Shown: in pieces, positions 1-64,000 of the stretch
Numbering within the stretch: position 1 is the first letter of the stretch
How the letters are laid out: each line of letters begins with the position of its first letter
Source of the DNA: Dendronalium phyllosphericum CENA369
GTDB taxonomy: Bacteria > Cyanobacteriota > Cyanobacteriia > Cyanobacteriales > Nostocaceae
NCBI RefSeq assembly: GCF_016056275.1
Contig: NZ_JAECZA010000023.1
Location: forward strand, 1-64,000
DNA length: 64,000 bases
Direction: 5' to 3'
Made by a program: the position numbers and the translations under genes
Notes under the pieces: generated by a model
What the model was told of the DNA's origin: nothing
The model's input: the letters and a program-made list of their open reading frames with translations, nothing else
Databases searched by the model: none

Positions 1-3
1 ACA

Positions 4-3000
4 GTGACACAACCAGAACCATCCGCAGAAATTCCAGATGTGGTTGTTCTGGAATATGAGGTAGTCGAGTGGTCTGTCACCGATGGATTGAAAGATAGCC
101 TTTATGAAACCTATCGCCCACAACGCCTTTTAATTAAGGATGCCCTACCCCATCCCTCGCTACTTTGCGAGAGTGCAGCACTAGCACTTGTCTCACCCCC
201 GGTTCCTACATATAAACCTCATTTACCTAGCAATATTGTTTCACAAGGCTTGTTGTCAGCAGCACAACTTGAAAGCGTAATTTACGCAGGTCAAGCACAC
301 TCAGATTTTCTGTCTGGGTCTTATACTGTGGATGATTCATGGGATAATGTAACTGTGGCAGCTCAGGGCGAAGAAAATGCCGTCAGGTTCCGCCGTGGCT
401 GGTTCTTAGGCGATGGGACGGGTTGCGGAAAGGGTAGACAAATTGCGGGAATCGTTTTAGATAATTGGTGTCAGGGCAGACGAAAAGCTATTTGGGTATC
501 AAAAAGTGCCGCATTAATTGAAGACGCACGTAGAGACTGGTGTGCGCTAGGTGGTGCTGACAAAGACATCATCGACCTCTCGAACATCAAGCTGGGCGAT
601 CCAATCGGATTCACTCAAGGCATATTATTCTGCACATACTCAACCCTGCGATCGCAAAAGAATGGCAAAAGCCGACTTAAACAAATCGTTGAGTGGGCTC
701 TTAAAGACTTTGAGGGAGTAATTTCATTTGACGAGTGCCATTCAATGGGAAATGCGATGGCGCAAGAGGGAACGCTCGGTTTAGTGGCAGCTTCAATGCA
801 GGGTATTGTCGGACTGAGGCTACAAAATGCACTTGCCAAAGCCAGGGTTGTTTACGTGTCAGCCACCGGAGCGACGAAAGTTTCAAACCTATCTTATGCG
901 AACAGATTAGGATTGTGGCAAACAGGGGATTTCCCATTCACAAACCGTGAGGATTTTGTTGAATCTATCTCTGTTGGTGGGATTGCTGCAATGGAGGTGG
1001 TGGCTAGAGATTTGAAGGCACTCGGTTTGTATTTGGCGCGATCGCTTTCATTCGAGGGAGTTGAGTATCAGACTCTCGAAATCAAGTTAACGCCGACGCA
1101 AGAACGAATCTATAACAGCTATTCTGAAGCTTTCGGTGTTATTCATAATAATTTAGAGAAGGCGTTAGAAGCTTGCAATATTTCCGGTGCAAAAACGTAC
1201 AATCGCACTGCTAAGATGTCAGCCAAGTCACAGTTTGAGAGCCACAAGCAGAGGTTCTTCAATCATTTGTTGACTGGCATGAAGTGTCCCATGCTGATCA
1301 AAGCCATTGAGAACGATCTAGCCCAAGGTCTTGGAGTTGTCATTCAAATCGTTTCAACTAATGAAGAGTTGTTGAAGCGGCGACTTGATGAGGTTCCATC
1401 CGAGGAATGGAAGGATCTGAATCTGGATCTAACTCCGAAGGAATATGTCATGGATTATCTTATGAGTGCCTTTCTGATTCATCTTCATTCCATCCAATCC
1501 GGCGAAGATGGCGAAGAACGTTCCGAGCCTCTGTTTGATGCTGATGGTTCTCCCATTGTTTCGGCTAAAGCTGTAGCCTTAAGAGATGCCTTGGTTAACC
1601 GACTCGCCAGCCTCGATCCAATTCCCGGTGCTTTGGAACAACTACTATGGCACTTCGGACATAAGCAAGTTGCTGAAGTGACTGGTCGTAGCAAGCGCGT
1701 TCTCAAAGATGATTCAGGACGCTTATTTGTTGATTCACGGGGTTCCGGCGCTAATATTGCCGAAACTGCTGCATTTATGCAGGGGGATAAGCAGATCCTC
1801 ATCTTCAGTGATGCTGGTGGTACTGGCAGAAGTTACCATGCCGACTTGAACGCTGTGAATCGTCGTAGGCGATCGCATTACCTTCTAGAAGCTGGTTGGA
1901 AAGCCGACAATGCCATTCAAGGACTTGGGCGATCGCATCGTACTAACCAAGCATCAGCACCAATCTTCCGACCAGTCACTACAAATGTGCGCGGTGAACG
2001 CCGATTCATAAGCACTATTGCTCGACGGCTGGACAGTCTCGGCGCACTCACCAGAGGGCAACGCCAAACTGGTGGTAATGGCATATTCGATACTAAGGAT
2101 AACCTTGAATCTCAGTATGCTGAACACGCTTTATATGAGTTATTCAAGCAAATCTTCCAAGGTCGGTTTTCTGAAGTTCCACTCGGCACTTTTGAGCAAA
2201 TGACTGGTTTATCGCTGACTTCCAAAGAAGGCGGCATGAAAATCGACCTCCCACCTCTGCGGCAATTCCTCAATCGGCTGCTGGCTCTACGCATTGATAT
2301 GCAAAACTTGATTTTCGAGCGTTTTGAGTTGTTGCTAAGTCAACAAATCGAAGCAGCGATCGCGGCGGGAATTTATGAGATGGGTGTAGAGACACTTCGG
2401 GCTGAACGATTCACTGTCGAAAGCCAGCAAACCGTGTACACTCATCCTGCTACTGGTAGCGTCACAAACTATCTGAAGATTGAAAGACTTCATAAGAACA
2501 ACATCAGAACGGCTGATGAGATGTTGGAGTTTTCCAATATGCACCAGGGGAGACTGATGGTAAATACAAAGTCACAGAATGCAGCTGTGTCAATTCCAAC
2601 GCATAGCATATTCGACGGTGAAGGTGGTGTTATAGCAAGAGTTCTGCTGATTCGACCGCAAAAAGAAACTCGCGTGACGGTCGAACAATTGAATTCGTCT
2701 ACGTGGCGGCAGGTTTCGGCTGATACGTTTGTTGCAGCGTGGTCAAAGGAGGTAGAGCAACTCCCCAGATTCACTAATGATTATATTCACCTTGTGACTG
2801 GGATATTGCTGCCCATCTGGAAAATTCTGCCTAACAATTGTAGCCGAGTCTTTCGGTTACAAACCAGCGACGGTGCGAAAGTGCTTGGTCGGGTGGTGAA
2901 TGCTCAAGATATTCAAACTGTGGCAGAACAGTTAGGCATGAAAAACAAGTTGTTAAGTCCAGCCGAATTGGTATCACTGGTGTTGAACGAAGGTTACTCT

Positions 3001-3207
3001 CAGCAATTGCCGGGTGGTATCACATTGCGGCGATCTAGAGTTGCTGGTGAACCTCGCTTAGAGTTAGTCAATGCTTTGTCCTTAGTTGAGCGACTGATGG
3101 CTGTGGGTTGCTTTACCGAGATTATCGATTGGCGTAAGCGGGTGTTTGTGCCAACTGGCGATCGCGCTGCTGCTGTTCTGGCGGCAGTGATTGTGATTCT
3201 TGGGTGA
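4..3207 (+). CDS. Strawberry-notch-type SF2 helicase/ATPase, possibly 5'-partial
   Basis: Large (about 1067 aa) NTP-dependent helicase-like protein of the bacterial strawberry-notch family (AAA_34 plus Helicase_C_4). Residues about 70-105 carry the family-typical YKPHLPS...L...QLES segment. Walker A is GDGTGCGKGR at 136-145 and the DEAH-type box is DECH at 243-246. The C-terminal helicase half has SDAGGTGRSYH followed by QGLGRSHRTNQ near 600-655. Family members are common on plasmids and phages; the exact substrate is unknown. The start used is a GTG at base 4, but the frame is open to the window edge, so more N-terminus may lie outside. A terminator follows directly. About 50 bp of this gene (667-716) recur at 9297-9346. 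The family call is firm; the role is inference. Confidence 0.85.
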   Translation: MTQPEPSAEIPDVVVLEYEVVEWSVTDGLKDSLYETYRPQRLLIKDALPHPSLLCESAALALVSPPVPTYKPHLPSNIVSQGLLSAAQLESVIYAGQAHSDFLSGSYTVDDSWDNVTVAAQGEENAVRFRRGWFLGDGTGCGKGRQIAGIVLDNWCQGRRKAIWVSKSAALIEDARRDWCALGGADKDIIDLSNIKLGDPIGFTQGILFCTYSTLRSQKNGKSRLKQIVEWALKDFEGVISFDECHSMGNAMAQEGTLGLVAASMQGIVGLRLQNALAKARVVYVSATGATKVSNLSYANRLGLWQTGDFPFTNREDFVESISVGGIAAMEVVARDLKALGLYLARSLSFEGVEYQTLEIKLTPTQERIYNSYSEAFGVIHNNLEKALEACNISGAKTYNRTAKMSAKSQFESHKQRFFNHLLTGMKCPMLIKAIENDLAQGLGVVIQIVSTNEELLKRRLDEVPSEEWKDLNLDLTPKEYVMDYLMSAFLIHLHSIQSGEDGEERSEPLFDADGSPIVSAKAVALRDALVNRLASLDPIPGALEQLLWHFGHKQVAEVTGRSKRVLKDDSGRLFVDSRGSGANIAETAAFMQGDKQILIFSDAGGTGRSYHADLNAVNRRRRSHYLLEAGWKADNAIQGLGRSHRTNQASAPIFRPVTTNVRGERRFISTIARRLDSLGALTRGQRQTGGNGIFDTKDNLESQYAEHALYELFKQIFQGRFSEVPLGTFEQMTGLSLTSKEGGMKIDLPPLRQFLNRLLALRIDMQNLIFERFELLLSQQIEAAIAAGIYEMGVETLRAERFTVESQQTVYTHPATGSVTNYLKIERLHKNNIRTADEMLEFSNMHQGRLMVNTKSQNAAVSIPTHSIFDGEGGVIARVLLIRPQKETRVTVEQLNSSTWRQVSADTFVAAWSKEVEQLPRFTNDYIHLVTGILLPIWKILPNNCSRVFRLQTSDGAKVLGRVVNAQDIQTVAEQLGMKNKLLSPAELVSLVLNEGYSQQLPGGITLRRSRVAGEPRLELVNALSLVERLMAVGCFTEIIDWRKRVFVPTGDRAAAVLAAVIVILG

Positions 3208-3213
3208 TTAAAG

Positions 3214-3249
3214 CAAAGCGATGCGGTGTTTACCTGTCGCTTTGTTTTT
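3214..3249 (+). terminator. Rho-independent terminator of the helicase gene
   Basis: Perfect 8-bp inverted repeat CAAAGCGA (3214-3221) / TCGCTTTG (3237-3244) with a 15-nt loop, followed by a run of T. It begins 7 bp after the helicase stop codon. Confidence 0.7.
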
Positions 3250-3277
3250 CTCAAATTCTGGTAACGAGCGTGCCATT

Positions 3278-3317
3278 CACTCCTGGGCTAAAAAGACTAT
3301 GCCTAAAAATTGGGCTT
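3278..3317 (+). repeat. 40-bp direct repeat: relic of the start of the AIPR-like gene
   Basis: Thirty-nine of 40 bases match 7903-7942. The repeat covers the upstream region, the ATG and the first codons (MP-NWA) of the AIPR-like gene at 7924. Here the frame is lost after seven codons. It implies that an AIPR-like gene once stood directly after the helicase gene. Confidence 0.8.
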
Positions 3318-3420
3318 CACCAACAGCAAAGAAACAACAGTAGAGACAACGTGATGTTGGGAATAGGAACGCTCAACACTCCTGCTCAACATAAAATTAA
3401 ATTATGGAGGTTTGAGAATT

Positions 3421-4041
3421 ATGGGGTTTTATTCGCAAGTTATTTTCCCACATCTTCTGGACTGGAGTTTATCAGCTCCAAACTTAGCTAAATATCGTCA
3501 AGAATTATTAGCTAATGTAACGGGAGAAGTTCTGGAAATTGGGTTTGGAACTGGATTAAATTTGCCTTACTATCCTTGTGAAATTCACAAAATTACTACA
3601 GTGGATGTGAATCCTGGAATGAATGCTTTGGCAAACAAGCGTATCAGTGACTCTGGGATTACAGTTGAGCAACTCCTGCTAGAGAGTGAAAATTTACCGA
3701 TGGCAGACAATACATTTGATAGCGTGGTCAGTACTTGGACTTTGTGCAGTATTGCAAATGTACAACAAGCACTTAAAGAAATTTATCGGGTACTAAAACC
3801 GGGTGGTAGGTTCTTTTTCGTGGAACATGGGTTGAGCGATAAGCCTAATGTACAAGTATGGCAACATCGCCTAACACCAATTCAGAAAGTCATAGCCGAT
3901 GGATGTCACCTGAATCGAGATATTCAAAAATTGGTAGAACAGCATTTTGATTGTCTAGAACTCAAGCAGTTCACACCTGAAAATTTTCCAGATTTGGTCG
4001 CTCATCTGTACCAAGGTGTTGCAACTAAAAAAGCTACTTAA
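3421..4041 (+). CDS. Class I SAM-dependent methyltransferase
   Basis: About 206 aa Methyltransf_11-type enzyme that should transfer a methyl group from S-adenosylmethionine to a small-molecule substrate. Motif I is VLEIGFGTGLN near residues 37-47. An acidic TVDVNPGM strand end follows, then the post-II segment LPMADNTFDSVVSTWTLCS and the post-III segment RVLKPGGRFFFVEHG. The ATG at 3421 is preferred over an upstream in-frame TTG because GGAGG lies about 10 bases upstream of it. It stands alone between the helicase relic region and an 800-bp gap. The substrate cannot be read from sequence. Arsenite and ubiquinone/menaquinone-type methyltransferases have the same fold, but no diagnostic residues settle the choice. 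Confidence 0.8.
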   Translation: MGFYSQVIFPHLLDWSLSAPNLAKYRQELLANVTGEVLEIGFGTGLNLPYYPCEIHKITTVDVNPGMNALANKRISDSGITVEQLLLESENLPMADNTFDSVVSTWTLCSIANVQQALKEIYRVLKPGGRFFFVEHGLSDKPNVQVWQHRLTPIQKVIADGCHLNRDIQKLVEQHFDCLELKQFTPENFPDLVAHLYQGVATKKAT

Positions 4042-4086
4042 TTTTTTGGCAGTTAGGCTTTTTGCAATTCTTATCATTAGCCAAAC

Positions 4087-4139
4087 TTTTCCGCACTCAT
4101 TCCACAGCTTTTCCACAGGCAATCAGAGTGTTTTCCACA
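4087..4139 (+). promoter_or_regulatory. Phased cluster of DnaA-box-like 9-mers
   Basis: Four same-orientation 9-mers start at 4087 (TTTTCCGCA), 4098 (CATTCCACA), 4109 (TTTTCCACA) and 4131 (TTTTCCACA). The steps are 11, 11 and 22 bp. TTTTCCACA is a described cyanobacterial DnaA box. The cluster lies in the 4042-4855 stretch, which otherwise holds only a decayed DUF2811 gene. It could be part of a replication origin or a DnaA-controlled site. Alone it is suggestive only. Confidence 0.4.
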
Positions 4140-4488
4140 AAGACTCGACAGACGCGGCTTTGGTTGTATTACTGAGGATTTTATTTCACGGCTTTGGAAA
4201 AGCTTAAATACTGAGTTCTAATTAAGTAGAGTAACAAAAATTTCTTCTAAACCCTTATGCTACCGTAAATCTTGATTCTTTCTGTACTGATTGTTAACAT
4301 TTCGTAGCATTGACAAAACCACCCCTTCTGGCCGCACAATAATTCGACTAGCTTCTATAGTTCTGTAAGCTGCCAGAACCAATTGTATAAACTTGGTTCA
4401 GTAGTTGAAAAACAGTTTGAACTAGGCATTAGCTGCTTAACTCAAAGCTAGTTATCCTGCTCGATTCGCTTGCAAGAAGTCCTCACGT

Positions 4489-4686
4489 ATGAACGCAACC
4501 GTTAGCATCTTCACCGAAATTCCCGAAACCCTGCATGAGTGTCTTAAAGACTACTTACAATAGCATCCTGATTGGGATGAGAACCGGGTATTGACGGCGG
4601 CAGTATCTCTGTTTCTACTACAGAATGCTGATGGCGACCGCCGAGTGGCACAAGTTTATTTGGAGACTCTATTCCGTTATCATTAA
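4489..4686 (+). pseudogene. DUF2811-family small protein, interrupted by in-frame TAG
   Basis: Reads MNATVSIFTEIPETLHECLK then DYLQ, a TAG at 4561-4563, and continues in the same frame HPDWDENRVLTAAVSLFLLQ to DRRVAQVYLETLFRYH and a TAA. Both halves match the short DUF2811 proteins that are widespread in cyanobacteria (function unknown, about 65-75 aa). Only the single amber codon breaks the gene. The rest of the 4042-4855 gap holds the DnaA-box-like cluster and no other gene that I can support. Confidence 0.75.
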
Positions 4687-4855
4687 ATTAAAATACTTGA
4701 TCATCAACAAGAATATGCACAAAATATTGTTTCTAGCAAGTTGTAATGTAGGCTAACAGCTTCCGTAGCCCACTCTAGGATTACTTTTGTTCTTAGTTCT
4801 AGCAATCTAGTAATCTGAATATTAAAGTATTACTTTTTCAAAAAGACTATCGAAT

Positions 4856-5356
4856 ATGCCTAGACAATCTAAAGAATTTCAGCAATTGCTCAGACAGAAG
4901 CAACAAGACAAAGAAAATCAGACAAATTTAAGACAGTTGGCGCAGAAGGTTAAACAAGGAGAATTTGGAGAATCAATATCTCAGGTAGTTATCGAACCTC
5001 CAGGAGCCGAAAAGATGTCTGAGGTTTTGGAAGATTTCATTGAACCTTATATAAATGAGGTCAATAACCTAGGAGCCCATAGACGGTTATTAGAATTAGC
5101 TGTTACTGCTTGGAATACCTCATTATTACCACGTTTGCAACAACGAGAAACAGTTGAGAAACTCTTTAATTTAGAGATGTTTGAAGGTGATATTGAGATG
5201 CAACAAGAAATCAAAAAATTAGTCTATGAAATGATTGAAAGAAGGCAGAAATATTTTCCGAAAATTAAACGTTTCATAGCAGATTTCAGCCTCAAAAAAG
5301 CAGGTAAAAGCTTTCATCTTTCTGTCGCATCAACTTTATTAGATACACAACTTTAA
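4856..5356 (+). CDS. Hypothetical protein, 166 aa
   Basis: I do not recognise a named family. The protein starts with a very charged, Gln/Lys-rich stretch (residues 1-35). A region rich in Glu and Leu follows (KMSEVLEDFIEPYINEV), then AVTAWNTSLLP near residues 82-92. The end is basic, with FHLSVASTLLDTQL. The AWNxSLLP and LSVASTLL elements look like conserved blocks of a soluble helical protein rather than chance coding. No signal peptide or membrane segment is visible. It stands alone, with an AT-rich upstream region, and is followed by decayed transposon sequence. Confidence 0.6.
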   Translation: MPRQSKEFQQLLRQKQQDKENQTNLRQLAQKVKQGEFGESISQVVIEPPGAEKMSEVLEDFIEPYINEVNNLGAHRRLLELAVTAWNTSLLPRLQQRETVEKLFNLEMFEGDIEMQQEIKKLVYEMIERRQKYFPKIKRFIADFSLKKAGKSFHLSVASTLLDTQL

Positions 5357-5471
5357 GAAAAACAAGCTCCTCAGTATAGGAGTCATATTTGATTTCTGAA
5401 AAAATTGCGAGATAATACGGTCAGAGATATCTGTCTAATAACAAACAATGATAAACCAGTATCTAGAAATG

Positions 5472-5500
5472 GCGATGCCTTCAGCGAGCTTCGCTAACGC
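5472..5500. repeat. Small dispersed cyanobacterial repeat
   Basis: GCGATGCCTTCAGCGAGCTT and onward to AACGC. It contains the palindrome AGCGA-GCT-TCGCT, the typical form of small mobile repeats in Nostocales genomes. The surrounding gap 5357-5616 holds no other supported feature. Confidence 0.55.
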
Positions 5501-5616
5501 AGAATTACAAGAATTTATCGATAGTCGCCCCGATGGTTTTGGGCGGTAAATGATTCCAAACCGTTTAGTTTGCCTCTGGTGTCAGCAAACCCTAACTAGT
5601 TTTCTCAGCAAGAACA

Positions 5617-5783
5617 ATGTCTAATATTCTTGCCCAGATGCAACAGCTAATTTACACTTTAAAATCACCCATGCCTTCTGTCTACCAACGCTCTAATCTC
5701 ACCGCTATGTTGGGATTATTCTTAGAGGCAAGGGGCTATCCTCCCCCACAGCACAGTCAAACTAAGTCCGCCTGTGCTGATGA
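5617..5783 (+). pseudogene. N-terminal fragment of a DDE transposase
   Basis: The first 50 codons (ILAQMQQLIYTLKSPMPSVY, then LTAMLGLFLEARG and HSQTKSA) resemble the N-terminus of cyanobacterial IS transposases that begin with an LIxTLKxPMPS segment. After HSQTKSAC the similarity stops, and the sequence runs into the 3' end of the oppositely oriented monooxygenase relic. No catalytic DDE domain or terminal inverted repeat remains. It marks an old insertion point. Confidence 0.6.
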
Positions 5784-7249
5784 TATTTGCTCAGATCAAA
5801 TCGCCAGGTTCGCAACCAGTACTCAAAAGTGAATCTAGGCCAGTTATTTGTGATCTTACCTGTTTCTAATTTGTACCAACTCCTGCAACCAGCTTGCCAT
5901 ACTGAGTTTCTAAAGCTTTCTTCAAGCTCTTGATTGTACAGACCCATCGCTTCACTTTTGATATTGAGGTACAAGAGGTTGTGGCGGCTGATTTCTTAAA
6001 TACATTTTACGATGTAGCTAACTTGGCATTCAATCATGAAGATGATGGAATTGTGTCCCAAGCTGGTATTTGGCCCGAACAGCATAAAGAAGTTGGGAAA
6101 ACCAGAGACGGTAACGCCGAGATAGGCCTGAGCACCCTCTTTCCATACGGTTTCAAGCGTCATGTTTAAAAGTCCTTCAACTCTCATTGGCGCAAGGAAA
6201 CTTGTTGCTTCAAATCCTGTAGCAAATATAATTGTGTCAACTGGGTGTGATTGGCCATCAGTAGTTATGATGCAGTCGGAGGTTACTTGTTCAATAGGAG
6301 CTGTTACCACCTCCACATTTGAACTCTGGAGCGATGTGTAATAATCGTTGGATATAAGTATTCTTTTACAACCAATAGGATAGTTGGGATACAAAACTTC
6401 TTGTAAACGTCGATCGTTAACCTGGCGAAACAGTTGTTTAGTGGCAATCTTCTCGATTTGCTTGTTAAGCCAGCTACCCTTGAAAAATCCCCCAAAATTT
6501 TTTTCCATTTGCAAATACAGGAAAAAACGGTACAACTTGGCTATTACTGGAAATTGGTGAAAGACCCACTGTTCAAAATGAGTATATTTGCGATCCGCTT
6601 TTGGTATGAGCCAATTAGCACTCCGTTGAAACAGGTAAAGCTTTTGTGTTTTGAGCGCGATTCGCGGGATAAATTGGATGGCGCTAGCACCGTTACCAAT
6701 CACAGCAACGCTTTTACCTGCTAGATCGTGCTGATGGTTCCAACGCGCAGAATGGAATTTCGTACCTTCAAAAGTATCTAGACCGGTAATATTGGGATAA
6801 CGTGGTCGATTCAACTGACCGCACCCGCTAATGAGTATATCAGCTACAATTATCTCTCCTGCACATGTGCAAAGCCGCCATACTCCTTCGACTTCATCGA
6901 AATATGCTTCTATAATTTGAGTGTTGAAGTGGATGTGGTTTACTATCCCGTACTTCCGGGCGCATTGCTCTAGGTATTGTAATATTTCGGGTTGCTGTGC
7001 ATATTTTTGACTCCAGTCTGTCTTGGGTTCAAAAGAGAAGGAATAAAGGTGTGAAGGGACATCACAACCTGCGCCAGGATAAGTGTTATCACGCCATGTT
7101 CCCCCAATTCCATTTGACTTCTCGTAAATGGTGAAGGAGAAAATACCCGCTTTTTTCAGTTGAATGGACATACAAAGTCCTGACACACCTGCACCAATAA
7201 TGGCAATTCTTGGTGCTGTGCGATGTCTTGTGTCTAATTGATTTGTCAA
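5762..7249 (-). pseudogene. Flavin-containing (Baeyer-Villiger-type) monooxygenase with one in-frame TAA
   Basis: FAD/NADPH-dependent monooxygenase of the CzcO/BVMO type. It has an N-terminal FAD motif GAGVSG (near 19-24), then GIGGTWRDNTYPGAGCDVPS, the second Rossmann motif GNGASA, and ATGFEATS near the C-terminus. The frame is complete except for TAA at 5996-5998, after VKCI. The same frame then continues EISRHN...LYLNIKSEAMG...WYKLETGKITNNWP to a stop at 5762, which is the normal C-terminal end of the family. Either a 417-aa shortened protein is made or the gene is dead. A CAA-to-TAA change would explain it. Substrate unknown. Confidence 0.75.
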
Positions 7250-7556
7250 ACTTACCTCATCTTAGTCGATTTAGATTTGCGGGAAATAGTAGAGCGAGGT
7301 AGAGCAGTTAAAACTATTTTCCTGTGTCACTATCTCCATTCCGGAGCTTTACAATGTGAGATTCATAAATCCTGCCAGTCCTGTTGCTACTAGGCACGCC
7401 TGCTATAGCAGTTGAGTTCAAAGAGCACAATATTGATGGTCAAAAGCTGCCTGCTAAAGCTTATATGCAACTGGTGGAGCATACAAAGTTCAGGTAAGCT
7501 TTCACAAAAAAAGAACAATAATTTACTTTGATGACGGCAATCAAACAACTAACTAT

Positions 7557-7745
7557 ACAGCGCTTGTGCAAACTCTCATTCGGCACGATTTTGTGGTTCT
7601 CTATCGGCTGCTTGTTTACCCGGTAGTTGTGGGCAAAGGCAAGCACCTGTTTCAAGAGGGTACTACTGTGACATTGAAGCTTTTGGAATCACAGTCGTTC
7701 AGTTCAAGTGTTGCGGCACTCGTCTTTGAACCAGAGCGCGAATAA
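7557..7745 (+). pseudogene. C-terminal fragment of a RibD/DHFR-like reductase
   Basis: An open frame reads LVQTLIRHDFVVLYRLLVYP, then VVVGKGKHLFQEG and LLESQSFSSSVAALVFEPE. This is the typical C-terminal third of the RibD_C (dihydrofolate-reductase-like) family, where GKGxxLF is a common block. No start codon or N-terminal NADPH-binding part precedes it. The gap 7250-7923 also has a short frame ending KAYMQLVEHTKFR at about 7497, which looks like another gene's tail that I cannot identify. Confidence 0.6.
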
Positions 7746-7902
7746 TTACCGCGCTCTAGGCAAATAATAGGCATTTAGTGAGGTATATATCAAACTTCAA
7801 TAAACGCAAAAATCTATTTCAAGTTAATTTATACCAAAATGTTTTAAAATTTTTTAGTGCGATTTGATGCTGAATGCGCGTATCCTTTTTTAATATCAGC
7901 TG

Positions 7903-7942
7903 CACTCCTGGGCTAAAAAGACTATGCCAAAAAATTGGGCTT
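7903..7942 (+). repeat. 40-bp direct repeat, copy at the intact AIPR-like gene
   Basis: Matches 3278-3317 with one mismatch. It spans the 21 bases before the ATG at 7924 and the first codons. See the copy at 3278. Confidence 0.8.
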
Positions 7943-9126
7943 TGAAAGTAGACCAGTTTTTCAATGCAAACCCCCACTGCATTATCGCTACCGTTCACGT
8001 TGACAACTTCCCTACCGACCTGCCCCTAGAGCCGAATATTCGGGAGCCTAACCGTAAAAGCTCAACCTACAGACAAATCTTCGACTCATTGACAACCGAA
8101 CCGGAAAAATTCTTCTCAAGGCATAGTGGAATCGTATTGTGTGCTAATAAGGTAAAGCCTAATAGTAAAAAGACACAGCTAGAACTAGAAATACTTGAGG
8201 CACAAGAGGGCGGTAGCGATGGCATCATTAACGGGGGGCATACGGTTTTAGCTTTCCAGCAGGCCAAAGAATATAAGTACGACCTCACCCAAGCCAGAGT
8301 CAAAGTTACCATTCACATCGGACTAAATGAAGAAGATGCCAAAGACATTGCCTTAGCATCAAACACATCTGCCCCAGTGGATGCGCGCTCCAAAGTTAAC
8401 GCCAGGGGTGACTACAAATTCATCAAACAGTTTTTAGCCCAACAGGAACGCGAACAAGAAACCAAGTTCCGCATCGCCTATTACCAAAACCAAAGCGGTG
8501 CGCCCAAAAGTCCCCAGTGCAATGTCAACCATTTGATAAAGTTGATGAACTGCCTGGATAGAAACAAATATAACCCAGACTCTAAAAGCAGAACCAAACA
8601 TCCACCTGTTAGCAATACACCAAGCTTGAGTGAGACTGAAAGAGAAAGGCTGTCAAAATTGTTACCGTTACTGCCAAAGGGGTTATGGATTGAGCAACGA
8701 CTGTTTCAGATAATCGAGGAGCATATTACCAAGCCTAAAAGAAAAGGAGTAGTTGACCTCGCCTCAATCGACTCACGCAAAAATACGCTGCTGCCCGACA
8801 GCCGATACTCGTTTGGCTTTGCTGCACCTGCTGATATTGCCATGCCCATTGTCGCTGCCTATAGGGTGTTTTTGGACGAACAGTACAACTGGATAATTTC
8901 TTTTGATGAATTTGCAGAAGATTTTCTACAGCATTTGTGGACTAATTATTACAAGAAATACTTGGTGTCGGAGAAGCTGGCTGGTAATACAGTTGGGAGT
9001 AAAATCTGCCGCAATCCCGTGATTTGGGATAACCTTTATGTTTGTGCTCAGAGTTTCCTAAATCAGCAGTTGCTTAAAATGGTTGGTTCAAATACCAAAC
9101 GTGAAGAATTGAAGCTGGTGAATTAA
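7924..9126 (+). CDS. AIPR-like (abortive infection phage resistance family) protein
   Basis: 400 aa. The N-terminal half has FFSRHSGIVLCANKV (near 60-75) and, near 100-110, GIINGGHTVLAF, which resembles the (I/V)VNGxQT core of AIPR proteins. NTSAPVDARSKVNARGDY near 145-165 is also typical of the DGQHR/AIPR group. The family was defined from phage-resistance loci; its molecular activity is unclear. No membrane segment is present. The first 40 bp of its leader and start are duplicated after the helicase gene, and a helicase fragment lies after this gene. The two were therefore probably partners in a duplicated unit. The family call is moderate. Confidence 0.55.
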   Translation: MPKNWALKVDQFFNANPHCIIATVHVDNFPTDLPLEPNIREPNRKSSTYRQIFDSLTTEPEKFFSRHSGIVLCANKVKPNSKKTQLELEILEAQEGGSDGIINGGHTVLAFQQAKEYKYDLTQARVKVTIHIGLNEEDAKDIALASNTSAPVDARSKVNARGDYKFIKQFLAQQEREQETKFRIAYYQNQSGAPKSPQCNVNHLIKLMNCLDRNKYNPDSKSRTKHPPVSNTPSLSETERERLSKLLPLLPKGLWIEQRLFQIIEEHITKPKRKGVVDLASIDSRKNTLLPDSRYSFGFAAPADIAMPIVAAYRVFLDEQYNWIISFDEFAEDFLQHLWTNYYKKYLVSEKLAGNTVGSKICRNPVIWDNLYVCAQSFLNQQLLKMVGSNTKREELKLVN

Positions 9127-9296
9127 CGCAACAAAACTCAGGTGGTGGATTATGATGTTCTGCCTACAACGCATCAATAAGCAAGTGTCAGTTCTCAGTT
9201 GCGATCGCATACGCTATTTACTTAACCCTTTACCTAAAACACTTTATACTTTGCGTTCCCACCAAAGGGTTACCGCGAGGCATTGCTTAAAGTTAC

Positions 9297-9346
9297 AAAA
9301 GCCGATTCAAACAAATCATTGAGTGGGCTGGTACAAATTTTGAGGG
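9297..9346 (+). pseudogene. 50-bp relic of the strawberry-notch helicase gene
   Basis: Ungapped match to 667-716 inside the helicase gene, with 42 of 50 bases identical (shared core AGTGGGCT). The rest of 9127-9353 holds nothing else I can support. Confidence 0.6.
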
Positions 9347-9353
9347 GACGACC

Positions 9354-10844
9354 TCAAAATAATTCAAAATATTCTCTTTGCTCCCAGCTAGTAACCTGCT
9401 TTAAATAGACTTCTGGTGGTCGTTCGGCGACGGACTCCAAAAAGCGATTAATTTCACTCTGTTTCATCTTAATGATGAAGCTGATGAACTGCTGCCCCAT
9501 TTTTTGAGAAAAAAGTTCGCTTTGGCTCAAATATGAAATCGCCTCTGGCAAACTTTTGGGTAATGCCGGACTTTCTGTAGTATAAGGTTCTTCTGTCGGG
9601 GAGCCAGGATCTAGTTGACGATCTACCCCATCTAATCCAGAAATCAATTGCGATGCGATATGGAGATAGGGATTAGCGGCTGGTTCTCCAACTCGGTTTT
9701 CGATGTGGGTAGTGGGGTCATCAAAACCGCCTTGTAATCTAATCATTGCTCCTCGGTTTTCCAATCCCCACCCTGCACGGTCAGGGGCTAGAGAATTAGG
9801 TCTAAATCTTTTGTAACTGTTAATTGTTGGATTTGTGAATACGCAAGCAGCATTGGCGTGTTTGAGAAGACCGCCAATGAAATGGTTACATAAATCTGAG
9901 ATGAGGGTTTGAGAGTTTGCAGATATGAAAGCGTTCTCACCTGTGGTTAAATCTACAAGGGATTGGTGCAAATGCCAGCCATTGGAAGAACCTCCTTGCA
10001 GCCCTGGGCGACACATAAATGATGCAATGTAACCTTGTTGACGACAGATTTGCTTGGTTGCCATTCTCAATATCATCATTGTATCCGCAGCTTGCAAAGC
10101 ACCAATCGGGTCAAAAGTAAATTCAAATTGACCGATACCCCCTTCGTTTTCTACACTCCTTAAAGGCAATTCCATTTCCACAAAGTTTTCTGCCAAAAGG
10201 CGCAGCAAATCATGAATTTCTGGATTATGGGATTCTAAAAGGTATTGGAAGCTATGTTCTACAGCACTAACTAAAGCAGGTTCACCAGGTTTTCCAGAAC
10301 TACCAACATTAGCCAACGCTAACATCGGATCTTCCAGCTTTGCCAGATACCACTCAACTTCTAAGCCGACAAGATGTTTCAATCCTCTTTGATGTAACTC
10401 TACCAATGATTGACGCAAAATACCGCGACTGGACAAGGGCATTGGCTGACCATTTTGAAAGTACTCGTCACAAAGAATAAAGCCAGTACGTTTTGCCCAA
10501 GGCAAAATTTTGAAGGTATGAGGGTCAGGAACAGCCACAAGATTTGGCGCGCCTGTCATCAGAGGCATGTCTAAGCTACCGCCCTTCACGAATGGGTTAA
10601 ATACTATTGCACCGCCAGTATCAAACAGGAATGTACCTGTGCTGATTTGCATACCGTTGACCAGGGCGCTTAAAAACGCTTGGGGTAAGAGCGATTTACT
10701 GCGAACAATGCCATGCTGGTCAGACCAAGCTGTACGAATCAACAACAGATCCTGTTGTTTAACCACAGTCTTAATCTTTTCGGATGCTTGTTTTTGGCTT
10801 TCTGTCCATAGGTGATGACGCTCAATAAATCCAGGTCTTTTCAT
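9354..10844 (-). CDS. Glutamine-synthetase-family ligase
   Basis: 496 aa member of the GSI-like ligase family (ATP-dependent gamma-glutamyl ligation to ammonia or an amine). Expected landmarks are present in order: an N-terminal beta-grasp part, VGLEVEWYL (metal-binding Glu), GIGQFEFTFDP, SSNGWHLHQSL (the HxH region), and NSYKRFRPNSLAP, followed by the Arg-rich GAMIRLQGG and ENRVGEPAANPYL. The spacing is normal, so it is probably catalytically intact. Divergence from housekeeping GlnA (longer insertions, no NxxE-type adenylylation tail seen) suggests a gamma-glutamylamide or polyamine-type ligase rather than primary ammonia assimilation. It stands alone. The 10845-11097 stretch downstream on the map holds no gene I can support. 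Confidence 0.85.
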   Translation of the reverse strand: MKRPGFIERHHLWTESQKQASEKIKTVVKQQDLLLIRTAWSDQHGIVRSKSLLPQAFLSALVNGMQISTGTFLFDTGGAIVFNPFVKGGSLDMPLMTGAPNLVAVPDPHTFKILPWAKRTGFILCDEYFQNGQPMPLSSRGILRQSLVELHQRGLKHLVGLEVEWYLAKLEDPMLALANVGSSGKPGEPALVSAVEHSFQYLLESHNPEIHDLLRLLAENFVEMELPLRSVENEGGIGQFEFTFDPIGALQAADTMMILRMATKQICRQQGYIASFMCRPGLQGGSSNGWHLHQSLVDLTTGENAFISANSQTLISDLCNHFIGGLLKHANAACVFTNPTINSYKRFRPNSLAPDRAGWGLENRGAMIRLQGGFDDPTTHIENRVGEPAANPYLHIASQLISGLDGVDRQLDPGSPTEEPYTTESPALPKSLPEAISYLSQSELFSQKMGQQFISFIIKMKQSEINRFLESVAERPPEVYLKQVTSWEQREYFELF

Positions 10845-11277
10845 TGGGGTTGCCTAATCCTGTTCAAATGCTGATGTAGTTAGTTTGAAATCAGTCTTGA
10901 TTGCAAATGACCTATCTTTAGAGCAAATTCCCCTAGTTTGTTTCTCTTGGGACAGTTTTACTGGTAATATCTGAACTACTGTTTTTGGGCGTAAACTCAT
11001 GTGTAGTGCCGTACATTCTGCTGTTGGCAGTAAGCGAAGCCATAGGCTGATCGCACTAATAATATACCGCTAATCAACAACGACTCTTAGCAAGTGAAGC
11101 GATAAACCAGACAACAGGCAGGAAGTATTTGCAGACGCTGAGTTTGGGGATTTTATCAAGCCAATCTTCGACACGCTCGACCTGTACCATAACCAAGGCG
11201 TTGACCCCAGAGCGATCGCAATTTCCTTTAAGCAGTTAGCTGAAAATCACCCCGATGCTGAACTTGAGATAGTCGCA

Positions 11278-12240
11278 ATGGAGAAACGGGGTCAGGACAA
11301 GTTTCTGCTGCGTGCCAAAACTGCGATCGCTGCTGATAAATCGCAACTGAGTGCAGAGTATTTCGCCACATATAATCAGCTAAAAACTCTGGCAGAACAA
11401 AAAGTTAAAGCACTTATTGCTGAAAAAGATAGCAGAATTGCTGATTTACAAAATATGGTAGTCACAGCATTACAGCGTCCTAGCTTTTATGCCCAAACTT
11501 ACCAAAACCAAGGAGATACCATAATGTCCGAAGGATCTAAAAGAGAATCTAACTTCAACTTACAGGGCGCACAATTCGGCGGCGGTCTAGTAAATGCCGA
11601 CACTGTAACCGCCCAACAAATCGGTGGTAACATCACCAACTATACAGCCCAAGACTCGCACCAAACAGAACCAGATAACAGTGCCGTCAAAAAAATTTTG
11701 ATCCTGGCATCCAATCCAGCAACAACTTCCCCTTTACACTTGGATCGAGAAGTGCGAGAAATTGACAGCGGATTGCAACGAGCTAAAAAGCGAGAATTGT
11801 TTGATTTAAAGCAACGTTGGGCTGTGCGTGTTCAAGATGTTTACCAATTCTTTCTGGACTTGAAACCGCAATTTGTTCATTTTAGCGGTCATGGTGCAGG
11901 TGATGACGGTTTAGTTTTGGAAGATGAGACTGGAAATGTACGTTTAGTAAGCACACAAGCACTAGCAGGACTGTTTGAGTTGTTTGCTCCTTCTATTGAG
12001 TGTGTTGTCCTCAATGCTTGTTATAGCGAAGTTCAAGCTGGTGCGATCGCGCTTCACATTCCGTATGTGATTGGAATGAATAAGGAGATTGGAGATCAAG
12101 CTGCAATTAAATTTGCCACAGGCTTTTATAATGCCCTTGGTGCTGGAGAATCAGTTGAGTTTGCTTATAAACTTGGGTGCAACGTCATCCAGCTAGAAGG
12201 AATTCCAGAATATTTGACTCCTGTATTGAAGAAGAAATAG
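11278..12240 (+). CDS. CHAT-domain caspase-like protease with Q-F-G-G-G motif; 5' end truncated
   Basis: 320 aa from the only ATG. Coding similarity starts earlier, at 11098, where KPDNRQEVFADAEFGDFIKP matches the middle of the pentapeptide protein at 20014. The gene is therefore a remnant whose pentapeptide N-terminus was lost, with TGA at 11095-11097. Residues 1-60 are the rest of that module. The shared signalling motif begins at Gln99 (QFGGGLVNADTVTAQQIGG). The CHAT domain covers about 138-315, with HFSGHG (catalytic His205) and LNACYS (Cys248). CHAT proteases cleave protein targets in conflict and death systems. The NACHT gene downstream begins 82 bp later and carries the same motif. Activity is likely intact; translation start and expression are uncertain. 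Confidence 0.75.
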   Translation: MEKRGQDKFLLRAKTAIAADKSQLSAEYFATYNQLKTLAEQKVKALIAEKDSRIADLQNMVVTALQRPSFYAQTYQNQGDTIMSEGSKRESNFNLQGAQFGGGLVNADTVTAQQIGGNITNYTAQDSHQTEPDNSAVKKILILASNPATTSPLHLDREVREIDSGLQRAKKRELFDLKQRWAVRVQDVYQFFLDLKPQFVHFSGHGAGDDGLVLEDETGNVRLVSTQALAGLFELFAPSIECVVLNACYSEVQAGAIALHIPYVIGMNKEIGDQAAIKFATGFYNALGAGESVEFAYKLGCNVIQLEGIPEYLTPVLKKK

Positions 12241-12322
12241 TCTATGAAGAAATCATAGTTCTAAGCTATCTTCAGGGTGGAGATATTTATAATACAGACA
12301 CCCACAAATCGATTATTAACCT

Positions 12323-14335
12323 ATGCCAGAGTCCCAAGACCCAAGGCAAGTTACTAACAATGACTTACGCAACGCCCAGTTTGGTGGTGGGTTTATAAAT
12401 GCTGAGAATGTAAACGCCCAGAGAATTGGTGGCGATATTTGGAATATATTTTTAGGACAGCAGACAACACCAGTAGGCAACCCGGCTCGACCAAAGAATG
12501 AACGCATACTACTAGCCGCAGTCAAGGAAGAAGTGACTGCACGGTTAAGGCAATCCCTACACAATGCTGTGCTGATTAATTTAGGTAAAGAGTCACAACC
12601 ACAACAGGTAAGATGTCCTTGGGATGCAGAGATAAAAATTGGTTTAAAACCTCCTGAGTCTTTTGTAGAAACCACCAGCATTTTAGAAGTTTTTGACAAT
12701 AGTGCGATCGCAGGCAAATTACTGATCCTTGGTGCGCCTGGTTCTGGTAAAACAACTACCATGCTTGAACTAGCTCAAACATTAATTGCCCGTGCAGAAG
12801 ATGACCCCAATTACCCAATTCCAGTATTGTTTAACTTGTCTTCTTGGAAGAACGCACAGCAATCAATAAGTGAGTGGTTAGTAGTTGAACTTAAATCTAA
12901 ATACGGTGTTTGGGTGAATTTAGGAAAAGAGTGGATAAAAAATTATCAACTACTGCCATTGTTAGATGGATTGGATGAGTTGGAGAGTAGGTGGCAAGAA
13001 ACTTGTGTACAAGCGATTAATCAACTGTTGCACAGCGAGTATCGTCCGCAGTACTTAGTAATATGTTGTCGTCAACAAGAGTACAGTAACTACAAGACAA
13101 AGCTGCAACTAAGTGGCGCAATTTGTCTGTGGGATTTAGATGATAAACAGGTACAGAATTACTTATTGCAAATAAATCGTGATGATTTATGGGAGGTTTT
13201 ACAAAACGATGAAACACTATCTTCTTTGTGTAAAAAACCTTTTTGGTTAAATATTTTAGTGCTGTCAGAGCAAGAATTACCGTTGGATAAGCAAAGATTA
13301 ACCTTTAGAGAAAAAGGATGGCAAAGCTTACTCAGCGCCTATATACAGCAAATGTTAAATTGTCAATTAGAAAGTCGAGCTTACAACAAACTCCACGTTC
13401 CAAGTAAAAGACAAACGCAGTATTGGTTGGCATTTTTAGCATCGCAGTTGGCAAAAGAGTCAAAAACAGAATTTGCAATTGAAGAAATACAACTTACTTG
13501 GCTACTGACAACTAAATCTAAGCGGCTGGCTGCGCCGATCGCTGGGCTACTCACTGGGTTGCTTGTTGGATTAAATTGGTGGCTAACATCCAGTCTCAGC
13601 TTTCTCCAATACTGGAGAACTATACTAAATATCTCATCAATCTTTTGGCTGAGTCTTGTCATCATAATTTTTTGGATAACTCTTAGTATACTTATTTACT
13701 TGCTTGTGGGGCTGGAAGAAACAATTCAACCGATAGAAATTCTCCAATGGTCTTGGAAAAAGTTAATTAAAAAATTAATTAGGGTGGCAAAAATTGCTCT
13801 AATCTTTTTATTGCTATTATTATCATTTTTGCTATTCAACCCAAATTTGCTTTTAATTTTACTGCCAATTGTCGGAATATGGTTGTATGTTTGGTTGACA
13901 GAGGGTTTGAGTGTGGCGTTAATTGAGGCACTTGATGGAAGGGAGATAGAAAGCAAAGTTATTCCAAATCAAGGTATTTGGAAATCAGCCATAAATTACG
14001 GAACTAGCTGGTTAAGATATGGAGTAATAAGTGCGTTAATTGGTGTGTTAATTGGCGTGTTAATAGATGCGCCCGTTAATGGTCTCATAGCTGGTTTGTT
14101 CTTTGGATTAGATACGGGACATCGGGCTGGACTAAATTGCGGTGGTAAAGCTTGTATTCAACATTTAGCATTACGTATTACTTTATGGCAAAGCAGCTAC
14201 ATCCCCTGGAACTACGCCCGTTTCCTCGATTACTGCACCGAGCGTATGCTGCTCCAGCGTGTTGGCGGTCGCTACCGCTTCATCCACAAGCTGCTGCAAG
14301 ACCACTTCGCCCAAATGGAGCTTAGGCGAGATTAA
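12323..14335 (+). CDS. NACHT NTPase with N-terminal signalling motif and C-terminal membrane region (copy 1)
   Basis: 670 aa STAND-type NTPase. The N-terminus carries the shared motif (Gln19: QFGGGFINAENVNAQRIGG). A conserved linker runs to about residue 125. Walker A is GAPGSGKT at 137-144 and the Walker B region is LLDGLDE at 213-219. Residues about 395-610 hold several hydrophobic helices (predicted membrane bundle). The last 55 residues (IPWNYARFLDYCTERMLLQ, then YRFIHKLLQDHFAQ) are nearly identical to the copies at 23433 and 39364. It probably acts as a membrane-tethered sensor or switch that signals to the adjacent CHAT protein through the shared motif (inference). No LRR, TPR or WD sensor repeats are visible, so the membrane part may itself be sensor or output. 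Confidence 0.8.
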   Translation: MPESQDPRQVTNNDLRNAQFGGGFINAENVNAQRIGGDIWNIFLGQQTTPVGNPARPKNERILLAAVKEEVTARLRQSLHNAVLINLGKESQPQQVRCPWDAEIKIGLKPPESFVETTSILEVFDNSAIAGKLLILGAPGSGKTTTMLELAQTLIARAEDDPNYPIPVLFNLSSWKNAQQSISEWLVVELKSKYGVWVNLGKEWIKNYQLLPLLDGLDELESRWQETCVQAINQLLHSEYRPQYLVICCRQQEYSNYKTKLQLSGAICLWDLDDKQVQNYLLQINRDDLWEVLQNDETLSSLCKKPFWLNILVLSEQELPLDKQRLTFREKGWQSLLSAYIQQMLNCQLESRAYNKLHVPSKRQTQYWLAFLASQLAKESKTEFAIEEIQLTWLLTTKSKRLAAPIAGLLTGLLVGLNWWLTSSLSFLQYWRTILNISSIFWLSLVIIIFWITLSILIYLLVGLEETIQPIEILQWSWKKLIKKLIRVAKIALIFLLLLLSFLLFNPNLLLILLPIVGIWLYVWLTEGLSVALIEALDGREIESKVIPNQGIWKSAINYGTSWLRYGVISALIGVLIGVLIDAPVNGLIAGLFFGLDTGHRAGLNCGGKACIQHLALRITLWQSSYIPWNYARFLDYCTERMLLQRVGGRYRFIHKLLQDHFAQMELRRD

Positions 14336-14554
14336 AAATAAAATTGATAACTGCGGTAGTTGAATACTTAGCCTTACCCATTTAAGCGATCGCTTCCATC
14401 TCTTTCACACCTGCCCTTCTAAAATTCCCGTTGAGCCTTTCGCATCCTCCAGTCCGGCATAACGCACCAAAGAGCTTGCCGAAAACCATCACCATGATTG
14501 CAGAACTATTTCCAGGTTTTTCTGTAGTTTAACCGCTGCAATGACTCCGAGCAA

Positions 14555-14881
14555 TCACAAAGCATCAGTGCGATATATGGATTCAATCAACTCCTCAACT
14601 TCTTCTTCGTTCAAGCATTGTTTGACTTGAGTATTGAACCACTTTATTTCTTCGGATTCTGTGTTTTGAACTTGGTAAACTAGTAATGTTCCTGCAACAC
14701 GGGCAAAAGTCAGGGGTGATGGGGACAGGTGGCTGAGGAGATCGGATGTATTCTGGTATATTTGCATGACTGATGTTTCATCCAGCGGAGATCCCAATTG
14801 AGCGGAAAGCTGTTTTAGACTCTCTTGAATAGACGAATCAAAGTCTGGCTCTTGTTCATGTGAAATATGGTTAAACATCAA
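14555..14881 (-). CDS. Hypothetical protein, 108 aa
   Basis: Acidic, helical small protein of no recognised family. It begins MMFNHISHEQEPDFDSSIQE, has a PLTFARVAGTLLVYQVQ segment in the middle, and ends with an acidic CLNEEEVEELIESIYRT helix. Codon use and composition look like real coding. No membrane segment or signal peptide is present. Two ATG codons are adjacent at the start, so the start is ambiguous by one codon. The 14336-14554 gap beside it shows nothing convincing. Confidence 0.5.
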   Translation of the reverse strand: MMFNHISHEQEPDFDSSIQESLKQLSAQLGSPLDETSVMQIYQNTSDLLSHLSPSPLTFARVAGTLLVYQVQNTESEEIKWFNTQVKQCLNEEEVEELIESIYRTDAL

Positions 14882-14966
14882 AGGTGATTTTATTGAGCTA
14901 AAGTAGCAAAATTTAGTTGAATTTTAGGTAATCGGTATACTTAATTTTATCAATTGCTCAGTTAAT

Positions 14967-15131
14967 TTATTCGCTTTTTAGCCAAGCCACCCCAAAAAAT
15001 CCTATTCCCACAAACATCAGAAATAATCCCCATCTTATTGGCTGTTTAACTCTATCAAAAATACTCATCTCTCCCTCAACTATTACCTGCTGAGGATGAG
15101 CGGGATTATATAATACCTGTACTTGCCTCCA
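14967..15131 (-). pseudogene. C-terminal fragment of a DUF3592-like membrane protein
   Basis: The frame reads WRQVQVLYNPAHPQQVIVEG, then a hydrophobic helix LFLMFVGIGFFGVAWLKSE and a stop. V-x-VLYNPxxPxxxxV followed by a single transmembrane helix is the usual end of DUF3592 proteins. There is no start codon. The fragment is joined at 15131 to a short piece (about 15131-15165) of the recurrent Rep-like C-terminal sequence described at 53609. Confidence 0.55.
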
Positions 15132-15200
15132 AGGCGCATATACACTAACTCACCCAACATTGCCCACAACCCATCAATAGCGTTGAGTGCCAGCAATCAT

Positions 15201-15596
15201 CTAAGTTCTAGCAAGGGTTTGTGGACACTCAGCTAATCCTTTGATGAACTGTTGCCGCAATACTTCTATCTCCTCAGTTTTTGGCTGACTATGAGAAATT
15301 ACAGTAACCTGATAGCGACCCATGACTTCAACAGGTGACTTTCCGCCTGCCAAACTCCACAGTGCCAACTGTAATTGCTTTGATGGCGAATACAAACTTC
15401 CTAATTCACTTAAGATTGATCTGAAGTTACTATCTTCTTGCGGTGAGGGTTGATGCCTTAGCCTGACTCTAATTACCCAGCCGTCAATAGTATTAATCAC
15501 CGTAACGTAACTAACTTTAAGTTGAGGTCTATTATGTATGTATTCCATCAACTGTAGTATCAGGCTGGCATTCTCCAGATAGTAAAGATATTCCAT
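15201..15596 (-). CDS. Hypothetical protein, 131 aa
   Basis: Unrecognised soluble protein. It starts MEYLYYLENASLILQLMEYI, contains a VSYVTVINTIDGWVIRVRLR strand-rich core, and has a LGSLYSPSKQLQLALWSLAGG segment near the middle. It ends with a helix (VLRQQFIKGLAECPQTLA). The pattern of alternating strands and helices, and good codon use, support a real gene. It is flanked by Rep-like C-terminal relics on both sides (15131-15165 and 15729-15925). No function is proposed. Confidence 0.5.
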   Translation of the reverse strand: MEYLYYLENASLILQLMEYIHNRPQLKVSYVTVINTIDGWVIRVRLRHQPSPQEDSNFRSILSELGSLYSPSKQLQLALWSLAGGKSPVEVMGRYQVTVISHSQPKTEEIEVLRQQFIKGLAECPQTLART

Positions 15597-15728
15597 CTTT
15601 TAAGAGCGAATTGGGCTGAGTTTAATTTGAAGATAGAGTAACAATGTGAGGAACTTGTGAGCAAAAGATTAATCAGTTTTTTAGCAATGCCTTAGACCGT
15701 GCTGCGATCGCGCCTTACTTGTAGTGTC

Positions 15729-15925
15729 ACTCCCCCATCGAACACCGCCGCATCATCTCCGCCACCGCCACCGCCTCACCTAAGGCGCGTATACACAACT
15801 TCTCCCGACATTGCAATTACAATCCGTTGCCGCCTTGCCCACTCAAAGGGAGCAACCACCTCCGATTTAGCTTGTGCAGATTCTGGTTGGCTTCCGCCCC
15901 TCTTTCAAGCCGCAACGTCAAGGGT
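15729..15925 (-). pseudogene. Frameshifted relic of the Rep-like C-terminal domain (copy B)
   Basis: On the minus strand the frame PESAQAKSEVVAPFEWARRQ, then IVIAMSGEVVYT, matches the C-terminal domain of the protein at 53609. It shifts frame after VVYT, where PDGEAVAVAEMMRR would continue in another frame. The GC-rich sequence stands out from its surroundings. Open frames on the plus strand here are shadows of it. The gap 15597-16044 holds only this. Confidence 0.7.
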
Positions 15926-16044
15926 GCAACCGAAGAATCCAGCCTGCACCTGTGATGACGATATTCGGAAATTAAACCGGGTTGGGTAAGCTTGGTAGGT
16001 ATAAACCGAACATCTGCTCAACCTTACAAACAGATTGCAATGAT

Positions 16045-16623
16045 TTACTCAAACTCTGGTGGCCAAAGTTCTGCGATCTCTAATTCCCAACCTGGAAGTA
16101 ACTCTGGTATTGTCAATTTATCGTTATCTTTCAACATGACTGGTTCTTGATTAGGACGATAAACTGTAACCGAAAGTTTGTCAGGGTCAATGAGAATACC
16201 TACCGTAGAACCAAGTTCTAGGAATAGCTTAATTTTTTCTTGCAGTGGTTTGATGCGATCACTTTTAGATTTCACCTCAACGGTGAGGTCAGGGACTAAC
16301 TGCACAAAGTCACGCTGAGTTTTCTTGAGTAGTTCTGCTCGAACAAAGGAAACATCTGGAGCGCGTAAGTTTCTTTTTTCGGGGTCGCCCGTATTTTCAT
16401 CAGTTTCAATGCTTGGCAATATAAAGCCAGCACTCGAACCAGTAACTCTGCCTAGTTTGCGAGGCATCACCCAAATATTAATAAATGTTAATAAGCGAGA
16501 ACCAATTTCGTCTGACTCGTAATCGGATGGCCCCATAACGATGATGTTTCCCTCTACCAACTCCATCTGCAAATCGGGATTCTGTGACTGTAATTGTTCT
16601 AAGTCTTTGATTGTCAGCGACAT
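16045..16623 (-). CDS. Uma2-family (DUF820) restriction-endonuclease-like protein
   Basis: 192 aa PD-(D/E)xK-fold protein of the Uma2 family, greatly expanded in cyanobacteria. Landmarks are MELVEGNIIVMGP near 20-32, APDVSFV near 92-98, the metal-binding stretch LVPDLTVEVKSKSD near 113-126 (Asp and Glu-x-Lys), and the usual ending LTIPELLPGWELEIAELWP. The length is normal. Biological role is unsettled for the family; many copies sit near mobile or repeated DNA. It is flanked on both sides by Rep-like relics. Confidence 0.85.
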   Translation of the reverse strand: MSLTIKDLEQLQSQNPDLQMELVEGNIIVMGPSDYESDEIGSRLLTFINIWVMPRKLGRVTGSSAGFILPSIETDENTGDPEKRNLRAPDVSFVRAELLKKTQRDFVQLVPDLTVEVKSKSDRIKPLQEKIKLFLELGSTVGILIDPDKLSVTVYRPNQEPVMLKDNDKLTIPELLPGWELEIAELWPPEFE

Positions 16624-16659
16624 AAGGCATAACTCGCTCCATCGGCGATCTTCTCCATA

Positions 16660-16825
16660 ATAGGCGATCGCACCATGCGACTATTTCAAAATTTTAGGAA
16701 AGCACAACCTACTCCCCCACCGGATACCTCCGCATCATCTGGGCTACCGCCACCGTCTCACCCAAGGAGCATATATACAACTTCCCCCGACATCGCAATC
16801 ACAATCCTCTGCTTGCTCTAGCCTT
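16660..16825 (-). pseudogene. Relic of the Rep-like C-terminal domain with its 3' flank (copy C)
   Basis: Matches the 3' end of the gene at 53609, including about 45 bp beyond its stop codon (shared block ATTTCAAAATTTT). The coding part (IVIAMSGEVVY) is frameshifted afterwards. The gap 16624-16967 holds nothing else. Confidence 0.65.
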
Positions 16826-16967
16826 AAACTGTCCGCGCATCTAAATTGACTTGTCTAGCTTGTAGTTGACATAACACACTTTACTCATCCCACTTCACCA
16901 GCAGCTACTAAACAACTTTGTAACTGATAATCGCAAGCTTGGCTGTCAAATGCCAAAAAAAGTAAAT

Positions 16968-17471
16968 TCACCAACTTCTAGTAATAAAAGGCAATAATTC
17001 AAACTCTTGACGAATTTCTAACAGCGAACTGTCCAGTATTAATTCAAAGTCCAGAAATGGCACAAAACGCTGATGATTTCGAGTTTTTAACCACATTGAA
17101 ATTAACTCTGGAACTAATCGTAGCAACTCAAAAATTATGGAGCTATATAGTCCAAACCAACCGTGACGTTTGAGCAAATCTGCATACATAACACTTACAG
17201 CGGGATTTTGGCGTTCGCGTACCCAATCCCGAAATTTGAAATCACTTGTCCAGAATGTCAAAGCAAGAATTTTCAGTTCATCATACATATCCGTATCACA
17301 GCCATAAATCACATGACTAGCATCATGGGCTAATAAAATTTTGGCGAAATCCTCTGGCTGAGTACTGGGGTGGGTTAAGTCCGAATTCACCGTATAGTAT
17401 TCCTCCAAACCTTGACGCAAAGTTTGTTTGCTATTTTTGTTGATATATTGAGGTCTAGTCCGCAAAGGCAT
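16968..17471 (-). CDS. COQ4-like protein
   Basis: 167 aa from the ATG at 17471, which is preceded by AAAAGGAAAAAT as a plausible ribosome site; longer in-frame starts would overlap the operator palindrome. The key feature is HDASH followed by 11 residues and Glu, the exact HDxxHx(11)E ligand pattern of COQ4 proteins (ubiquinone-biosynthesis organisers, zinc/lipid-binding). The surrounding YDELKILALTFWTSDFKFRD and the C-terminal hydrophobic helices fit. It is transcribed away from the TetR gene, so it is the likely target of that regulator. Cyanobacteria lack ubiquinone, so its substrate is open. Confidence 0.6.
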   Translation of the reverse strand: MPLRTRPQYINKNSKQTLRQGLEEYYTVNSDLTHPSTQPEDFAKILLAHDASHVIYGCDTDMYDELKILALTFWTSDFKFRDWVRERQNPAVSVMYADLLKRHGWFGLYSSIIFELLRLVPELISMWLKTRNHQRFVPFLDFELILDSSLLEIRQEFELLPFITRSW

Positions 17472-17489
17472 AAGTCTATTTTTCCTTTT

Positions 17490-17516
17490 AATATCGATAC
17501 TAATAGTATCGATATT
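17490..17516. promoter_or_regulatory. Perfect operator palindrome in the COQ4-like/tetR divergent region
   Basis: AATATCGATACT - AAT - AGTATCGATATT: 12-bp arms, no mismatch, 3-bp spacer. It sits 19 bp upstream of the COQ4-like start and 67 bp upstream of the TetR start. Size and position fit a TetR-dimer operator controlling both genes. Confidence 0.75.
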
Positions 17517-17583
17517 ATTCCATCTCAATGTCAATTAACTCTTGAGCTTGTCGTAATTTGAGCGCATCTGAAGTTCTGACTAT

Positions 17584-18174
17584 ATGAGTGAACCTACCAA
17601 AAAACGTCCTGGAAGACCTCGTAGTATTGAGTCTCATCAGGCAATTCTTCAAGCGACAATTGATTTACTCATAGAAGTCGGTGTTGCAAATATCAGTGTT
17701 GATGCTATTGCCACTCGTGCCGGAGTCGGAAAAACCACAATCTATCGACGATATTCTTCCAAAGAAGAATTGCTCGCCGATGCCATTGAAAGTCTCAGGC
17801 AAGAAGTTGTGATTCCTGACACAGGGTCTTTCTGGGGCGATATCGATTCCTTAATTGAAAGTGCCGCACAACTTACACTTAATCCTTTTGGCCAACAAAC
17901 TGTTGCAATGATTGTCAGCACTGCTTTAACTAATCCTCAATTTGCTCAAATGTATTGGGCTAAGTACTTACAACCACGACGACAAGCTTTTTCTATTGTC
18001 CTTGAACGTGCCAAATTGCGAGGTGAGCTTTTGACAAATGCTGAGTCTGATTTATTTTTTGACACAATCAGTAGTCTCATGCTTTATGCGTCGGTTTTTC
18101 CACCCACTACCGAGTCATGGCAAGCTTATGTTCGGCGGATGTTAAATTTTCTGTTCCAGGATAAGATGGCTTGA
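17584..18174 (+). CDS. TetR/AcrR-family transcriptional repressor
   Basis: 196 aa. The N-terminal helix-turn-helix domain (residues about 10-60) has the classic pattern ILQATIDLLIEVGVANISVD, then IATRAGVGKTTIYRRYSSKE. The C-terminal ligand-binding half is helical. It probably represses itself and the divergent COQ4-like gene through the palindrome at 17490-17516. The ligand is unknown. The GNAT gene follows after 28 bp and may be cotranscribed. Confidence 0.9.
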   Translation: MSEPTKKRPGRPRSIESHQAILQATIDLLIEVGVANISVDAIATRAGVGKTTIYRRYSSKEELLADAIESLRQEVVIPDTGSFWGDIDSLIESAAQLTLNPFGQQTVAMIVSTALTNPQFAQMYWAKYLQPRRQAFSIVLERAKLRGELLTNAESDLFFDTISSLMLYASVFPPTTESWQAYVRRMLNFLFQDKMA

Positions 18175-18202
18175 GAAGCTACTATAGTCGGCAGCCCATC
18201 AA

Positions 18203-18778
18203 GTGAATCCAAGCATAGAGCCTGTAGTCACAAAACAATTGATTATACGCCGGATGGCACAGACAGATTTGCTTGATTTTTTAGCATATCAAACTCACCC
18301 GGAAGTTTTGCGCTATATGCCTGTAGAACCATTGACTCAGGAAAGAGCAATAGACTTTCTTGCCCGACAAGCAGTAGTGGAGATTGGTGATGAAGGTGGT
18401 TATATCGTGTTTGCCGTTCACCATATAGCTGATGCCAAAATCATTGGTGAGGTTGGCATTAATCTCTTGCCAAAAGCACAAAGTAAAGGTGAGATAGGAT
18501 GGTCACTTCACCCAAACTATCAAGGGCGTGGTTACGCCACACAAGCGGCACAAGTATTACTTAATTATGGTTTTGCACAGCGCAATCTACACCGAATTAC
18601 TTCAATTTGTGATACACGTAACACAGCATCATATATGCTGATGGAACGTCTCGGTATGCGGCGTGAAGGACATCTCAAACAAAGTCAGTTGATAAAAGGC
18701 TTGTGGCAAAATGAGTATATTTATGCCTTGCTACGTGAGGAATGGCTTTTTCAACAGGACATCACCATAAGCAGATAG
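18203..18778 (+). CDS. GNAT-family N-acetyltransferase (RimJ/RimL-like)
   Basis: 191 aa from a GTG start. Typical GNAT blocks are present: LIIRRMAQTDLLDFLAY at the N-terminus, GEVGINLLPKAQSKGEIGWS, the acetyl-CoA loop HPNYQGRGYATQAAQVLLNY (Q-x-x-G-x-G/A form), and NTASYMLMERLGMRREGHL, which is characteristic of the RimJ/RimL and aminoglycoside-independent ribosomal-protein-type group. It lies 28 bp after tetR in the same direction. Substrate (N-terminal amine or small molecule) not determinable. Confidence 0.85.
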   Translation: MNPSIEPVVTKQLIIRRMAQTDLLDFLAYQTHPEVLRYMPVEPLTQERAIDFLARQAVVEIGDEGGYIVFAVHHIADAKIIGEVGINLLPKAQSKGEIGWSLHPNYQGRGYATQAAQVLLNYGFAQRNLHRITSICDTRNTASYMLMERLGMRREGHLKQSQLIKGLWQNEYIYALLREEWLFQQDITISR

Positions 18779-18989
18779 AATCTGCGGTAAATACTGCGTG
18801 GCGTTGGGAGTGGGAACGAGTATTGCAATATGCGCTTTGTTAAATTGCGATCGCTCCCAGCACCGCTTGGATATTTTGGGAATTATATTTATCTAAGCTA
18901 ACCAGAATTCCTTTAGTTTGGTTCCACTCTCAGATAGAATTGCGTACCCACAAACTTAGTACCTCTGTTTGTTGGATCTACGTTTTCTA

Positions 18990-19673
18990 TTACCTCCGTT
19001 GTACTACAGCAATCAAACCTTTACCAAAAATTTCGCTTGTTGCTGCCTCAAGTTGTTTTTGCGTTGCGCCCGTTTGACTCAAATCGATTGACGAGACTTG
19101 AGAAATCCTCGGTTTATTCAAAACCAGTTGATTTGTGGAGAAACAAGGAGTAGTGATACAGCGAATGCCATTGTCTTTTAGTCCCACAAAAGTACCTTTT
19201 GCTGGGGCAGCTGTAGCGGCATAGAAGGCTTCTTTTACTCTCAAATTCCCAAACTCACCGAATCCGGGAAATGTCACTGGCACTATGTTACCTCTAAGGA
19301 GCAGACGGCTACCATCATCATTTTGGATTTTTGCCAGTTCTGATGGTGATACTTTTAGGGAAGTCCAATCAATCGCAGACACATAGCATTCGGAGCGAAA
19401 AACACCATCTAAGCAAGGAGTAGCTTTCAAGTTGACTTGCTTGATGAAATATCCACCGCATATTGGAGAAGCACATCTGCGAAAATCTCTCCGCACCGTG
19501 TAATATCCCCATTGGGGAAACTCTTGATTTTTGACGGTGACTGCAACAGAATCAGTAGTGTCTGGAGCAGAAATGTCTTGAGCAGATACTTTGGCAAAAA
19601 ATCCGTTGCTAACTACTATTGCACCTAATAAAGGAATAATTGAGAATTTATAGTTAAATGATTGTTTGTTCAT
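18990..19673 (-). CDS. Secreted DUF6748-type protein
   Basis: 227 aa with a Sec signal peptide (MNKQSFNYKFSIIPLLGAIV...KVSA, cleavage near residue 31). The mature part is Cys-rich: YYTVRRDFRRCASPICGGYF, then TPCLDG, SECYVSAIDW and GIRCITTPCFS, with paired cysteines that could form disulfides. The RRDxRRCxSPxCGGYF block is the mark of a family of exported, mostly uncharacterised proteins. It ends with an LSQTGATQKQLEAATSEIFG helix. It is probably periplasmic or extracellular; no operon partner. Confidence 0.7.
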   Translation of the reverse strand: MNKQSFNYKFSIIPLLGAIVVSNGFFAKVSAQDISAPDTTDSVAVTVKNQEFPQWGYYTVRRDFRRCASPICGGYFIKQVNLKATPCLDGVFRSECYVSAIDWTSLKVSPSELAKIQNDDGSRLLLRGNIVPVTFPGFGEFGNLRVKEAFYAATAAPAKGTFVGLKDNGIRCITTPCFSTNQLVLNKPRISQVSSIDLSQTGATQKQLEAATSEIFGKGLIAVVQRR

Positions 19674-19884
19674 GGTAACTTTCGATTTAATTTGAGGGTT
19701 TGATATTTTGGTTAAGAGTAGAGTTTCTCTTCAAACCTGACAAAATACCTATACTCTCAGATATTAGTTAACAAGGTAAGTTAAAGTGCCAGGACTTTTA
19801 CACTACTGGCAATAGGTTAAAAAAACCTCACGGAAAACCTTAAAAGGATTTTAAGGACTTATTGTTCTAAGCGATCGCCTAAGC

Positions 19885-19970
19885 GCAGAAACTTACTCCA
19901 GCCGTAATAGCTCCCGTTTGTTTACCCTTCATGACAAAAGCTTGTGCTACACTCCTTTTAAGCGCATACT
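19885..19970 (-). pseudogene. Relic containing KQTGAITA (copy 1)
   Basis: Minus-strand frame LEYALKRSVAQAFVMKGKQT, then GAITA, aligns with 30055-30140 (shared DNA block CTCCCGTTTGTTTA and ACATACTCAAG-like end). No full gene of this family is in the window. The two copies sit just before the two large clusters (starts 20014 and 30189). The gap 19674-20013 holds nothing else. Confidence 0.45.
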
Positions 19971-20013
19971 CAAGCTGTATCCAGCATCAACCTTCGCTTT
20001 CACTAGCCCTGCT

Positions 20014-21777
20014 ATGCCGCAAGACTTCTCTCATCAGAATCTCAGAGGTCGTTCGTTCAAGAATCAAAACCTTGCAGGGGCAAACTTTAGTAATGCAGAT
20101 ATTAGGGGAGCAGATTTTAGTGGCGCTAATTTAACAGATGCAAATTTCAATCACGCTCAAGCTGGAGTTGAAGACCACTGGAGAGTTTTCATAACTTTGA
20201 TTTCGTGGCTTTTATCAGGTTTGTCAGGATTTATCTGGTATTTCAATGGTTATTTACTATTATTAATTTTTGAAGGCTCTTTGCTGAAAAATTATTTGAT
20301 AGGTGGAGTGACTTCACTATTACTAATAATTTTCTTTTATCTAACAATTCGCCAAGGAGTAGGAGCAGGCTTGGCAGTCTTTGCTATAGCCGTAGCCGCA
20401 TCTACATTCATTGTTGTATTCGCAGGCGATACCTTCGCTGCTGGATCTGTTGCTGGAGTTGTGGCAGGAGCGGGTGCAGGAGTATTTACCGCCGCCGTAG
20501 CTGTAGCATCAGCCGGCAGATTTATGTTTACTATTGCTTTCATTACAGCTTTTACAATTGCTGCACTCAAAGCAGGAGCGAATGCTTTTGTGATGGTCAT
20601 AGCTACAGCAGGTTTATTTTTTAGTATTTATATTGGCTGGCAAATTACGAAAGAAAATGAGAAATATTCCTTGATTCGTAACGTCTTTATAAATATTGCA
20701 GCAATTGGAGGTACAAGCTTTTGTAGAGCTAACTTGACTAATGCTAATTTCACTCAAGCCATAGTCAAAAGTACAGATTTAAGAAACGCTCTGCTTACTT
20801 ATACTAATTGGTATCAGGCTAAACAACTTGAAACAGTTCGTGCTGGAAAAACCTATCTTCAGAAAAAGCATATACGTCAACTGTTAGTAACAGCACAAGG
20901 GCAAGGCAAAAATTTTGACTCAGAGAACCTGCGCGGTGTTAACCTACAAGCAGCCAACTTATCTGATGCCAGCTTTATTGGTGCTGATTTAAGCCAAGCC
21001 AATTTACAAAATGCCGACTTGTCAAGAGTCAAGCTTAAGCAAACTCAACTCGATGCAACAGACTTTACAGGTGCTACTCTCACTGGAGCATATATTCAAG
21101 ATTGGGGCATTACCACTGATACAAAATTTGATAATGTGCGCTGTGAATACATTTATATGCGCCTGCCTACCAAAGATAACCCTGACCCTCACCGTAAACC
21201 AGACAATCGCCAGGAAGTATTTGCTGATGGTGAGTTTGGCGATTTCATCAAGCCAATCTTCGACACCCTCGACTTGTACCACAGCCAAGGCGTTGACCCC
21301 AGAGCGATCGCCATATCTTTTAAGCAGTTAGCCCAGAATCACCCAGATGCGGAACTAGAGATTGTAGCAATTGAGAAACGCAGCGAAAATAATTTTTTAC
21401 TACGTGCAAAGACAGTACCTACGGCAGATAAGTCTCGATTAAGTGCAGAGTACTTTGAACTTTACAACAATCTAAAGGCTTTACCAAAAGAAGATTTAAT
21501 ATTTTTATTAGCCCAGAGAGATGGGCAAATCCAGAGTTTAGAAGTAGCATTTAAAACAGTTAATCAGGGTTTAATAAAAGTGGCAGAAACACCTAAAAAA
21601 GTTTCCAAATTTGACCTAAAAGGCGCTCAATTCGGTGGCGGTCTAGTCAACGCGGACACAGTAAACGCAGACCAAATCGGCGGCAACATCAACAACTACA
21701 ACCCAGAACAAAAGCAAAACTTAGCCCAAGCCGCAGCAGAAATTCAACAGCTTCTCAACCAACTAAGTCAGTCATAG
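20014..21777 (+). CDS. Pentapeptide-repeat membrane protein with signalling motif; C-terminus cut by TAG
   Basis: 587 aa from the ATG at 20014 (MPQDFSHQNLRGRSFKNQNL); codons before it are not family-like. Layout: pentapeptide repeats about 5-50; an Ala-rich bundle of about six membrane helices about 57-210; more A(N/D)LxxA repeats about 228-360; a conserved CEYIYMRL...FGDFIKPIFDTLDLY...DPRAIAISFKQLA module about 375-500; and the shared motif at Gln539 (QFGGGLVNADTVNADQIGG). It ends in AAAEIQQLLNQLSQS, where TAG (21775-21777) replaces the TAC of the paralog at 36658. The missing 65-residue end is still encoded just downstream. Likely a membrane scaffold that presents the motif to the NACHT partner (inference). 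Confidence 0.75.
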   Translation: MPQDFSHQNLRGRSFKNQNLAGANFSNADIRGADFSGANLTDANFNHAQAGVEDHWRVFITLISWLLSGLSGFIWYFNGYLLLLIFEGSLLKNYLIGGVTSLLLIIFFYLTIRQGVGAGLAVFAIAVAASTFIVVFAGDTFAAGSVAGVVAGAGAGVFTAAVAVASAGRFMFTIAFITAFTIAALKAGANAFVMVIATAGLFFSIYIGWQITKENEKYSLIRNVFINIAAIGGTSFCRANLTNANFTQAIVKSTDLRNALLTYTNWYQAKQLETVRAGKTYLQKKHIRQLLVTAQGQGKNFDSENLRGVNLQAANLSDASFIGADLSQANLQNADLSRVKLKQTQLDATDFTGATLTGAYIQDWGITTDTKFDNVRCEYIYMRLPTKDNPDPHRKPDNRQEVFADGEFGDFIKPIFDTLDLYHSQGVDPRAIAISFKQLAQNHPDAELEIVAIEKRSENNFLLRAKTVPTADKSRLSAEYFELYNNLKALPKEDLIFLLAQRDGQIQSLEVAFKTVNQGLIKVAETPKKVSKFDLKGAQFGGGLVNADTVNADQIGGNINNYNPEQKQNLAQAAAEIQQLLNQLSQS

Positions 21778-21801
21778 CCCACTGCAACGACATCACAGAA
21801 A

Positions 21802-21972
21802 ATGAGTGTTGTGGCTAAGGCTGTAGATGAGATTGAGAGTAACCCGACACTGAAAGCACGGGTGATAGGTGCGTTGAAGGCTGGGGGAACCGAAGCATTT
21901 AAAGAGCTAATCGACCATCCTTTAGTGAATATACTGCTGGCATCAATCGAGGGGTGGCAGGAGGCGGAGTAG
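21802..21972 (+). pseudogene. Separated C-terminal domain of the preceding pentapeptide protein
   Basis: In frame with the gene ending at 21777. It begins at an ATG that is also an internal Met in the paralog: MSVVAKAVDEIESNPTLKAR, then VIGALKAGGTEAF, then HPLVNILLASIEGWQEAE. The same block ends the FGE-fold protein at 36658 and many cyanobacterial pentapeptide proteins. It could be made as a 56-aa stand-alone protein by reinitiation, or it is dead sequence. Only a few codons and one stop separate the two parts. Confidence 0.65.
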
Positions 21973-22073
21973 TTTGTTGACAACAGGTAAGCAGAGGGGT
22001 TAGCTGGTGCTCTACTGTTTACTATTTTTTTATTTAAAAATACAGCAAGAGGCGATTCCTTTTCTAAAAAATA

Positions 22074-23429
22074 ATGCAAGTGGTTAACCTTAATTTTGCT
22101 AAACAAGATTTAAGAAATCGCTCCTTCAAAGGTCAAGACCTTACAGGAGCAGACTTTAGCGGCTGTAATATTCGAGGTTGTGATTTTACTTCGGCAACCT
22201 TAGTAAAAGCTAATTTTGAAAAAGCTATAGGAGGACAGACTTCTAAACAAATTATAGACTTTACTATAAAAAATACGATATTGCTCATATTCTTAATTGT
22301 TGATAGTGCTGATTTTGCACGGAGGTGGCAAAAAGCCATCATTGATAACAGTTATACTCAAATTAACGTTTTTGCATTAGCTATAAACTCTGTAATTTGG
22401 TTTGTAGTTTTTGGTTTTGTTTCAATAAAGTTTTTTAAAAGTTTGAGAAGCTCATTAAGTGGAACTTATTTCAATAAAGCAAATTTAACTAATGCAAAGT
22501 TTACTGATGCAGTTTTGAAAAAAACGGATTTTTCAGATGCACAATTATTTTATATTGATTGGCAAGGTGCAAATATATCTGAGTCCAAATTTTCTATTGA
22601 TTCTAAAGTTATAGAATTGTGCGCTAGTCGAAATGGCAAAGGAAATGATTATAGTTATACCAACCTTAGTAACATTAATTTAGTAAGTGTAGATTTAAGT
22701 AATGCTAATTTAAGCGGAGCAGATATCAGTAGAACTTTGTTACATAAAGCTCATCTTGAAAATGCTAATTTATCTGAAGTACAAGCATTAGCCACAGACT
22801 TTGCGGAAGCAAATCTAACTGGAGCTTGTATTAAAAATTGGGGGATTAGTCCTGAGACGAATTTTAAAAATGTTCAATGCGATTACATCTACCTTGAATT
22901 AGCTCATCAAGAAAGAAGACCTCATAGTGGATATTTTAAAACAAGCGAGTTTAATGATGTATTTCAAAAAACGTTCGAGACAGTTGATCTGTTTTTCCGC
23001 AATGGTATTGACTGGGATGCTTTCGCCTACTCCTTCAAAAAAGTAGAAGTCGAAAACGAAGGCGCACAATTGGATGTCCAAAGCATTGAGAAGAAAAGCG
23101 ATGGCGTTATTTTAGTCAGAGTGGCTGTTGCCCCTGATGCAGACAAAGCCAAAATTCATAATCAGTTCATGCAGGGATATGAGTTTGCGGCTAAGGCACT
23201 AGAAGCACAATACCAAGCAAGACTGGAAGATAAAGAAAAAGTAATCAACCAGTTATTTTCTACAATTAACCAGCAAAATAAGTTACTAGCCCACACAGGT
23301 GATAAACTATCAATTTACTATCAACCTAACTCGCAATTTGCAGGTGGCATAGTCGATGCCAATACTGTCGAAGCACTGCAAATTGGTGGTAGCATTCAAA
23401 ACAACGACACTGAAGACTTCCCAAGCTGA
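22074..23429 (+). CDS. Pentapeptide-repeat protein with C-terminal signalling motif (cassette A)
   Basis: 451 aa. Pentapeptide repeats (FAKQDLRNRSFKGQDLTGAD) open the protein. Two hydrophobic segments follow (about 62-85 and 95-122). More repeats cover about 125-260. The conserved module with CDYIYLELAHQERRPHSGYF and FFRNGIDWDAFAYSFKKVEV spans about 265-400. The shared motif starts at Gln421 in variant form (QFAGGIVDANTVEALQIGGS), nine residues or so from the stop. The next gene (NACHT) starts 3 bp after the stop, so the two are surely cotranscribed and probably translationally coupled. A close paralog lies at 38101. Confidence 0.8.
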   Translation: MQVVNLNFAKQDLRNRSFKGQDLTGADFSGCNIRGCDFTSATLVKANFEKAIGGQTSKQIIDFTIKNTILLIFLIVDSADFARRWQKAIIDNSYTQINVFALAINSVIWFVVFGFVSIKFFKSLRSSLSGTYFNKANLTNAKFTDAVLKKTDFSDAQLFYIDWQGANISESKFSIDSKVIELCASRNGKGNDYSYTNLSNINLVSVDLSNANLSGADISRTLLHKAHLENANLSEVQALATDFAEANLTGACIKNWGISPETNFKNVQCDYIYLELAHQERRPHSGYFKTSEFNDVFQKTFETVDLFFRNGIDWDAFAYSFKKVEVENEGAQLDVQSIEKKSDGVILVRVAVAPDADKAKIHNQFMQGYEFAAKALEAQYQARLEDKEKVINQLFSTINQQNKLLAHTGDKLSIYYQPNSQFAGGIVDANTVEALQIGGSIQNNDTEDFPS

Positions 23430-23432
23430 CCA

Positions 23433-25346
23433 ATGCCGGACTCCCAAGACCCCAAGCAAGTCAATAACAACGACTTACGCAATGCCCAGTTCGGTGGTGG
23501 GTTTATAAATGCTGAGAATGTTAATGCTGGCAGAATTGGCGGCGATATTTGGAATATATTTTTAGGACAGCAGACAACACCTGTAGGCAATCCGGCTCGA
23601 CCAAAGAACGAACGTATACTACTAGCCGCAGTTAAAGAAGAAGTGACCGCACGGTTAAGGCACTCTCTACATAATGCCGTGCTGATTAATTTGGGTAAAG
23701 AATCACAACCCCAGCAGGTAAAGCGTCCTTGGGATGCAGAAATAAAAATTGGCTTAAAGCCTGCTGTACCTCTTGCAGACAGCACAACAATTTTAGAAGT
23801 TTTTGATTCCCAAGAAGTTGCAGGAAAACTGTTAATCTTAGGTGCGCCAGGGTCGGGAAAGACAACCACACAATTAGAACTAACTCAAGCTTTGGTTAGC
23901 CGTGCTGAAGAACAGCCTGATTATCCCCTTCCTATTTTATTCAATTTGTCCTCTTGGAAAGATGACCGACAATCAATAACTGATTGGTTGGTGGTAGAAC
24001 TTAAATCTAAATATGGTGTCTCAAAAAAGCTTGGTCAAGATTGGGTAGACAATAAGCAATTACTACCATTGCTTGATGGTTTAGATGAACTTGAACCACA
24101 GCATCAAGAACTCTGTGTTAATGCAATTAATCAGTTTTTAGCAGGCGAAACTAGACCGCTTTATTTAGTTGTGTGTAGCCGGATTGAGGAATATAATAAC
24201 TACGCTACTCAATTGCAACTTAAAGGTGCTATCTGCTTGCAGCTTTTAACCAGCAATCAAATTTGTGATTATCTAACCTCTATAAATTCTCTAGAACTGT
24301 GGTCAACCATCAGTAGCGACTTAGACTTACTAGAGTTAATGGAAACTCCATTACTACTCAACATTACTGTTCTAGTATCTCAAGAAATATCTCGTGAAGA
24401 GTGGCAGCATTTGAATTCTACATCTGACCGGATTCAGTATTTGCTTGATGCTTATATAGGACGGATGTTGACACGAAATATTAATAGTAAAGCATATTTA
24501 AATAACAAAGCTCCTAATACTAGAAAAACTCGAATTTGGCTTGTTTGGTTGGCTAAACAAATGCAGCAAGAATCGAAAACAGAGTTTTTGATTGAAGAAA
24601 TGCAGCCGTCTTGGTTAAAAAATCAAGCCTCAAAAACATTATATAAAGTTTTGTTAAGCTTGATGATTGGTATATCTATAGGAATAATATTTAAACTGCT
24701 GTATCAAAGGAGTATTATTGGAATAATAGTAGGAATTATTTTAGGTATCACTTATTGGTTGCCTTCACAAAAAATAGTCATTATAAAAACAATATCTTTA
24801 TCAGAGCTGAATAAAAGAAAATTACTTATAGGTTTGGCTGTAGGAATAGGTGTTGTAATATTTCCAAGCTCATTATCATGGATATTATTACAAAGACATC
24901 AAGGGCAAATTTATGTAATTATAATAGGTATAATGTTTCCTCTACTTACAGGTTTACTTCTTGGGCAGCCTAATAAAAGCATAGAAAAAAATATAAATCC
25001 AAATCAAGATATTTGGCATTCGGTACGTAATGCTTTTCTTTCAGCTTTAATTATAGGAACACCTATAGGACTATTTGTAGCAATAATTCATATTCCTATA
25101 GAAGGGGGAATTAGCGGTATAACTTTTGGATTGATTTTTGGTTTAGTTGCTGGTGGAGATGCCACCATTCAACACTTCATTTTACGCCTCATCCTCTACT
25201 TCAACGGCTACATCCCCTGGAACTACGCCCGTTTCCTCGACTACTGCACCGAGCGTATGCTACTCCAGCGTGTCGGCGGCCGCTACCGCTTCATCCACAA
25301 ACTGCTGCAAGACCACTTCGCCCAAATGGACTTTAGGCGAGATTAA
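23433..25346 (+). CDS. NACHT NTPase with N-terminal signalling motif and membrane region (copy 2)
   Basis: 637 aa paralog of the gene at 12323. The motif starts at Gln19 (QFGGGFINAENVNAGRIGG). Walker A is GAPGSGKT at 137-144 and Walker B DGLDE at 215-219, the same positions as in the other two copies. Residues about 405-580 are hydrophobic and AT-rich, with little similarity to the other copies. The terminal 55 codons (IPWNYARFLDYCTERMLLQ onward) are nearly identical and much more GC-rich. It is preceded by its pentapeptide partner with a 3-bp gap and followed by a motif-bearing AAA-35 protein. Confidence 0.8.
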   Translation: MPDSQDPKQVNNNDLRNAQFGGGFINAENVNAGRIGGDIWNIFLGQQTTPVGNPARPKNERILLAAVKEEVTARLRHSLHNAVLINLGKESQPQQVKRPWDAEIKIGLKPAVPLADSTTILEVFDSQEVAGKLLILGAPGSGKTTTQLELTQALVSRAEEQPDYPLPILFNLSSWKDDRQSITDWLVVELKSKYGVSKKLGQDWVDNKQLLPLLDGLDELEPQHQELCVNAINQFLAGETRPLYLVVCSRIEEYNNYATQLQLKGAICLQLLTSNQICDYLTSINSLELWSTISSDLDLLELMETPLLLNITVLVSQEISREEWQHLNSTSDRIQYLLDAYIGRMLTRNINSKAYLNNKAPNTRKTRIWLVWLAKQMQQESKTEFLIEEMQPSWLKNQASKTLYKVLLSLMIGISIGIIFKLLYQRSIIGIIVGIILGITYWLPSQKIVIIKTISLSELNKRKLLIGLAVGIGVVIFPSSLSWILLQRHQGQIYVIIIGIMFPLLTGLLLGQPNKSIEKNINPNQDIWHSVRNAFLSALIIGTPIGLFVAIIHIPIEGGISGITFGLIFGLVAGGDATIQHFILRLILYFNGYIPWNYARFLDYCTERMLLQRVGGRYRFIHKLLQDHFAQMDFRRD

Positions 25347-25429
25347 GAAAGAATTTGCATCTGTTGACCTAAAAAGCAACGGTGATATTATTTACAACAA
25401 TGTCGCTTAAACCTGCTCAAGCCTAACCC
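25347..25429 (+). repeat. Conserved spacer after NACHT copy 2
   Basis: About 85% identical to 41413-41494, from the NACHT stop codon to the next ATG. Shared blocks include GAATTTGCATCTGTTGACCT and GGTGATATTATTTACA. Conservation without an obvious reading frame suggests a regulatory or recombination role, or simply recent duplication. Confidence 0.6.
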
Positions 25430-26851
25430 ATGCCGGATTCACAAGACTCAAAGCAAGTCAATAACGACTTACGCAATGCCCAGTTTGGCGGAGGTTTGAT
25501 TAATGCTGAGTCTGTAAATGCTGGGCGAATAGGCGGCGATATCTACAATATTCACATTGGGCAGCAGGCAGAAGCATCGAGTAACCCAGCCTCATCGCCA
25601 AACCAACAACAGCGATCGCAGCAAGAACGAGGCTCACTGGAAAAAGCTTACACGCTGCAAAGCCAAAAAGTAGCAAGCATAAGAACCGCATGGGTAATCG
25701 AGACAGACCCATCGCGCAAGTTTCAATACGAACAGCAGCTTCAAGCAGAGGAACGCACACTCAAAGAACTTACTGACAAATTGGATGCAGTTGAACGACA
25801 GTTGCAAGCTGATGATAACTCTAGACTAGATGTAGGTGCAGACATATATATTGAAAGACCTCCAATTGAGGACAAATGCCATAACGCAATTATGCAGCCT
25901 GGGGCATTAATCCGCATCAAAGCCCCCCAAAGAATGGGGAAAACTCTTTTACTAGAGAAAACATTAGACCATGCCAGAGGGCAGGGTTATCAAACAGCAA
26001 AGCTAGATTTAAAACTAGCTGATGCTGACATTCTGGCTACCCTAAAAACATTCTTACAATGGCTTTGCATTGATGTTGCTGACAGCTTGGAACTAGAACC
26101 ACAACTAGACAAACACTGGCAAGAAGTGTTTGGGCTGAATAAAAACTGTACTCGCTATTTTCAAAAATATTTATTATCGGTAACTAATTCTCCCCTAGTT
26201 TTAGCAATAGACAATTTTGAGCGACTGTTTGATTATCCAGAGATTTTCCCTCAATTCTGCTTGTTACTGCGGGGATGGTATGAAGCAGCCAAACAAGGAG
26301 ACAAGATTGGTAATATCTGGAAGAAACTACGCCTTGTGGTGGTTCACTCAACTGAATCTTACCCTTCCTTAGACACTAATCACTCCCCATTTAATGTGGG
26401 ATTGGCGATTGACCTGCCCGAATTTAATCCCCAACAAGTAGCAAACCTCGCCAAACAGCACGAGTTAGGACTGCTAGGAGAACTGGCCTTAAAAGAGTTG
26501 ATGGGGTTAGTAGGGGGACATCCTTACTTGGTACAGTCTGCGATAACTTCGTTAAGCTCCGCTAACGCTTACCTCAAAAACCCGCAAACGACCTTAGAAG
26601 AACTCTTGAGGCTTGCACCAACAGAACAAGGAATTTTCAGCGACCACTTGCGGCAACAACTGTGGCATTTACAACATAATCCTCAGCTTGAGATAGGGTA
26701 TAAAAAAGTAGTAATGAATGAAATACCTGTCAGGCTAGACACTGAAGTAGCATTCAAGTTACATAGTTTAGGGTTAGTAAAACTTTCTAGTAATGATTGC
26801 GTTCCCAGTTGTGATTTATATCGTCAATACTTCTCAAATCGTTTGGGGTAG
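25430..26851 (+). CDS. Motif-bearing AAA-35-type STAND NTPase
   Basis: 473 aa. The N-terminal motif starts at Gln18 (QFGGGLINAESVNAGRIGG). A helical, charged segment follows (about 62-130: LEKAYTLQSQKV...TDPSRKFQYEQQLQAEERTL), nearly the same as in the TIR-NACHT protein at 41495; this is likely an effector-associated adaptor domain. The AAA-like domain (PF14516 type) has its P-loop at 165-172 (APQRMGKT), and LVLAIDNFERLFDYP acts as the Walker B region. No enzymatic effector is present, so this is a switch or adaptor. The next AAA-35 gene starts 7 bp after the stop. Confidence 0.75.
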   Translation: MPDSQDSKQVNNDLRNAQFGGGLINAESVNAGRIGGDIYNIHIGQQAEASSNPASSPNQQQRSQQERGSLEKAYTLQSQKVASIRTAWVIETDPSRKFQYEQQLQAEERTLKELTDKLDAVERQLQADDNSRLDVGADIYIERPPIEDKCHNAIMQPGALIRIKAPQRMGKTLLLEKTLDHARGQGYQTAKLDLKLADADILATLKTFLQWLCIDVADSLELEPQLDKHWQEVFGLNKNCTRYFQKYLLSVTNSPLVLAIDNFERLFDYPEIFPQFCLLLRGWYEAAKQGDKIGNIWKKLRLVVVHSTESYPSLDTNHSPFNVGLAIDLPEFNPQQVANLAKQHELGLLGELALKELMGLVGGHPYLVQSAITSLSSANAYLKNPQTTLEELLRLAPTEQGIFSDHLRQQLWHLQHNPQLEIGYKKVVMNEIPVRLDTEVAFKLHSLGLVKLSSNDCVPSCDLYRQYFSNRLG

Positions 26852-26858
26852 GTGAGTC

Positions 26859-29492
26859 ATGGTTGACCAGTACATATTTTCTGGAAGTCTACCTGAAAAT
26901 GCCAGTACCTACGTCACAAGAGAAGCTGATGCCCAGTTGTATGAAGGGCTGAAGGCAGGAAAGTTTTGTTATGTACTGAATTCTAGGCAGAGTGGAAAGT
27001 CCAGTTTGCGTGTGCGAACCATGCAGAGATTGAGAGAGGACGGTGTGCAGTGTGCCGCCGTAGACCTTTCTGCTGGTGGGATTCAGAATGTACCACCCGA
27101 ACAATGGTATGCAGATTTAATTGACACTCTCATTGATACTTTTGGGTTAGATGTAGATTTTGGTGATTGGTGGTCAGAAAACCAGTCGAATACATTAGTA
27201 ACCAGATTTCGTAAGTTTTTGGAAGAGATATTACTGGTTGAGGTTAAAGAGAATATTGTTATTTTTATTGATGAAATTGATAGCGTACTCAGTCTGAATT
27301 TTCCTACAGATGACTTTTTTGCATTGATTCGTGCCTGTTATAACAAGCGTGTCGATAATCCTGATTACAATCGCCTCACTTTCTGTTTGTTGGGTGTAGC
27401 ATCACCTAGTAATTTGATTTCAGATAAACAGCGCACCCCCTTTAACATTGGTCAAGCAATCTCCCTCAAAGGTTTTCAACCGCATGAAGTTGAACCTTTA
27501 GAAAAGGGTTTGCATGGTAAATTTAGTAATCCCCAGGCGATAATGCAGTCAATCTTGCAGTGGACTGGGGGGCAACCATTTCTGACTCAAAAGCTGTGTC
27601 AGTTTATGGTTGAGGAATCAGAGCAAGAACATCCCCGTTCAGTAGAGCAAGTAGTCAGATCACGCATCATTGAAAACTGGGAATCACAAGATGAACCAGA
27701 GCATCTGCGAACAATTCAAGCTAGGATTTTACGGGATGAGCAACGGGCAGGTTATTTACTAGAACTGTACCAGCAAGTCAGACTAGCCCAGGAGCAATCC
27801 CAGGTAATAGCAGATGAAACATTAGAACAAAGTGAGTTACAGCTTTCGGGATTGATTGTTAGACAGGAAGGTAAGCTAAGAATTTATAACCTAATTTATC
27901 GGGAAATATTTAACTCAAATTGGATTGAAACTCAATTAAATAATCTGCGTCCATATTCTGAAAATTTTCGCTTTTGGGTAGCTTCTGGTTACACTGATAA
28001 ATCGCGATTGCTGCAAGGCAATGCTTTACAGGAAGCTGAAGAATGGGCTAGAGACAAGAATTTAAGTTATCAGGATAAACAGTACTTAGCAGCTAGTAAA
28101 GAGAAAGAAATTCAAGAGAAAATTACTACACAGGAACAAAAAGCTGCTTTGGAAAGAGCAAGGAAAGATACAGAAGCAGCAGAAGCTAGAAATTATTTAC
28201 TAGTTGAAGCAAACAAGAAAGCCAAGCAAAGTATTCGTAATGGAACTATAGTTTTATTTTTTACTTCTTTAATTTCATTGTCTTTAGGCTTATTAGCTGT
28301 TGATTTTAAAAACAAAATTGATAAGAATCAAGAATTATTACAAACTGCTGGGGAAGTAGCTAATTTCCTAAAAAAAAATCAATTAAATCAAAATAATAAC
28401 AATAATGAAGATTCCTTAAAAAAAAATAGTATAAAACTATCTGACCTTAATTTAAAAATAGCATTAATGAATTTAGCGGCAAGTATTTATAAAATCCGAG
28501 AAAAAGACTTAAAAAAAGCAGATATTTACCTTCAAAAAGTAAATCAATATATTAATCAAAGTGAATTAAAATATGATTCCATAGAAAGGATACAAATTTA
28601 TGTTTTTTATTTAACGGCTAAAGGAAGATTATCTCATGAAAACAAAGACAAAAATAGTCAAATCAAGTTTTATGAACAAGCCTATGATGTCATTCAGCTA
28701 CAAAAAGGAAGAATCTTTAGTAAAGAAGTAAATATTCTTTTTAAAGAATCTGTAGAATCACTTTATCAACAACTTATATCGTTAGCAAAAGAAATCGGTA
28801 ATACAACCCTCAAAAATAAAGTCGAAATTTCTTTAAAAGAATATTATTATCTTGAACTAGAAAATAACCTAAAAATTAATAATTGGGCAAAGTCAGATGA
28901 CATAACAACAGATATTGCTCGCCTTGAGGGATTAGATAAAAATAACGTTGATGAAGTACCTATCGATAAATTACAATTTTACTGTTCAGAATTCAGAAAA
29001 ATTGATAACCTTTGGCATAATTATACACAAGGAGAGTTTAGTTTTACCTCACAGAAAAATTACTTTAGAATGTTTCAATTAGGAAAGTATAGTAGTAATG
29101 AAATTATTACTGTAATAAATATAAGAAGACAAACAAAAGCAAAAACACTGCAAAAAAGAAATATATTTTCAGTATTTGTTCCCCCCGCAATTGCAGGAGG
29201 GCCTCCAGAATACCCCAGTCTAAGTCTGAGGATACGAAATATATTTAAGCCTAATAATATTTTATCTGCTTGTCCTTTTAAAACAGATTCTGCCATAAAT
29301 GTTCTTGTATTTTCTCCACCTACTAACATCCATATCAAACCTAGAAAAGTTGAAAATGGCAAAGTTTCTGAAAAAGAAAAATGCAAGATTAATTATCAAG
29401 AAAGAATTTTAGTTTATAGAGATTTTAACCCTGATTGGTATTATACTGATGCTTGTAACGGTGGTTGGATTCATAAAAGTCAAGTGCGCTGA
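26859..29492 (+). CDS. AAA-35 NTPase with membrane helix, divergent GUN4 domain and SH3-like tail
   Basis: 877 aa. The AAA-like domain covers 1-390, with P-loop NSRQSGKSS (41-49) and Walker B IFIDEID (Asp138). A coiled coil (about 400-455) precedes one membrane helix (about 460-482). A helical Asn/Lys-rich stretch follows to about 660. Residues about 665-735 match GUN4: NNWAKSDDITTDI, then FYCSEFRKIDNLWHNYTQGE, then FSFTSQ. The last 65 residues (WYYTDACNGGWIHKSQVR) look like a bacterial SH3 domain. GUN4 domains bind tetrapyrroles in chlorophyll synthesis and recur in cyanobacterial death-type proteins. A GC-rich insert encoding PPAIAGGPPEY lies near residue 773. Closest N-terminal relative here: 50532. 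Confidence 0.75.
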   Translation: MVDQYIFSGSLPENASTYVTREADAQLYEGLKAGKFCYVLNSRQSGKSSLRVRTMQRLREDGVQCAAVDLSAGGIQNVPPEQWYADLIDTLIDTFGLDVDFGDWWSENQSNTLVTRFRKFLEEILLVEVKENIVIFIDEIDSVLSLNFPTDDFFALIRACYNKRVDNPDYNRLTFCLLGVASPSNLISDKQRTPFNIGQAISLKGFQPHEVEPLEKGLHGKFSNPQAIMQSILQWTGGQPFLTQKLCQFMVEESEQEHPRSVEQVVRSRIIENWESQDEPEHLRTIQARILRDEQRAGYLLELYQQVRLAQEQSQVIADETLEQSELQLSGLIVRQEGKLRIYNLIYREIFNSNWIETQLNNLRPYSENFRFWVASGYTDKSRLLQGNALQEAEEWARDKNLSYQDKQYLAASKEKEIQEKITTQEQKAALERARKDTEAAEARNYLLVEANKKAKQSIRNGTIVLFFTSLISLSLGLLAVDFKNKIDKNQELLQTAGEVANFLKKNQLNQNNNNNEDSLKKNSIKLSDLNLKIALMNLAASIYKIREKDLKKADIYLQKVNQYINQSELKYDSIERIQIYVFYLTAKGRLSHENKDKNSQIKFYEQAYDVIQLQKGRIFSKEVNILFKESVESLYQQLISLAKEIGNTTLKNKVEISLKEYYYLELENNLKINNWAKSDDITTDIARLEGLDKNNVDEVPIDKLQFYCSEFRKIDNLWHNYTQGEFSFTSQKNYFRMFQLGKYSSNEIITVINIRRQTKAKTLQKRNIFSVFVPPAIAGGPPEYPSLSLRIRNIFKPNNILSACPFKTDSAINVLVFSPPTNIHIKPRKVENGKVSEKEKCKINYQERILVYRDFNPDWYYTDACNGGWIHKSQVR

Positions 29493-29790
29493 CTACAAAT
29501 AATTGATAACCTTCTTTTTGGCGCTTGCTACCCAAACCTCAACTTTCATAAGACAACTCTCAAAATCAATATAGTTGCCCTGATGGTACATTACCCTTAC
29601 ATCGTGCATGAGAACTAAAATAAGAAGCCATACACAACAAACATAAGGACATAAGTTTTGCCGACGATTATCCTCTGGCAAGTAATTTGAGTAATGCAGT
29701 ATTAAGTTTATCCATGTGCTAGAGTCTAGCTTGAAAAAGAGCAGTGATCACTTCATTCAAACATTTTACGATTTTAAGTGACGCAAAACC

Positions 29791-30051
29791 CTACTCCCCC
29801 ACCGGACACCGCCGCATCATCTCCGCAATCGCCACAGCCTCACCATCCGGCATATAAACAGTGTTCCCCGACATCGCAATCACAATCCTTTGCCGTCTTG
29901 CCCACTCAAACCAATCTTTCACAGCAGACTTAGCCTGTTGTGCTTCCGGCTTCCTCCCTTCCTTACAAGCAGTCACAAATACAGCCTCCGGCGACTTGAT
30001 CCCCTTCCAAGTCCGTATCGCTTCTTTGAGATAAGCGATCGCCCCCAACAA
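29791..30051 (-). pseudogene. Rep-like C-terminal domain fragment (copy D, open frame)
   Basis: 86 codons identical in type to the last 86 of the protein at 53609: AIAYLKEAIRTWKGIKSPEA, then FEWARRQRIVIAMSGNTVYM and EMMRRCPVGE. The frame is intact but the wHTH N-terminus is missing. The gap 29493-30188 holds this, the KQTGAITA relic, and no other supported gene. Confidence 0.7.
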
Positions 30052-30054
30052 AAA

Positions 30055-30140
30055 TTCCCCACAGCCGTAATCGCTCCCGTTTGTTTATCTTTCACAACAG
30101 AAATATTGCGCTCTTTTGCGTAAAACCACATACTCAAGAT
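30055..30140 (-). pseudogene. Relic containing KQTGAITA (copy 2)
   Basis: Minus-strand frame LSMWFYAKERNISVVKDKQT, then GAITAV; homologous to 19885-19970. It abuts copy D of the Rep-like fragment at about 30050, so two unrelated gene tails are joined here. Confidence 0.45.
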
Positions 30141-30188
30141 GTAAGTTCCATAGAAAACAGTGCTGTTGGCCAACTCCAGCCCCAATTC

Positions 30189-32483
30189 ATGAATACTCAA
30201 GCAACTCAGAAAATTCTACTGTTAGCTGCCAATCCCATCGGCAGCCAAAATCTCCGTCTGGGTGAAGAGATGCGAGAAATTGAGGAGGGGTTAAAAAGGT
30301 CAAGGAATCGAGAACTGTATTCTATAGCCACAGCCCAAGCAGTACGCTATCGAGATATCCGCAGGGCGATACTAGAACACGAACCGCAGATTATTCATTT
30401 TTCAGGACATGGAGCAGGAGAAGAAGGTTTAGTTTTTGAGGATGAAACCGGAGCAGCCAAGTTAGTTGATGCACAAGCGTTAGCTGGACTGTTCCAACTG
30501 TTTTCGGGACAAGTAGAATGTGTAGTGCTTAATGCGTGCTATTCCCAGGTACAGGCAGAAGCGATCGCGCAACACATTCCTTGTGTCATTGGGATGAACA
30601 AAGCGATTGGAGATCGGGCAGCGATTGAGTTTGCCGTAGGGTTTTATGATGCGTTGGGAGCGAAAAAATCCTATGAATTTGCCTACAAGCTTGGCTGTAA
30701 TGCAATTAGAATGGCAGGAATACCAGAACAAGATATTCCAACTCTCTTGAAAACTGCTCAGATTGAGCCAATGTCTGCAAAGGCTCAATCACCTCAACGC
30801 ACTTCGTCTGGTGTCTCAACGACTCAGTTTGATGTTTTCTTAGCGCATAATACCCAAGATAAACCTGAAGTTAGAGCGATCGCACTTGCACTCAAACAGC
30901 GAAATATAAAGTCTTGGATAGATGAAGAACAAATTCCACCAGGGCGTTTCTTTCAAGAAGAGATACAAAAAGCAATTTCATCTGTTAAATCTGCTGCTAT
31001 ATTTATTGGTCTTCAAGGAATAGGAAAATGGCAAAACTGGGAACTAAAAGCATTCATATCACAGTGTGTTGAGAAAAAAATTCCTGTGATTCCTGTACTG
31101 CTTCCAGGTGTTAATAATTTACCCGAAGATTTGATTTTTTTGAAAGAGTTAAGCTGGGTAATTTTCTCTAATGGAATTGATGACGAGAATGCTTTAGATT
31201 TATTGGAATGGGGCATAACTGAAAAAAAACCAAAGAACAGAGAAAAACTGGAGCAGGAGCAAAGGCCGGCAAGAATTCCGACACAAGAGCTTATTACAAG
31301 TATCTCTGACTTATCACCAGAGCAAAGAGAGCGATTGCAGCAAGAAAGAAACTTGTTACATATCCTGACACAGAGCCTCAATACATGTAGCAACGATAAT
31401 GAGCTACATCTGTACAAAACCACGATTAATACTGCTTTACGGCGCTGTAATCCTCAAGGAAGCGATCGCTCTTGGCAACAGCAGCTACAGGATTTGAGTA
31501 ATCATCCTGCTCCCATTGGTTGGGAAACTGAAGGCAAGCTTGTCTACTTTGTGATGATGTTAGCTTGGATGAAAGACACGCCAACATCCACCTTAGAAGA
31601 ACTCAAAGCTTGGGTAGAGCTATGGGAATATAGCGGACATAAATATAAATATTCTGATTTATTTGTTCGCATTGATGACGAAATGAGACAGAAGAAAATC
31701 TCACCCAGTAATGAATGTGAATGCGTCATGGTGGCCGTTGAGCAAGTAGAGACATCAACGGATCAGTTGCGTGTGTCCCTATGGGCTGTTCCCAATCGCG
31801 AAACCTATAAACGGCACAATCCACCAATGCCGCTTGTCCTGGAAGAAGTGCTTTCGCGTCAAGAACTACCTGCATTTGTACGTAAAAAAATTCGGGACAA
31901 GCTTCGGAAAGAGCCTACTCCAACTATTCATTTGTTTGTGCCACGGATGTTTTTTGGTGACAACTTTGAGATGTTACCAAGTAGCCGTGTTGGTGCTGTT
32001 CTAGGTAATGAATACCCACTTGTTGTCCGCACAAACTTAAAGATTCACCCAATTGGATGGTACTATTACGACGATTGGCATGAAAAATGGCAACAGATTG
32101 AAGAAGCTTTTGAAAATAATATCTGCGACGTGGCTAAGTTCATAGACTGTTCGCTGCCAGAAAAAGATTTGATTCCAGAACTAGCAACAACTGATGCGGT
32201 GGTTCTGAAAAACTGTGATTCTGTAGGTAGCTGGTTTGATTTGATTGCAGAAGAGACAGCGTTACCAGTAGCACTGTGGTCGCGCGATCCTCTATTTCAA
32301 GACCAGTTGGCTAGAGTACTCGACGACTGCATTGTGAAAAATTTACCCGATCGCATTCATCAGGAACGCAAGACAGCGCATAAGTCTACAATCAAATCTG
32401 TGCTGGGTCATCATCTTAGCCTAGTATGGGAAGATCCAAAAATCGTGCCTCCCAATATGCAATTTGATTCGGAGATGTGTTGA
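30189..32483 (+). CDS. CHAT-TIR-VMAP protein (vWA-MoxR-associated conflict effector)
   Basis: 764 aa from the ATG at 30189, where CHAT similarity begins (MNTQATQKILLLAANPIG). CHAT about 8-190: HFSGHG with catalytic His74, and LNACYS with Cys117. TIR about 211-350: TQFDVFLAHNTQD, and the NADase-type Glu285 in WELKAF. The remaining 400 residues match the VMAP C-terminal domain in layout (VMVAVEQV, IHLFVPRMFF, LPVALWSRD near the end). VMAP proteins link effectors to MoxR/vWA chaperone pairs in ternary conflict systems. Two potential effector activities, protease and NAD cleavage, in one chain is notable. The MoxR gene starts 4 bp downstream. Confidence 0.85.
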   Translation: MNTQATQKILLLAANPIGSQNLRLGEEMREIEEGLKRSRNRELYSIATAQAVRYRDIRRAILEHEPQIIHFSGHGAGEEGLVFEDETGAAKLVDAQALAGLFQLFSGQVECVVLNACYSQVQAEAIAQHIPCVIGMNKAIGDRAAIEFAVGFYDALGAKKSYEFAYKLGCNAIRMAGIPEQDIPTLLKTAQIEPMSAKAQSPQRTSSGVSTTQFDVFLAHNTQDKPEVRAIALALKQRNIKSWIDEEQIPPGRFFQEEIQKAISSVKSAAIFIGLQGIGKWQNWELKAFISQCVEKKIPVIPVLLPGVNNLPEDLIFLKELSWVIFSNGIDDENALDLLEWGITEKKPKNREKLEQEQRPARIPTQELITSISDLSPEQRERLQQERNLLHILTQSLNTCSNDNELHLYKTTINTALRRCNPQGSDRSWQQQLQDLSNHPAPIGWETEGKLVYFVMMLAWMKDTPTSTLEELKAWVELWEYSGHKYKYSDLFVRIDDEMRQKKISPSNECECVMVAVEQVETSTDQLRVSLWAVPNRETYKRHNPPMPLVLEEVLSRQELPAFVRKKIRDKLRKEPTPTIHLFVPRMFFGDNFEMLPSSRVGAVLGNEYPLVVRTNLKIHPIGWYYYDDWHEKWQQIEEAFENNICDVAKFIDCSLPEKDLIPELATTDAVVLKNCDSVGSWFDLIAEETALPVALWSRDPLFQDQLARVLDDCIVKNLPDRIHQERKTAHKSTIKSVLGHHLSLVWEDPKIVPPNMQFDSEMC

Positions 32484-32487
32484 CACT

Positions 32488-33627
32488 ATGAGCGATGAAA
32501 CTCAACAGGCTCAAGCCAGTACGGAAATACTATTCAATCCGATTTTCCAAGGGAGCGCAGAAGAGCGATTTAAACCCGAAGACCCACTACCACTACCCCC
32601 TGCCCCCACTTGGCGACGGGCTACACGCCGTAAGGAAGAACGGGGAAAAACATTTCAGGTACGCCCCGAAGAAATTGAAATGGTAAATGCGGCACTCTAT
32701 CTGCGACGGCCTCTGCTAGTAACAGGCAAACCCGGCACTGGCAAGACATCCCTGGCTTATGCTGTTGCCCACGAACTAGGAATGGGTGAAGTTCTCTACT
32801 GGCCAATTACTACCCGGACAACTCTTCGAGATGGACTGTATCTTTATGATGCAATATCTCGTCTGCAAGATGCCAACAGTTCGCGTCCTCGTGATGGGAA
32901 CTCAGGAGAAGGCGACGATCGCTTCGATAACATTGGTAATTATATCCGCCTAGGGCCATTAGGAACGGCCTTAGTTCCTGCTAGAAAACCGCGCATTTTA
33001 ATTGTTGATGAAATAGATAAAAGCGATATCGATCTGCCAAACGATTTGCTCTACGTCTTTGAGGAAGGAGCATTTGAAATTCCAGAGCTGGTGCGGATTG
33101 AAAATATCAAATCCGAAGTAGAAGTACGGACAGCTTACAAAGACGAGCAAGAGTTTACATTCAACGATAACTATAAGGTTGAAGCAGGTAAAACTGTAAT
33201 TGAAGGTGGCAAGGTAATTTGCGAAGAATTTCCACTGATGATTTTGACTAGTAATGGTGAGCGTGACTTCCCGGCTCCATTCTTGCGTCGATGTGTGCGT
33301 CTAACTATGGAAGAACCAAATGAGAAGCGTTTGGAGCAAATTGTCAATGCTCACCTGCAACAACAAGTGGAGCAAGATAGCAAAGACGATAAAGAAATAA
33401 GCGTTCCGTCAGCAGCAGATATTCAAAAACTCATTGAAGATTTCGTCAAAAAGCGGAGCGATCGCAGTCGCGGCGATTTAGCTACCGATCAACTCTTAAA
33501 TGCAGTATATCTGGTAATGAGTGAGCGCGACCCAGATTTGAAAAGCCGAGAAGACTTGATTAATCGCCTATGGAAACATCTCAGCAGCAGCGAGGATCAA
33601 CAGTCGAACAGTTTGCGAAAACGTTAG
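32488..33627 (+). CDS. MoxR-type AAA+ ATPase of the ternary conflict system
   Basis: 379 aa from the ATG at 32488 (MSDETQQAQAS). Walker A is GKPGTGKT at 80-87, Walker B ILIVDEIDKSD around Asp174-Glu175, sensor 1 LTSNGERDFPAPFLRRCVR. MoxR ATPases remodel partner proteins, usually with a vWA-domain partner. Here the partner is the SAV_2336-type protein, whose ATG at 33570 lies 58 bp inside this gene in another frame, indicating translational coupling. It sits directly after the VMAP gene, so the three form a typical ternary set. Confidence 0.9.
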   Translation: MSDETQQAQASTEILFNPIFQGSAEERFKPEDPLPLPPAPTWRRATRRKEERGKTFQVRPEEIEMVNAALYLRRPLLVTGKPGTGKTSLAYAVAHELGMGEVLYWPITTRTTLRDGLYLYDAISRLQDANSSRPRDGNSGEGDDRFDNIGNYIRLGPLGTALVPARKPRILIVDEIDKSDIDLPNDLLYVFEEGAFEIPELVRIENIKSEVEVRTAYKDEQEFTFNDNYKVEAGKTVIEGGKVICEEFPLMILTSNGERDFPAPFLRRCVRLTMEEPNEKRLEQIVNAHLQQQVEQDSKDDKEISVPSAADIQKLIEDFVKKRSDRSRGDLATDQLLNAVYLVMSERDPDLKSREDLINRLWKHLSSSEDQQSNSLRKR

Positions 33628-36600
33628 CAGAAGCCAAACTGGATTTCGATGCTATCGATTTAGTTGATATCCTTTGGCTAGCTCAATTTATCGAGCCAGC
33701 CAGGTCTTTGCAGGCAGAAGATCCCCAAGGGCAAACAACGGTTAAACAAAGCCAAAAGCATACTCCGAAAATTGACCACCGTAAACCTACACTTAATCTG
33801 TATCCTAGTGACCCCTCATCTCCGCAGAAGCCAGAAACCATCGCTACTGAACAGAATTTAGAACAAAAAGTTGAGAAACAAAGCGGCACTCCGTTTTCAG
33901 TTCCCGCAGCGCCAGCATTGCGAAACCGACTTGATTTGGCGCGATCGCTCCGCCCTCTGATGCGAAAAGTACCATCACGAAACCGATTTGAATTAGATGA
34001 AGATGCCACAGTAGCACAAATTGCCGAGACAGAGGTTTGGTTGCCCGTAGTACGTCCAGTCGCAGAACGCTGGTTACAACTAGATTTAGTGGTCGAAGAA
34101 TCGAAGACAACCGTAATCTGGGAACGGGCAATCATGGAACTGAACCATTTAGTAGAATATCAAGGAGCGTTCCGATCTGTTCGGACTTGGCGATTGTCTA
34201 CCCAAACGGGAAAAGTACAGTTGTTTTCCCGGTGGCGTGATGCCTCAATTCATTCTGTGGCAAAGACCGAACCAGTAATAAATCAACGTTCTCATACTCC
34301 AGGTGAACTGATTGACCCCACAGGGCGAAGCTTGATTTGGTTAGTAACAGATTGTACATCAACACTTTGGCGGCAAAACCAGATTTACGAAACACTGCTT
34401 GCTTGGAGTAAGGTACAGCCGATAGCCATCTTTCAAATGTTTCCAGAAAGATTATGGTCAAGAACCGCATTGCGCGATGGGCATATTGTCAAGTTAGGAG
34501 CGTTGGTTCCGGGCTTATTGAGTAATCAGTTGGTAATCGAAGGTTTGCCCCAACGTCTAGAACAGCGTAATCATGAGGACTTGGTTACTGTTTCTATTAT
34601 TACTCTTGATGCTGCGTCAATGTTACTCTGGGCAAGAGTAGCCTCTGGCTTTGGGGATTATCGTACACCAGGGCGAACTTTTGACTTGTCTTTTATTCGT
34701 AGGCAAGCAGAAAAAGGAAAATCAGACTCCTCACCACGCTCAAGCTTAGAACGGACTGCCCAGGAGCGAGTGGCACTGTTTCGCTCAACAGCTTCCAAAA
34801 CAGCGCAGCAATTAGCGGATTTAATGGCTGCAACTCCAGTAACTTTGCCCGTAATTGACCTGTTACGGGATGCATTTCGTGGTGATTTTCAGGAGGAGGT
34901 ACAACAATCTCATATAGCAGAAGTACTGCTCAGTGGTCTCTTGCGGCGTTGTGATACAGAAGAAGAGAATGTATGCCGTTACGAGTTTTGGGGCGATAAC
35001 TCGCCTGATGGAGAAGAGCGAGTACGTCATATTTTGCTGGGAGATACATCGATATTAAAGACAATTGAGGTGTTGAATGTCCTATCAGCATCGATTTGTC
35101 AAAAACTGGGCAGTCCCTCTAAAACTTTTGAGGCGTTACTTGGTGATATACATACCTTAAATAGCGATCAATCGGTTGCTGTCTTACCTTTTGCTAGAGT
35201 GGGCTTAGACGTAATGCGCCGTTTGGGAGGTAAGTATGCTGCATTAGCAGATAAATATATTTCTGTAACTGAACCAGAAGTACAGCTCCTAAAAATCTTG
35301 CAACTTCAAGAATTTACATTTGAAGTCGCAACCATCATGATTGAGGAAGATACAGGCTTTACTTCAGTACAGCAACTAAAAAACCCAAGAAGCCAAAGAC
35401 AAAGGATAGCTCTAATATCAATTGAGGGAGATCCGGCATCAGATAACATTGGGGCAGGAGAGATAGCAGGACAAGATATTTATGTCCATTACGTAGGTAA
35501 AGCACTAGCCCAATTGGGATGGCAAGTTGATATATTTACCCGTAAAGTGAGTGCGGAGCAAGACGCGATCGTTCAACACAGTCCAAATTGTCGAACTATT
35601 CGTTTCAAAGCAGGTCCACTAGAGTTTATACCGCAAGATAATCTTTTTGGCTACTTGCCAGAATTTGTGGAGAATTTGCTGAAATTCCAAAAAGAAAACA
35701 GCATCACTTATGAGATAGTTCACACCAACTATTGGCACTCTAGCTGGGTAGGTATGCAGTTGAAGAAAATTCAAGGGAGTAAACAAGTTAACACATACCA
35801 TTCTTTAGGAGCAATTGAGTACAGGACTATAAAAAATATTCCTTTAATTGCTACTCAGCGTTTAGCTATAGAGAAGGCAATATTGGAAACCGCAGAACGA
35901 ATTGTAGCTACGAGTCCGCAGGAAAAACAAAATATGCGATTGCTAGTTTCTACCAAAGGCAGTATTGATATCATTCCCTACGGTACAGATATTCAGCACT
36001 TTGGCTCGATTACACGAGAAGTAGCTAGATTGTTAATGGGAATCGACAAAGAAACCAAAGTTGTATTGTATGTCGGTCGTTTTGATCCACGCAAAGGTAT
36101 AGAAACATTAGTGCGTGCAGTCAATGAATCTCAATTACGGGAGTCCAACAACCTCAAGTTAATCATTGGTAGTGGTAGCACTCCTGGTAATAGCGACGGA
36201 CTTGAGCGCGCTCGCATTGAACAAATTGTCAACGAATTGGGAATGGGTGACTTTACCACCCTTCCTGGTCTTCTTAGTCAGGAAATTTTACCAACTTATT
36301 ACGCTGCCGCGGATGTTTGCGTTGTACCCAGCCACTACGAACCTTTTGGCCTTGTGGCAATTGAAGCGATGGCAAGTGGTACGCCAGTGATAGCTAGTGA
36401 TGTCGGTGGACTTAAGTTTACAGTAGTTCCCGAAGAAACAGGTTTGTTAGTACCACCTCAAGATGTAGCTGCTTTTGCATCTGCCATTGACCGAATTTTG
36501 TTGAATCCAGAGTGGCGAGATGAATTAGGTAAAGCTGGCAGAAAGCGTGTAGAAACCAGATTTAGCTGGGATGTTGTAGTATCTCAACTCAGCGAACTTT

Positions 36601-36650
36601 ACACCCATTTATTGGAACAGACAGTTAAAAAGCCGCCTTTACTAGAGTAA
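33570..36650 (+). CDS. SAV_2336-type vWA-like protein fused to a GT4 glycosyltransferase
   Basis: 1026 aa in one uninterrupted frame. Residues about 1-110 start with a helix (TVEQFAKTLAEAKLDFDAID) and a low-complexity linker. About 110-590 matches the SAV_2336 N-terminal family that pairs with MoxR (LARSLRPLMRKVPSR, WLQLDLVVEES, VRHILLGDTS). From about 612 a complete GT-B glycosyltransferase of family GT4 follows (sucrose-phosphate-synthase-like start, then PYGTDIQHF, YVGRFDPRKGIETL, and the EX7E motif EPFGLVAIE, Glu924/Glu932). It ends normally near 1015. The GT4 half looks catalytically complete and may be the output domain (inference). A GT in this position is unusual to my knowledge. Confidence 0.85.
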   Translation: METSQQQRGSTVEQFAKTLAEAKLDFDAIDLVDILWLAQFIEPARSLQAEDPQGQTTVKQSQKHTPKIDHRKPTLNLYPSDPSSPQKPETIATEQNLEQKVEKQSGTPFSVPAAPALRNRLDLARSLRPLMRKVPSRNRFELDEDATVAQIAETEVWLPVVRPVAERWLQLDLVVEESKTTVIWERAIMELNHLVEYQGAFRSVRTWRLSTQTGKVQLFSRWRDASIHSVAKTEPVINQRSHTPGELIDPTGRSLIWLVTDCTSTLWRQNQIYETLLAWSKVQPIAIFQMFPERLWSRTALRDGHIVKLGALVPGLLSNQLVIEGLPQRLEQRNHEDLVTVSIITLDAASMLLWARVASGFGDYRTPGRTFDLSFIRRQAEKGKSDSSPRSSLERTAQERVALFRSTASKTAQQLADLMAATPVTLPVIDLLRDAFRGDFQEEVQQSHIAEVLLSGLLRRCDTEEENVCRYEFWGDNSPDGEERVRHILLGDTSILKTIEVLNVLSASICQKLGSPSKTFEALLGDIHTLNSDQSVAVLPFARVGLDVMRRLGGKYAALADKYISVTEPEVQLLKILQLQEFTFEVATIMIEEDTGFTSVQQLKNPRSQRQRIALISIEGDPASDNIGAGEIAGQDIYVHYVGKALAQLGWQVDIFTRKVSAEQDAIVQHSPNCRTIRFKAGPLEFIPQDNLFGYLPEFVENLLKFQKENSITYEIVHTNYWHSSWVGMQLKKIQGSKQVNTYHSLGAIEYRTIKNIPLIATQRLAIEKAILETAERIVATSPQEKQNMRLLVSTKGSIDIIPYGTDIQHFGSITREVARLLMGIDKETKVVLYVGRFDPRKGIETLVRAVNESQLRESNNLKLIIGSGSTPGNSDGLERARIEQIVNELGMGDFTTLPGLLSQEILPTYYAAADVCVVPSHYEPFGLVAIEAMASGTPVIASDVGGLKFTVVPEETGLLVPPQDVAAFASAIDRILLNPEWRDELGKAGRKRVETRFSWDVVVSQLSELYTHLLEQTVKKPPLLE

Positions 36651-36657
36651 TAAATAA

Positions 36658-38064
36658 ATGCCAATGATAGTTATAAACCGAACACAAAAAACAGCACAAT
36701 ACTATGTAGAAAACTTGGGTAATGATATTGGGTTAGAGATGGTGCTGATTCCTGGGGGTAGTTTTTTGATGGGTTCCCCAAAAGATGAACTAGAGCGTTA
36801 TGATTCAGAAACCCCTCAGCATTCAGTAAACATTCAGCAATTTTGCATAGGCAAGTATCCAATCACTCAAGAGCAGTGGAGAGCAGTAGCAGCACTACCG
36901 CAGATCAGTAGACAACTAAAACCTGACCCGTCAGAATTTAAAGGGGATAAGCGACCTGTAGAGCGAGTGTCCTGGTACGATGCAGTAGAGTTTTGCGATC
37001 GCTTGACTGCCCATACAAAAAGAAATTACCGTCTACCCAGTGAAGCAGAATGGGAATATGCGTGTCGTGCTGGCACAACAACACCATTTCATTTTGGTGA
37101 AACAATTACAACTGATGTTGCCAATTATAGAGGTATGGATAATGAAAAAGAAAAATGGTCAGGTTCTTATGGTCGAGGGACAAAAGGAATTTATCGGGCA
37201 CAAACAACAGAGGTAGGTAGCTTTAAGGTTGCGAATGCTTATGGACTTTACGATATGCATGGAAACGTTTGGGAATGGTGCGCCGATCATTGGCAAACAG
37301 ATTATCAAGGAGCGCCTATAAATGGTGGTGCATGGTTAACTACTGAAAATAATAGTCTACGGCTACTGCGAGGTGGTTCTTGGCGTTACGTTCCAGCTTA
37401 CTGCCGTTCCGCCCATCGAAACTCTCGTGAACCTAACAGCCGCTTTTCTAATATTGGTCTTCGAGTAGTGTGTGATATTTTCACTGCTAGTCCGCAACAT
37501 AATCCCAGTTTACAAGATAATACTCGCAGGCAAGCATCAGAGACAGATTCTAAAAAAATCTCTAACAACTACTTACCCAATTCTCAGTTTGGTGGTGGGT
37601 TGATTAATGCTGACACAGTAAACGCTGAGCGTATTGGTGGCGATATCAACAACGTTCAAGGTGATAACAACCAACAACGTGTGAGTAACAAAACCTCTAA
37701 CTTCAACCTGCAAAATGCTCAATTCGCAGGCGGTCTAGTCAACGCCGACACTGTAAATGCAGGGCAAATCGGCGGCAACATCACCAACTACAACACTGAG
37801 GAGCGTCAGAACCTCGCCCAAGCCGCAGCAGAGATTCAGCAGCTTCTCAACCAACTGAGCCATTCATACCCGACTGCAACTACTTCAGAGAAAATGAGTG
37901 TTGTGGCTAGAGCAGTTGATGAGATTGAGAGTAACCCAACTTTAAAAGCACGGGTGATAGGTGCGTTAAAGGCTGGCGGAACGGAGGCATTTAAAGATCT
38001 AATCGACCATCCTTTAGTGAATATACTGTTGGCTTCAATAGATGAATGGCAGGAAGCCGAATAG
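36658..38064 (+). CDS. FGE-sulfatase-fold protein with two signalling motifs
   Basis: 468 aa. FGE/SUMF1 (C-type-lectin-like) domain at about 15-280: MVLIPGGSFLMGSP, ITQEQWRAVA, RLPSEAEWEYACRAGTTTPF, YDMHGNVWEWCADHW, LLRGGSW. The first of the two copper-binding cysteines of true formylglycine-generating enzymes is absent (GGSWRYVPAYC), and the end reads GLRVV. A binding rather than oxidase role is therefore likely. Two copies of the shared motif follow, at Gln310 and Gln355, exactly 45 residues apart. The conserved AAAEIQQLLNQLSHS...KAGGTEAF...HPLVNILLASIDEWQ tail closes the protein. It starts 7 bp after the SAV_2336-GT4 gene. The 239-272 stretch looks like a diversity-generated region. Confidence 0.85.
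   Translation: MPMIVINRTQKTAQYYVENLGNDIGLEMVLIPGGSFLMGSPKDELERYDSETPQHSVNIQQFCIGKYPITQEQWRAVAALPQISRQLKPDPSEFKGDKRPVERVSWYDAVEFCDRLTAHTKRNYRLPSEAEWEYACRAGTTTPFHFGETITTDVANYRGMDNEKEKWSGSYGRGTKGIYRAQTTEVGSFKVANAYGLYDMHGNVWEWCADHWQTDYQGAPINGGAWLTTENNSLRLLRGGSWRYVPAYCRSAHRNSREPNSRFSNIGLRVVCDIFTASPQHNPSLQDNTRRQASETDSKKISNNYLPNSQFGGGLINADTVNAERIGGDINNVQGDNNQQRVSNKTSNFNLQNAQFAGGLVNADTVNAGQIGGNITNYNTEERQNLAQAAAEIQQLLNQLSHSYPTATTSEKMSVVARAVDEIESNPTLKARVIGALKAGGTEAFKDLIDHPLVNILLASIDEWQEAE
37372..37473 (+). other. Candidate diversity-generating-retroelement variable region
   Basis: Encodes the end of the FGE fold, GGSW-RY-VP-AY-CRSA-H-RN-SR-EPN-S-R-FS-NIGLRVV. The positions that vary in known cyanobacterial FGE-type DGR targets are here codons of the form NNT or NNC (CGT, TAC, GTT, GCT, TAC, CAT, TCT, CGT, AGC, TTT, TCT). 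All could derive from AAT or AAC by adenine changes only, while the framework codons (TGC CGT TCC GCC) are constant. No reverse transcriptase or template repeat is in the window. Confidence 0.45.
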
Positions 38065-38100
38065 TTTGTTGGTTAAAGGGAGCAGAGGGGGTAGCTGAAG

Positions 38101-39360
38101 ATGGCGAATGAGGAGCATTTAGCAATACTGAGGCAGGGAGTTGAAGTTTGGAATGAGTGGAGAAATAAATATCCTAAAGTAAGACCTGATTTGAGTGGAG
38201 CTAAACTGAATAATGCTAATTTGAGAAAAGCCAATTTTGAAGAGACTAACTTTAGTGGAGCAGAACTTTGTGGAGCTAATCTTCATGATGCTTACCTTCA
38301 TAAAGCTATACTTAGCTCAAATAAATATCAAGACACAAAACTGATAGAAACTGACTTGAGTAAAGCAACTCTTAATGATGCAAAACTTGTAGCAGCCGAT
38401 CTTACTAAAGCAAACTTAACACAAACATATCTTATTAATACAAATTTTAATGGTGCTACACTTATAGACATTAACCTTAAAAAAGCTTTCGTTTCAGATA
38501 CAAACTTTTCTCTTACTAACTTGAAAGGAACTAATCTTAGCAACATAAGTCTGACTGGTACAAATTTTGAAGAGGCAGATTTAAGAGAAGCTAACTTTAG
38601 TAAAACAAACCTTTATCGCTCAAATTTAAGAAAGGCTGATCTTGCAAAAGCTAATTTATTTGAAGCTGATTTAACACAAACAAGCTTATATGATGCAAAT
38701 TTAAGAGGTGCTTGTCTAACTGGATCTTGTATAAAAGACTGGGGAATTAATGCTTTTACTAATCTTGATGCAATAGTTTGCGACTACATCTACCTCGACC
38801 AAAAACAACAAGAACGCCGCCCCAATAGTGGTAATTTCGCTCCTGGAGAATTTGCTAAACTGTTCCAAAAATCCTTAGAAACAGTAGACCTAATCTTTCG
38901 CAACGGCATTGATTGGGATGCTTTCGCATATTCATTCAAAAAAGTAGAAGTTGAAAATCAAAGTACATATCCTATAGTTACAACTATTGAACTTATAAGT
39001 GATGGTATTGTTTTAGTAAAAATAGCTGTTACCCCTGATGCAGACAAAGCGAAAATCCATAACGAATTTATGCAGGGATATGAATTTGCAGCTAAAGTAT
39101 TAGAAGCACAATACCAAGCAAGACTTCAAGATAAAGATGCAGTAATTGTCAGACAAGAAGCACAAATTAATCGTCTGTTTGACATAGTAGAACAACAAGG
39201 GTCAGTTCAAAAAGCACTAACAGAAAATCCTAGGAAAATTTCTAACACCAATATAATAAATTCTAAGTTTGCAGGCGGTATGGTGGATGCGATTAATGTT
39301 GACGCACAGCAAATCGGTGGTAACATTCAAAACAAAGACACTGAAGACTTCTCAAGCTGA
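38101..39360 (+). CDS. Pentapeptide-repeat protein with C-terminal signalling motif (cassette B)
   Basis: 419 aa, soluble. A short helical start (EEHLAILRQGVEVWNEWRNK) leads into continuous A(N/D)LxxA repeats about 25-210, longer than in the cassette A paralog and without membrane helices. Then comes the conserved module (CDYIYLDQKQQERRPNSGNF, then FRNGIDWDAFAYSFKKVEVE) to about 360. The motif at Lys389 is a variant (KFAGGMVDAINVDAQQIGGN). It ends DTEDFSS, almost the same as DTEDFPS in the paralog at 22074. The NACHT gene starts 3 bp after the stop, as in cassette A. Confidence 0.8.
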   Translation: MANEEHLAILRQGVEVWNEWRNKYPKVRPDLSGAKLNNANLRKANFEETNFSGAELCGANLHDAYLHKAILSSNKYQDTKLIETDLSKATLNDAKLVAADLTKANLTQTYLINTNFNGATLIDINLKKAFVSDTNFSLTNLKGTNLSNISLTGTNFEEADLREANFSKTNLYRSNLRKADLAKANLFEADLTQTSLYDANLRGACLTGSCIKDWGINAFTNLDAIVCDYIYLDQKQQERRPNSGNFAPGEFAKLFQKSLETVDLIFRNGIDWDAFAYSFKKVEVENQSTYPIVTTIELISDGIVLVKIAVTPDADKAKIHNEFMQGYEFAAKVLEAQYQARLQDKDAVIVRQEAQINRLFDIVEQQGSVQKALTENPRKISNTNIINSKFAGGMVDAINVDAQQIGGNIQNKDTEDFSS

Positions 39361-39363
39361 CCC

Positions 39364-41412
39364 ATGGCTGACTCCCAAGATCCGAAGCAAGTCAATAACA
39401 ATGACTTACGCAATGCCCAGTTTGGCGGCGGGTTTATTAATGCTGAGAATGTTAATGCTGGCAGAATCGGCGGGGACATTTGGAATATTTTCTTCGGGCA
39501 GCAGACAACACCAGTAGGTAATCCAGCTAGACCAAAGAATGAGCGTTTATTATTAGCCGCAGTCAAGGAAGAAGTGACTGCACGGTTAAAACAATCTCTA
39601 CACAATGCCGTGCTGATTAATTTGGGTAAGGAGTCACAACCTCAGCAGGTAAAGCGACCTTGGGATGCTGACATAAAAATTGGTTTAAAGCCTGCTGAAC
39701 CTCTCCTAGATACGACAACAATTTTAGAAATTTTTGACCAGGAAGAAATTGCAGGTAAGTTGTTAATTTTAGGTAATCCTGGTGCTGGTAAAACTACTAC
39801 AACATTAGATTTAGCAAAAGCCTTGATTACACGGGCAGAAAAAAAAGCTGATTACCCTATTCCGGTACTATTTAACCTCTCGAATTGGAAGAATGATAGA
39901 CAGTTGATACATGATTGGTTAGTAGCAGAATTAAAATCGAAATATGGGGTGCGAAAGGATATTAGTAGTAAGTGGCTGGATAATGCTAAGTTACTACCCA
40001 TGTTAGATGGTTTAGATGAATTGGAGCCAGTACGTCAGGAACCATGTGTAAGAAAGATTAATGAATTTTTACAAAGCGATTACCGTCCAAAGTATTTACT
40101 GGTGTGTAGCCGTTGGGAGGAGTATGCTAACTATCACGAAAGACTTCAACTAAATGGTGCAATATGCTTACGATTACTTAGCTATCACCAAATTAAAAGT
40201 TACTTGGCTAATTTAAATAGAACGCAGCTTTGGCAATTTTTACAAACTGATACAACATTACTAGAACTAGTACGTAAACCATTAATGCTGAGTATAATAA
40301 TACTCTCTTATGAAGAGTTGGCAACAGAAAGGTGGATAAATTTAACGTCAAATATATCACCCTTAGAATATTTACTAAATGCATATATACGACAAATGAT
40401 GTCTCGAAGTTTAGTAAATCAGATGTACAGTAAACAGGAAGCTTCAGTTACAAAGTGGATGCAACGGTGGCTGGCGTTTCTAGCACAGTATTTGCAGAGT
40501 AGTTCAAAGACTGAATTTTCCATTGATGATATACAAGCTGGCTGTTTCCAAACCATCGCTCAGAAACGCATATATTATTTCACTATTAAAATTGCTTTGT
40601 GGTTATTTAGCGGCTTTATTGTAGGATTAATTTTTGGTAAAAACTTTGGGTTAGTTAGTGGCTTTGTAATTAGCCTAATTATCAATTTATCTGAAACAAT
40701 ACAATTGGCTGATAAAATAAAATTTTCCTTTAACAGGTTAATAGTTGGTTGTAAACTAGGCTCATTTATAGGTGCTATTGGTGGATTTTTATATAGTTTT
40801 TTATTTGCCCTATATATAGCAATAGCAATTGATGGAATCAAAAATATTAATATCTTAACATTTCTGGTATTTTGGGCAGTACTGACTATATTTTTAACAA
40901 TTATTTTTAGCGTTTCAAGTGGATTAATTTTTGGAATATTTTTAAGTTTGATAAAGGAAGAATTTGAAATAAAGTTTATACCAAATCAAGGAATTATAAA
41001 TTCATTTAAGAATGCGATAATATATAGTATGTTTAGTGGATTAATACTAGGAATAACATGGAGTTTAATATATATAGTTTTTCCAGGGAATAATTTGATA
41101 AAAATTGATGAACCTGATGTTTATGTTATGGGAACCACTGAAGCTTTAATAAATGTAGCTATTATTAGCGGTTTAAAATTTGCTGTTTCCAGTGGTTTGG
41201 CTATTTGGTTACTTTGTGGTGGTTTTACCTGCCTTCAGCACTTCGTCTTGCGCCTCATCCTCCACTTCAACGGCTACATCCCTTGGAACTACGCCCGTTT
41301 TCTCGACTACTGCACCGAGCGTATGCTGCTCCAGCGTGTCGGCGGCCGCTACCGCTTCATCCACAAGCTGCTGCAAGACCACTTTGCCCAAATGGAGTTC
41401 AAGCGAGATTAA
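39364..41412 (+). CDS. NACHT NTPase with N-terminal signalling motif and membrane region (copy 3)
   Basis: 682 aa paralog of 12323 and 23433. Motif from Gln19 (QFGGGFINAENVNAGRIGG), P-loop GNPGAGKT at 137-144, DGLDE at 215-219. The middle (about 405-625) is a large AT-rich hydrophobic region with at least five likely membrane helices (for example SGFIVGLIFGKNFGLVSGFV) and is longer than in the other copies. The last 55 codons are again nearly identical and GC-rich. It is translationally linked to the upstream pentapeptide gene (3-bp gap). Confidence 0.8.
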   Translation: MADSQDPKQVNNNDLRNAQFGGGFINAENVNAGRIGGDIWNIFFGQQTTPVGNPARPKNERLLLAAVKEEVTARLKQSLHNAVLINLGKESQPQQVKRPWDADIKIGLKPAEPLLDTTTILEIFDQEEIAGKLLILGNPGAGKTTTTLDLAKALITRAEKKADYPIPVLFNLSNWKNDRQLIHDWLVAELKSKYGVRKDISSKWLDNAKLLPMLDGLDELEPVRQEPCVRKINEFLQSDYRPKYLLVCSRWEEYANYHERLQLNGAICLRLLSYHQIKSYLANLNRTQLWQFLQTDTTLLELVRKPLMLSIIILSYEELATERWINLTSNISPLEYLLNAYIRQMMSRSLVNQMYSKQEASVTKWMQRWLAFLAQYLQSSSKTEFSIDDIQAGCFQTIAQKRIYYFTIKIALWLFSGFIVGLIFGKNFGLVSGFVISLIINLSETIQLADKIKFSFNRLIVGCKLGSFIGAIGGFLYSFLFALYIAIAIDGIKNINILTFLVFWAVLTIFLTIIFSVSSGLIFGIFLSLIKEEFEIKFIPNQGIINSFKNAIIYSMFSGLILGITWSLIYIVFPGNNLIKIDEPDVYVMGTTEALINVAIISGLKFAVSSGLAIWLLCGGFTCLQHFVLRLILHFNGYIPWNYARFLDYCTERMLLQRVGGRYRFIHKLLQDHFAQMEFKRD

Positions 41413-41494
41413 GAAAGAATTTGCATCTGTTGACCTAAAAAACAAGGGTGATATTATTTACAGTAACCATGCTTAAGCCTGCCCAAGCAAATCC
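41413..41494 (+). repeat. Conserved spacer after NACHT copy 3
   Basis: Counterpart of 25347-25429 (about 85% identity) between the NACHT stop and the ATG of the TIR-NACHT gene. Confidence 0.6.
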
Positions 41495-44400
41495 ATGCCA
41501 GATTCAGAAGAACCGGAGAAAGTCACCAACAATAATTTGCAGAATGCCCAATTTGGTGACGGATTAATTAATGCTGAGACAGTAAATGTCGGGCAAATGG
41601 GCGGTAACGTATACAATATTCACCTTGGACAGCAGCAGGCAGCACCAAATAATACACCCTCATCACCGCAGCAAAAAGAGCGATCGCAGCAAGAACGAGA
41701 CTCACTGGAAAAAGCTTACACGCTGCAAAGGCAGAAAGTTGAAAGGATACAAAACGCATGGGTAATTGAAACAGACCCATCCCGCAAATTTCAGTATGAA
41801 CAACAGCTTCAGGCAGAGGAGCGCACATTACAAGAACTTGGTGACAAGTTGCTTGCAATTGAACAAAAGCTTTTAGAACTTGATAATCAACAGACAAAAG
41901 CCAATACAAGTATAGACGTTGAACCTTCGCCAATAGAAGACAAAAGCAACGCAATTATGCAGCCTGGAGCTTTAAGAAGGAATGCGTCAACGACTCAGTT
42001 TGATGTTTTCTTAGCGCACAATACCCAAGACAAACCTCAAGTCAGAGCGATCGCACTTGCACTCAAACAGCGAAATATAAAGCCTTGGCTAGATGAAGAA
42101 CAAATTCCACCAGGGCGTTCATTTCAAGATGAGATACAACAAGCAATTCCACTGGTTAAGTCTGCGGCTATATTCATTGGTTCACAAGGATTAGGGCGTT
42201 GGCAGAGTTGGGAGTTAAAGGCATTCATAGCAGAGTGCGTTGAGAAAAAAATCCCTGTAATTCCTATATTGCTACCTGGAGTAAACAATTTACCCGAAGA
42301 TTTAGTGTTTTTGAAGCAGCTAAGGTGGGTTGCTTTTACCAATGGAGTTGAAGACAAGGCTGCTTTAGATTTGTTGGTGTGGGGGATAACTGGAGAAAGA
42401 CCAGAGAGTAGCGCACAGTTAGAGCAAAAGCCTGGAGAAATCCCACCCAAAAAAGTTTTAGAAGAAGTTGAGAGCTTAGGAATTGACTGGCATCAAGTTA
42501 GCTCCTCACTGTTAGATGAGCATCTGCGACTGACAACAAATCCGCTAACATCTGGCGAGGGGATTACCTACCGAACCGATCAGGTGTATGTACCATTGGG
42601 ACTGGTAGAGCGTAAAAAGCAACCTCGGCGAAAAGAGGATGTTACACCAGAGAAAGGTTCAGAACTTTATCACGAAACAGAAATTACACAAACATTTCAG
42701 CATCAACAATTTTTAGAGCAGGTACTAAGAGACAGACAAAGCCCCAAAAGCCAGGGAAAACGCATTGCGATTATCGGAGAACCAGGAGCAGGAAAAACAA
42801 CCTTATTGCAGCAAGTAGCTAAATGGGTATCGAAGCAGATAGAGCAGTCTGTTGTGATTTGGGTGTCTCTGGCTGATCTGCGATCGCATGACCTGGAATC
42901 ATATTTATTAGAGGTATGGTTGCAAGCAGTGGCCAGGAAAGCTAGACAAGCTGAAGCATCTACTTTGGTTAAAGATGATTTTGTAGCACAATTTAACCGA
43001 GGGTTAGTGTGGCTGGTACTGGATGGGGTTAATGAAGTGCAAGGCAACCCGTTAGAAGATATTAATCGGCAGATTCGCCAAGGGAGCTTGCTACAACAGG
43101 CGCGGATTGTACTTTCTTGTCGCTTAAATCTTTGGGACAATGGCATTAACGATCTGCTGGAGTCCTTTGATAACTACCGAACCTTGGATTTTTCCTATCC
43201 TCAGCAAGTAGAGGAGTTTATTTGCAAATTTTTTAGCTCCCAATCGCCAGCAGAAATTCAGACAGGACAGCAGTTGTGTATGGCGTTAAGGGAACCAGCG
43301 AAGGAAAGGATTCGAGATTTAGTAAAGAACCCATTAAGGCTAACATTATTGTGTTTCATCTGGTATTTAGGTGAGGGTAATTTACCTCAGACTAAAGCAC
43401 AGTTGTACGAGCAATTTGTCGCGGATTTTTATAAGTGGGAGAAAAAGCCATCTGCGAAGACAAGGGAGCAATGCAGGCGTTTAAATGTGGCTTTAGGTGA
43501 ATTGGCGCGAGATGCTATTGATAAAGAAGCAATGCGGTTTCGCTTCCGGCAGGAATTTGTATGCGAGTATTTGGGTGATCCAGATGATATAGATTCCTTA
43601 TTTGCGATAGCGTTACGGTTGGGATGGCTAAACAAAGTGGGTGTAGAGGCAGAAAATCATAGAAAATCAGTGTATGCGTTTTTCCATCCGACTTTTCAGG
43701 AGTATTTTGCAGCCTCAGTAATAAATGATTGGCATTATTTTTTCAATCACATTCCTGAAAATCCGAGTCACTTAGATGCTAATTATAGAGTTTTTGAGCC
43801 ACAGTGGAAAGAGGTTTTACTGCTATGGTTAGGAAGAGATCCTCAAAATGAACTGGATGAACAAAAAGAACAATTGCTGAATGCTCTTGCAGATTTTGAA
43901 GATGGTTGTAGCGATATAAATTTGTATGGATATCGTGCAGATTTGCTAGTAGCTGTAGGCATTGGTGAATTTTATCACTTTAGTCGGACTAAAGAAGTAA
44001 TTGAAAATGTTTTTAGGCAAGGCGTTCATGAAATAGAAATATTCAATAACCCTTTTGCTGCTGCTGCCAGAAAAACGCTTCAAGAGATGAACCCATCAGT
44101 ATTATCGAATAAATTAGCTATTCTCATAAGTTCAGAGGATACTATAGTTCAACATGATGCTGCAAAACTAGCAGGTGAATTAAGAATAAGAGATTTGCAA
44201 CTAATTGATGCTCTCACTCGACTGGCTCAAACAACGAAATTTAAAGATACTAAATGTTATACTTTATCTAGTTTATTAAAGCTAGACTCTAGTAATTCCT
44301 ACGCTATTGATAGCTTAATTGATGTACTTAATACAGAAGAATATCCTATAATTGCGATTCAAAGTCTAGGTGGAGCCAACATTGGTAATATAAAAGTAAT

Positions 44401-45043
44401 TGATGCTTTAGAAAATTTGATTAAATTGAATTTTTTTAATCAAAATAAACTTATTTTTATGGATGAGCAAGATATAGCTTATTTTGCTTCATACAGTTTG
44501 CTAAAATTAGATCCCACTAATAATACTGCTCAGTTAACTTTAAAAGTTTTATCTAAACAGCATTATAGTGATATAATCCGTAGTTTAATATCTCAATCTT
44601 TTAAAAAGCACGGAATTATTGGAAGTGGTTTTGAAACAGATAAATTAGAAGGTGTTCAAAAAACTTTTGATGAAGATATAAACAATAAACTATCTCAGAT
44701 AGGTTTAACGTTAAGTAAAGACATAGGTCAAACTATTAATAATCTAATTAATATAATGTGTAATAATAATGACAAAAATACCCGCCAAAAGGCTGCTTGG
44801 TGTTTAGAGATTATTCTATATGATTATTTATCAACTATACCTTTAAGCTTATGCTTACAATTGGTTAAACAGCTAAAATACTGCTTGAATAATTCTCCTG
44901 ATAAACACAATACAAAAATTACATATCTTGCTGTTGGAGTTCAAGAGCCAATGATAGCTTTACATAAAATTCTTTGGAGTATCTCTCATCACCTACCCTA
45001 TCCATATTTTTTTAAGGCATGGCACAGTGAGTTAAGTTTTTAG
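41495..45043 (+). CDS. Motif-bearing TIR-NACHT protein with HEAT-like C-terminus
   Basis: 1182 aa NLR-like protein. Motif variant at Gln19 (QFGDGLINAETVNVGQMGGN). The helical adaptor segment (about 60-135) is almost the same as in 25430. TIR about 166-300, with WELKAF (Glu240) expected to be an NADase. NACHT about 395-740: P-loop GEPGAGKT 428-435, VLDGVNE (Asp510), and FFHPTFQEYFAA near 730, the normal NACHT end. The rest (about 740-1182) is helical, HEAT-like, with repeated ALxxL/LLKLD elements, and is a likely ligand sensor. It is the last gene of the 30-45 kb set and occupies the position that 25430 has in cassette A. Confidence 0.85.
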   Translation: MPDSEEPEKVTNNNLQNAQFGDGLINAETVNVGQMGGNVYNIHLGQQQAAPNNTPSSPQQKERSQQERDSLEKAYTLQRQKVERIQNAWVIETDPSRKFQYEQQLQAEERTLQELGDKLLAIEQKLLELDNQQTKANTSIDVEPSPIEDKSNAIMQPGALRRNASTTQFDVFLAHNTQDKPQVRAIALALKQRNIKPWLDEEQIPPGRSFQDEIQQAIPLVKSAAIFIGSQGLGRWQSWELKAFIAECVEKKIPVIPILLPGVNNLPEDLVFLKQLRWVAFTNGVEDKAALDLLVWGITGERPESSAQLEQKPGEIPPKKVLEEVESLGIDWHQVSSSLLDEHLRLTTNPLTSGEGITYRTDQVYVPLGLVERKKQPRRKEDVTPEKGSELYHETEITQTFQHQQFLEQVLRDRQSPKSQGKRIAIIGEPGAGKTTLLQQVAKWVSKQIEQSVVIWVSLADLRSHDLESYLLEVWLQAVARKARQAEASTLVKDDFVAQFNRGLVWLVLDGVNEVQGNPLEDINRQIRQGSLLQQARIVLSCRLNLWDNGINDLLESFDNYRTLDFSYPQQVEEFICKFFSSQSPAEIQTGQQLCMALREPAKERIRDLVKNPLRLTLLCFIWYLGEGNLPQTKAQLYEQFVADFYKWEKKPSAKTREQCRRLNVALGELARDAIDKEAMRFRFRQEFVCEYLGDPDDIDSLFAIALRLGWLNKVGVEAENHRKSVYAFFHPTFQEYFAASVINDWHYFFNHIPENPSHLDANYRVFEPQWKEVLLLWLGRDPQNELDEQKEQLLNALADFEDGCSDINLYGYRADLLVAVGIGEFYHFSRTKEVIENVFRQGVHEIEIFNNPFAAAARKTLQEMNPSVLSNKLAILISSEDTIVQHDAAKLAGELRIRDLQLIDALTRLAQTTKFKDTKCYTLSSLLKLDSSNSYAIDSLIDVLNTEEYPIIAIQSLGGANIGNIKVIDALENLIKLNFFNQNKLIFMDEQDIAYFASYSLLKLDPTNNTAQLTLKVLSKQHYSDIIRSLISQSFKKHGIIGSGFETDKLEGVQKTFDEDINNKLSQIGLTLSKDIGQTINNLINIMCNNNDKNTRQKAAWCLEIILYDYLSTIPLSLCLQLVKQLKYCLNNSPDKHNTKITYLAVGVQEPMIALHKILWSISHHLPYPYFFKAWHSELSF

Positions 45044-45228
45044 AATGAAAACTAATGTCAAACTTAGATAAATAGTTAGGGCTAGTTTGTAAATTTAGCT
45101 AAGATATTATTTTTGTTTTCCATTCCATCAGATACTCATCAAAAACTATACAACCTCATTGCAAAAACTTCCTCAGCGACCCCTTAATTACAATCTCTAA
45201 AGCAATTTTATCCTTTATATAAACGTAC

Positions 45229-45552
45229 TCACCCCTCCACCGGATACCGCCGCATCATCTCCGCTACCGCCACCGCCTTACCATCCGGCGTATACACTGT
45301 TTCCCCCGACATCCCAATTACAATCCTCTCCTTCCTTGCCCATTCAAACCAAACGCTCACACCAGACTTGGCCTGTGCTGACTCCGACTTCCTCCCTTCC
45401 TTACAAGCTGCGACAAATACAGCTTCCGGTGACTTGATTCCTTTCCAGGTTCGTATCGCTTCTTTAAGATCAGCAATCGCCCCTGACACATTCTCCCAAC
45501 ATTGCCTGACTGTACGTTGAATCTCTGCGTTTAACCGAAACTGTGGGGTACA
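45229..45552 (-). pseudogene. Rep-like C-terminal domain fragment (copy E)
   Basis: Minus-strand frame TPQFRLNAEIQRTVRQCWEN, then EAIRTWKGIKSPEAVFVAAC, then VYTPDGKAVAVAEMMRRYP, collinear with the last 108 residues of the protein at 53609. The frame is open and extends upstream to 45663 into unrelated sequence (MNISYSTESFS...), so a hybrid product is conceivable. It sits just after the 30-45 kb cluster. Confidence 0.7.
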
Positions 45553-45663
45553 AGCAGGTATTTCTACTACTATTAAACTATAAGAAAGCGAAAATAACTG
45601 CATGGGAGAAGTGATAACTGTGTGGTTTTGGGAAAAAGATTCCGTTGAATACGAAATATTCAA

Positions 45664-46012
45664 GAAATACGAACATATTTTTTCCTAAAAATTTGCATGA
45701 CAATGTGAACGACATTGCAATTATATTGGTATCCAAAGTTTTTAAATTTTGTAATTCAAAATTGATATTCTATAGCTATAGCCACTTTTATTAGGACGCT
45801 GCTTGCTTGAGAACGAATTCTATCGCATCACGTAAATGATCCCAAAGGATAGTAGTAATTACTCATTATTCAGTTAATATGGGTGATTGTAAGCTTCTCC
45901 AAAATCGTAGATAAGATTATTTAAATTCTTAAACAGAAGCTAAGTATAATTTCTGAGGCTAATAGCAATATTTATTGCTTAACCTGAGTTTATATTAACA
46001 CTTAGGGTAAGA
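45664..46012. other. AT-rich intergenic region before the dynamin pair
   Basis: No gene found. Very AT-rich; it presumably carries the promoter of the 46013 gene, but no clear -35/-10 pair or operator stands out. Confidence 0.4.
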
Positions 46013-48523
46013 ATGTCTCGGCTAATTTCTGAGCAAATAAACTACCAATTTTTACTCCTTACACATATGGTATGTGCTGATGAGCAAATTCATAGCGAGG
46101 AAGCAAAGACGCTACGAGAGTTAGCACAGAAAGCAAACATGGGAATACATACCATTGAAGAAATGGAGAAAATATTGAATCAAGATGAAAACTTTATATC
46201 TGTTGAGAATGTAGCACGTCAAATTCAACAAGGTGAGCAAAGTGAGGCAATGCGACAGATGTTAGCTATTGCCTATATTGATGGTTATTTTTCCCCTTTA
46301 GAACGGGAGATGATAGAACATATTGCAAAAGTTTGGAACTGGTCGAATTTAGAAATCGAAAGGTTGCTTGAACAAACCGAAAAATTTGGTAGAGCTAAAC
46401 TCATTAGTAACAATAGAGATGAAGCTGAATTATCTGTTGGCGCGCGTCTTTTAAAGGGGATAGATTCGGTTTTATCTCGTGCATTAGTAGATAATTTAGC
46501 AAAAGTTGCTCCTGATAATGTTGGACGTAAAATTGACCAATTGCGGAAAGAAATATTATTAGCAGGGCCTGAATATGAAAATGCTATCCAGCAATGTACA
46601 GTTGTAGCAACTGAAGATTATAAATTTGCGGAAAATTCCCTAAAAAGTGCTTATTCTGCTCTTAGAGTATTAGCTAAAAATCTTAAAAGATATACTGAAG
46701 AGATACAGCAAAAAACAAGTAGTCAAGGACAAGCTAACACTGCGAAGGAAGTAGCAAAACAGCTTGAAAGTACCAGGAATGCTTTAATAGTTGAAGCTCT
46801 AAAAGAGCTTGAAGGAGTACATGAATCGCTACGCGCAAAACAACGTGCTTTAAAGCATTTTAGCATAGCTTTCATAGGTAAAACTAAAGCAGGCAAAAGC
46901 ACTCTCCACGCAATTATTACAGGTGATGGCTGGGACGCTATCGGTGTAGGTAAACAGCGTACTACTCGTTTTAATCGGGTTTATGAGTGGAAAAATATTC
47001 GTATCATTGATACTCCTGGAATTGGTGCGCCTGGAGGTAAAAGTGATGAAGAAATTGCTGAGAGTATTATCGATGAATCTGATGTTATTTGTTATGTAGT
47101 CACAAATGATAGCATTCAAGAAACAGAATTTAAATTTTTGCAACTTTTAAAAGAAAAAGCCAAACCCTTAATTATATTACTTAACGTTAAAAATAATTTG
47201 AGAGACACTCGAAGGTTAGAACATTTCTTAAAAGATTCAAATAAGTTGTTTGTAATGGATAGTGCAAGTGGTTTAGGTGGACACATTGAACGCATCCGTC
47301 GCTATGCCAAACAGCATTATGCTAACGACTACTTTGATATTATTCCTGTAATGCTTCTGGCTGCACAAATGTCACGAGAGTCAGAGCATCAACAAAATAA
47401 AAGCAAACTATTTAAAGCAAGCCGCATACAAGATTTCCTGGATGCTATTCGAGTATCTTTAGTTGAACATGGAGGAATTAGGCGATCGCAAACTTTACTC
47501 GGTTCTACAGTTGGTGCAATTGAAGCTCCTAACAAATGGGTAACTCAACAATTACAAGCTTATCAAAACTTGTCCAAAAACTTGAAAAGTATACGTAATA
47601 AATTTCAAGAGGAAATCGCCAAAGCATCTATAAGCAATCAAGAATACTTAATAGAAAAAATTAATACAGTTTTTAAAGATATATTCGATACAATTCAACC
47701 CTTTGCAGAAGAAAATTGGGATAACGATGAAAATCAAATGAAATCAAAATGGGAAGGTAAACTAAAAATATTAAAATTTCAAGACAGATTGAATAATGCT
47801 TTTGAAGAAAGTGGAAAAAAGTTTAATCATGAAGTTGAAGAATTACTAGAAGAAATTGGGACTGAATTGCAATTAATGGCTAGGTTAGTAGAGGGAAATT
47901 TTCATTTCAAAAAAAATATTAACATAAATTTTAAAGATATGCTACGTATTGGGGCTGCTATCATAAGCATTGCCGCAAGTATCACAATGCTTTTTGCTGC
48001 GCCTCCACTTGGAATTATTATGGTCATCGGTACTATTATTAGTGGAATTACTAATTTTTTCAAATCTCAGAAAGAGAAACAACGTGAAGCAGCAGAAAAA
48101 ATTAGTCAATCTCTAAATAAACAATTAAAAGAGTATCAACAGAAAACACTATCAAAAGCAGAAGAAGAATTTTCTTGTTATTGTGATGCTGTTGCACTTA
48201 ATATCAACGGTTATTTTAATGAATTAATTCAAGGCATAGAAAAAATAAATAATCAACTTGCAAAAACTAAAAATCAATTAGACAGTTCTGCTAATTATCT
48301 CAATCGTGCTTACGCAAAACGAATAACTGACTGGTGTAGTGATAAATACGAGCAATTAACAGATGAATGTATTATTGAAACTATTTCTAAAGTAGAACGT
48401 AATTTTGGACGAAATATAAAAATTCAAGTCAAATCTGTATTTAAGCAGACGAAAATACAAGAAGAAATTAATCAAATAATACAAGAAAATGTTTATATTA
48501 GTTTGATAGATCCATCCAAATAA
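46013..48523 (+). CDS. TerB-like domain fused to a dynamin-type GTPase
   Basis: 836 aa. Residues about 1-130 form a TerB-like helical domain (YQFLLLTHMVCADEQIHSEE, and AIAYIDGYFSPLEREMIEHI). The GTPase core has G1 GKTKAGKST (289-297), G3 DTPG (333-336) and NVKN as a degenerate G4. Long coiled helices follow, then two adjacent membrane-inserting segments (about 641-680, IISIAASITMLFAAPPLGII), as in bacterial dynamin-like proteins. It probably binds and remodels membranes. The next gene is a second dynamin-like GTPase, and such proteins usually work in pairs. Bacterial dynamin pairs have been linked to stress, toxin secretion (LeoABC) and phage defence; which applies is open. Confidence 0.8.
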   Translation: MSRLISEQINYQFLLLTHMVCADEQIHSEEAKTLRELAQKANMGIHTIEEMEKILNQDENFISVENVARQIQQGEQSEAMRQMLAIAYIDGYFSPLEREMIEHIAKVWNWSNLEIERLLEQTEKFGRAKLISNNRDEAELSVGARLLKGIDSVLSRALVDNLAKVAPDNVGRKIDQLRKEILLAGPEYENAIQQCTVVATEDYKFAENSLKSAYSALRVLAKNLKRYTEEIQQKTSSQGQANTAKEVAKQLESTRNALIVEALKELEGVHESLRAKQRALKHFSIAFIGKTKAGKSTLHAIITGDGWDAIGVGKQRTTRFNRVYEWKNIRIIDTPGIGAPGGKSDEEIAESIIDESDVICYVVTNDSIQETEFKFLQLLKEKAKPLIILLNVKNNLRDTRRLEHFLKDSNKLFVMDSASGLGGHIERIRRYAKQHYANDYFDIIPVMLLAAQMSRESEHQQNKSKLFKASRIQDFLDAIRVSLVEHGGIRRSQTLLGSTVGAIEAPNKWVTQQLQAYQNLSKNLKSIRNKFQEEIAKASISNQEYLIEKINTVFKDIFDTIQPFAEENWDNDENQMKSKWEGKLKILKFQDRLNNAFEESGKKFNHEVEELLEEIGTELQLMARLVEGNFHFKKNININFKDMLRIGAAIISIAASITMLFAAPPLGIIMVIGTIISGITNFFKSQKEKQREAAEKISQSLNKQLKEYQQKTLSKAEEEFSCYCDAVALNINGYFNELIQGIEKINNQLAKTKNQLDSSANYLNRAYAKRITDWCSDKYEQLTDECIIETISKVERNFGRNIKIQVKSVFKQTKIQEEINQIIQENVYISLIDPSK

Positions 48524-48606
48524 AATATCAATTCTAGATATATTTTCTATAAAGTTTTAGCAAAAATTAATTCAAACTATATAAGTATAATAGGAATGGA
48601 ACAATC

Positions 48607-50361
48607 ATGAATAAGCAACCAGTATTTAATGCAGCAGATGTAGCTAACAAATTTAAAATAAATTGTATTGATTTTGATAAGATATTAGCTCAAGCTAATC
48701 ATCCTGAATTTTCAATTATTCGTAGTAAATTACGCAATGAAGTAAAAAAATATCGAGAAAGTGGAATTATTACAGTTGCTTTTGTCGGTCAATATAATGC
48801 AGGTAAATCTACTACAATTTCTGCATTAACAGGAAGACGTGATATTAAAATAGATTCTGATATTGCAACTGATTTAACTACTATATATGACTGGAACGGT
48901 ATCAAATTAATAGATACACCAGGACTATTTACAGATCGTAAAGATCATGATGCAATTACGTATGAGGCAATTAATAAAGCTGATTTATTAATTTTTAGTC
49001 TTACCTATATGCTTTTTGATTCAATTACAGTAGAAAACTTCAAAAAGCTAGCTTATGAAAAAGGTTATCGCTGGAAAATGATGCTACTTATTAACAAAAT
49101 GTCTGATGAAGCAGGAGAGGAAGCACAAAAAATTACTAATTATCGTAAGAGTTTGGCAGAGGCACTTCACCCTTATAGTACTGATGAATTTCCAGTCTGT
49201 TTTATCGATGCGAAGGATTATTGTGACGGCGTAGATGAAGGCGACGATTTTCTTCTCGAAATTAGTCGTTTCCAAAGTTTTATTGATTCACTTAACAATT
49301 TTGTCGAACGCCGTGCTGCACTTGCTCGTTTTGATACACCAGTACGAATAGTTTTAGCATCTGTAGATGAGGCCCAATTAAACTTTACACGTAATTCCAA
49401 TCAAGATGCTACTTTTTTAGAACTTCTGACACGTTTATCTCGAATAGTACGTAAAGAAAGAGAACGCTTGCGAACAAAATTTAATACTTTAGCTTTAGAA
49501 GTGTCTTCTAGAGTTGTTAAAGAAGGAATTAAGTTAGCTTATTCTGTAGGAACAGTGACTCAAGAGGAGTTTGAACAACTAATTATAACGGCAGAATTTA
49601 ATGTGCAAAAATACTATGATACCGCTACAGAAAAGCTAAAGAAAATCGTAGAAGAAGCTGTTGAAGATATTAGTCAAGAAGTGAAAAAAGTATTGCAAAG
49701 CGATCTGACTCAAACATTCATTAATTGTTTAAAAAATACTCATAGAGTATCTACAAGAAATATTGATAATAATATAAATTTTGAGCGTCTACAAGGTCAA
49801 GTTGAAGCTTTACAAAAAATTGGTGATATATTAGGGGTTCATTGGGATAAATTTACTGCTGGTAGAGTAGCTTCCGGTAGCCAAGGCTTTTTAAATGCCA
49901 CGAATGTAGCAGGTAGTAACCTCCATCATGTAGTTTACGGTGTAGGAAAATTTGTTGGAGTAGATTTTAAGCCTTGGCAAGCCGTTGGTATTGCTAAAGA
50001 CCTTGCTAATTTTACTATGTTCCTTGGCCCTGTACTTTCAGTAGTTGGCGCTGGCTTGGATGCTCATTCCATGCAACAAGAAACAGAAAGACAAGACAAG
50101 ATGGCTGAAGCCCGCCAAGATATTAGAAGTCAATTTGTTGTCATTGCAAAAAATCTTGAAAATCAAATAGAAAAATTTCTCGCTGAAGTCGAACTACAAG
50201 TGTATGGTGAACTTGATAGACAAATTGTAGAGGCACGTCAACAGGAAGAAAGCGCGATCGCTGCTTCTAACACTTGGGTAAAACAACTTGCTGATATTCG
50301 TCACAATTTCGAGTCTATTCTTCGTTACATTAGCAAGGTGAGAGATAATACAGAAATTTAA
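48607..50361 (+). CDS. Dynamin-like (LeoA-type) GTPase
   Basis: 584 aa. G1 GQYNAGKST (61-69), G3 DTPG (103-106), G4 NKMSD (163-167). A long helical stalk follows, a moderately hydrophobic segment (about 455-495, FVGVDFKPWQAVGIAKDLAN and FLGPVLSVVGAGLDAH), and a coiled C-terminus. The layout resembles LeoA and related bacterial dynamin partners. It starts 84 bp after the TerB-dynamin gene with GGAATGGA as ribosome site, so the two form an operon. Oligomer partners in membrane remodelling is the likely role. Confidence 0.8.
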   Translation: MNKQPVFNAADVANKFKINCIDFDKILAQANHPEFSIIRSKLRNEVKKYRESGIITVAFVGQYNAGKSTTISALTGRRDIKIDSDIATDLTTIYDWNGIKLIDTPGLFTDRKDHDAITYEAINKADLLIFSLTYMLFDSITVENFKKLAYEKGYRWKMMLLINKMSDEAGEEAQKITNYRKSLAEALHPYSTDEFPVCFIDAKDYCDGVDEGDDFLLEISRFQSFIDSLNNFVERRAALARFDTPVRIVLASVDEAQLNFTRNSNQDATFLELLTRLSRIVRKERERLRTKFNTLALEVSSRVVKEGIKLAYSVGTVTQEEFEQLIITAEFNVQKYYDTATEKLKKIVEEAVEDISQEVKKVLQSDLTQTFINCLKNTHRVSTRNIDNNINFERLQGQVEALQKIGDILGVHWDKFTAGRVASGSQGFLNATNVAGSNLHHVVYGVGKFVGVDFKPWQAVGIAKDLANFTMFLGPVLSVVGAGLDAHSMQQETERQDKMAEARQDIRSQFVVIAKNLENQIEKFLAEVELQVYGELDRQIVEARQQEESAIAASNTWVKQLADIRHNFESILRYISKVRDNTEI

Positions 50362-50531
50362 AGCAGTAAAACATCCCTTCAGTTGCATAGATGAAAGTTA
50401 TAATCCCTTTTAGGGAATAAAATTCAGTTAAATACAAGCTATTTAAGCAGTCCGAATCAGATGCGATCGCAATTACTGATAGAGAATTTCAGCAAGTTTT
50501 AGATAATATTGCTTTGAAAATCTATTTAGAC

Positions 50532-53261
50532 TTAAGGCTTGTTTTGATCGCTATCTGAACGTTTAAGATACTCAATAGCTATATTACAAGCATCTGGGTT
50601 GTCGTGGTAAAGCTCAATAATTGATTTCAAACTTTCGCGAAGTTGACGTTTCTCTAGTTTTTCTAATTGATAGCTGGTTTGTATTGGAGTAGCAATCGCA
50701 GCGCCTACTAAAGACAGTAGAGATGGAATTATGGGTAACCACCAACCATATAAGAAGGCTATGTAAGAGACACTTATCAAACTAGCCCCTAGACATAGAA
50801 CACACACAACAAATTTTAGTGGAGAGTGCAATAGCAAAACTACACTGATACCTATCCAAGAAAAGGCTAAAATCCACAAACTTTCTACTTGCTCAGACCA
50901 TGCTTTTAATAAAGGTCGCTCTTCTAAGACGGCTGAGATTAACTCACTGATAAAATAGGCTTGCAGTTCAATACCAGCAATCGGCTTTGCCGTGCCCATA
51001 ATCCTACTAGATTGAGGAATAAATACAAAGTCTTGGAGGCTGGGAGCTGTGGAACCAATGAGTACAATGCGATCGCGTATCCAGCTTGTTGGTACTTTAT
51101 TATTTAGTACATCGCTCATAGTTACCTGCCGATAACCACAGCGTTTTTGAGAACCACTGCCCTCGCAGCCTAGTTTGGGAAAGTTGGAGAGAATTTGGTA
51201 GCCTTTATCATCAGCACCCACATAACCACCATCATTTGCTTGAAAGCGAGTAAATACTGCTTTACCCAACTGCAAATATTCCGGATTGTCAGATGCTTTT
51301 TGGAGAATAATTCCCTTTGACTTTAAATACAATAAAGCCAGTTTTAAGGCAAAACTTTCGTGTACCTGTTTACCAGCATGCCAATACAATAAGCTACGGC
51401 GTACTTTGCCATCAGGATCGTATAACACATTATTGAAACCCACTTGCTCTAGATTTAGCCCTAGTGGAGGTGAAACACCAAAATTTTTCTGTTTCTGATT
51501 TTGACTTGCTAACAATTGAATACCAATCAAATTCGGTGTTGATTTATAGGTATCAAGCAGTTCTTTATGACTAAATCCTGTCAAATCATTACTGGGTACT
51601 AGCAAATCTCGGTAGATATCTAAGCCAATAGCTTGAGGTTTGTGAACGTTTATTTTTCGTAATAATTTCGCTATTTGGCTATCTGGAATTGGCCAGGAGC
51701 CTATTTGGCGCAAAGAAGCTTCATCAATCGCAACAATTGTAATGCGATTATCTGGCTGTTCAGTTGGGCGTAATCGAAAAAATTGATCTAGTACTGTCAA
51801 CTCTAAAGGTTGGAGTAATCCGATAGAGCGTATAAGCAATATACTCATTCCAATACTGGAACCAGTAAATATCTCCCATCTCTGCCAAATCTTTTTTTTA
51901 AATAGGTTTTCTTTAGCTTTTTGTTTAGTTTCAGTCAAAATTAGAGCTACTTGGTCTTGTACTTCTCTAGCCTTTCTTTCTGATTCCAAAGCAATTTGTA
52001 CTTCCCGCTTATCTAAATCCTGGCTAGCAGCTAAAAACTGATAATCTAGATCGCTTAAGCTTTTATCCATTGCCCATGCTTGGGCATCATGCAAGGCTTG
52101 TCCGCGCAACAGCCAAGATTTGTCTTTATTGCCAACCCATGCTTCTAAGACTTCTCCATAAGGGCGTAAATCTACTAATGCCTTGACTACCCAGTTATAG
52201 TCGAATACAGATTTGTAAATTTGGTTATAAACTCTTAGCTTTCCCTGCTGCTTGACTGCTAAACCCGACAACCGCAGTTCCATTTGCTCAGAACTATCAT
52301 TGCTTGCTACTTCTCCCTGTTGCAAAATTTGCTGATACAGACCCAGTAACCGACCAGCACGTTTTTGATTAACTAGCAAGCGATCGCGTATTGTTTTTAA
52401 GTGTTCGGGTTGGTCATGAAATTCCCAATTCTCAATGAGGTGCGATCGCACTAACTCTGCAACTCCTGCTACCTCAATACCCTGTGGAATTAGCTTACAA
52501 AGCTTCTGTGTCAAAAAAGGTTGCCCACTTGTCCAAGCTAATACCTCGTGCAACACCGCTTGAGGATTGCTAACTTTTCCAACTAATCCTTGAGCTAATG
52601 GTTCGGCTTCATCTATTTGAAAACCAGCCAATTCAATCGCCTGACCAATATTAAAAGGTGTACGCTTTTTATCGACAATCAAATCTGAAGGTGTCGCTAC
52701 ACCAATTAGTGCAAAAGTCAGCCGTTTGTATTCTGATTTATCAGCACGTTGGTTATAGCAGTTGCGGATCAGGGCAAAAAAATCATCAATGGCAAAATTC
52801 AGGCTGAGAACGCTATCAATTTCATCGACAAAAATCACAATTTGTTGAGCAACTTGAACTAGTAGTACTTTTTCAATAAACTTGCTCAATCGCTGCACTG
52901 GAGATAGTAAATTGTGACACTGCCACCAGTTCTCTAAATCAAAATTTTCATACAAATCTAGACTGTTAGCAATATTATCTATTACTCCGGCATACCATTG
53001 CTCTGGAGTAATATCCCACGTTCCTATTGCTGTAATATCAATTGACGCACAAGCAATTTTCTCTTGTTGCAAGCGTTGCATAGTCCTCACCCGCAAGCTT
53101 GACTTGCCCATCTGCCGCGAGTTCAGCACATAACAGAAATCTCCCGCCTTTAACCCTGCGTACAAGTCTTGGTCTGCCTGCCGCGTCACATAAGTAGGAG
53201 AATCAGGAGGTAAACTGCCTCCCACTTGGTATGCGTAAGCTGGACTTGGTGCTGCGTTCAT
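50532..53261 (-). CDS. AAA-35 NTPase fused to a CHASE2 membrane sensor
   Basis: 909 aa from the ATG at 53261; an in-frame TTG at 53285 is less likely. The AAA-like domain (1-400) has P-loop NSRQMGKSS (47-55) and [10 protein letters not shown] coiled coil is followed by a first membrane helix near 465-485. The extracytoplasmic CHASE2 domain comes next ([20 protein letters not shown], then [20 protein letters not shown], and [16 protein letters not shown]). Three C-terminal membrane helices (about 790-870) and a short cytoplasmic tail close it. CHASE2 normally senses signals for kinases or cyclases; here it is coupled to a STAND-like NTPase. The AAA part is a close relative of 26859. It converges with the dynamin pair. 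Confidence 0.85.
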
Positions 53262-53454
53262 GGAAGAATTTTTTGGCTGTCGCAATGATATTAGTAAAAC
53301 AAGTTACATTAACAGATAGTATCATTGCCATTTTAACTACGGACTTTTTTATTCTTAATACTGCTTAATATTTAACCAAGAAGTATTGAAACCGCTATCA
53401 GTGAACACTTATAGCAGATATAGAAATCCGATTTGATTTATGAAAAAATCTAAG

Positions 53455-53490
53455 TCTCGGACGGTGCGTTAGCCAGAGGCATAACGACCC
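53455..53490. repeat. Small dispersed repeat
   Basis: GGTGCGTTAGCCAGAGGCAT followed by AACGACCC, an imperfect hairpin of the GTGCGTTA/TAACGCAC type common in cyanobacteria. The gap 53286-53608 holds only this and about 45 bp of 3' flank shared with the relic at 16660. Confidence 0.5.
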
Positions 53491-53608
53491 TAAGTATATT
53501 TCAGAAATCAAATATAAGTCCTATATACACTAATCTTTTAATTCGTTTTTTTCAAGAAGGCGATCGTACCACTCAACCATTTCAAAATTTTGAGCAGAAG
53601 CAGAACCC

Positions 53609-54667
53609 TTACTCGCCTACCGGAAACCTCTGCATCATTTCCGCCAACGGCACAGCCACACCATCCGGCGTATACACGACCTCCCCCGACATCGCAATCA
53701 CAATCCTGTTTTTCCTCGCCCACTCGAACCAAGCAACCACCTCCGACTTAGCCTGTGCGGATTCCGGTTTTCTCCCTTGCTTACAAGCCGCGACAAACAC
53801 AGCTTCCGGCGACTTGATACCCTTCCATGTCCGTATCGCTTCTTTCAAATAAGCAATCGCCCCCGGCACATTATCCCAACACCGCTGAACTGTACGCTGA
53901 ATCTCTGCATTGAGCCGAAACTGCGGAGTGCAAGGAATCTCTCTCAACTGTTGCAATACTTCCTGAACCTCCTGATTACTGGGTTCCACTGATTTTTCTT
54001 GTCGCTCCAAAGCGCAATCATCATCAGCAAAGTCTTCATCATAAAAATTTGACACGGCAGGGGCGGCGGAAGAACGATCCTCATGAGTATCTGCCTCGTT
54101 AGTCGAGTTATCTTGCTCTATCTCTTCAACGAAGCGAGTAATTTCGGGTAACTCTGGTTCTAGGGTTTGACAAACTCCTTCCTGGTGGCATTCCAAAATC
54201 TCGGTTTTTACTTCCTCACTTTTTTCAAGCTCAACAGCAGAGTGTTGTTGTGGCTTTGAAGCTTCTGGATGGGATCTGTGGTATTGTTCTGCACTGAGTT
54301 TGGGATGTTCAGTTTTGCCTCTGCCAAGTTCAAGCAGCTTATTCAGTACATCGAAGTTCAATTTATACTGCCATGTTCTATCTTGTCCGTTGCCTGGATT
54401 CTTCTGCTTTGAGAGAATACCCAACTCGTCAAGCAGTGCGATCGCACTTCGGATCACATGAAGACTATGCTCACCCATTAAGTCAGCGTAGATGTTTTTA
54501 AGGGGTTGGTAAATCCAAGGTGTACGGTGATTTTTCAGCTTCCACTTTGTCCAATGCCTGAAGTATTCAATCAGCTTGGCTGCACAGAAGTTTCCAGTGA
54601 TATCAAGATACTCCCGGCGCAATATCACCAGGACAGAGAATTTGTCAGTCGAGGCAATGCTGCTCAT
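53609..54667 (-). CDS. Rep-like winged-helix protein; parent of the dispersed C-terminal relics
   Basis: 352 aa from the ATG at 54667, which has AAGGTGG 6 bases upstream. The N-terminal part (REYLDITGNFCAAKLIEYFR, then LMGEHSLHVIRSAIALLDEL, GILSKQKN) has the feel of a plasmid replication or partition winged helix. The middle is acidic and low complexity. The C-terminal 110 residues (TPQFRLNAEIQRTVQRCWDN onward to VYTPDGVAVPLAEMMQRFP) recur as broken copies at 15131, 15729, 16660, 29791 and 45229. The next gene upstream ends 34 bp away, so an operon with 54702 and 55608 is likely. Function is inferred only from context and N-terminal shape. Confidence 0.55.
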   Translation of the reverse strand: MSSIASTDKFSVLVILRREYLDITGNFCAAKLIEYFRHWTKWKLKNHRTPWIYQPLKNIYADLMGEHSLHVIRSAIALLDELGILSKQKNPGNGQDRTWQYKLNFDVLNKLLELGRGKTEHPKLSAEQYHRSHPEASKPQQHSAVELEKSEEVKTEILECHQEGVCQTLEPELPEITRFVEEIEQDNSTNEADTHEDRSSAAPAVSNFYDEDFADDDCALERQEKSVEPSNQEVQEVLQQLREIPCTPQFRLNAEIQRTVQRCWDNVPGAIAYLKEAIRTWKGIKSPEAVFVAACKQGRKPESAQAKSEVVAWFEWARKNRIVIAMSGEVVYTPDGVAVPLAEMMQRFPVGE

Positions 54668-54701
54668 ATTCCACCTTCTATAATTTGTAAAAACTGACTG
54701 G

Positions 54702-55514
54702 CTAAAACGGCATATTTTCTTGGTCTTCTTCTGGGGCTTGTGACCAAAATTCCTTGAGCTTTTGGCGTTTTGCTGCCTGAAATTGCTGTTTATCTTCGGG
54801 CGACACTTCACCTATCAATTGCGCTACTTCATCGCGTTGCTTCTGCTTCATCTGCCCGGTGGTGACAGCAGGTAAGGCCAGTGATTCATTTTTTGTAGAT
54901 GGTCTGAAGTTGCGGCGACGGAACAAAAACCGGAAGTGGCGTTTATCTTGTGGTGGTAAACTTCGCCATACTTCGGCATCCCAGCCTGGAGGGATAAAAT
55001 CAGCCGATGGAGGCAACAGGTTTTGAATTTGGGATTGGAGGACTGCGATCGCTCGACCTTGTTCTTCAATGACCTTGTTGTGCTGTTCAATCTTCTCCAG
55101 CAGTTGTGACAATAACTCTTGAGATTGCGAAGCTAACTCTGCCTCACGAGTCTTTAGTGCGAAGTAATTTTGTGCAGCGGCTATTTCGGGCTTGCGGGGA
55201 TCGCCGTTCATCGCCACCAAATAACAGGCGTGTCGTGATAGTTTATAATCTTTCAGCACTTCTCGAAATGCCTGGGAGTTCCCAATTTGCGCCATTTGGA
55301 CGACATCGACTAGATGGTGGAATGGATCTATGCCAGAATTTTTAGCACTGATTTTCGCTCTTTCAACGGTGTCCTTAATTCGTTTCCAAGTTTGATAGCC
55401 CAGTAATGTTAACAATTCGGTTGCTAACCAATACTCGTTCCCCTGTTCATCAATTTTTTTGATTTGGTCAAACGGACTATCAGTATTAGCTTGGGTTGAT
55501 GTGGTTAATTTCAT
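54702..55514 (-). CDS. DinD/BRO-N-like protein
   Basis: 270 aa from the ATG at 55514 (TTGGAGC just upstream). Residues about 12-120 resemble DNA-damage-inducible protein D and BRO-N domains: NEYWLATELLTLLGYQTWKR, AKISAKNSGIDPFHHLVDV, and DYKLSRHACYLVAMNGDPRK, which is the strongest match. A coiled coil (about 125-160) and a basic, Gln/Lys-rich C-terminus follow. DinD binds DNA and inhibits RecA in E. coli; in plasmids such proteins are common accessory genes. It lies between the Rep-like and coiled-coil genes in one direction. Confidence 0.7.
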   Translation of the reverse strand: MKLTTSTQANTDSPFDQIKKIDEQGNEYWLATELLTLLGYQTWKRIKDTVERAKISAKNSGIDPFHHLVDVVQMAQIGNSQAFREVLKDYKLSRHACYLVAMNGDPRKPEIAAAQNYFALKTREAELASQSQELLSQLLEKIEQHNKVIEEQGRAIAVLQSQIQNLLPPSADFIPPGWDAEVWRSLPPQDKRHFRFLFRRRNFRPSTKNESLALPAVTTGQMKQKQRDEVAQLIGEVSPEDKQQFQAAKRQKLKEFWSQAPEEDQENMPF

Positions 55515-55607
55515 AATTGCTCCAATTTTTGACGCATGAAAACGTGAGCGACATTGCACTCATGCCACATTTAGTTCTTTGTGAATGTCTTGGCAGGCTT
55601 TTAGCTG

Positions 55608-57173
55608 TTAACCTTGCCAAAATCGCAATTCATCTCTTGAGTACCTGTCAGTCTTTTTTGAGCGTTCTTTCCAGCAATCCCAAGCCACTATCACCTCATC
55701 CCCCAAATCCTCTACAACTTCTCCTCTTTCGATATACAAAGTGCGGTAAGGATCGGCATGGGCAACGATGCTCCCAATACCAATGGTGGGAGGCTGAGTG
55801 GATGCAATTTCTAGAGATTTGATTAATTCTGTCTCTTGTGTGGTCAATTCTGCCCAGTAGTCTTGTTTGATTACCTCGTACTGTTGGGCAACCGTCAAGT
55901 AATCTTGCCAATTACACCCAGGTTTGGATAACACAGCCCGAATATCACTCACTGCTTGGGGTAGCAGTTGCAATTGTTCGGCTCTTTTTGCGATCGCGCT
56001 TTGGTTTGGCTCACTGCCCAGAATCAGAGCCGCAGCTTGGAGTGCTTGAGTGTTGTTCATAGCAGAAGCCAGATTACTTAAAGCTATGCCCATCAGTCGT
56101 AGGCACTCCTGAGCATTTTCTTTTGGCGATTCAAGGGCAAGCGCTCGCAGATCAATAGTTTTTTCTAGCGATCGCTTAACCTCTTTGTTTAATGCCTTGG
56201 TTGCTTGCTTGGTAAAAGTTTTCTCCCACCGTTGGGCAGAACGTTCTTGTACAGCGTTTTCTAACTCCTCAATGCGTTGTTTGAGTCGTCGGTTTTCAAG
56301 CTCCAACTGCTTTAGCCCTTCCAACTCGTCCAATTGTTGCTGCAACTGAATATTTTGCTCCTTCTGCTGTTGAAATAGTTTTTGTAAGGATTCCAATTGC
56401 TCTTGTACCTGTTGTTCGGCTTTGGCAGATGCCTCCGCCTGTAAACCAACCCTCAATTCTTGCTCCAGCCGTTCTAATTCCTGCTGGTGCTGTTGTTTGA
56501 GTTGTGCGATCGCTTCGGTGTATTCTTTGGGGTAAGTTCGCTCGGTGGAGAATGGAACGCTTAGGGCATCTAAATCAGCATTATTGACAAGTTCCTTACT
56601 ACCATCATCGAAAGTTACAATCTGCTGCCAGTAGTTCGGGGGGTCTGCTTCTATGGTTCCTGATTCTCCATGCCTGTGATGAGTTGGTGAGGTGACTGTG
56701 ACTTTGGGGGAAGGGGGAACCAATGGTTCCTGAACTTTCTTGCGTGGTAGACGAGGAACCACCTTGTTAGCGGCAGCTGCAAAGTCTGATTCGCTTGGAC
56801 AGGGGTTTTCAGAGAGTGCGAACGCTACAGCTTGTTTGAGTCTTTCTGGTTCCTTGACTAATCGCAGTAGTGAACGGGCTTGACGCTCGTTTTTGATGTG
56901 TTCGCCCAATTCATCAGCTGCATCAATAACTTTCTTGGCTCCCAACAGTTGATTGATTCTGCGGTAGCCACCCCAGGTGGATAACTCAGCTTGGCAGTAG
57001 TCTTCAAACTTTTTGTAACCAGCTTCACGGTAAAGCTGTTTTTCCCTCATCTGCAAAATCTCATCGACAGCCTGCCATTCAAAGCGGTCAATGGCTGTAA
57101 AGGTTTCTTTGATGCTGCTATTGACGACATCATAACGGGAAGCTGATGTTGTTTCGCGGTCTAGTGTCAGCAT
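55608..57173 (-). CDS. Plasmid-type protein with ParB-like N-terminal helices and long coiled coil
   Basis: 521 aa. The N-terminal 110 residues (FEWQAVDEILQMREKQLYRE, GYRRINQLLGAKKVIDAADE, NERQARSLLRLVKEPE) look like a DNA-binding helical domain of the type seen in large cyanobacterial plasmids. A proline-rich linker precedes a coiled coil at about 225-310 (Gln/Glu/Leu heptads). A C-terminal beta-rich part (GSIVAHADPYRTLYIERGEV, VIVAWDCWKERS) may be an SH3-like domain. It is probably a plasmid partition or DNA-organising protein (inference). It is first in the leftward operon 57173 to 53609. Confidence 0.55.
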   Translation of the reverse strand: MLTLDRETTSASRYDVVNSSIKETFTAIDRFEWQAVDEILQMREKQLYREAGYKKFEDYCQAELSTWGGYRRINQLLGAKKVIDAADELGEHIKNERQARSLLRLVKEPERLKQAVAFALSENPCPSESDFAAAANKVVPRLPRKKVQEPLVPPSPKVTVTSPTHHRHGESGTIEADPPNYWQQIVTFDDGSKELVNNADLDALSVPFSTERTYPKEYTEAIAQLKQQHQQELERLEQELRVGLQAEASAKAEQQVQEQLESLQKLFQQQKEQNIQLQQQLDELEGLKQLELENRRLKQRIEELENAVQERSAQRWEKTFTKQATKALNKEVKRSLEKTIDLRALALESPKENAQECLRLMGIALSNLASAMNNTQALQAAALILGSEPNQSAIAKRAEQLQLLPQAVSDIRAVLSKPGCNWQDYLTVAQQYEVIKQDYWAELTTQETELIKSLEIASTQPPTIGIGSIVAHADPYRTLYIERGEVVEDLGDEVIVAWDCWKERSKKTDRYSRDELRFWQG

Positions 57174-57376
57174 GGCATTTTAGGGATGAAGACAAGCAAA
57201 TACTTGTCTTTGTCTTGTTTACCTTGCACTTCAAGTGCGGATAGCAAATGTTATTCGCATTCGGGCGATTGCCTAAAAAATTAAGTAGCCGCAGATTTGC
57301 TGGCTACTTAAAATCTAACACCGAGCTAGACTAAAATCAAGAAATTTATCTAGAATATTAGCAGACCTTAAAAACG

Positions 57377-57404
57377 CTTCACCCCCTGTCAAGAGGGGGT
57401 GAAG
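57377..57404. terminator. Bidirectional terminator hairpin
   Basis: CTTCACCCCCT (57377-57387), 6-nt loop, AGGGGGTGAAG (57394-57404); perfect 11-bp stem. TTTTC follows on the plus side and CGTTTTTAAG on the minus side, so it can end the RHH gene transcript coming from the right. Confidence 0.8.
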
Positions 57405-57449
57405 TTTTCATTATTTGAACCAAGTTTTCGATTTGAGATGACATGGCTT

Positions 57450-57734
57450 TTAACTGGCTTTTAAGTTGCTCATTCTCTCTTGCCAGCCCGGCTGTAACTC
57501 CCCCACGACTTTCTTCAAAGCTTCTACATCCTCAACTAGCTTGACTATATCCACTACATTGCTTTGGACGATCATCTCGCCAATATAATTTCTCATGTGG
57601 TTTTCGATGTCTTCTGTAATCGATACACCATCTTCCTTCAATTTTGTTTTGTACTTCTCGTATAACTCGGCATCTATCTTGATACCTAGCTGGGCAGTTC
57701 GCCCTTGCGTCTCTGGCTTTTTGTTTGCAGGCAT
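57450..57734 (-). CDS. Ribbon-helix-helix-type DNA-binding protein
   Basis: 94 aa from the ATG at 57734 (MPANKKPETQGRTAQLGIKI). The strand GRTAQLGIKIDAEL, followed by YEKYKTKLKEDGVSITEDIE and NHMRNYIGEM, has the strand-helix-helix pattern of CopG/ParG-like RHH repressors. The C-terminus is a short coiled coil (VDIVKLVEDVEALKKVVGEL). It is transcribed away from 57941. Between them lie three ATCTAGAT-type palindromes at 23-bp steps, which are its likely operator. A plasmid copy-number or partition regulator is plausible. Confidence 0.65.
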   Translation of the reverse strand: MPANKKPETQGRTAQLGIKIDAELYEKYKTKLKEDGVSITEDIENHMRNYIGEMIVQSNVVDIVKLVEDVEALKKVVGELQPGWQERMSNLKAS

Positions 57735-57813
57735 ATTTTTCTGTTGGTCTTTATCAAAAATATACTCTTTATCCAGACTAATAGCTGTAAAGCTTATTGT
57801 AAGCCAACTTAAC

Positions 57814-57867
57814 AATCTAGATTTTTATCTTGACTAAATCTAGATTATTTGCTAGATTATATCTAGA
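57814..57867. promoter_or_regulatory. Three TCTAGA palindromes at 23-bp steps (operator array)
   Basis: AATCTAGATT at 57814-57823, AATCTAGATT at 57837-57846 and a third TCTAGA at 57862-57867 within CTAGATTATATCTAG. Centres are 23.0 bp apart, about two helix turns, so all face one side of the DNA. Located between the divergent RHH gene and the 57941 gene. Confidence 0.65.
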
Positions 57868-57940
57868 AACAAAAAGACGACCGCCCTCGCCTGACAAACT
57901 TGTGCGATCGCCTTTTGTCCCTAAAAAGGTGAACTCTATT

Positions 57941-58519
57941 ATGAACCACTTCACATATTCAAAGCAAGCATCCAAAAACTGCAACTGCAACACAATAGAC
58001 GAACAAGACTTAGCCCAAGCCGAACTCGCGCAATACATCAACCAGCAAGCGCAAGCTGTAGCCCCAACCACAGACCCGTTAACATCTAGTGACCGTCGCA
58101 TTATTGGCGAGATTATCGAAGTAGACCCCGAATCCATCCATACTATCTGGATTGAAGCCGGAATCACAGTATGGGTGCAATTTGTTGACAGTGGAAGATT
58201 ACCGTTCGACCGGAACTGGTTCGCTACACGAGTGCAAGAAGTGAAAGCGACTCTACCTGAAACACCACGTGAACGCAACGAACGCCTCAGCGCAGAACTA
58301 GAACAAGCTTGCATCAAATTTGGTTTGACACACGGACAGATTGACTGGCTTTCCTTTAGCACGACTCTATACCTGAATCGCTTATGTATTGGCTTCATCG
58401 GGTACAACAGAGCAAATCAGTGGTACAGCCGACGCAATCAACTGGGGGGCAGTCGTACAGCTGAGAGTGTTGATGCTGCGATCGCATCACTCGGAGTCAG
58501 GCAACCTGTCGCTGCGTAG
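57941..58519 (+). CDS. Hypothetical plasmid-type protein, 192 aa
   Basis: Start at the ATG at 57941 with AAAAAGGTGA upstream. The protein is acidic at the N-terminus, with a Cys pair (NCNCN near residues 13-17). It has a beta-rich middle (DRRIIGEIIEVDPESIHTIW, ITVWVQFVDSGRLPFDRNWF) and a helical C-terminus (SAELEQACIKFGLTHGQIDW). No named family is recognised. First gene of a rightward series of small genes (57.9-61.4 kb) controlled, by position, by the TCTAGA array. Confidence 0.6.
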   Translation: MNHFTYSKQASKNCNCNTIDEQDLAQAELAQYINQQAQAVAPTTDPLTSSDRRIIGEIIEVDPESIHTIWIEAGITVWVQFVDSGRLPFDRNWFATRVQEVKATLPETPRERNERLSAELEQACIKFGLTHGQIDWLSFSTTLYLNRLCIGFIGYNRANQWYSRRNQLGGSRTAESVDAAIASLGVRQPVAA

Positions 58520-58534
58520 TCCCGAATGTAGAAA

Positions 58535-58568
58535 AGGCGATCGCACTTTTCTTGGTGTGCGATCGCCT
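58535..58568. terminator. HIP1-containing hairpin between 57941 and 58594 genes
   Basis: AGGCGATCGCAC (58535-58546), 10-nt loop TTTTCTTGGT, GTGCGATCGCCT (58557-58568); perfect 12-bp stem with a GCGATCGC octamer in each arm. No T-run follows, so it may be an attenuator or processing site rather than a terminator. Confidence 0.55.
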
Positions 58569-58593
58569 CTACAACGAAAACTACAAGAGAATC

Positions 58594-58926
58594 ATGGCAC
58601 ACATTACAAAAACTATGCCTTTCCTTCAAGATCCCGATTGGGGCGAATGCTGCGAAAAGATACTGCTGCCGCCAACCGATCCCAATGCAGAAGTCATCGA
58701 TATTCCTGGTTACACGCTGGTCTACTGCAATGGGGCTTGTCCCAAAAATTACCGTGTCTACAAAGCTGATTCAATGATTGGTTTGGTGTTTCAGCATCTC
58801 ACGCATTGGTCAAACGAGGTGGACGAGATTCGATACGCTCAACCATTGAGTGCAGCAATGGCATTGGATGATTTTTGTAAAGCTGCAAGTATGACTAAAG
58901 CAGCTGACAAAAGCATTGCAGCGTAA
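58594..58926 (+). CDS. Hypothetical protein, 110 aa
   Basis: Small protein starting MAHITKTMPFLQDPDWGECC. Four cysteines lie in the first half (GECCEKI, YCNGACPK), a possible metal-binding pair. GYTLVYCNGACPKNYRVYKA is followed by a helical C-terminus. No family is recognised. The start at 58594 is just after the HIP1 hairpin. Confidence 0.55.
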   Translation: MAHITKTMPFLQDPDWGECCEKILLPPTDPNAEVIDIPGYTLVYCNGACPKNYRVYKADSMIGLVFQHLTHWSNEVDEIRYAQPLSAAMALDDFCKAASMTKAADKSIAA

Positions 58927-58971
58927 TTAAAACTTTCAACTTCAACAAATAATTATTCACTAATTAAAGAA

Positions 58972-59550
58972 ATGGAACCAACAATCTCAATTCCCAAAGG
59001 TTGGCAGTACCCTCGATTTGGCTTTGGACAACGTACAGAACGAGGCGCGATTATCGGACTCAAGTATTATGCTAAAGACACATATCTGGCCGATGAGTAT
59101 GGTGCGGGATGGCGTTACATTTTACTTGCTAATAAGCATACTGAAGACGAAGAACACCGTGCAGAAGACGAAATCAGATTGCTAACACCACAGGAATTAA
59201 AGACACAAATAGAAATCCAAATCAGCAACCATCTGTACCAGATCCAATCGCTGAAACAAGAATTAGATGCTATGACTGCAAGTGTTGTAATACCTCGCTC
59301 TAGTGCTGAAACAAAATTACAAGACCAGACGCAGCAACCATATTCACTACCATTACCACCTCTGCATCAATTAGTTGATGCTGCCAAATTCATCATTAAA
59401 GAGATTGCCAAACACCCCGATTATCTGGCACTTGATTATCAGCCCGACCTCACAATTGGCGATGCTCAGACTGCGCTTTCTTATCTGCAATTGGAACTGG
59501 AAACTAATCAACAGACTGACACTACATCAAATATTTCTGTTCAAAGCTAA
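58972..59550 (+). CDS. Hypothetical protein, 192 aa
   Basis: It starts MEPTISIPKGWQYPRFGFGQ, with a compact beta-rich N-terminus (TERGAIIGLKYYAKDT, WRYILLANKH) that looks like a small SH3-like or single-domain fold, followed by an acidic linker and a helix (LKQELDAMTAS). The C-terminal part (LHQLVDAAKFIIKEIAKHPD) is helical. No named family. Same direction and spacing as its neighbours, so probably cotranscribed. Confidence 0.55.
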   Translation: MEPTISIPKGWQYPRFGFGQRTERGAIIGLKYYAKDTYLADEYGAGWRYILLANKHTEDEEHRAEDEIRLLTPQELKTQIEIQISNHLYQIQSLKQELDAMTASVVIPRSSAETKLQDQTQQPYSLPLPPLHQLVDAAKFIIKEIAKHPDYLALDYQPDLTIGDAQTALSYLQLELETNQQTDTTSNISVQS

Positions 59551-59631
59551 AGCAATCTCTATTCATATCATAAATAGCTGATTCTGAGACTATCCAGTAT
59601 CAACGCAATTTTCAACAAAAACAAGGCAACT

Positions 59632-60393
59632 ATGGAAACAATCAAAATCAACAACAGCGTCTTTCTCATTCCACCTAGCCAACCCAAATTACAAGCCAAT
59701 TGCGCTAAGGAGTACGGGCAGTTTCTTCTTGATTGTCCTCCAAAACTAACAATTCTAGAAGCCCAACAAGGGGGATATCTCAAAGGTAACAAGGCTGACT
59801 TTGCAATTGCAATTTCACGCCCAGACCGTTTACTTACCATCAATGAAAACTTCACCAACGAGCCATTCACCGAACTTTGGGTAATTCCGGTAGCAGGTGA
59901 GTTAAAAAACCAGTTTAAAGGGCCAGCTTCCATGCTGCTTTCGTTTCTGATGCACCGCCGGAGTAAAGATTCCTTTGCTGGGTTGTACAACCATTTCGCC
60001 CACAGAGCTTTTCAGCAATGGTGCGAGGAAGGGATGCCGGGAGATGCCAAGGAGTTTTGCTACGGTGCGATCGCTAGTGTACTGAAAAACTACATCTTCT
60101 GCGCCGAGTTTCAGAAGGTGGAGGGTGCGCTGGGTACTTATTGGTTTATTCAGTGGTCGTATCGAAACCCACAATCTGATTTTGAGAAGGACGCGCTGGA
60201 AGCGGCAGAAATTATTAGGTCTGGTGCGGAGTCTGGGGCGACACTGCATTGGGTGAGAAACGAGACATATGAAAGATGGGCTGACAATGCCATTGCAGCA
60301 GCACCAGCACTACCAGCAGTTTCGGAAGCAGAGGCAAGAGCATCGTTACAGCCGCAAAATCAGCAAGTTCTACCGCAAAGTAAGAGACGGTAA
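59632..60393 (+). CDS. Hypothetical protein, 253 aa
   Basis: It starts METIKINNSVFLIPPSQPKL. The middle has AIAISRPDRLLTINENFTNE, then ELWVIPVAGELKNQFKGPAS, then RAFQQWCEEGMPGDAKEFCY, AEFQKVEGALGTYWFIQWSY. The composition is that of a folded alpha/beta protein. The C-terminus is Ala/Gln-rich and likely disordered. I recognise no family and propose no function. It ends before a hairpin at 60413. Confidence 0.55.
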   Translation: METIKINNSVFLIPPSQPKLQANCAKEYGQFLLDCPPKLTILEAQQGGYLKGNKADFAIAISRPDRLLTINENFTNEPFTELWVIPVAGELKNQFKGPASMLLSFLMHRRSKDSFAGLYNHFAHRAFQQWCEEGMPGDAKEFCYGAIASVLKNYIFCAEFQKVEGALGTYWFIQWSYRNPQSDFEKDALEAAEIIRSGAESGATLHWVRNETYERWADNAIAAAPALPAVSEAEARASLQPQNQQVLPQSKRR

Positions 60394-60412
60394 CACAAAC
60401 TCGTTAATTCAT

Positions 60413-60442
60413 GGGGTTTTCCGTTGCTGATGTGAAAACCCC
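60413..60442 (+). terminator. Hairpin after the 59632 gene
   Basis: GGGGTTTTC (60413-60421) / GAAAACCCC (60434-60442), perfect 9-bp stem with 12-nt loop, 20 bp after the stop codon; the T-run is weak. Confidence 0.55.
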
Positions 60443-60599
60443 GTTCTCAGAACGAGACGAGGTAATTAGAGGTAGTCATATTTGCACCTTTTTACTGTAA
60501 AGCAAATCACAGCTTAAAACATGTCTGCCAAAATACAAGACACACTAATTATTCCTAGGTATTCAATGATACTTCGGTTCCTAAATAAATATAAAACAC

Positions 60600-60935
60600 A
60601 TGAAACGACTAACAGGTTTTACCCCTATTGCTGCATTACCAGAATCTACTGTGGCTTCTGCCAAACAACGATTACTGGTAACAATCGATTGGCTACAAGA
60701 TGAAGGTGCAGCAAGTGAAACTAATCTCAATCTTTTAATAGCGATTGCACAATCAATTCTTTGGTCTGAAGAATCGTACACCAAATTTTTGCAGTGTGGT
60801 TTTGATGCGGCAATCGAGTTGTTCGATATCAGTTCTCAGAATTGGGATTTTGAGCAAGCAATGGTATCACGCCACAATCCCAGAAATTGGGATGAATACA
60901 AGCGATTAGAACAAGCACGGGCGGTAAAAGCATAA
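60600..60935 (+). CDS. Hypothetical protein, 111 aa
   Basis: MKRLTGFTPIAALPESTVAS, then LLVTIDWLQDEGAASETNLN and ILWSEESYTKFLQCGFDAAI; a small all-helical protein with a charged C-terminus. No family recognised. Upstream (60443-60599) is AT-rich and gene-free. Confidence 0.45.
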   Translation: MKRLTGFTPIAALPESTVASAKQRLLVTIDWLQDEGAASETNLNLLIAIAQSILWSEESYTKFLQCGFDAAIELFDISSQNWDFEQAMVSRHNPRNWDEYKRLEQARAVKA

Positions 60936-60966
60936 GCAATCAGTATTAAATATTAGGGATTTAATT

Positions 60967-61356
60967 ATGGGTATTAAATAGGATGACAATGAATTAGCAA
61001 CCCTCGACGAAATGGCCGAGATGTACACTCCAAAACAAATAGCTTTTCGCCTCAAAAGACGCGGTTATCATCGCACAGCATCAGCAGTTGGGAGAAAATT
61101 GTATTCTTTGGGGTATTCTACTCGCCCAGTTCTTGATAATTACAGTTGTCGTGAAATTGCAAAAAACCTTTGTGTACCTTTAACCACTGTTGTTTACTGG
61201 GTAAGGCAAGGATGGTTGAAAGCGAAAAAGCCTTGTTTCAATTGTTATCAAATCAAAAATCGGGATTTAAAACAGTTTTTCAATAATCCACCACAGCCAA
61301 TTAGACATCGGATTGCAGACTTAGATGCGCAAGTGGTTCAGTATTTGGTGGGGTAA
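60967..61356 (+). pseudogene. SANT/Myb-like HTH protein with in-frame TAG at the conserved Trp
   Basis: The frame opens ATG GGT ATT AAA, then TAG (60979-60981), and continues DDNELATLDEMAEMYTPKQI, then LKRRGYHRTASAVGRKLYSL. In SANT/Myb-like and GcrA-like domains this position is a Trp (K-W-x-x-xE-xxxL), so TGG-to-TAG explains it. A second HTH follows (SCREIAKNLCVPLTTVVYWV, RQGWLK). Translation could restart at the ATG at 61012 and give 114 aa lacking the first helix start. DNA-binding regulator; target unknown. Confidence 0.65.
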
Positions 61357-61402
61357 TCGACTGTGAAAGTAAAATAAAATTATCCTCCGCCTAAACCCTA
61401 TC

Positions 61403-61669
61403 ATGCTGCTAAGAGAACTTGAACAACAACTGCTTCAACTTGACCACAATGAGAAACTGTATATTATCCAACTCCTAGCCCAAAGCCTCACAATACAAGA
61501 TACTCAGAAAGAACAACCAACCAAACTTTCCCAATTCTTTTGTCAATCCCCCTTGGCTGAAGTGGGTGAAGAACTTGACCTGAGTAGAGATCGCAGCCAG
61601 ATGGCCCACCATAACCTAATTTGCCAAAATCATTTTTTCCTTGTACTCCAGGGTTTGGTAAAGTTTTAG
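61403..61669 (+). pseudogene. Antitoxin-like small protein, 3' end replaced
   Basis: It begins MLLRELEQQLLQLDHNEKLY, then IIQLLAQSL, LSQFFCQSPLAEVGEELDLS, RDRS. This is the usual build of a cyanobacterial antitoxin family encoded next to PIN or RelE-type toxins. After RDRS (about 61595) the sequence becomes the antisense of the truncated PEBP gene. The last 25 codons are not native, and no toxin follows. Confidence 0.6.
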
Positions 61670-62045
61670 TTGAGGCAATTTGTTCTGGTAATTGCCGAAC
61701 TGTAGCAGGTATATCGTAAAGTAGCCAATGTACAAATGTGCTTCTGGGTGCATCTGGGTCATCGACAATTAATGCTAAACTTTGAGTCTCTGTTGGAAGC
61801 TCATCCCAGCTAAGACTTGGGGATATATCAGCACCATCACAGGTATATTTGGCGGGAATTAGGCTATTAGCTTCAAAGACGCTACTTTCTAATTTCATGC
61901 TTTTCCCCTCCATTGTTAATTGACTGCTGGGAGTGGAGACGAATTGGCTATCCTTGCTATCAGTAGAACTACAAGCGATCGCAGATAATCCAACTAACCC
62001 AATTATACTGAAGTTTTGAAACAGAAAGACTCGCCTGCTACCCAT
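61488..62045 (-). pseudogene. PEBP (YbhB/YbcL) family lipoprotein, 3' end truncated
   Basis: From the ATG at 62045: a lipoprotein signal (GLVGLSAIAC, Cys near residue 25), then the PEBP fold, LIPAKYTCDGADISPSLSWD, LALIVDDPDAPRSTFVHWLL, GKNDFGKLGYGGPSG. In the family, GYGGPxxP(S)GxHRYxF and about 60 further residues follow. Here the frame enters the antitoxin antisense at about 61600 and is not native. The ligand-pocket core DDPDAP and the FVHW motif are intact. Confidence 0.7.
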
Positions 62046-62130
62046 GATCCCGTACCAAAATCTTTGTATCAAATTTTGAAACTGTCACAACCTGTTTTAT
62101 CTGCGCCGATCGCTATCAGTTCAAAAACAT

Positions 62131-62178
62131 CATTGTCAGATTGATTTTTTGGGGAGAAATTATTTCTTGGAAGTCCCT
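62131..62178. repeat. About 48-bp direct repeat, left copy
   Basis: Resembles 63801-63847; the shared end is TTATTTCTTGGAAGTCCC. A short frame after it (FLEVPEGVSLSGDQIYANLL) is a gene fragment I cannot name. The gap 62073-62352 holds nothing else. Confidence 0.5.
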
Positions 62179-62352
62179 GAAGGTGTCTCACTCAGCGGCG
62201 ATCAAATCTACGCCAATCTGCTGCAAGACACCGAGTTAGTCGGAGCATGGCTGTCTTTTACGGTTGTTAAAGTTATGTATCGAGTATGCTATCAAACGGT
62301 TTAACTGTTTGCAGGCACAAATCGAATCAAACAGAAATTCAATAAAACCTCC

Positions 62353-63729
62353 TCACCTGTTCGGACAACCCGGCATATTATCTCCAAGCAGCAACCGTGC
62401 TAGGCTAGGTAATGCTTCACCATAGGTGGGATGGATATGAACCGATCGCTCTAACAACTGCCAGGTTGCTCCCGCCTCCATCAAATCCAGAAAAACATGC
62501 ACTAATTCAGCCGTTTCGTATCCCACTAAGGTGGCTCCCAAGATTTTGTCTGTGTCGCTGTCGATTACCATGCGGTAAAACCCTAAATTATGTCCCCACT
62601 CGATCGCGCGAGCAATTTGGCTCATGGGTAATGTCACAGCACGCGCGTTGATGCCGTGCTTTTGAGCCTGTTCTAACGTCATTCCCACTCGCCCAACCTG
62701 AGGTTCTGTGTAGATAGCATAGCCAAGGACGCGATCGCTCCGCGTCCGGTTTTCTGCACACAAAATTGCCTTCAAGCGGCGATAGTCCTCCCACGACACA
62801 TGGGTAAAAGCAGGCTGTTTGGCAGTATCTCCGATCGCATAGACTCCAGAACAGGTTGTGTGGAACTGGTCGTTAATTTTGATAAATCCCTGCTCGTCTA
62901 GCTCAATTCCACTCTTAGCTGCATTTAATGCACCTGTATTTGGTTTGCGTCCAATCACAACCAGCAACGCCTCTGCCTGGAGTTGCTCACCATTGCTTAA
63001 TGTCAGCTTAAACACATCATTCTCATGTGCCACCTGATTTACATTCACCCCAAAGTGAAGCTCAATCCCATCCTGCTGTAATGCTTCTGCTAAGACCTCG
63101 CTGACATCAGCCTCTTCCCGATCGAGGACGCGATCGCCCCGCACAATTAAGTGGGTCTGACTGCCCAAACGCGCCAATCCCTGTCCTAGTTCTAATCCAA
63201 TATAGCCAGCTCCAATTACCAGTAACCGGGGTGGTAATGCTTTTAAGTCAAAGAAGTTGCGGTTGGTCAAGTAGGGAGTCCCTGCAAGACCCGCAATATC
63301 AGGAATCAGCGATGACGTGCCAGTGTTAACGATAACTATTGGAGCCTGAACGGTGACATCATCTCCTCTAACGGTACGTTCGCCAACAAAAGAAGCTTCA
63401 GCGCAAACGATTTTGACACCTGCATCATCCAATCGCTTTTGAATACCCTGGTTAAAGCTGTTACGAATTTCCCGTACTCGCTCCATGACGGCGGGAAAAT
63501 CAACCTTAATTTCCGTCTGTACGCCTAATTTCTTTGCCTGACGGGCACGCCCCGCTGCATGAGCTGCTGCCAAGAATGCTTTGGAAGGAGTGCAACCATA
63601 ATTGATGCAACTACCGCCCAAAGCATCCCGCTCAAACAAGACTACCTTGCGCCCTTGTTTGGCAAAATCAACTGCCAGTGGAATGCCTCCTTGACCGCTC
63701 CCAATCACAATCACATCTGCTGTTTCCAT
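62353..63729 (-). CDS. Mercuric-reductase-like FAD/NAD(P) disulfide oxidoreductase
   Basis: 458 aa class I pyridine nucleotide-disulfide oxidoreductase. FAD motif GSGQGG (near 11-16), redox disulfide GGSCINYGCTPSK (about 38-50), NAD(P) motif GAGYIGLELG (about 176-185), second FAD block YAIGDTAKQPAFTHV, and interface HIHPTYGEALPSLA. No N-terminal HMA domain and no C-terminal vicinal Cys pair (it ends GCPNR), so true Hg(II) reduction is unlikely. It is closer to the MerA-like/SthA-like oxidoreductases common in cyanobacteria. It is flanked by about 48-bp direct repeats. Confidence 0.85.
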   Translation of the reverse strand: METADVIVIGSGQGGIPLAVDFAKQGRKVVLFERDALGGSCINYGCTPSKAFLAAAHAAGRARQAKKLGVQTEIKVDFPAVMERVREIRNSFNQGIQKRLDDAGVKIVCAEASFVGERTVRGDDVTVQAPIVIVNTGTSSLIPDIAGLAGTPYLTNRNFFDLKALPPRLLVIGAGYIGLELGQGLARLGSQTHLIVRGDRVLDREEADVSEVLAEALQQDGIELHFGVNVNQVAHENDVFKLTLSNGEQLQAEALLVVIGRKPNTGALNAAKSGIELDEQGFIKINDQFHTTCSGVYAIGDTAKQPAFTHVSWEDYRRLKAILCAENRTRSDRVLGYAIYTEPQVGRVGMTLEQAQKHGINARAVTLPMSQIARAIEWGHNLGFYRMVIDSDTDKILGATLVGYETAELVHVFLDLMEAGATWQLLERSVHIHPTYGEALPSLARLLLGDNMPGCPNR

Positions 63730-63800
63730 CAGTGCTGGACTCCTTGAGGATAGTTTGCTTTCATAACATTCTCATACTCCAGATTGAAGATTTTTACGCA

Positions 63801-63847
63801 TTATTGTAAGATTAATTTTTAGGATAATTTATTTCTTGGAAGTCCCC
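63801..63847. repeat. About 48-bp direct repeat, right copy
   Basis: Counterpart of 62131-62178, on the other side of the flavoprotein gene. Confidence 0.5.
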
Positions 63848-64000
63848 AGGACAGACTGATGGTAACTGGTGGTTCACACGCGCATCCGATGCTCATCAAC
63901 AGCAAATCTTATGTGACTCGGCATCAGACGCAATTTGGTGGATTTTAAGGGCAGATTTTCCTGGCTGTATCGATACTCTTGATGAATACTTGCAGTACCA
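63828..64000 (+). other. Partial open frame running off the window
   Basis: Open from 63828 to the end without ATG: reads SWKSPGQTDGNWWFTRASDA, then ILCDSASDAIWWILRADFPG, CIDTLDEYLQY. Trp-rich and protein-like, possibly the 5' part or middle of an unrecognised gene whose real start is unclear. Confidence 0.35.

Follow-up and report, generated by a model that had tools for sequence, protein, structure and literature searches.

The window analysed here, a 64,000-nucleotide stretch of DNA from Dendronalium phyllosphericum CENA369, contains an ORF for a protein with the formylglycine-generating enzyme (FGE) fold, a C-type-lectin fold. A preliminary description of this DNA had proposed that the gene may be the target of a diversity-generating retroelement (DGR), whose reverse transcriptase (RT) and template repeat (TR) would lie elsewhere in the genome. 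The question raised by this locus is whether the gene is a DGR target at present, descends from one, or never was one.

A variable-region-like stretch in an FGE-fold gene

The ORF (36658-38064, + strand) encodes a 468-residue FGE-fold protein (PF03781, E 2.6e-57), a putative frozen DGR variable protein whose best homologs are 68-72% identical to it. The C-terminal portion of its FGE/C-type-lectin domain comprises a stretch of 34 codons (37369-37470, + strand; RGGSWRYVPAYCRSAHRNSREPNSRFSNIGLRVV) that resembles a DGR variable region (VR) and aligns without gaps to the 34-codon TRs and VRs of relatives. NNY codons occupy all 12 VR sites at which the templates of relatives usually read AAC or AAT. 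The sequence, coordinates and codons quoted in the preliminary description were correct, and its statement that the variable positions are NNT or NNC holds at each of these template-AAY sites. When the same 12 offsets were slid along six neighbouring genes, 12/12 NNY codons were obtained at 0.09% of positions; with the amino acids actually present taken as given, the P value was 0.03. The excess of NNY codons at the 12 sites is thus moderately above chance, and is owed in part to the choice of amino acids (Y, H, N, F, S). An NNR codon (GAA) occurs at one non-framework position, site 21, where many templates do not read AAY. The CRSAxRN framework, previously put forward as a mark of DGR variable proteins, is indeed common to the family, but it is weak evidence by itself, because CRSAxR is also present in FGE-fold proteins that have no neighbouring RT.

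We considered the possibility that the protein is an enzyme, either a formylglycine-generating enzyme or a PvdO-like oxidase, as it belongs to the PF03781 fold family and has PvdO (5hha) as its best solved relative by sequence. Yet, in an alignment to solved FGEs, the first copper-binding Cys lies opposite a Tyr (in WRYVPAYC), in agreement with its reported absence, and only the second Cys is present. Furthermore, the gene resides in a conflict locus and is most closely related to DGR targets (see below). An enzymatic role appears extremely improbable on these grounds. The protein is also related by sequence (E 8e-26) to Treponema TvpA (2y3c), a DGR variable protein of the FGE type with a solved structure, for which we know of no conflict-locus context. 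An AlphaFold2 model of the FGE domain, based on 20 homologs, had a mean pLDDT of 53 and was set aside.

The gene belongs to a VMAP-MoxR conflict locus

The ORF is preceded, on the same (+) strand, by genes for a CHAT-TIR-VMAP protein (30081-32483; PF20028 VMAP-C, E 3e-30; TIR_2, 2e-17; CHAT, 3e-12), for a MoxR-like AAA ATPase (32464-33627; AAA_5) and for a protein in which a SAV_2336 N-terminal region is fused to a family-4 glycosyltransferase (33570-36650; NF041121, E 1.5e-109; GT4-conflict; Glycos_transf_1). The VMAP and MoxR genes are adjacent, and the order VMAP-MoxR-SAV_2336N-FGE is the same as in a Fischerella DGR locus (L095), where the FGE protein is 71% and the MoxR protein 55% identical to its counterpart in the window. 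The SAV_2336N part is 38% identical, over about 620 residues, to the SAV_2336N-FGE variable protein of L095. The SAV_2336N protein occupies the position of vWA in the ternary system, and there were zero vWA Pfam matches. The locus at 30081-38064 appears to be a VMAP-MoxR ternary conflict system.

With the VMAP-MoxR-vWA ternary systems with FGS domains (PMC7159879), the window locus has in common its VMAP, MoxR, SAV_2336N and FGE parts, arranged as in L095. About 80% of the VMAP ternary systems of cyanobacteria and gammaproteobacteria are linked to a DGR (PMC7159879), whereas the window locus falls in the DGR-less minority; it further differs in having a GT4 domain after SAV_2336N and an FGE encoded by a separate ORF with a motif-bearing tail. 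The DGR-diversified lectin domain has been proposed to be an antigen sensor that relays via MoxR to the VMAP effector (PMC10907252).

In Nostoc sp. FACHB-973 (L146, 366-4655), SAV_2336N, GT4 and FGE are fused in a single 1430-residue protein, a one-protein version of the window's two genes, which also continues past the VR without a 3' box.

The nearest homologs are DGR variable proteins

The nearest homologs of the ORF (up to 72% identity) are DGR variable proteins encoded beside a DGR RT and a TR, the best ones coming from related cyanobacteria such as Fischerella sp. PCC 9431 and Scytonema hyalinum. Their genes adjoin one for another FGE protein, of greater length, and one for a DGR RT with a GNLTSQ motif. 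Homologs beside both DGR RT and TR were found in genomes G004 (Fischerella PCC 9431), G005, G018, G027 and G044; the templates sit after the RT in these relatives' loci, and bAvd was confirmed at one homolog locus, in G018 (PF22296, 70 bits). Same-locus comparison of TR and VR in 28 pairs showed differences at 422 of the 832 template adenines but at only 19 of 2069 other bases; 24 of the 28 pairs had no non-adenine mismatch at all. These comparisons verify, at the sequence level, adenine-specific diversification in the FGE variable-protein family. The nearest homologs are verified targets in VMAP/MoxR conflict loci.

At the template-AAY sites, the window VR has 0/12 residues in common with L137, L136 and L144, the three homologs nearest to the window protein, as compared with 72-75% identity to them outside the VR. 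Over the six homologs compared, the residues in common at these sites ranged from 0 to 3 of 12, for 71-75% identity outside the VR. In a tree from which the VR was excluded, the window protein fell in a group of 10 rows, five of them from RT loci (SH-aLRT 91), and in one of six rows, three of them from RT loci (SH-aLRT 92); this tree resulted from a quick search, the branches round the window being supported by SH-aLRT values of 86-92 only, with no bootstrap. The RT-linked rows grouping with the window are short variable proteins. RT-bearing and RT-free loci are mixed across the tree, with 23 label changes, so that gain is not separable from loss everywhere.

The mixing of RT-bearing and RT-free loci would also be compatible with a gene that was never a DGR target, that is, an ordinary FGE-fold binding domain whose loops diverged normally and whose stock was separately recruited by DGRs. 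If this were so, the complete lack of common residues at template-adenine sites, next to 72-75% identity outside the VR, would be hard to account for, and we consider this explanation improbable. The ancestry of the ORF from DGR targets is well supported by the 0/12 residues in common with the nearest homologs, the 12/12 NNY codons and the fact that the homologs are DGR targets with adenine-specific TR-VR differences. We infer that the ancestor of the window gene was itself diversified.

Given the verified TR-VR pairs of its nearest homologs and its own hypervariable NNY sites, the gene is homologous to the DGR variable proteins of cyanobacteria or descends from them. It shares with the C-type-lectin (FGE/FGS) variable proteins of cyanobacteria (PMC7517822; clade 5E of PMC10907252) the domain, the VR framework, the neighbourhood and the hypervariability at template-adenine sites. 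It differs from them by the lack of an RT, a TR and bAvd in the genome, by the lack of a 3' signature and by an extension past the VR.

Search for DGR machinery in the genome

The assembly that was searched comprises 8.38 Mb in 338 contigs and is 100% complete by marker genes. No DGR RT was found in these 8.38 Mb, a result that the preliminary description itself had named as refuting its proposal and that does so as regards present-day activity. The RVT_1 matches were RTs of the group II intron type and one other non-DGR RT. With a model built from five DGR RTs of cyanobacteria, the best E value in this genome was 4e-8, on the non-DGR RT genes; the same model, run on 100 relatives, retrieved DGR RTs in 26 of them (E below 1e-60). 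Among the top RVT_1 matches in relatives, group II introns outranked DGR RTs, and the latter surfaced beside FGE homologs.

The template expected elsewhere in the genome did not materialize either. BLAST of the VR across the genome found none, an adenine-tolerant VR pattern matched only the VR itself, and a generic TR pattern, which fits 28/28 known TRs without mismatch, had zero matches in the genome even when two mismatches were allowed. For bAvd, no match in the genome exceeded the cut-off; matches below it were rejected as being, by sequence, ordinary four-helix proteins. Direct evidence of the loss, in the form of a close relative whose DGR is intact, was not found.

Against the best TR, the window VR has 21 mismatches at template adenines and 20 at other bases. 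For 29 RT-locus VRs, each set against its best TR from a different genome, the number of non-adenine mismatches was 17 at most. With 20 such mismatches, none of the known templates can be shown to have given rise to the window VR. Third codon positions hold 17 of the 20, which would fit silent drift after freezing and is taken as supporting only, as the lost template may also have differed; for the latter reason, the third-position mismatches were rejected as a proof of freezing. Non-adenine differences from TRs that are many and mostly silent would also be expected for a gene that was never a target.

The putative 3' landing signature is absent from the window gene

In RT-bearing loci, a stop codon was present within 15 residues of the VR in 43/43 variable proteins. 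The sequence AGGAYT occurred within 40 nt in 31/43, most of the others having a near variant (an AGGAYTC-like box), and pyrimidines made up at least 72% of the 40 nt past the stop in 42/43, typically as TAGCCCTTTACACTTTTGCCC. Most TRs have AGYRCTC-like letters at the box position. Its conservation, together with the analogy to known DGRs, suggests that the box region acts as an initiation-of-homing (IMH-like) landing site. In the window, the box, the stop and the pyrimidine tract are all absent from the corresponding position (37471-37530, + strand): none of them is found in the DNA 3' of the VR (TGTGATATTTTCACTGCTAGTCCG...), and the ORF runs 197 residues further. A C-terminal extension of this length (37471-38061, + strand), comprising two copies of a 31-residue motif and a helical-looking tail, stands in place of the landing region; it matched no Pfam family above the cut-off. 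The C-terminal module is present in 33 of 60 relatives. The 3' box and pyrimidine tract may offer a practical sequence test to tell live targets from relics.

We considered the possibility that the gene is a live target acted on from a distance, the RT and TR being present in the organism but missing from the 338-contig draft owing to a gap, an unassembled plasmid or loss in culture. Cyanobacterial targets located away from their RT are known (PMC7517822; PMC8195603), and NNY codons at all 12 VR sites would be in keeping with such a target. Yet RT, TR and bAvd are all missing from an assembly that is complete by marker genes, and the 20 non-adenine mismatches to the best TR exceed the maximum of the RT-locus VRs. 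In addition, a VR deprived of the 3' box, the stop and the pyrimidine tract should not be accepted as a target even if an RT exists. We therefore regard a live remote target as very unlikely.

The strict AGGAYT box is retained in 42/96 RT-free members of the family, and two paralogs in the D. phyllosphericum genome keep 3' relics, both of which argue against a family stock that was never targeted. One paralog, on contig C170 (34531-35265, L018), is a 705-residue FGE protein with a box-like GGGACTTAATAG and a pyrimidine tract, retained in a genome without RT; the DNA past its VR resembles the L040 target tract, with an 86% match over 51 nt. On contig C295, a degenerate VR tail, AATCGGTTTTCGTGTCGTCTCCGTTCCCGCGTCAGGACTTCC, lies past the stop of the FGE gene at 47466-48239 (L022) and resembles the 3' end of the L114 and L118 DGR targets. 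This second, out-of-place VR tail, which includes CAGGACTTCC and lies directly behind the stop, matches L114 (85% over 48 nt) and, as judged from this resemblance, is a DGR fossil. Because the C170 and C295 paralogs keep traces of the 3' signature, the genome probably once carried a DGR.

In another genome (G009:C1:318000-334000, L101), two FGE variable proteins retain the 3' box and have only 2 non-adenine differences from a Fischerella TR, with no DGR RT shown in G009. This locus has apparently undergone a recent loss of its DGR.

A presumably frozen former target

Since DGR RT, TR, bAvd and the 3' landing signature are all absent, the ORF is not taken to be a live target. The DGR reading of the preliminary description holds as to kinship, given nearest homologs that are verified targets and hypervariable NNY sites, but not as to a mechanism at work in this genome. 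We conclude that the ORF is quite probably a frozen former DGR target within a VMAP-MoxR conflict locus. The protein would be a C-type-lectin-fold sensor of this ternary system, with ancestors among variable proteins whose diversity was generated by a cyanobacterial DGR through adenine-specific retrohoming. The DGR, with its RT, bAvd and TR, would have been lost in this lineage, leaving a VR frozen with one binding surface and subject to silent-site drift as in ordinary coding DNA. The 3' landing site would have been overwritten by fusion to a C-terminal module common to neighbouring NTPase and pentapeptide genes, and the resulting sensor of fixed specificity might signal either via the MoxR and VMAP proteins or through the common C-terminal motif.

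A comparable case is all3226 of Nostoc PCC 7120, a dispersed variable-protein paralog that lacks a proximal RT and shows a remnant of TR-VR homology (PMC7517822). Like the window gene, it is an RT-less paralog, thought to retain a selected variant (PMC7517822); unlike it, it has kept TR-VR homology in an organism that still has two DGRs, whereas none is left here. Such former targets, lacking an RT in their vicinity, are already on record (PMC7517822), and the ORF would be one more case. If this interpretation is right, the locus is a clear example of the retirement of a hypermutation target, in which the mutation machinery has disappeared, the landing site has been overwritten, the binding surface is fixed and the gene is kept in a conflict locus. 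It would bear on whether DGR-diversified immune-type sensors are retained as receptors of fixed specificity after a useful variant has arisen, an idea already raised for cyanobacteria (PMC7517822).

A 31-residue motif common to the FGE tail and neighbouring proteins

The 31-residue motif (NNDLRNAQFGGGFINAENVNAGRIGGDIWN type) is present in nine copies across eight ORFs of the window, all on the + strand; zero copies were expected from shuffled ORFs. Two copies are in the tail of the FGE ORF (37561-37653 and 37696-37788), the others being at 12353-12445, 21604-21696, 23463-23555, 25457-25549, 39241-39333, 39394-39486 and 41525-41617. The motif is N-terminal in five NTPase ORFs (NACHT, TIR-NACHT, AAA_35) and C-terminal in the FGE ORF and in two pentapeptide ORFs. 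It matched no named family. Its layout recalls the amyloid signalling motifs of NLRs and their effectors, and its common presence on the FGE tail, the NTPases and the pentapeptide proteins suggests homotypic recruitment. A DGR-made sensor, once fixed, might then have been wired into a local NLR-like network by its two homotypic, possibly amyloid-type motifs, seeding or receiving a common signal; we offer this extension tentatively, as a doubtful though conceivable one. In one pentapeptide gene (19855-21969), a TAG codon lies within the C-terminal module, so that the motif is retained and the tail removed.
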